IMG/VR virus record: IMGVR_UViG_3300030098_003146
Span: 1-21,666 of that record
Length of the DNA: 21,666 nt
Strand: one strand, 5' to 3'
Source: a virus
The notes beneath the pieces were generated by a model, which saw only the letters and a program-made list of their open reading frames with translations, did no database searches and was not told where the DNA came from. Positions 1 through 21,666 of the stretch are shown piece after piece. Numbering within the stretch: the first letter of the stretch is position 1; the number at the start of each line of letters is the position of its first letter. The translations under genes were made by a program, and so were the position numbers.

Positions 1-447
1 CCTAATGGTAATTACGTTGAAGAGGTTGCGAATCATTTGGTTGTGGTTCTAGACGAAGATGACCTACCGCTATCTAAAGCTTTAATCACTATGAAAGTTT
101 CACAGATGAAAAAAAGCAGAATGTGGTTATATATGCAAAAGACTGCAATTCTTAAGGTAGCTGGTAGAGTCATCACTAATCCACCAAGTTATTCGTTTAT
201 ATACAAATTAGGTACCACACTCGAACAAGTCGGAGGTAATCCAGTTCACAGTTGGGTCATAGAAAGACTTGATATGGTATCAAATAAGGACACCCTAGAA
301 TCCTGCATCAGCTTTGCAAAATCATTCCAACAGGGGGAAGTTGGAATAGCTCCAGATCATGACGACGAGCAGCAGGAGGAAATGGCTGATGTCACTCCAA
401 GTTCTAGTGCACAAGATGCTGAAGAAATTTCTGGCGTGAAATTCTAG
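1..447 (+). CDS. Conserved phage protein, candidate ssDNA-binding protein (5' end missing)
   Basis: The frame is open from base 1, so this is the C-terminal part (148 codons) of a longer gene; the TTG at 37 is internal, not a start. The middle of the protein (SKALITMKVSQMKKSR, then NPPSYSFIYKLGTT) resembles, from memory, a family common in marine phage contigs near recombination and replication genes; I cannot attach a proven function. The last ~32 residues are strongly acidic (DHDDEQQEE, DAEE) and end in phenylalanine. That is the layout of the C-terminal tail of phage and bacterial ssDNA-binding proteins such as T7 gp2.5. Together with its place just before primase, helicase and polymerase, this supports a ssDNA-binding role as an inference. 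A recombination accessory protein is the main alternative. Confidence 0.6.
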   Translation, partial: PNGNYVEEVANHLVVVLDEDDLPLSKALITMKVSQMKKSRMWLYMQKTAILKVAGRVITNPPSYSFIYKLGTTLEQVGGNPVHSWVIERLDMVSNKDTLESCISFAKSFQQGEVGIAPDHDDEQQEEMADVTPSSSAQDAEEISGVKF

Positions 448-484
448 GGTTACAGGTTCGTAACAATGAATGGGAAAACTATGA

Positions 485-588
485 TGACCTCATGTGTACC
501 GTTGGTTGTTGCGCGTGGGTGTGTTGGGTTGAAACCATATAAAACTTCGCCGTTTTATGACTCAACACACACCACTTACATGAGGTCA
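485..588. repeat. Nested inverted repeat covering the primase ribosome binding site
   Basis: This fills most of the 143-base gap before the primase gene. The outer arms are a perfect 11-base inverted repeat (485-495 TGACCTCATGT, 578-588 its reverse complement). Inside, a G/T-rich stretch (about 518-529) pairs imperfectly with the A/C-rich 560-571 (core GTGTGTTG with CAACACAC, 519-526/563-570). At the centre, 539-545 ATAAAAC pairs perfectly with 552-558 around a 6-base loop. The left arm carries an extra bulge of about 19 bases. The primase ribosome binding site (GAGGT, 582-586) lies within the right outer arm, so a folded transcript would hide it. Possible roles are translational control, a cruciform-type replication origin, or an operator. 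Position and sequence are seen; function is inferred. Confidence 0.7.
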
Positions 589-590
589 AA

Positions 591-2096
591 ATGTTCGAGA
601 AGTTTAAAGATATATTTAGTGGTCTAGACCGAGCGCATGGTGAATACATCGCTGGTGATCTTGACGAAAAAGGCAAAAAGGGCGGTAAAGCCTTCATTAA
701 AAAAACGCCTGTTACAGATGATATGTGGAGGGCTCACTTACGTGGGGACAATCCTTCTCTTGGCATTGTTCCTATCAATGATGACAGCATGTCTCGTTGG
801 GGGTGCATTGATGTGGATACTTATCCAATTGATCATAAGGCCATTATTGAAGAGATACAAAAACTAGAATTACCATTAATTGTAGCAAGATCAAAGAGTG
901 GTGGTGCTCACATTTTTTTGTTTACAAAGGAGTGGGTTCCAGCAAAACTAATTAGAAGTAAATTAATAGAATGGTCAGCGGAGCTCGGTCATGCAAACAC
1001 GGAAGTCTTTCCAAAGCAAATAAGCATTAATACAGAACGAGGTGATGTAGGTAACTTTCTTAACTTACCTTATCACGGTGGTGATGACTCTTTTCGTTAC
1101 GCATTTGATGACAAAGCAGAAAGCATGACACTAGAAGAATTTATTATTAAGGTAGATGCAGTGGCGTTGACTAAAAGTCAACTAACAAAAACTAAAGCAA
1201 AAAGAGAAATTGCAGTTGAGATGGATGATGGTCCTCCGTGTCTGCAAACCCTTATGGCAATGGGAATATCAGAAGGTGGGCGTGACCAGGTTTTGTATCA
1301 GTATGCAGTTTATGCGAAGAAAGCTTTTCCAGATTCGTGGCAAACTAAAATTGGTAAATTTAATTATCAATACTTTTCACCAGAGCTATCAATAGAACAA
1401 GTTAACAAAACAATAAAGCAACATGAAAAACAAGATTATCAATACAAATGTAAAGACCAACCAATGTGTTCTGTTTGTAATCCAGTGCAATGTAAATTAA
1501 GAAAACATGGTATAGGATCCGCTTATCAACATCAGTTGACAGATCTTACTAAACTAGAAAGTGATCAACCCGTTTGGTTTTTAAATGTAGATGGCAAGCG
1601 TATGGAATTAGATACAGATACTTTGTATGATCAAAACAAATTTAGAAAGCGTTGTATGGATGTGCTTACAGAATTACCACCAAGAATGAAAGAAGTTGAT
1701 TGGTCGGCTAAGGTAAATTTTTTATTAGAGTCTTGCGATGTAATTGAGATGCCTAAAGAAATTTCTAAACAAGGTAGATTTGATGAGCATCTCAGATCAT
1801 TTATGAGAGAGAATGGTGAGGCATTATCTATTGATGAAGTTTTAATTGATAAAGTTTTCACAGATAAGGATGATACATCTTGGTTTACTTTAAGTGCATT
1901 AGAATCATTTTTAAAATCAAGAAAATTTACAGACTACAATGAAACACAAATATGTGGTAGAATTAGAGAGTTAGATGGCGGGAGCAAAAAGAAAAGAGTC
2001 AAAGGATCTTTAGAGCATTTGTGGTACATGCCATCATTTAATTTTGATAATACACCTTTACCAACGAAAGATCTAGAAGATGAAACACCTTTCTAA
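591..2096 (+). CDS. Archaeo-eukaryotic-type primase (AEP, TOTE-like)
   Basis: This 501-residue protein probably makes the RNA or DNA primers for phage replication. The N-terminal catalytic domain carries AEP-type motifs: WGCIDVDTY (residues 70-78, metal-binding D74 and D76), SKSGGAHIFLF (101-111, catalytic H107) and FPKQ...GNFLNLPYH (140-162). This arrangement matches the AEP group found in TOTE conflict elements and many phages. I could not assign the third acidic ligand with certainty. Four cysteines (C287, C293, C296, C301) before KHGIG form a likely zinc- or iron-sulfur-binding knuckle. Residues 425-465 look like a winged-helix segment. The C-terminus ends EDETPF, similar to the SSB interaction tip. 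The ATG lies 4 bases after GAGGT, inside the upstream inverted repeat. The gene overlaps the helicase by 17 bases. Confidence 0.85.
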   Translation: MFEKFKDIFSGLDRAHGEYIAGDLDEKGKKGGKAFIKKTPVTDDMWRAHLRGDNPSLGIVPINDDSMSRWGCIDVDTYPIDHKAIIEEIQKLELPLIVARSKSGGAHIFLFTKEWVPAKLIRSKLIEWSAELGHANTEVFPKQISINTERGDVGNFLNLPYHGGDDSFRYAFDDKAESMTLEEFIIKVDAVALTKSQLTKTKAKREIAVEMDDGPPCLQTLMAMGISEGGRDQVLYQYAVYAKKAFPDSWQTKIGKFNYQYFSPELSIEQVNKTIKQHEKQDYQYKCKDQPMCSVCNPVQCKLRKHGIGSAYQHQLTDLTKLESDQPVWFLNVDGKRMELDTDTLYDQNKFRKRCMDVLTELPPRMKEVDWSAKVNFLLESCDVIEMPKEISKQGRFDEHLRSFMRENGEALSIDEVLIDKVFTDKDDTSWFTLSALESFLKSRKFTDYNETQICGRIRELDGGSKKKRVKGSLEHLWYMPSFNFDNTPLPTKDLEDETPF

Positions 2097-3672
2097 ATTA
2101 CAAATAACAAATAAAAATATTTTAAAAATATTTGGACCGCCAGGAACGGGTAAAACGAAAACACTTTTGGATATTGTTGAAAGAGAACTGCAAGAGAATT
2201 GTACACCTGAAGACATCGCCTTTTTGACTTTTACAAGAAAAGCCCGAATCGAGGCGGTAACAAGGGCTAGTAAGCTTTTGAAAGTCGACGCAAAAAAATT
2301 TGAATACTTTAAAACTTTGCATAGCATAGCTTGGAAGGTTGGTGGATTCCAACCTAAACATAAAATGACACCAAAACACTGGTTTATGTTTTCTGAAGTT
2401 ATGCAAAATCATAATGTGGCTGGCAATGTAGAAATAAAAATAGACAAAACTTTAGAAGAACAAGGAAGAGATATTGCGAGTAATGAATACATATCTATGA
2501 TTAATAAAGCTAGACAGAAGATGCAAGACATAAGCACTTATCTTAAAACAAATAGATCTATGAATGGAGGTTATTTAATGATGCAGCAAGTTGCTGATCT
2601 ATTAAAAAAACATAAAGAAAAACATGATATCTATGATTACACGGATAGTATTGAAAAAATAGTTTACGAAGAAATTGATGTGCCACAATTAAAAGTTGTA
2701 ATTATAGATGAGGCGCAAGATCTTACATTATTGCAATGGGCACTCGTAATTAAATTTATAAATTCTGCCGAAAGAGTTTTCATAGCAGGGGATGATGATC
2801 AAGAGATTTATGATTGGGCAGGAGCAGAAGCCTTATTTTTCAAGAACTTAATAGGTAAATCTCAAGTATTAGATAAGTCATATAGAGTGCCAAAAAATAT
2901 AGCAGATAAATCTAAAAAGTTAATAGAAAGAATTCCTGTTCATTTAAGAGAACAAAAGCATTGGGACTCTGTGCATGATGGAGGTAAAATAATTTACTTA
3001 GATAATGAAAAATTTATTAACTATAATTTACCTGGAACTTATTATTTTTTAGCTACATGTGGATACATGCTTTACGATGTGACCAAAGAGTTGCGTAAAA
3101 GAGGTTTATTCTATAAGAATGGTAGGCACCTATCAATAAAAGAGGAAGTAATCTATGCTATTAACACATGGAAGAAACTACAAGAAGGCGAACAAGTTTA
3201 CGCAGACTCAATAAAAAATTTATTTGAACACATGAAAACAAGAAATAAAAATAATCCAAATGGTAGTTTGAAAGTGGGTGCAAAGACTTTTAGAAAATTG
3301 GAGATGGATAAAAAATATAATTACAATCAAACCAGGGAGTTAGGATTACTAGCAGAAGCGGAATTAAAATGGCATGAGGCTATAGACAAACTAGAAAACC
3401 ACGATTTAGTTTATATAGAAAAAGTTTTTAACAATGGGATTAGTGTTAACAAAGAGCCTGACATAGTGGTTAATACAATTTACGGAGTAAAAGGGGGTGA
3501 GGCTGACAATGTTATTTTGTTTTCAAACATATCACCTGCAGCTCAAGATGCATTAAGAGAAAACATTAATGAACTTAGAAAAGTTTTTTACACAGGTATG
3601 ACAAGATCCAAAAAAAATCTTTATATAGTTAAAAAAGAAAAGGGCTATGTTTTTAAGGAGTTATACGCGTGA
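2080..3672 (+). CDS. UvrD/PcrA-like superfamily 1 DNA helicase
   Basis: This 530-residue ATP-dependent DNA helicase has the SF1A motif set in order: Walker A GPPGTGKT (19-26), Ia FLTFTRKA (48-55), Walker B IIDEAQDL (208-215), III GDDDQEIYDWAGA (237-249), IV SYRVP (267-271), V TIYGVKGGEADNV (466-478) and VI YTGMTRSKKNLYI (504-516). At 530 residues it is shorter than cellular UvrD (about 720), with reduced 1B/2B regions. The Walker A begins only 19 residues from the ATG, so the chosen start is about the latest possible. The start lies inside the end of the primase gene and the stop overlaps the polymerase start (GTGA), which implies translational coupling. It is probably the replicative or replication-repair helicase of this phage, since no DnaB-type helicase is visible here. 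Confidence 0.92.
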   Translation: MKHLSKLQITNKNILKIFGPPGTGKTKTLLDIVERELQENCTPEDIAFLTFTRKARIEAVTRASKLLKVDAKKFEYFKTLHSIAWKVGGFQPKHKMTPKHWFMFSEVMQNHNVAGNVEIKIDKTLEEQGRDIASNEYISMINKARQKMQDISTYLKTNRSMNGGYLMMQQVADLLKKHKEKHDIYDYTDSIEKIVYEEIDVPQLKVVIIDEAQDLTLLQWALVIKFINSAERVFIAGDDDQEIYDWAGAEALFFKNLIGKSQVLDKSYRVPKNIADKSKKLIERIPVHLREQKHWDSVHDGGKIIYLDNEKFINYNLPGTYYFLATCGYMLYDVTKELRKRGLFYKNGRHLSIKEEVIYAINTWKKLQEGEQVYADSIKNLFEHMKTRNKNNPNGSLKVGAKTFRKLEMDKKYNYNQTRELGLLAEAELKWHEAIDKLENHDLVYIEKVFNNGISVNKEPDIVVNTIYGVKGGEADNVILFSNISPAAQDALRENINELRKVFYTGMTRSKKNLYIVKKEKGYVFKELYA

Positions 3673-5540
3673 CAGCTTTTGACGAGAAAGAGTGGTTACT
3701 GCCAGAAAATATACCTGACATAGTTTTTGATTCTGATGTTATTGCAATAGATTTAGAAACTTATGATCCTAATTTAAAAAGTCTTGGTCCAGGGTGGACA
3801 CGAAATGATGGCGAAGTAATTGGTGTTGCCTTGGCTGTAGAAGGTTGGAGAGGTTATTTTCCTATTAAACACGCTATTGGACCAAACTTTGATCAAAAAG
3901 TTTTGTCTAGAAATTTAAAAAAAATATTATCATCAAACAGTAAAAAAGTTTTTCATAATGCATCTTATGATGTTGGCTGGTTGTCTCGCATGGGTTTAAC
4001 GGTCCACGGAGATATGGTCGATACTATGATTATGGGAGCGTTGGTAGACGAAAACAGATTAAGTTACAGTCTTAATAACTTATCTAAAGATTATTTAGAT
4101 GATAAAAAAAGCGAATCAGGTCTCTATAAAGCCGCGATTGAATATGCCGCCGATGCAAAAGCAGAAATGTACAAGATGCCAGCCATGAACGTTGGGCCAT
4201 ACGCTGAGCAAGATGCTTTATTAACACTAAAACTTTATAACAAATTTCTACAGTTAATTAAAGATGAAGAAATGATGACAATTTATGATTTAGAAATGAA
4301 ATTGTTTCCTACAATATTTAAGATGATACAAAAAGGTGTTAGGGTAGATTTAGAAAAAGCAGACAGTACAGAAAAAGATTTAATTAAAAGAGAACAAAAG
4401 ATATTAAACACAATATTAAAAGACACAGGAGTTGCAATAGATCCTTTCAATGCAAGATCTATAGCTAGAGCTTTTGATGCCAAAGGCATAAAGTATGATA
4501 GGACTGAAAAATCTAAAGCTCCTAAATTTGACAAAGATTTTTTATCTAATCATGAATCTGATTTAGCAAAGAATGTAGTACAGCTGAGAGAGATAAACAA
4601 AGCTAGAACCACATTTGTTGAAACAATAAAAAAACACGCACACAATGGTAGAATACACGCTTCTATTAATCAGTTGCGCAATGACATGGGTGGCACAGTA
4701 TCAGGCAGAATATCCATGCAAAATCCAAATTTACAACAAATGCCTGCAAGAAATAAAGAAGTTAAGAATATTATTAGGACGTTATTTTTGCCAGAGGAAG
4801 GTCAGAAGTGGGGTACATTTGATTATTCTCAACAAGAACCTAGGATTATGACTCATTTTGCTTTTGATGTGAGAAGAAACAAACAAGAGTTACCTGGTGT
4901 TAGAGATGTAGTTGAAGCGTATAATGATCCCAGCACAGACTTTCATCAGCAAATAGCTGATATGGCCGAAATTGATAGGAAGAGTGCAAAAACTATTAAT
5001 TTAGGGCTGTCATATGGCATGGGCATAAAAAAACTCGCTGGTGAGCTTAATATGGATATTGGTGATGCAAAATCATTATTTAATAAATACCATAGTAGAG
5101 TGCCATTTATTAAGGCTCTTATAGATATAGCTACACAAAAAGCAGAGAAGAACGGATTTATTCGTACATTATTAGGTAGAAAATGTCGTTTTAATCTGTG
5201 GGTTCCAACAGAATGGGGTGTTTTTAGACCTCTTCCAAAAGAAGACGCAGAAAGAGAATACGGCACTGGACTACATAAAATACAACGTGCGGGTACGTTT
5301 AGAGCCCTCAACAGACTTATTCAAGGGTCAGCGGCAGATCAAACAAAAAAATCAATGGTTGATCTAGCATCTGAAGGATTATTCCCCTTGATACAAATCC
5401 ATGATGAGTTGGATTTTTCTGTTGAGGACGATAAACAAAAGGCAAAAATCATAGAGATTATGCAATCCTCAGTTAAGCTTAACGTTCCTAGTAAGGTAGA
5501 CGTAAATGAAGGGCTTAATTGGGGAGAAGCAAGTGATTGA
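3669..5540 (+). CDS. polA: Family A DNA polymerase (PolA) with 3'-5' exonuclease
   Basis: This 623-residue replicative polymerase is T7/Pol I-like without a 5'-nuclease domain. Proofreading exonuclease: Exo I IDLETY (D28, E30), Exo II HNASYD (96-101, D101), Exo III YAEQD (Y178, D182). Polymerase: TVSGRISMQNPNLQQMP (343-359), motif A FDYSQQEPR (384-392, D385), motif B RKSAKTINLGLSYG (437-450) and motif C IHDELDF (577-583, H578, D579, E580). Aligning motif B as R-x3-K-x3-[F/Y/L]-x3-Y puts L445 where E. coli Pol I has Phe762. The start is GTG at 3669, sharing bases with the helicase stop; the first residues of the exonuclease domain follow at once. It is slightly shorter than T7 gp5 (704), and I see no obvious thioredoxin-binding insertion. 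Confidence 0.95.
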   Translation: MTAFDEKEWLLPENIPDIVFDSDVIAIDLETYDPNLKSLGPGWTRNDGEVIGVALAVEGWRGYFPIKHAIGPNFDQKVLSRNLKKILSSNSKKVFHNASYDVGWLSRMGLTVHGDMVDTMIMGALVDENRLSYSLNNLSKDYLDDKKSESGLYKAAIEYAADAKAEMYKMPAMNVGPYAEQDALLTLKLYNKFLQLIKDEEMMTIYDLEMKLFPTIFKMIQKGVRVDLEKADSTEKDLIKREQKILNTILKDTGVAIDPFNARSIARAFDAKGIKYDRTEKSKAPKFDKDFLSNHESDLAKNVVQLREINKARTTFVETIKKHAHNGRIHASINQLRNDMGGTVSGRISMQNPNLQQMPARNKEVKNIIRTLFLPEEGQKWGTFDYSQQEPRIMTHFAFDVRRNKQELPGVRDVVEAYNDPSTDFHQQIADMAEIDRKSAKTINLGLSYGMGIKKLAGELNMDIGDAKSLFNKYHSRVPFIKALIDIATQKAEKNGFIRTLLGRKCRFNLWVPTEWGVFRPLPKEDAEREYGTGLHKIQRAGTFRALNRLIQGSAADQTKKSMVDLASEGLFPLIQIHDELDFSVEDDKQKAKIIEIMQSSVKLNVPSKVDVNEGLNWGEASD

Positions 5541-5832
5541 TAAAAAACATAAAAAAGGATTTCTAAATCATTTAAGGGCCATTGAGTGGTTAACGGCTCA
5601 GGAATACTATGTTTTTGATAATGTTAGCACTCTTGGTCCGTGCGATTTGATAGCTTTAAATGATGAAGGAGAAATATTAAAGATTGACGTAAAAAGCGAA
5701 AGTGTACGACAATCGGGCACGCACGCAGGATATAAAATAAAAAGAACCCTTTCTGACGCTCAAAAAAAGATGGGCGTAAAATTATTAATGGTCAGTGAGA
5801 CTGGAAAGTGCTACTTCTACAAGAATGACTAA
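5533..5832 (+). CDS. Small PD-(D/E)XK nuclease
   Basis: This is a 99-residue protein with a compact restriction-endonuclease-like core: helix glutamate E18 (LRAIEWL), then GPCDLIAL (35-42, D38), then ILKIDVKS (48-55, D52 and K54), a D-x20-(D)xK layout. Such small nucleases in phages resemble Holliday-junction resolvases or nicking/repair endonucleases; the exact reaction cannot be told from sequence. I prefer the GTG at 5533 because GGGGAG at 5521-5526 sits 6 bases upstream. A longer in-frame ATG at 5506 would add nine residues coded inside the polymerase gene. The gene overlaps the polymerase stop by 8 bases, so it belongs to the replication operon and may act in recombination or in resolving replication intermediates. 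Confidence 0.75.
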   Translation: MIDKKHKKGFLNHLRAIEWLTAQEYYVFDNVSTLGPCDLIALNDEGEILKIDVKSESVRQSGTHAGYKIKRTLSDAQKKMGVKLLMVSETGKCYFYKND

Positions 5833-6031
5833 AGTTTTTTTAATAGTTGTAAGTTTATGGGGCTTCAATGGAACGGAGTGGGTGTACACGGGTAATCAAA
5901 TGGTACTGCAGGATACATTTTTTGAATTAGAAAAATGTAAAAATTTTGGCAAACAATTTACGAAATTTGAGATGAATAAATATTTTACGTTTAAAGTGCA
6001 GTGCATAGAGGATATAGGAAAAAATACCTAA
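5825..6031 (+). CDS. Small secreted or membrane-anchored protein of unknown function
   Basis: This 68-residue protein starts at the ATG that overlaps the end of the nuclease gene by 8 bases. The N-terminus is MTKVFLIVVSLWGF: a lysine then a hydrophobic run, like a short signal peptide or signal anchor. The remainder (TEWVYTGNQMVLQ and onward) has two cysteines, in EKCKNF and VQCIED, which could form a disulfide in the periplasm. Similar small one-disulfide secreted proteins are common in marine phage genomes; none has a role I can name. It is the last gene of the plus-strand replication operon and ends in a 4-base overlap with the convergent minus-strand gene. An upstream in-frame ATG at 5795 would add ten residues inside the nuclease gene and seems less likely. 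Confidence 0.6.
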   Translation: MTKVFLIVVSLWGFNGTEWVYTGNQMVLQDTFFELEKCKNFGKQFTKFEMNKYFTFKVQCIEDIGKNT

Positions 6032-6034
6032 TCC
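6010..6034. terminator. Hairpin at the convergent gene junction, possible bidirectional terminator
   Basis: GGAT-A-TAGG (6010-6018) pairs with CCTAATCC (6027-6034) around an A-rich loop, giving eight pairs with one bulged A. It overlaps both convergent stop codons (plus TAA 6029-6031; minus TAG, plus-strand CTA 6028-6030). No clear T-tract follows on either strand, so intrinsic termination would be weak. Confidence 0.35.
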
Positions 6035-6228
6035 AATAATTTATCTAGTTTTTCATTTATTTCTTTAACTTGAATTTCTATTACGCTTAATCGTGAATCA
6101 ATACGCAACATGTCTAGATCTTTTATCTTAGACTCTAATGCTGTTACACGGTTCGCGAGCATACCATAAGTGCTAGCTATACCTGCAGCTATAACGATAA
6201 CCCAAATCCAATCTCTTGTTGACAACAT
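6028..6228 (-). CDS. Small membrane protein with coiled coil, possible lysis or virion accessory protein
   Basis: This is a 66-residue protein. Residues 7-24 (WIWVIVIAAGIASTYGML) form one membrane-spanning helix. Residues 26-66 have hydrophobic residues at heptad-like spacing between charged ones (ALESKIKDLDML, IEIQVKEINEKLDKLL), consistent with a coiled coil. The short N-terminus followed by one helix and a long charged helix fits either a small holin/spanin-like lysis protein or a membrane-bound accessory to the ejection proteins. No lipobox or endolysin gene is nearby to support lysis. It is the last gene of the minus-strand operon; its ATG shares a base with the stop of the gene before it (TAATG). 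Confidence 0.6.
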   Translation of the reverse strand: MLSTRDWIWVIVIAAGIASTYGMLANRVTALESKIKDLDMLRIDSRLSVIEIQVKEINEKLDKLLD

Positions 6229-7250
6229 TATCTACCCATTAAACCTAGTTGTTTAATTACTCTGTCAAAGTATCCTGAGTTGTCTCTAATAAAATTAGCC
6301 ATTTGTCCTGGGTTATTTGGATCAAAAGCATTTCCAGAACGCATTGCTATTTCCTTTATGGGTGTTTTTTCTGTAAATTGATTGTTTCTTCTTAAAAATT
6401 CGTCAACTGTAGGTTCACTAAAAAATGCTTCTGAAACAGGGGTGCCTTGTGATACATTTAAATTAGCTATACCAGGATTACGGTCCTCGGCTTTCATAAA
6501 AGTGTCGGGGGAAATATCATTAGAGGTATTCTTTTTTATATCTAGTTCTTCTCTAAGTACACTTTTCACAGGATTGTCATCTTTGTTTATACCTAACATA
6601 GTAGTAAAATCTTCTTGTATACCAGCTGGCGCTGTTGCAAAATCCTCACCTATGCCTTGAAACGTTGCACCTGCTCCAGGAAACAAACCACCAGCAAAGT
6701 CAGCTACATCCCTACCTTTATTAAGTGCTCCTGATACAATGTTACCAAATAAAGTTTTCTCAGCTATCGCTTCAGGTAAAGTTGTCATAGCAACATTAAA
6801 TGCACCTAACAAACCTTGATCAGCTTTATATGCCTCAGCTCCTCCTGGTTGAAATTTTATAAAATCATCAATTGCTTTTTCAAAGTTTGTTGGAACAGAA
6901 CCCTTACCTCCAGATATACCAAGATAAAAATTAGCTATTGATTTTTCTGCTTCATTAAGAGCTCCATATCCTTGTGTATTAAGTTTATCTCTTATGTCGT
7001 TAAATTTACCCTTACGTTTTCCGAAGTCTGCAGTTATTTGTCCTTTGCCTTGATCATCTAAAAGTGTAGTTTCAAAACCTGGTTGACCTTGTTGATCTTG
7101 TATATTTTGTAATTGCTGGTTTGCTGCTTCATTAACTATTTGTTGAAAAGTTTTAGTGTTTTCCAAGCCACCTATTTTTGAAGCAGTGTCTGCTATTTGT
7201 CGAGAATATTGAGCTCCAAAATCCCCTCCATGTCCTTGTACGTGTGGCAT
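6228..7250 (-). CDS. Probable virion/ejection protein, unknown fold
   Basis: This 340-residue protein does not belong to a family I recognise. The N-terminal ~100 residues are glutamine-, asparagine- and glycine-rich (FQQIVNEAANQQLQNIQDQQ), the middle is mildly hydrophobic and glycine/alanine-rich (FAGGLFPGAGATFQGIG, about 185-205), and the C-terminus is hydrophilic. There is no signal peptide, lysozyme or protease motif. The start follows a good ribosome binding site (AGAGGA) and shares one base with the preceding stop (TAATG), so it is coupled to the 920-residue ejection-like protein. Co-transcription with four other large low-complexity proteins and the style of the sequence suggest an internal virion or DNA-ejection component; this is inferred from context. 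Confidence 0.6.
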   Translation of the reverse strand: MPHVQGHGGDFGAQYSRQIADTASKIGGLENTKTFQQIVNEAANQQLQNIQDQQGQPGFETTLLDDQGKGQITADFGKRKGKFNDIRDKLNTQGYGALNEAEKSIANFYLGISGGKGSVPTNFEKAIDDFIKFQPGGAEAYKADQGLLGAFNVAMTTLPEAIAEKTLFGNIVSGALNKGRDVADFAGGLFPGAGATFQGIGEDFATAPAGIQEDFTTMLGINKDDNPVKSVLREELDIKKNTSNDISPDTFMKAEDRNPGIANLNVSQGTPVSEAFFSEPTVDEFLRRNNQFTEKTPIKEIAMRSGNAFDPNNPGQMANFIRDNSGYFDRVIKQLGLMGR

Positions 7251-10012
7251 TACGATTGTCCTCTCATGGCAATAGCTTTACCTAATGGATCATCATCTAG
7301 CAAGGCTAATCTTGAAGATTGATTTATGTTACCAACTGGATTACCAGCACCTGCTGGAACATTCGTAGCTACATTAATAGGTTGATCTGCAGTTTTTTGC
7401 TCTTCAATAATCGTTGATGCTGGGTTTACAGCTGCTGGTTGCTCTGCTTGATCAGTGCCTGAACCAAAAATAGTTGGTCTAATGACGCCTCTATTATCAT
7501 ACTTTTGATTTAAGAATTCATCTACAGCAGACATAGTGCCAAGATTATTTAAACTTTCTTGTGATTTTAAATAAAATTCAGATGCAGTCATATCGTTACC
7601 ATCTGTTCTTGCTTGTATAGCATTGAATTCGTTATCTAACTCGCCAGGTAGTTCAGGAAATTGTTTGTATAATGTTTCGATTGTTTCTAAAGCGTATCTT
7701 TCACTAATAGGCAATGCCGCTTCTACTGTGTTGTATCCAGTAATACCACCTTTACCTAAGAAAGGACCTTTAAATGTTGGCATTTTTAATGGGTTTAACG
7801 CTGCTTTTGCACTAGCATTCATTGCTTTCGTTGCACTATCAAGTGCCATTGGTGATGCTAAAAGATAACCAAGTTTCCTTGCTATCAATATTCCAAGTAG
7901 TGTTAAACCTATTCCTGGAGTTATAGCACCAGCAAAGCTTGCTCCTGCTATTGGTAGTATTGCAGTTGTAAATGCTTTTGATCCACCTAACATTGTTCTT
8001 CTTGCAAGATACTGTGACACGTTTAAGTTTTTACCATTAAAAAAAACTTCTGCCGCATTTGCAAAAGCAAGTAATTTATTAGAGTCAGGTAATTTAATTT
8101 TTTTACCGGCTATCGACAGAGCCTCTGATAACGCTGTGCCTCTTGTTTCTAGAGATTTACCTATTTCATCTAAACCCAATATTCTTTTAAATTTTGTTGC
8201 GTTAAAAGTTAAATTATCAAAATTTTCAAAAGCTTTTATATCAAAATCAAGAATTCCTGGCTTTTCACCTTTTGTAAAAGAAAAACTATCTTCAAATGCA
8301 CCAAGTAATTTTGCTTTAACACCTTTAGCAAACATCTCGTCACCCATTAATCTTCGCATTGCTTCAACTGCTTTTGGGCTTTTAAAATCTTGAAATACGA
8401 CATTAAACAAACGATCACTCTCGACATTACCTGGAGTTTTAATTAATGCTTGAAAAGCAAACTTGGAGTCTGCGCCTAAAGCTTTTGCAGATGGCGATGC
8501 AAATAAAGTTACCATATCCGTATAAGCTTGATCAGCTACATTCAACAATCTCATTATTTCATCACCATTATCAATATTCTTCGCATGTTTACCTAAAGCC
8601 TTTTCCATTTTTTTAGAAACTTCAAATAAAGCATCACGTAACTCAGGTATGTCACCTGCTCTAGGCTTAATACCATATTGATAAACTTGATCATTAACTA
8701 AAGATCTATTAACTTTCCAAGCAGCGCCTGTAGCCATATTTGTTTGCAGTGTTGCTAAATTTTGCAATGATTTATACATTTCACTTTGTAATATTGGTGA
8801 ATTAGGTGATCCCAATGTTAGCTCATCAATAAAAGCTTTTTGTTTTTTTGCTTCGTTAATAACATCAGAATAGTCAATCATTTGTTTATTGCCAATCGCA
8901 TTAAAAAAATTTGTATATTTTTTATTAACATTACCCACTATTGTTTTTGAAACACTATCTCGAACTTTTGACAAATCTATACCTAAACTAGCTAAATTGT
9001 AAGTTGGTCCGTCCATAAAAATATTTTTAGCAGCTTTGATAAATTGAGTTTGAGTTTCCTCAAAAGCTCTTTGTACACCAGCACCATAAATAGGCATTCT
9101 ACCTAGTGCGTTAGGTATAGCTCTTATTAATTTATATCTGGAAACATCAAATACTGATGGAGTAATACCTGTCAATCTTTGTATCTCTTTTGCTTCTTTA
9201 GTTTCTTTAGCACCGACACCAAGCACATATCTCCTACCTATTGGTCTTAACAAGTTTACTGCTGGTCTGAAAAAACCAAAACCTGCACCAAATGCTAAAT
9301 CTATCTTTGCTTCATGTTGTAAATATTCTTTAAATGTTTCAGTATCTGGTCTTGAAATACCTTGTTCATATCCAAGAAACTCACCTATTTCGTTATATGT
9401 TGGGGTATACAACATCTTTTTTTCATTAAGATTATCTAATAATTTTTCATATCCTACTAATCCTGAAAGGTAACCGAGTGTTCCACCGACGATAGATCCT
9501 GCTACAGCACCTGCTGGTCCTCCAAATAATCCCAACCTTGCTCCTAATTTAGCACCACCTAAAGTACCGCCAAGTGATCCTCCTAAACCTAATATTAATT
9601 TTAACGCAGGAAAAGGATTTACCATTTGCGTGTTATAATTATCTAGTTTAACATCATCGCCTTCAATTAATCTTGGATTTAATTCTCTGTCAGTGTAACC
9701 AGCTAGACCTTGAAAACTATCTATAGATTTAATTATTTCTGCTTGCGATAAACCATCAGCTATACCTTTTTTTGTAATTTCTGCTACACCTGCTCTAAAC
9801 TTATCTGGAGTCATTTTATGTTTTTTTGGATCATATCTTGTTGTTCCAGTTGCCTCTTCAGCTGCTTGTTTAAATCCTAGAAATGTGGGTAAGTCACTAC
9901 CAGGTGGTAGCATATTAGTGGGTAAGCCGTCTTGTGCTTGAGGTAATTTTTCACCTGTCTCGTTTAGACGATTTATTCTTATTTGTGCTAATTCTGCTAT
10001 TTGTAACATCAT
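7250..10012 (-). CDS. Large internal virion (DNA-ejection-type) protein with glycine-zipper membrane segments
   Basis: This 920-residue protein is the longest in the window. Two stretches look able to enter a membrane: residues 137-187, a dense glycine-zipper region (GGSLGGTLGGAKLGARLG, GGPAGAVAGSIVGGTLG), and 681-719 (AILPIAGASFAGAITPG, LTLLGILIA). The rest is largely helical. The C-terminus (NINQSSRLALLDDDPLGKAI) resembles, from memory, the closing motif of marine phage internal virion proteins. These features fit proteins ejected with the DNA to form a channel across the cell envelope, like P22 gp7/gp20/gp16 or T7 gp14-gp16. I find no transglycosylase motif. It starts ATGATG, overlapping the preceding gene by 4 bases. 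Confidence 0.7.
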   Translation of the reverse strand: MMLQIAELAQIRINRLNETGEKLPQAQDGLPTNMLPPGSDLPTFLGFKQAAEEATGTTRYDPKKHKMTPDKFRAGVAEITKKGIADGLSQAEIIKSIDSFQGLAGYTDRELNPRLIEGDDVKLDNYNTQMVNPFPALKLILGLGGSLGGTLGGAKLGARLGLFGGPAGAVAGSIVGGTLGYLSGLVGYEKLLDNLNEKKMLYTPTYNEIGEFLGYEQGISRPDTETFKEYLQHEAKIDLAFGAGFGFFRPAVNLLRPIGRRYVLGVGAKETKEAKEIQRLTGITPSVFDVSRYKLIRAIPNALGRMPIYGAGVQRAFEETQTQFIKAAKNIFMDGPTYNLASLGIDLSKVRDSVSKTIVGNVNKKYTNFFNAIGNKQMIDYSDVINEAKKQKAFIDELTLGSPNSPILQSEMYKSLQNLATLQTNMATGAAWKVNRSLVNDQVYQYGIKPRAGDIPELRDALFEVSKKMEKALGKHAKNIDNGDEIMRLLNVADQAYTDMVTLFASPSAKALGADSKFAFQALIKTPGNVESDRLFNVVFQDFKSPKAVEAMRRLMGDEMFAKGVKAKLLGAFEDSFSFTKGEKPGILDFDIKAFENFDNLTFNATKFKRILGLDEIGKSLETRGTALSEALSIAGKKIKLPDSNKLLAFANAAEVFFNGKNLNVSQYLARRTMLGGSKAFTTAILPIAGASFAGAITPGIGLTLLGILIARKLGYLLASPMALDSATKAMNASAKAALNPLKMPTFKGPFLGKGGITGYNTVEAALPISERYALETIETLYKQFPELPGELDNEFNAIQARTDGNDMTASEFYLKSQESLNNLGTMSAVDEFLNQKYDNRGVIRPTIFGSGTDQAEQPAAVNPASTIIEEQKTADQPINVATNVPAGAGNPVGNINQSSRLALLDDDPLGKAIAMRGQS

Positions 10013-12066
10013 CTTAAATTATATTGCTCCGTAAAACCTTCACCAAATTTTTCATCAAGATAATCAAGAGTGTTTTGATTAGTATTGATGCCATTTTGTA
10101 TTGTTCCAAATGCAGCACCTTCTTGCACTCCACCATATTCACCACCTACAACAGTTATTTTTCCATCTTTACCAATGACTACTGTTTTTTTAAATTTTTC
10201 AAAATCATCGGCATTATGAAAAGGTCTTATGGTTGCATTGTAGTTGTTAACATAAAAATTTACTAATCCTTCTAACCTATTCATTGTTTTTCGATGGTTG
10301 TTGTTCAATCCACCTAATTGCACAACTTTTCTTGACTCTGCGATAACGTCTTTTAAAAGTCTGTTTGATCCTTGAAGATATCTTGCAAAAGCAAACGTAC
10401 TTTGTGCTTCTAAAATATTTATTAAATCTAAATTTTTATCAAGAATATTTTGTTTTACATCCGTGTAATAACTTGTAACATTTGATAAAGCCTCTTGCTT
10501 GTCTCCAGCTGTCATTTCTGATGCATTTATTGTTTGAACAATATTTTTGAATGATCCATCAATATCATTAACTATGGCTTGTTCATTTATATTATAACCT
10601 AATTGATTAACAGTGGTTATTTGTTTTTGTAATGTAGACATGTTTTCATTTATTTTTGATGAGTCAAAATCGCTAAATCCTAAAAGATTTTGTATCTCAC
10701 CAGTATAATCTGAAAGAATACCTCTTAAAGTTTTCATAAACATGTTCGCTTCATAAACTGAACCAAAAACTGCTTTGTCATGCATTTCATTTAATCTACC
10801 AATGTCATGAGCTGTCAAAACTGCGTTAAGACCTTGTTCTAAAAATTTAGTTTCTTCTTCTTTTTGTGCTATGGCTTTATCGTCACCACCTAATATCCCA
10901 CTACTTTGCGGTTGATCTGTGGCCATACCAGGAGCAGTTATCGTAAACATGTTCTTGCCAACTAAATTTTCAGGAACAGGAACGCCTCCAATGGTACTTG
11001 GATATTTTAAATTAGAATAAAATTCAATTTCAGCTGGCACTGAAGAATTTTTAAAAAAATCTAATTGACCTGTAATAGCACCTTCGTCATTATAATCTAC
11101 CAATTGGACTGCCGTTAAATTACCTGTAGGTTCATACATTCTTTTTGCTCTATCATCCTCTTCTTTTACTAAACTAAATGCTGTTAATCCTAATTCTTTT
11201 AGGTCTTGTTTTTTCTTTGCAGCTTCTTGAAAATAAAAATTAGCTGTGGGCGCTAATGCTTGTGCAAACAAATCAAAAACTTGTGGTAATGGTTTTTTCT
11301 TTGTAGTTCTTGCATTTAAAACATCTATACCAAACTTTATAAATAATAAGTTTGGATCTACGCCTTCTTTAAAACCTATTGTATCTTTTAATTCATCAAT
11401 TAATGTTTGTGTCCTTGCCTTCTTTTCTTCAGGTGTCATGCCACCTTCCATTTTTTTTAAATTATTAAATCCAACATTAGCAGCATTCATAGCTGCATTA
11501 TTAAATGTAGACGATGCAATATTTGCAACAGAGGCATCTGTAAGGTTTTGACTTATCTCATTACCAGTAAACCTAGAATTAAATTCAGCTTCAGAAATAG
11601 TTGTTCCTGTTTTATTTATTTCTTCATCATAAAATGCTTTTTGTACATCATCATTAAGATTGTATAAAACTTCATTTGTATCAGCTTTTGCTGTGCCAGT
11701 ATCAGGAGCAAAATCTGTATAAGTAGAAAGATTTGAATTTACTTTTGTTGTATCAGTTTCTTTTATTGATTCTTGTGTGTTGTCATAACTAGTGTCATTT
11801 GTTACTGCACCAGTATTATTAGCATCAAACAAAGTACCTTGCTGTATAGATATTTGAGCTCTTACTTCTTTTTCTAATTCACCTGCGCCTGTTAGATTAG
11901 CTAAATCTGTAGTCAATCTTGAATAAGCTTGCTTAAGTTGACCTAAATCCATGGTTTGATAATTGTCTCTAATATTTATTAGATCAGTCATCAAAACAGG
12001 ACTGTTTAAAAATGCTGCATTATCATCAGCAAAATCATATAAACTTGAATTAGGATTTACTTCCAT
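10009..12066 (-). CDS. Probable internal virion protein, hydrophilic and helical
   Basis: This is a 685-residue protein without a recognised domain. The first ~90 residues look helical (LGQLKQAYSRLTTDLANL), followed by a threonine/asparagine/aspartate-rich linker (about 90-170) and a long mostly helical body. The segment PQVFDLFAQALAPTANFYFQEAAKKKQDL looks like a helix pair seen in marine phage virion proteins. No membrane segment, signal peptide or catalytic motif is visible. It overlaps the gene before it by 17 bases and the next by 4. Its place between two virion-type proteins suggests it is packaged in the head or forms part of the ejection machinery; this is inferred from context, not from motifs. 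Confidence 0.6.
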   Translation of the reverse strand: MEVNPNSSLYDFADDNAAFLNSPVLMTDLINIRDNYQTMDLGQLKQAYSRLTTDLANLTGAGELEKEVRAQISIQQGTLFDANNTGAVTNDTSYDNTQESIKETDTTKVNSNLSTYTDFAPDTGTAKADTNEVLYNLNDDVQKAFYDEEINKTGTTISEAEFNSRFTGNEISQNLTDASVANIASSTFNNAAMNAANVGFNNLKKMEGGMTPEEKKARTQTLIDELKDTIGFKEGVDPNLLFIKFGIDVLNARTTKKKPLPQVFDLFAQALAPTANFYFQEAAKKKQDLKELGLTAFSLVKEEDDRAKRMYEPTGNLTAVQLVDYNDEGAITGQLDFFKNSSVPAEIEFYSNLKYPSTIGGVPVPENLVGKNMFTITAPGMATDQPQSSGILGGDDKAIAQKEEETKFLEQGLNAVLTAHDIGRLNEMHDKAVFGSVYEANMFMKTLRGILSDYTGEIQNLLGFSDFDSSKINENMSTLQKQITTVNQLGYNINEQAIVNDIDGSFKNIVQTINASEMTAGDKQEALSNVTSYYTDVKQNILDKNLDLINILEAQSTFAFARYLQGSNRLLKDVIAESRKVVQLGGLNNNHRKTMNRLEGLVNFYVNNYNATIRPFHNADDFEKFKKTVVIGKDGKITVVGGEYGGVQEGAAFGTIQNGINTNQNTLDYLDEKFGEGFTEQYNLR

Positions 12067-13084
12067 GTTGCAACGCCATTATTCCTTTCTCTATCATTCC
12101 CATGTCACCACCATCTTTAACTAATCCAGGAATCCCCAAAGCCGCAGATCCAAAACCTAAAGCAGTTTGTATAGGTGAAGTTTCACTACCAAATTGTTGT
12201 CTTATTTGTGTACCTTGATCTGAGGGTAAACCACTAATAACGTCTGACAAAAATCCAAACAAAGATAAAGGTCTATCTGTAGCTTCCATAATATTTTGTC
12301 TTTCAATTTCAGCAGCTTTTTCAGCCTCAGATTGTTCTAATTTACCTGCGCCAAGCAAAGCTGAAATGTCTGATAATCCTAATTTATTTGCTAAACTTAC
12401 TAAACCACCACCAACTTGACCCGCTGCAAGCAATGATTTAGCTTGGTCTACTTGTGCTTTTGAGTCTGCAGATGTGAAATATGGAGCTAATTGAGCACCT
12501 CTAAGTTTTTCACTTTCTTCTTGACCAAAAGTGCCAAGCGCTGCTTTTAATGCTCTATCGAAAGTATCAGCACGTGTTTTACCAATAGCAGATAGTCTTG
12601 CCTCCTCAACCAATGCTTTTGAGACAGCTTCTCGATCTCCACCAAAAGCTCCTACCTTTGTTGCAGCATCGTCAATTTTTTTTCCAGAAAGTGCTGCCTG
12701 CTTATTTATTTCATCTATTACAAATTTTTCATATTGATTAATGAAAGGGTCAACGGCTTTTGATGGATCAAATCTTGTCTTTATAGCATCATCTACTAAC
12801 TCTTGACCTCTTGTTGTAAAATCTGGTTTAGCTTCCCCCGCAACAGCTGTGCCTTTTTCTATAGCATCAAGAGCTGCTGTTAAATTAGGATCAAATCTGC
12901 CTATGCCTTTTTTTAATTGTTCTATCGCATCTTTTTGTGTTTCAGATAACCCAACAATTTGTCTTTCTGGCAATCCTACATTTGCTTGTTTTACAATAAA
13001 ATCTTCTATTGCAGCAATTAAATCAGCTTGAGCTTTTTCTATAAAAGGTGGTTTTCTATACGTTACTACTTGTTCTGTTGACAT
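12050..13084 (-). CDS. Conserved phage virion-type protein with GAFGG motif
   Basis: This 344-residue protein carries DPFINQY (112-118), a run of charged helix and then GAFGGDRE (145-152), followed by a long alanine-rich helix. The order 'DPyi-x-y ... GAFGGsR ... helix' is a signature I recall from a family frequent in marine podovirus contigs beside head-tail or internal virion genes; its function is not established. The C-terminal end (GGDMGMIEKGIMALQHG) is glycine/methionine-rich, as is usual in that family. The start shares a base with the stop of the first operon gene (TAATG). A role as a minor virion or DNA-ejection protein is likely from family and context. Confidence 0.65.
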   Translation of the reverse strand: MSTEQVVTYRKPPFIEKAQADLIAAIEDFIVKQANVGLPERQIVGLSETQKDAIEQLKKGIGRFDPNLTAALDAIEKGTAVAGEAKPDFTTRGQELVDDAIKTRFDPSKAVDPFINQYEKFVIDEINKQAALSGKKIDDAATKVGAFGGDREAVSKALVEEARLSAIGKTRADTFDRALKAALGTFGQEESEKLRGAQLAPYFTSADSKAQVDQAKSLLAAGQVGGGLVSLANKLGLSDISALLGAGKLEQSEAEKAAEIERQNIMEATDRPLSLFGFLSDVISGLPSDQGTQIRQQFGSETSPIQTALGFGSAALGIPGLVKDGGDMGMIEKGIMALQHGSKS

Positions 13085-14886
13085 TATATTTGACTCGCTA
13101 TTTGATTTGCTTGGTCTAGATCTCTTACCATTTTACCTAAACCTGATTTTAAGAATGCTGTATTAAACTCTTCAGGATCTTTTACAACTCCTTTAGGATC
13201 AAATCCAACCCCTTGTTTATTCATTAATCTCTCTAAAATAGTGGGTGAACGTCCTGGACCTAAAATTTCTGGATCTTGAAAATCATCGTATGTGGACATG
13301 TTTGCACCGCCGCCAAAAAAACTACCTTTAAAATTTTTAGGATACTCAAGTCTTGATAGGCTACTACCTCTATGTGGTACAGACGTTTGCGTTCCGTCTT
13401 GCATACCCATTTTTTTTAAACCATTAATTTCTTCAGTTCCCATGCCATCTTGTGCTAAAGCCATTGGTGGTCTTTGTTTTGGCATACCCATGTTTAATTT
13501 AGACATGATTGCCATAATTTCTTCTATAGATTTACCTTGTGCCATCATTTTCTTAATTATTTCTTGTAAATTCATACCTGGTCCAGCCATTGCTGTTTGT
13601 CTACCATCTTGCGCTTGGTCATATCTTTGTAAAGGTAAGTTTCCCCTTTTTTTCATTTCTTCATTAAATATTTCAATCAATTCTTCTGGAGATTTTCTAT
13701 CTAAACCTATTAATTTAGTCACTCTATCAGTGTCTTTGCCTTCTTTTGCCATTACAGGATTGTAATTCATGCTACCATCTTCTGCACCTTGAAAGTCATA
13801 ACCCATTTGTTTTGCCATTGGTTTGGTCTCAGCTCTTAAATTATCCATCATCTGTTGACCTTTTTCTGTATCTCCTCCACCTAATGCAAATAAGGTATAC
13901 TCAGGTATTACGTGTTCATTATTACTAACTAATATCTCTTGTGTTTGTCCAGTGTTAGGATCTACTATTTCACCTTCTAAAAGGTCTTCTCTACCTGCGC
14001 CCATGCCAACTAATCTACCTCCAATAGGATTTACTCTGTCTCCACCAATTTGACCTCCCATCATACTAGGCTCCATTAAATCACCAATACCACCACCGGT
14101 AGCAAAATTACCTTTACCACCTCTGCCAGGAATAATTGTATCTCTTGATGGTTTTCCCTTTTTAATTGATTCCTCTATCAATCTTTTAAGATATGCTTCG
14201 TATTCTTGTTGCCCTTCCATTTGAGCTATTCTATTTGATGATTCAATAATTTCTTCTGTTGTTGGCATTCTACTTAGTTCTGTTGGAGTCATACCCATAA
14301 CAGTACCTTTTCCATCATCAAACTTCATTGTATTACCACCGCTGTTTAACAATCCTACACTTCTTAAAAACTCGTAAATGTCTCCAGGATTGTTACCAAT
14401 TCTATCAGCTTGTTGTGCGTCCTCTAAAAATTTATCTGATACACCTGAAGTGATTAATTTGTTATCTGCAGGGTTGTATGTAAAATCCTCTATTAAATTA
14501 CTTGGAGCTTGATCAGTGTCAAAAGCTCCTAAACCATAAAGAAATGCACTGCCACCAAGAACTCCTGGTAAATTTCTTAAAGGATTGTTTTCACCTAAAC
14601 TTTCAAATATGGCTGCTTGTTTAAATCTCTCACCAGCAGCTTTTCTAATAGCTTCATCTGTAATTACATCCTTTAAAGTGTTTTTACCAAAAGTTTGACC
14701 TCCAAAATATCCACCAATACCTCCGGCTAATGCTTCTCTACCCCCTTTGCCCGCGAGCAACGGTACACCGGCACCAATCAATGTTGAGTATAACGGACCT
14801 AAACCAAAGGCTGAAGCTGCTACTCCTGCGAAAGGGCTTAAATCAGACGCTACATCTTTAATTTTTTTAAAAAACTTACCTAGCAT
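13084..14886 (-). CDS. Large glycine/methionine-rich virion-type protein, first gene of the minus operon
   Basis: This is a 600-residue protein. The N-terminus is a basic amphipathic segment (LGKFFKKIK) followed by hydrophobic glycine-rich sequence (residues 18-66), which could associate with membrane. Residues 298-352 (GREDLLEGEIVD, then ILVSNNEHVIPEYTLFALGGGDTEKG) match in layout the 'S-x-GEfVip-x-v..lG.G....G' module I recall from marine phage structural proteins. A methionine- and glutamine-rich stretch follows (about 430-490). The ATG is preceded by AGGAG (plus-strand 14890-14894) at good spacing. It leads the operon downstream of the promoter at 14961-14989. Its composition and operon suggest an internal virion or tail-associated protein; no enzyme motif is visible. 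Confidence 0.65.
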   Translation of the reverse strand: MLGKFFKKIKDVASDLSPFAGVAASAFGLGPLYSTLIGAGVPLLAGKGGREALAGGIGGYFGGQTFGKNTLKDVITDEAIRKAAGERFKQAAIFESLGENNPLRNLPGVLGGSAFLYGLGAFDTDQAPSNLIEDFTYNPADNKLITSGVSDKFLEDAQQADRIGNNPGDIYEFLRSVGLLNSGGNTMKFDDGKGTVMGMTPTELSRMPTTEEIIESSNRIAQMEGQQEYEAYLKRLIEESIKKGKPSRDTIIPGRGGKGNFATGGGIGDLMEPSMMGGQIGGDRVNPIGGRLVGMGAGREDLLEGEIVDPNTGQTQEILVSNNEHVIPEYTLFALGGGDTEKGQQMMDNLRAETKPMAKQMGYDFQGAEDGSMNYNPVMAKEGKDTDRVTKLIGLDRKSPEELIEIFNEEMKKRGNLPLQRYDQAQDGRQTAMAGPGMNLQEIIKKMMAQGKSIEEIMAIMSKLNMGMPKQRPPMALAQDGMGTEEINGLKKMGMQDGTQTSVPHRGSSLSRLEYPKNFKGSFFGGGANMSTYDDFQDPEILGPGRSPTILERLMNKQGVGFDPKGVVKDPEEFNTAFLKSGLGKMVRDLDQANQIASQI

Positions 14887-14919
14887 AATCTCCTATTGCA
14901 ATTTATGTGATTGTTTTAG

Positions 14920-14947
14920 CAAGCTGGCAGGGCTTGTGAAATAAGCC
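14920..14947 (-). other. Two competing hairpins in the leader of the virion operon
   Basis: On the plus strand, CAAGC (14920-14924) pairs with GCTTG (14932-14936), and GGCTT (14931-14935) pairs with AAGCC (14943-14947). Both are 5-base stems with 7-base loops and both use GCTT, so only one can form at a time. They lie in the predicted 5' leader between the minus promoter and the first virion gene, and could also be a repressor site. Confidence 0.35.
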
Positions 14948-14956
14948 AATTAATAG

Positions 14957-14985
14957 TTCATTTATAGGCAAATTATTGTTATATG
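14957..14985 (+). promoter_or_regulatory. Possible extended -10 promoter for the plus-strand oxygenase cassette
   Basis: TGT followed by TATATG (14980-14985) gives an extended -10; the -35 candidate TTCATT (14957-14962) is weak but spaced 17 bases. A start near 14992 would leave a leader of about 20 bases containing GGAGG (14999-15003) before the ATG at 15012. Confidence 0.4.
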
Positions 14986-14989
14986 ACAA
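14961..14989 (-). promoter_or_regulatory. Sigma70-like promoter for the minus-strand virion operon
   Basis: On the minus strand the -35 is TTGTCA (plus 14984-14989) and the -10 is TATAAA (plus 14961-14966), each one base from consensus, with exactly 17 bases between. Transcription would begin near 14954, leaving a leader of about 68 bases before the ATG at 14886. The -35 overlaps the -10 of the facing plus-strand candidate. Confidence 0.65.
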
Positions 14990-15011
14990 TAGATAAATGG
15001 AGGAACTCCAA

Positions 15012-15692
15012 ATGCAAAAAGAAATAAAATTAAAATTTGACGCTATACGTCCGTTTGGACCCACGGTAGTCAAAGGTAAGGTGCCTAATTTTATACTCGA
15101 TGTAGTAAATAAAAAGTGTGATGAGATACTAGGTGACCCTAAATTAGCTAAACAATGGGATTGGTCTCCTAACTTAGCAGGTAATGTAAAACAAGAAGTT
15201 CGTTTAGCACCAGAATGGATAGATGGCGATGGTCAACAATTAGTTTTTTTAATTGGTGAAATGGTCAAATCATATTTGTCCATACCACCAGCGAGCGAAA
15301 CACTGGCACCAGAAAAAATAGATAAGATGGTTATTGAATCTATGTGGGCCGTGAGTCAATGGGCTGGAGACTTTAATCCTGCACATATGCATGATGGTGA
15401 TTTATCAGGAGTATTTTATACAAAGATGCCAAATAGCATTGATAAAGAAAGAGCAGCTGAAGATCATTATCCAAGTGTTGGTGATATACTTTTTATGTGT
15501 GGTGATCCTAAAACATTTAGTGGACACAAACTACAACACCCACCAGAGGTCGGCGATATATTTTTATTTCCATCTTGGTTGACACATATGGTGTATCCTT
15601 TCAGAACACCAAATGAAGAAAGAAGATCCGTATCATTTAATTTAAGATTAATACCAAAAGGCGCTGACATTCAACCTGTGGTGCAAAAATGA
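15012..15692 (+). CDS. Fe(II)/2-oxoglutarate oxygenase, TIGR02466-like (2OG-FeII_Oxy_5)
   Basis: This is a 226-residue putative dioxygenase that would hydroxylate an unknown substrate using 2-oxoglutarate, O2 and Fe(II). The core is MWAVSQWAGDFNPAH (111-125) running into MHDGDLSGVFYTKMP (126-140). The characteristic LSGVFY strand follows the histidines that should bind iron (H125, H127, with D128 near). The second half has LFPSWLTHMVYPF (185-197, distal ligand H192) and ERRSVSFNLRL (203-213), whose arginine would bind 2-oxoglutarate. I chose the ATG at 15012 because GGAGG (14999-15003) lies 8 bases before it; the ATG at 14997 has no such site. It is the first gene of the cassette and its stop overlaps the next start (ATGA). 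Confidence 0.82.
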   Translation: MQKEIKLKFDAIRPFGPTVVKGKVPNFILDVVNKKCDEILGDPKLAKQWDWSPNLAGNVKQEVRLAPEWIDGDGQQLVFLIGEMVKSYLSIPPASETLAPEKIDKMVIESMWAVSQWAGDFNPAHMHDGDLSGVFYTKMPNSIDKERAAEDHYPSVGDILFMCGDPKTFSGHKLQHPPEVGDIFLFPSWLTHMVYPFRTPNEERRSVSFNLRLIPKGADIQPVVQK

Positions 15693-16252
15693 TGGAATAC
15701 TCTGACACGATTATAGATAAAAAATTTGCTTTTGAATTAGCTAATTATTACAAGCAAAAAGTTTTGTGGAGTGCAAACAATTCCGCTAGTGCATCTTATC
15801 CTTATAATGATAACCCTTCATATATTTTGTTTGGCACTAAACATTTTTTACGAAAAAATATTGACGTAATAGAGTATGGACCTGACATGAATTGGAACAT
15901 AACATTGATAGATCTTTGGAATCATCTTAAAACATCGTTTGGTAAACATCACCTTTTTTTACACACTATCTATGCTAACTTACAATTTAAAGGTATGGAC
16001 GGAAAACTTCACAGAGATGATTATGGTAAGGGTGAGGGCACATCATTTATAATTATGTTATCCCCAAATAATGACGTAGAAAATATTGGTGGTGAGTTTT
16101 ATAATGACACACTTAAAAAAAATGTAGATTTTAAACATGGTAGAGTAGTTATGTTAGATTCAACTGATTTACATTTAGGCAAAGCATTTAATGTTCCACA
16201 TAAAATGAGAATATCTTTAAGGTTATCAGGTTTTGACACATTAATTTGGTAA
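15689..16252 (+). CDS. Fe(II)/2-oxoglutarate oxygenase, prolyl-4-hydroxylase-like
   Basis: This is a 187-residue putative hydroxylase with the double-stranded beta-helix motif set of P4H-type enzymes: HRD at 108-110 (iron ligands H108 and D110), GGEFYND (134-140) in the central strand, DLHLGKAF (160-167) with distal ligand H162, and MRISLRLSGF (173-182) with R174 to hold the 2-oxoglutarate carboxylate. All three metal ligands and the arginine are present, so it should be active. It is a different sub-family from the gene before it, which lacks the GGEF strand motif. It starts ATGATG, overlapping the previous stop by 4 bases. The substrate is unknown. Confidence 0.85.
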   Translation: MMEYSDTIIDKKFAFELANYYKQKVLWSANNSASASYPYNDNPSYILFGTKHFLRKNIDVIEYGPDMNWNITLIDLWNHLKTSFGKHHLFLHTIYANLQFKGMDGKLHRDDYGKGEGTSFIIMLSPNNDVENIGGEFYNDTLKKNVDFKHGRVVMLDSTDLHLGKAFNVPHKMRISLRLSGFDTLIW

Positions 16253-16254
16253 AA

Positions 16255-16773
16255 ATGATACAAGTTTTAGATAATGTTTTTGATGAAAAAGATATCGACA
16301 CTTTTTATGGTGAGTTTAGAGATTTTACTGCATGGAAATTTACTGGAGGTGTTGGAGTAAAAAATTGGAGAAAATTTGATTTAATTTTAAATAAAGAACA
16401 CCCCATTCAAGCTAAACTTTTTAAAAAATCAGATGAACTTTTTAAAAAAACGTGCCCTTCTTTAGTGTCTACACATTCGCTACAGTATCATTATGCAAGT
16501 GGATATTTGTTTGGAACTCATCATGAAATACATTCTGACTATGAAAAAGATTGGGGGATAACTGTAATGTTTTATTTAAATAAAGTGTGGGATTTATCCT
16601 ACGGAGGCGAAACAATTTTTATAAATAATTCAGGTGATATAACAAATTCAGTTATACCTAAACCAGGTAGAGTTGTTATTTTTGATGGAAATATACCTCA
16701 TGCAGCTAGAGAGGTAAGTAGAACTTGTATTGAGTTAAGAATGGTAGCTACATTTAAATATGGACTTAAATAA
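16255..16773 (+). CDS. Fe(II)/2-oxoglutarate oxygenase, prolyl-4-hydroxylase-like
   Basis: This 172-residue protein has HSD (93-95, ligands H93 and D95), then GITVMFYLNKVW (101-112) and YGGETIF (116-122), then PKPGRVVIFDGNIPHAARE (135-153) with distal ligand H149. A downstream arginine (R156 or R162) is available for 2-oxoglutarate. This is the standard layout of small phage P4H-fold hydroxylases. I take the ATG at 16255, two bases after the previous stop; a TTG at 16246 would add three residues inside the previous gene. It shares the general fold but little obvious sequence with the preceding enzyme, so the two probably act on different targets or arose by old duplication. Confidence 0.85.
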   Translation: MIQVLDNVFDEKDIDTFYGEFRDFTAWKFTGGVGVKNWRKFDLILNKEHPIQAKLFKKSDELFKKTCPSLVSTHSLQYHYASGYLFGTHHEIHSDYEKDWGITVMFYLNKVWDLSYGGETIFINNSGDITNSVIPKPGRVVIFDGNIPHAAREVSRTCIELRMVATFKYGLK

Positions 16774-17332
16774 AATACCCGTAAATCTGTATGCAGAAAC
16801 ACAGATGGACTTAAAGGATAAATACATATCCCAATTATTAGCAACCATAGAGTTGATTAGAAGAGGTAATATAGATGGAGAAAAATTTTCAAATCATTCT
16901 TTTGGTTGGCAAAGCTCAGGCCTACCCCAAAGCGGAACGTTTTTACCGTTCATTCAAAAATTAAATGATAAGTGTATTGAATTTTGTAATAGCATTGAAA
17001 ATTTCAAATTTACTGATCTTACTATAAAAAAATTTTGGGCTAATATTAATTATGAAAATGATATCAATTGGCCTCATAAACATCAAGATGATTTGTCTGG
17101 CGTGTTTTATTTACAAGTACCAGAAAATTCAGGTGATTTAGTTTTACAAAACCTTAATTATGACATTAATAACAAAATATCTTTTCACCTTCAAAATAGT
17201 TCCATCATAGTTATAAAACCAATTAAAAATAAACTTATATTATTTGATTCAAATTGTACTCACCTTGTAACAAAAAATAATTCTAAACAGCCAAGAATAA
17301 GCATTAGTTTTAATATTTCGATCAATGACTAA
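16760..17332 (+). CDS. Fe(II)/2-oxoglutarate oxygenase, TIGR02466-like (2OG-FeII_Oxy_5)
   Basis: This 190-residue putative hydroxylase belongs to the same sub-family as the first gene of the cassette. It has FGWQSSGLP (48-56, the family's 'GWqS' element), FWANINYENDINWPHKHQDD (92-111) running into LSGVFYLQVP (112-121) with ligands among H106, H108 and D110, and LFDSNCTHLVTKN (161-173) with H168 before QPRISISFNI (177-186), where R179 should bind 2-oxoglutarate. It lacks the N-terminal extension of the first gene. It overlaps the previous gene by 14 bases and the next by 8, so the block is translated as a coupled unit. The substrate is unknown. Confidence 0.84.
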   Translation: MDLNKIPVNLYAETQMDLKDKYISQLLATIELIRRGNIDGEKFSNHSFGWQSSGLPQSGTFLPFIQKLNDKCIEFCNSIENFKFTDLTIKKFWANINYENDINWPHKHQDDLSGVFYLQVPENSGDLVLQNLNYDINNKISFHLQNSSIIVIKPIKNKLILFDSNCTHLVTKNNSKQPRISISFNISIND

Positions 17333-17594
17333 ATTATTTCCAATGGTTAGAATTACATGGCTTGATGCAAAAGACATGGAAACAGGTTGGTTACACATAA
17401 AAGAAATTTTAAATGCGCCTTTGGCCGTGTGTCAAGAAGTTGGATACATGGTAGTAAATAATGACGATAAGATTGTAATTATGAGGTCATGGTGTGTAGA
17501 CAAGGACGACAACCACGGTGGTGGTGCGATAGCCATACCAAGAGGGTGGGTTAGAAAAATAGAATATTTAAAGGTAGAGTATGCAACACAATAA
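17325..17594 (+). CDS. Small conserved phage protein of unknown function
   Basis: This 89-residue protein has VRITWLDAKD near the start, then EVGYMVVNNDDKIVIMRSW, a GGG turn, and IAIPRGWVRKIEYL at the end. This 'W-x-DA ... vGy-v ... IP-x-gwv-x-i-x-L' pattern is a small beta-rich family I remember from many marine phage contigs; its role is not known to me. No cysteine cluster, signal peptide or enzyme motif is visible. An in-frame ATG at 17343 gives a shorter form beginning MVRITW and is equally plausible. It overlaps genes on both sides, placing it between the oxygenases and the glycosyltransferase, so it may be a partner or substrate-binding subunit of that cassette; that is inference. Confidence 0.65.
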   Translation: MTKLFPMVRITWLDAKDMETGWLHIKEILNAPLAVCQEVGYMVVNNDDKIVIMRSWCVDKDDNHGGGAIAIPRGWVRKIEYLKVEYATQ

Positions 17595-18357
17595 AATTTT
17601 TATAGGGACTCCGTGTTATGGAGGCATGATTACAGCAGATTATTTTAAAAGTTGTATGCAATTAGTAGCCTTAGCTGCATCAAAAAAGATAGAATTACAA
17701 TTTGGAACTATTGGAAATGAGTCATTAATAACTAGAGCAAGAAATACTTTAGTTCAATTATTTATGGATGGTGATTACACGCATTTATTGTTTATTGATT
17801 CTGATTTAGCTTTTAATCCAGAAGCAGTAATAAAAATGCTTGATTATGACAAAGATGTTGTAACAGGAATATATCCTAGAAAAACTATTGATTGGATAAA
17901 AGTAAAAAAAAGAATCAAAGAAAAGCCAGATATTTCTGAAGATGAATTACTTGCAGCTTCATTACAATATAATTTAAATGTAAGAGACCCAAATAATATA
18001 CTCTTAGAAAAAGGTTTCATAGAGGTCATGGATGGTCCTACTGGCTTTATGTTAATTAAAAGAGAAGTTTTTGTAAGAATGGCAGAGGCATATCCAGAGT
18101 TAAAGTTTGTGCCTGATCAACATATTAATCAATCTCATGACAAAGAATTTGAATATCACAAAACATCTGATTGGAATTACACTTTTTTTGACACCATGAT
18201 TGAACCAGAGACTAAAAGATATTTATCAGAAGACTATGCTTTTTGTCGTTTGTGGCAAAAAATGGGCGGTAAAATATATGCAGATATCTTGAGCGGTATG
18301 ACACATTATGGTAATTATGCATTTAAAGGCAATGTATCTACACAATTTAAAAAATGA
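17581..18357 (+). CDS. GT-A-fold glycosyltransferase-like protein
   Basis: This is a 258-residue protein predicted to transfer a sugar from a nucleotide-sugar donor. The N-terminus KIFIGTPCYGG (5-15) is the first nucleotide-binding strand; SLITRARNTLVQLF (48-61) and HLLFIDSDLAF (68-78) follow. The last contains the DSD (73-75) metal-binding motif of GT-A enzymes. Downstream are MDGPTGFMLIKREVF (150-164), SEDYAFCRLW (216-225), a candidate acceptor/base element, and H242 near the C-terminus. It resembles the family 2-like transferases of marine phages. It overlaps genes on both sides (14 and 4 bases), within a run of 2OG oxygenases, which suggests that hydroxylation and glycosylation are linked. 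Donor and acceptor are unknown. Confidence 0.8.
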   Translation: MQHNKIFIGTPCYGGMITADYFKSCMQLVALAASKKIELQFGTIGNESLITRARNTLVQLFMDGDYTHLLFIDSDLAFNPEAVIKMLDYDKDVVTGIYPRKTIDWIKVKKRIKEKPDISEDELLAASLQYNLNVRDPNNILLEKGFIEVMDGPTGFMLIKREVFVRMAEAYPELKFVPDQHINQSHDKEFEYHKTSDWNYTFFDTMIEPETKRYLSEDYAFCRLWQKMGGKIYADILSGMTHYGNYAFKGNVSTQFKK

Positions 18358-18926
18358 GTTTTGTTAAAGTTGTAGATAACGTGGCCTCTAAACCAATATT
18401 TGATTTAGCCAGTAAGCATTTTCAAAAATCTATTTGGGGTTTAAACAACTATTCAAGTGTACACGACACAAACTCAGGTTTAGGTGCAACCGATTATAAT
18501 AATGAAGTTAATAAATTATTATCGGAAAATAGATTTAATGAGTCGAACATTCTTTATAATCTTTGGTTAGAAATTAATAAAAAATTAGAAATGGAGAAAA
18601 ACTACAAAAATGAATTATGGAGAATACATTTGAATCTTGGGCTTCCTTTGACAGATCAAACAATTCATAAAGATAGTGAGTCAGCTTTTTCAAAAGATAT
18701 GACAATAGTTTATTTTTTAAACGAATCTTGGCAAGAAAATTACGGAGGAGAATTAGTGGTATTTGATACTTCAAGAACTATGATAACCGCAGGGTCTTTT
18801 CCAGTGCCAAATAGAGCTTGTTTATTTGAATCCTATCTACCTCACAGAGGAGTTACCATAAGTAGAATATGTCCAATAGCACGAATATCTATAGCTTTTC
18901 AGTGTAAGTACAATAATACACTTTAG
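18354..18926 (+). CDS. Fe(II)/2-oxoglutarate oxygenase, prolyl-4-hydroxylase-like
   Basis: This is a 190-residue putative hydroxylase. The motifs are IHKDSES (104-110, ligands H105 and D107), MTIVYFLNESW (116-126), YGGELVVFD (130-138), FESYLPHRGV (158-167, distal ligand H164) and ARISIAFQ (176-183, R177 for 2-oxoglutarate), so the site looks complete. The N-terminal ~85 residues look mostly helical. It starts at an ATGA overlap with the glycosyltransferase stop, showing the two are translated together. It ends the cassette: 30 bases later the tail-nozzle gene begins. The substrate is unknown; its direct coupling to the transferase makes it the best candidate for the hydroxylase that prepares the sugar acceptor, which is inference. 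Confidence 0.85.
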   Translation: MSFVKVVDNVASKPIFDLASKHFQKSIWGLNNYSSVHDTNSGLGATDYNNEVNKLLSENRFNESNILYNLWLEINKKLEMEKNYKNELWRIHLNLGLPLTDQTIHKDSESAFSKDMTIVYFLNESWQENYGGELVVFDTSRTMITAGSFPVPNRACLFESYLPHRGVTISRICPIARISIAFQCKYNNTL

Positions 18927-18956
18927 ATTTTTCAAGTTATAGGTTAAAATACCATT

Positions 18957-20813
18957 ATGCAATTAGTTGATTTAAAGTTTCGTCCTGGCATAGACAAGCA
19001 AGACACAGCTTATTCTGCAGGAGATGAGCGTAAGTATATAGATTCTGATTTTGTTAGATTTCACTATGGCAAACCTGAAAGATGGGGTGGATGGACAAAT
19101 CTTCCAAACCCAAATGTAACAGTGGTCGGAGTTGTAAGAGATACTCATTCTTGGATTGGTCTAGATGGGACAAGATATTTGGGGTTAGGCACAGATAGAA
19201 AACTATATATTTTCTCTGAAGGAAAAGTTTATGACATTACACCCATAAGAGTTACAGACAGTTTAACAAATCCTTTTGCAACCTCAAGTGGTTCAGCTAC
19301 TGTAACTGTAACTGATGCTTCTCATGGCGCTGAAGTAGGGGCGTTTGTTACCTTTGACAACGGTTCTGCTACAAATGTAGTTGATGGTATTGATTTTAAT
19401 AATGAATTTGAAATCTTAACAGTTCCAAGCTCTAATACTTATACAATAAATACGGGTACAAATGCATCAGGCACCACAGCTGCAGGAGGTGGATCAGTTG
19501 ATGCTTCTTATCAAATAAACCCTGGACCAACATCCTCTACATACGGATATGGTTGGGGCACTGAAACATGGAGTGCAAGCACTTGGGATACACCTAGATC
19601 TTCATCTAATGTTGTAGTAGCAGGTAGAAACTGGTCTTTAGATAATTTTGGAGAAGACTTAATAGCAACTGTATTAGATGGTGGAACGTTTATATGGGAT
19701 ACATCTGGAGGCTTAGCTGCAAGAGCAACAGCTTTATCAAATGCTCCGACAGCATCTAGATTTAGCATTGTTTCTACGGATACAAGACATTTGTTGATAT
19801 TTGGAACTGAAACTACTATTGGTAATACAGCCACACAAGATGATTTATTATTTAGATTTTCAGATAGAGAAGATGCAACAGACTATACGCCTGTTGCCAC
19901 AAATGAAGCAGGATCTTTAAGAATAACAGATGGATCTAGAATTGTTGGTGCAGTTAAATCAACAGGTCAAATACTTGTATGGACAGATACATCATTACAC
20001 GGTATTCAATTTGTCGGCACACCTTTTACATTTGGTCTTAGACAACTTGGTGCTAACGCAGGGTTAATAGCACAGCACGCAGCCATAGAAGTAAATGGAG
20101 TTGCTTATTGGATGTCAGACAATGCATTTTATCTTTTTGATGGAGTTGTTAAAAAAATGCCCTGTTCAGTACAAGATTATGTATTTGATGATTTAAGTTA
20201 CACAAATAAAAATGACATTGCTGTTGGTTTAAATACAGCGTTTAATGAAATAATTTGGTATTATCCTTCAGCTAATGCTACACAAATAGATAGAGCTGTT
20301 GCTTATAACTATTTAGAAGGAACTTGGTATACAATAAATCTTGCGAGAACTACTTGGTTAGGTGCTTATGTGTATGAAAAACCAATAGCAACAGAGTATA
20401 ATGCGTCTGCAACAGCAAACGCCACAAACATACTAGGTTTAACTGCTGGTGCTTCTTCAATATTTGAACACGAGTCTGGTAATAATCAAGCAGATGGCAC
20501 AGCTATTACAGCGTTTTTAGAAACTGGGTCTGTAGAGATAGCGGATGGAGATCAACTTATGTCGGTTAGTAAATTAGTTCCTGATTTTGATAATCTTGCA
20601 AACACTATGACAGCTAGACTAACTTTAGAACAATATCCTCAATCAGCATCAAATGTGCAAACGAGTGGGTCGATTACTAGCACAACAGAAAAAATTAGTG
20701 TTAGAGGTAGAGGAAGAGCAGTCAAAATACGGTATTCAACTAATACAGTAGATGATACACCTTGGAGACTTGGTTCACAAAAATTAGAAATAAGACCAGA
20801 CGGTAGAAGATAA
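18957..20813 (+). CDS. P22 gp10-like tail nozzle / packaged-DNA stabilisation protein
   Basis: This 618-residue protein would form part of the podovirus tail tube below the portal adaptor and help retain packaged DNA. I recognise the marine podovirus form of the P22 gp10 family from the opening VDLKFRPGIDKQ, DSDFVRFHYGKPERWGGW (30-47), the middle VAYWMSDNAFYLFDG, EIIWYYPSA and VAYNYLEGTWY elements, and the end TPWRLGSQKLEIRPDGRR. A serine/threonine/glycine-rich insert (about 100-180) may be an extra beta domain. It is longer than P22 gp10 (472). It follows the 2OG-glycosyltransferase cassette after 30 bases and shares one base with the next start (TAATG). Nozzle proteins face the outside, so it is one possible target of the cassette. 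Confidence 0.85.
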   Translation: MQLVDLKFRPGIDKQDTAYSAGDERKYIDSDFVRFHYGKPERWGGWTNLPNPNVTVVGVVRDTHSWIGLDGTRYLGLGTDRKLYIFSEGKVYDITPIRVTDSLTNPFATSSGSATVTVTDASHGAEVGAFVTFDNGSATNVVDGIDFNNEFEILTVPSSNTYTINTGTNASGTTAAGGGSVDASYQINPGPTSSTYGYGWGTETWSASTWDTPRSSSNVVVAGRNWSLDNFGEDLIATVLDGGTFIWDTSGGLAARATALSNAPTASRFSIVSTDTRHLLIFGTETTIGNTATQDDLLFRFSDREDATDYTPVATNEAGSLRITDGSRIVGAVKSTGQILVWTDTSLHGIQFVGTPFTFGLRQLGANAGLIAQHAAIEVNGVAYWMSDNAFYLFDGVVKKMPCSVQDYVFDDLSYTNKNDIAVGLNTAFNEIIWYYPSANATQIDRAVAYNYLEGTWYTINLARTTWLGAYVYEKPIATEYNASATANATNILGLTAGASSIFEHESGNNQADGTAITAFLETGSVEIADGDQLMSVSKLVPDFDNLANTMTARLTLEQYPQSASNVQTSGSITSTTEKISVRGRGRAVKIRYSTNTVDDTPWRLGSQKLEIRPDGRR

Positions 20814-20980
20814 TGGCTAAAATAAATATAACTAGATTACCAAATGCTACAGAGGAGTATGATGCTAGTCAGTTTGATCAAATGATTAGATTATTAGAAC
20901 AAATAGTTTTCTTACTTAATACAAACTTTCAACAAGATATAAGAGAAGAAACAGAGTCGGAGACATTTTTCCTTGGCTAA
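20813..20980 (+). CDS. Small tail-associated protein, unknown function
   Basis: This is a 55-residue protein starting MAKINITRLP and ending FFLG, with a likely amphipathic helix in the middle (QFDQMIRLLEQIVFLLNTNF). Its ATG uses the last base of the nozzle stop (TAATG), and it overlaps the next gene by 8 bases, so it is very likely real. Short proteins of this type directly after the gp10-like gene are usual in marine podovirus genomes, as I recall. A structural or assembly role is inferred from position. Confidence 0.6.
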   Translation: MAKINITRLPNATEEYDASQFDQMIRLLEQIVFLLNTNFQQDIREETESETFFLG

Positions 20981-21335
20981 TACATTTAAAAGCGCAATGG
21001 TTGATCTTACAAATACAGATCTAACAACAATATTAACAGTACCTACAGCTAATCCTGGTGCATCACCACCCGTGCCTCCTACAACTGATGTAGTGAAATC
21101 TATTTTAGTTTGTAATGATTCAGGAAATACAACACTTGTAGATTTAGAAGTGTTAAGATCATCCTCAACATTTGAATTATTTAAAGCAAAAAGTGTGGCA
21201 ACTAATACTACAACAGAATTACTATCTCAGCCTCTTGTACTACAAGAATCAGATGTATTAAAAGCACAGGCAAATGCTGCTAATCAAGTTCATATAATTG
21301 TAAGTTTTATGGAGGTTACAAAAGGTCAACTTTAG
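20973..21335 (+). CDS. Small conserved structural-type phage protein
   Basis: This is a 120-residue protein starting with TTG (MANTFKSAMVDL). I keep the TTG because GGAG (20959-20962) lies 10 bases upstream and the 'MANTFK' opening is usual for this family; the ATG at 20997 would drop eight residues. The rest is a beta-rich domain: TTILTVP, VVKSILVCNDSGNTTLVDLEVL, ELLSQPLVLQESDVLKAQ and VHIIVSFMEV. The spacing of strands and the 'L-x-x-sD-x-l' turn fit small virion beta-sandwich proteins found beside tail genes in marine phages. The exact position in the particle is unknown. Confidence 0.65.
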   Translation: MANTFKSAMVDLTNTDLTTILTVPTANPGASPPVPPTTDVVKSILVCNDSGNTTLVDLEVLRSSSTFELFKAKSVATNTTTELLSQPLVLQESDVLKAQANAANQVHIIVSFMEVTKGQL

Positions 21336-21346
21336 AAACGAATACT

Positions 21347-21666
21347 ATGAATTTACAATCATTATTTATTACACCAGTCATGATGACAGAGGTTATGGGC
21401 CACGGTCATTTAGTGGAAAGACTATACGAAATAAAAGCTAAAGATGAGAAAGGCATGCCTAGATCCAATATAGGAGGTTGGCATAGCCATGATGAGCTTT
21501 ACAAGGATATAGAATTTAAAAGTACAGTAGGTGATATATTATTAAAAGCTAAAGAGTGCTTTGACCATTTAGACGTGCAAGATAAATATGTTCCAGAAAT
21601 GACAGGTTTGTGGGGCATGATTAATCCTCCAGGATCTAGAAATAATGTCCACACACATCCTTACAA
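21347..21666 (+). CDS. Fe(II)/2-oxoglutarate oxygenase, TIGR02466-like (3' end missing)
   Basis: The frame runs from the ATG at 21347 to the window edge: 106 residues and part of a codon. The N-terminus MNLQSLFITPVM is the family's usual 'LF-tPv' opening, NIGGWHSHDEL (about 42-52) matches its 'GGWqS' element, and GLWGMINPPGSRNNVHTHPY (about 87-106) brings the iron-binding H-x-H region just before the cut. The distal histidine and arginine lie beyond the window. This is the fifth 2OG oxygenase in under 7 kb. It stands 11 bases after the structural-type gene, without a strong ribosome binding site, so it probably continues the same operon. Confidence 0.75.
   Translation, partial: MNLQSLFITPVMMTEVMGHGHLVERLYEIKAKDEKGMPRSNIGGWHSHDELYKDIEFKSTVGDILLKAKECFDHLDVQDKYVPEMTGLWGMINPPGSRNNVHTHPY

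What the first reader, a model, noticed from the sequence alone, without database searches (positions are those of the whole stretch)
15012..18926. Cassette of four 2OG oxygenases coupled to a glycosyltransferase
Four 2OG hydroxylases, a small unknown and a GT-A transferase lie in overlapping or nearly touching frames beside tail genes. One hydroxylase start overlaps the transferase stop. This looks like a modification pathway in which hydroxyl groups are installed and one is then glycosylated. Targets could be virion proteins, host surface molecules or DNA. I know of 2OG genes in marine phages, but this packed combination is the best candidate for an undescribed system here.
Basis: partly seen in the sequence, partly recalled or inferred. 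Interest (0 to 1): 0.7.

Follow-up and report, generated by a model that had tools for sequence, protein, structure and literature searches.

The report
Swappable oxygenase island beside phage tail genes
A marine phage, probably infecting SAR11 bacteria, carries at least nine small oxygen-inserting enzymes and one sugar-transferase gene in fixed slots among its tail genes, and close relatives swap the enzymes in those slots while keeping the frame; what the enzymes modify is not known.

Summary
The interval holds five 2OG-Fe(II) oxygenase genes (not four), a small conserved ORF and a GT-A glycosyltransferase, nearly all in overlapping frames. It is the left half of a larger island. A sequence 99.9% identical to the window runs past its end and carries nine 2OG genes between ejection and tail-fibre genes, plus a tryptophan halogenase further on. 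In 85 non-redundant relatives the frame is fixed (OG1–SM–GT–GP10–sm4–SM2–OG6–c9), but the sockets between are hypervariable: 43 contigs show 32 different socket contents, with 5–12 2OG genes per full island and 49 2OG families at 50% identity. Other swappable genes encode halogenases, a carbamoyltransferase and putative methyltransferases. All 2OG families tested with more than one close pair are under purifying selection. So the genes are maintained as enzymes and exchanged whole. Clustered 2OG genes in HTVC023P-type pelagiphages are already published. The socket architecture and its scale I did not find described. Most likely use: tailoring side chains of virion tail proteins, about 40% confidence.

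The parts
13084..14886 (-). Left flank: ejection/internal virion protein (EJ), first of a minus-strand block
   Evidence: neighbour 12050-13084 matches phrog_4287 DNA ejection protein; this position is filled by different protein types in relatives
15012..15692 (+). OG1, 2OG-Fe(II) oxygenase; constant member of the frame (alternative start 14997)
   Evidence: PF13759 3e-17; phrog_81; median 90% id among close relatives; dN/dS 0.06; family motif HxH rather than HxD
15689..16252 (+). OG2, divergent 2OG oxygenase in socket S1 (variable)
   Evidence: No Pfam hit; hhalign 95% to OG3/OG5; H108, H162, R174 invariant; same family in only L023 and L082 besides the window's own phage
16255..16773 (+). 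OG3, 2OG oxygenase in socket S1 (variable); ORF can also open at TTG 16246
   Evidence: PF13640 3e-11; below-cut-off similarity to NCBIfam FlmC-family 2OG model, 2.5e-25; invariant H96-x-D98...H152...R159/R165
16760..17332 (+). OG4, 2OG oxygenase in socket S1 (variable)
   Evidence: PF13759 1e-16; weak match to solved TIGR02466-like structures 2rg4/3bvc
17325..17594 (+). SM, small conserved protein of unknown function; frame member in most relatives
   Evidence: phrog_25889 4e-9; 87% mean column identity; dN/dS 0.09; AlphaFold model unusable, pLDDT 43
17581..18357 (+). GT, GT-A fold glycosyltransferase; constant frame member
   Evidence: phrog_1574 1e-43; AlphaFold pLDDT 89, pTM 0.88; invariant D73-x-D75, E217-D218, H242; PDB matches; dN/dS 0.06
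18354..18926 (+). OG5, 2OG oxygenase in socket S3 between GT and GP10 (variable; socket empty in 26 of 81 relatives)
   Evidence: PF13640 7e-9; socket census
18957..20813 (+). GP10, packaged-DNA stabilisation / head-tail virion protein; constant frame member
   Evidence: phrog_3287 virion structural protein 2e-78; relatives annotated stabilization protein; dN/dS 0.04
20813..20980 (+). sm4, 55-aa constant protein; longer in DSL-LC04
   Evidence: Cluster 4, 78 loci
20973..21335 (+). SM2, 120-aa constant protein
   Evidence: phrog_1276 9e-7; cluster 7, 65 loci
21347..21666 (+). OG6, sixth 2OG oxygenase, cut by the window end; constant frame member
   Evidence: phrog_81 6e-9 for the fragment; full gene in the identical contig L213:2209-2799, PF13759 3e-24

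Best explanation
This is the left half of a modular modification island of an HTVC023P-like podovirus. A constant frame (OG1, SM, GT, GP10, sm4, SM2, OG6, c9) is kept, its tested members under strong purifying selection. Between its genes are sockets that are emptied, filled or refilled with different intact oxygenases and other group-adding enzymes. I infer that exchange happens by homologous recombination in the conserved frame genes. I infer that the enzymes act late in infection on side chains of virion proteins made from the same region (tail collar fibre, tail proteins, GP10, ejection proteins): each 2OG oxidises, typically hydroxylates, a particular residue; the GT may add a sugar to one constant site; halogenase, carbamoyltransferase and methyltransferase-like genes serve as alternative decorations. 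Swapping enzymes would change the chemistry of the adsorption apparatus without changing its sequence. Shown: gene content, fixed frame, hypervariable sockets, purifying selection, GT-A fold. Inferred: the recombination route, the virion as substrate, the reactions, and the advantage in host recognition.
For: Fixed frame with variable sockets in 85 relatives: 43 contigs spanning S1-S3 give 32 distinct contents; of 15 contig pairs with GP10 97-99% identical, 14 differ in content. 417 2OG genes in 49 families at 50% identity; 5-12 2OG per full island. The island lies between ejection genes and a tail-fibre cluster with a PF07484 collar protein, with GP10 inside it. Cultured relatives HTVC023P and HTVC027P, and the uncultured phage 023Pt_psg01, have 2OG genes at the same structural gene. 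Variable 2OG families: median dN/dS 0.105 over 458 close pairs, none above 1; OG1 0.058, GT 0.061, OG6 0.069, GP10 0.039. 2OG genes in the 50.6-kb relative occur only in the island. Two distinct Trp-halogenase-type proteins (8e-91, 8e-34) and a carbamoyltransferase (1e-44) are swapped in as well.
Against: No direct evidence for any substrate. 2OG content does not co-vary robustly with tail-fibre sequence: an early signal for the collar protein disappeared in a larger set, and only one of 17 genes (TFmid, partial p 0.03) remained. A carbamoyltransferase and several GT-like genes would equally suit glycan or small-molecule targets. No collagen-like G-X-Y array was found in the tail proteins examined. 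The contigs are metagenome assemblies, mostly from a few studies.
Confidence: 0.4

Rival explanations
1. The enzymes remodel host envelope molecules (LPS, polysaccharide, lipids) during infection, for superinfection exclusion or receptor masking; oxygenases and the GT act on glycans or their precursors.
For: GT with closest VIA matches that include Mnn9 and an archaeal-virus protein; swappable carbamoyltransferase; in cyanophage ACG-2014f the GT homologue is near another GT2 and a nucleotide-sugar epimerase.
Against: No nucleotide-sugar synthesis genes were seen in the island; its position is bound to virion genes.
Confidence: 0.25
2. The enzymes modify host or defence proteins inside the cell (counter-defence or takeover); hypervariability reflects an arms race with intracellular defence rather than receptor recognition.
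For: Combinatorial content among near-identical phages; 2OG enzymes commonly act on proteins (established knowledge of the superfamily).
Against: PADLOC gave only generic 2OG models; the genes lie in the structural region, away from the replication genes.
Confidence: 0.15
3. The 2OG genes tune 2-oxoglutarate or nitrogen metabolism of the host, as proposed for cyanophages.
For: Proposed for T4-like cyanophages with many 2OG genes (PMC3037559).
Against: Bulk 2OG turnover would not need 49 diverging families in fixed slots.
Confidence: 0.06
4. DNA (or nucleotide) hypermodification: 2OG enzymes hydroxylate bases and the GT glycosylates them.
For: GT homologues in T4-like phages sit beside or near the sliding clamp and recombination genes; HTVC023P-type phages carry other DNA hypermodification genes (PMC9599517).
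Against: No TET/JBP-type or T4 DNA-glucosyltransferase family match for any of the seven proteins; a DNA pathway would not need 5-12 swappable oxygenases.
Confidence: 0.08

Closest known systems
2OG-Fe(II) oxygenase clusters of HTVC023P-type pelagiphages (PMC9599517)
   Same: Same phage lineage; several non-orthologous 2OG genes near each other; same neighbouring virion gene, and a GT relative in HTVC023P and HTVC027P
   Different: Published as eight families, nearby but not adjacent, paired with 'ferrochelatases'; not described as a fixed frame with swappable sockets. Here up to 12 per phage, many in overlapping frames
Metaviromic islands of marine phages (PMC3909814) and the cyanophage hyperplastic region
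   Same: Hypervariable region by host-recognition/tail genes; Fe(II)-dependent oxygenases were listed among island genes with inferred role host recognition
   Different: Those islands were defined by read recruitment and their identifiable genes were mostly recognition proteins and terminases; here the variable cargo is enzymes and the order of the frame is known
Collagen lysyl hydroxylase/glycosyltransferase pathway (LH3, COLGALT1; mimivirus L230 and R699)
   Same: 2OG hydroxylase plus GT-A enzyme; GT model matches LH3, R699, COLGALT1 (Foldseek E from 4e-7 for the human proteins; VIA Z 15-17)
   Different: Separate genes; match to LH3's inactive accessory domain; 9-13% identity; STIV A197 and Mnn9 score similarly; no collagen-like substrate found
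2OG gene sets of T4-like cyanophages (PMC3037559)
   Same: Several 2OG genes per phage, variable between phages
   Different: Up to about five per genome in the published table; interpreted as nitrogen/2OG metabolism; not described as arranged around a GP10-GT frame

Membership tests
Fe(II)/2-oxoglutarate oxygenase superfamily (OG2, OG3, OG5) | H-x-D/E...H metal triad and downstream R/K | tested here: met
   Conserved H-x-D...H...R in alignment A7 for OG3/OG5; for OG2 H108, H162, R174 invariant with D110 in its own family and hhalign 95% to A7
Fe(II)/2-oxoglutarate oxygenase superfamily (OG1, OG4, OG6) | Canonical H-x-D/E triad | tested here: inconclusive
   PF13759 members above cut-off, but OG1 has H-x-H (HMH) where the motif is expected and OG4 has both HKH and HQD nearby; the ligand set of this subfamily was not resolved here
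Fe(II)/2-oxoglutarate oxygenase superfamily | 2OG-dependent oxidation | not testable with these tools
   Needs enzyme assay
GT-A glycosyltransferases | GT-A fold, DxD motif, xED and C-terminal His | tested here: met
   Model matches GT-A structures with Z 12-18; D73-x-D75, E217-D218, H242 invariant in 32 homologues
Hydroxylysine glycosyltransferases (LH3/COLGALT1 type) | Match to the catalytic GT domain with its metal and UDP residues | tested here: inconclusive
   Best LH3 alignment covers residues 293-536, the accessory domain, not GT domain 33-277
Hydroxylysine glycosyltransferases (LH3/COLGALT1 type) | Collagen-like Gly-X-Y acceptor encoded nearby | tested here: not met
   Only one G-X-Y-like run in 279 contigs, in a distant relative (L158)
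Metaviromic/hyperplastic island | Gene content differs between phages whose flanks are nearly identical | tested here: met
   32 contents in 43 contigs; 14 of 15 pairs at GP10 97-99% differ
Phage DNA hypermodification (TET/JBP plus base GT) | TET/JBP oxygenase or T4-type DNA glucosyltransferase domain | tested here: not met
   No such Pfam, NCBIfam or PHROG match for the cassette proteins

The most novel reading that the evidence does not exclude
A combinatorial chemical code on a virion: the phage population keeps a conserved tail gene set but diversifies its surface chemistry by exchanging whole side-chain-modifying enzymes (hydroxylases, halogenases, ureohydrolase-like, carbamoyl- and methyltransferases) in fixed slots, so that host range evolves by post-translational modification rather than by adhesin sequence.
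Probability: 0.25. Interest if true: 0.9.

Novelty: new variant of a known kind. Interest (0 to 1): 0.6.

Why it matters
Phages related to this one are widespread in the ocean (PMC9599517), and 2OG genes are reported as enriched in seasonal marine viruses without a known function (PMC11561400). A fixed frame with swappable, selected enzymes is a concrete, testable architecture. If the target is the virion, it would be an unrecognised way to diversify host recognition; if it is the host surface or defence, it would still explain a large set of orphan genes of pelagiphages. Cultured relatives exist, so virion proteomics could settle the target.

Tried and rejected
Co-variation of 2OG content with tail genes: signal for the collar protein at n=15 vanished at n=20; treated as no result. 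dN/dS over all pairs gave 0.17-0.75 in divergent 2OG families; rejected as saturation, repeated on pairs at least 80% identical. Structure of SM: pLDDT 43, not used. PDB sequence searches with the GT and with c23 found nothing. Peptide-arginase idea for swappable gene c34: only a sub-threshold Arginase hit (0.039) and no NCBIfam hit; kept as a lead only. Collagen-like acceptor sought and not found. Specific GT-2OG partnership: rejected as a general rule by GT homologues without 2OG. Chance clustering: rejected.
Full report
What was checked. The ORF list and translations confirm a run of plus-strand genes from 15012 to 18926 lying between a minus-strand block of internal virion genes and the GP10-like gene at 18957. 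Pfam identifies four of them as 2OG-Fe(II) oxygenases (OG1, OG3, OG4, OG5). A fifth, OG2 (15689-16252), has no Pfam hit, but a profile of it and its relatives aligns to OG3/OG5 with hhalign probability 95% and E 4e-8, and H108, H162 and R174 are invariant, with D110 in its own family. The interval therefore holds five oxygenases, one small conserved protein (SM, phrog_25889) and one glycosyltransferase (GT, phrog_1574). Gene gaps are -4, +2, -14, -8, -14, -4 and +30 bp.

What phage it is. The window is a 21.7-kb IMG/VR fragment, 34% GC. Its GP10 gene is closest to those of DSL-LC04, 023Pt_psg01 and the cultured Pelagibacter phages HTVC023P and HTVC027P. A SAR11 host is an inference from this kinship. 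HTVC023P, HTVC027P and 023Pt_psg01 have 2OG genes just upstream of the same gene, and HTVC023P and HTVC027P have GT relatives just downstream.

The object is larger than the finding. Two longer contigs differ from the window at 12 of 14,086 positions. In one of them (G002) the region continues: OG6, c9, a further 2OG, a small minus-strand gene, a 2OG, a DUF6065 protein, a 2OG, then on the minus strand c13, three tail-fibre-type genes including a PF07484 collar protein, and connector-type genes; a PF04820 tryptophan halogenase (2e-101) lies further on. That makes nine 2OG genes in one phage.

Fixed frame, variable sockets. I collected relatives by GT and by GP10, called ORFs and clustered the proteins. 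In 85 non-redundant contigs the order OG1 - SM - GT - GP10 - sm4 - SM2 - OG6 - c9 is kept (a few lack SM), and the spaces between hold different genes. For contigs covering the first three sockets (n=43) there are 32 different contents; socket S3 is empty in 26 of 81. Pairs with GP10 97-99% identical share content in 1 of 15 cases. The set holds 417 2OG genes in 28 coarse clusters and 49 families at 50% identity; contigs spanning the island carry 5-12 2OG genes. The minimal form is a 50.6-kb relative with only OG1 and OG6, and no 2OG elsewhere by Pfam search. Other genes found in sockets encode Trp-halogenase-type proteins, a carbamoyltransferase, putative methyltransferases, a GT9-like protein (my reading of c15, no family hit) and a weakly arginase-like protein (c34). 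The flanking ejection proteins are also replaced (median 34-35% identity for one of them), and the tail-fibre genes are more diverged (52-86%) than GP10 (94%).

Selection. On pairs at least 80% identical, dN/dS medians are 0.04 (GP10), 0.06 (OG1), 0.06 (GT), 0.07 (OG6), 0.09 (SM), and 0.105 over 458 pairs of variable 2OG genes, with no pair above 1. The variable genes are therefore working genes conserved in sequence but exchanged as units. Homologous recombination through the frame genes is the simple explanation; it was not tested.

The GT. The AlphaFold model is good (pLDDT 89, pTM 0.88). Foldseek's top 16 PDB matches are COLGALT1, LH3 and two entries titled only 'glycosyltransferase', at E about 4e-7 to 7e-6, ahead of the next group at 8e-5. 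COLGALT1 and LH3 are the human collagen hydroxylysine glycosyltransferases. VIA-align puts STIV A197 first (Z 18.2), then LH3 (17.2), mimivirus R699 (15.8), Mnn9 (15.5) and COLGALT1 (15.5). The LH3 alignment covers residues 293-536, the accessory domain, while only the domain 33-277 is active (PMC6082870). This is fold-level kinship: compatible with hydroxylysine-type glycosylation but no evidence for it. Mimivirus shows that a virus can encode such a pathway: L230 is reported to hydroxylate and glucosylate lysine, and R699 to glucosylate galactosylhydroxylysine (PMC9546862). GT homologues in Caulobacter, Sinorhizobium, Stenotrophomonas, Ochrobactrum and Rhizobium phages stand beside or near the sliding clamp gene with no 2OG. 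Counting neighbours within four genes: 105 of 107 GTs at >=60% identity have a 2OG, 5 of 13 at 48-60%, 17 of 47 below 48%. A second phage group again places GT between 2OG genes and GP10.

Function. The position (between ejection and tail-fibre genes, around GP10) and the enzyme types favour modification of virion proteins; this is inference. A test for co-variation of 2OG content with tail genes gave no robust signal. Host-surface, intracellular, metabolic and DNA targets remain as rivals.

What is known. PMC9599517 describes eight non-orthologous 2OG families in HTVC023P-type pelagiphages, near each other and often next to 'ferrochelatases'. PMC3909814 lists Fe(II)-dependent oxygenases in metaviromic islands. 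PMC11561400 reports enrichment of 2OG genes in seasonal viruses, role undetermined. PMC3037559 proposes 2OG/nitrogen modulation in cyanophages. I did not find the fixed-frame/socket description, but only open-licence papers were searchable. Hence 'new variant of a known kind'.

Limits. Contigs are metagenomic and could include chimaeras, although the same socket contents recur in contigs from different samples. Gene calling was simple and small genes may be missed. Fetched loci were the best 80 per search, so frequencies are not unbiased. Two-thirds of the family assignments in relatives rest on HMMs built here from the same data, seeded by Pfam-positive window proteins, plus motif inspection; cluster c23 is counted as 2OG on motif alone.

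Noticed in passing
L002:6302-6922, L123:9772-10362 and relatives (cluster c23): Proteins called 'ferrochelatase' in pelagiphages (phrog_2954, gp67 of HTVC023P) have no Pfam ferrochelatase match and an invariant H-x-D...H pattern like 2OG oxygenases. hhalign to 2OG profiles is weak (25%), so unproven, but the published 2OG-ferrochelatase pairing may rest on a misannotation.
   Followed up: partly
OG3, OG5 in the window; L126:1534-2034; URG13117 of 023Pt_psg01: phrog_274 is labelled 'DNA endonuclease V', but members seen here are 2OG oxygenases by Pfam or motif.
   Followed up: partly
L213:12623-14167 (-); L039:808-2259; L009:9903-11018: Tryptophan-halogenase-type proteins (PF04820), one in the window's own phage outside the island and two types inside sockets of relatives.
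   Followed up: partly
window 15012-15692 and 16760-17332: OG1 carries H-x-H where the superfamily has H-x-D/E (OG4 has HKH overlapping a HQD); 2rg4/3bvc show H-x-H at the aligned place. I did not establish the metal ligands of this subfamily.
   Followed up: partly
cluster c34, e.g. L122:645-1202: Small protein with an IDHHHD motif and sub-threshold arginase similarity, swapped into the island; possibly a peptide-arginase-like enzyme.
   Followed up: partly
L213:4451-5137 (cluster c12): DUF6065 protein (PF19541, phrog_7084) is a near-constant companion between a 2OG gene and the tail-fibre cluster in most full islands; function unknown.
   Followed up: no
window 6228-14886: Ejection-type genes left of the island are replaced by very different proteins in near relatives (median about 34% identity for the 12050-13084 gene), so this is a second variable module.
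   Followed up: no
L128, L129, L131, L132, L134: GT homologue beside or near the sliding clamp in T4-like phages of several bacteria, often near peptide deformylase; role unknown.
   Followed up: partly
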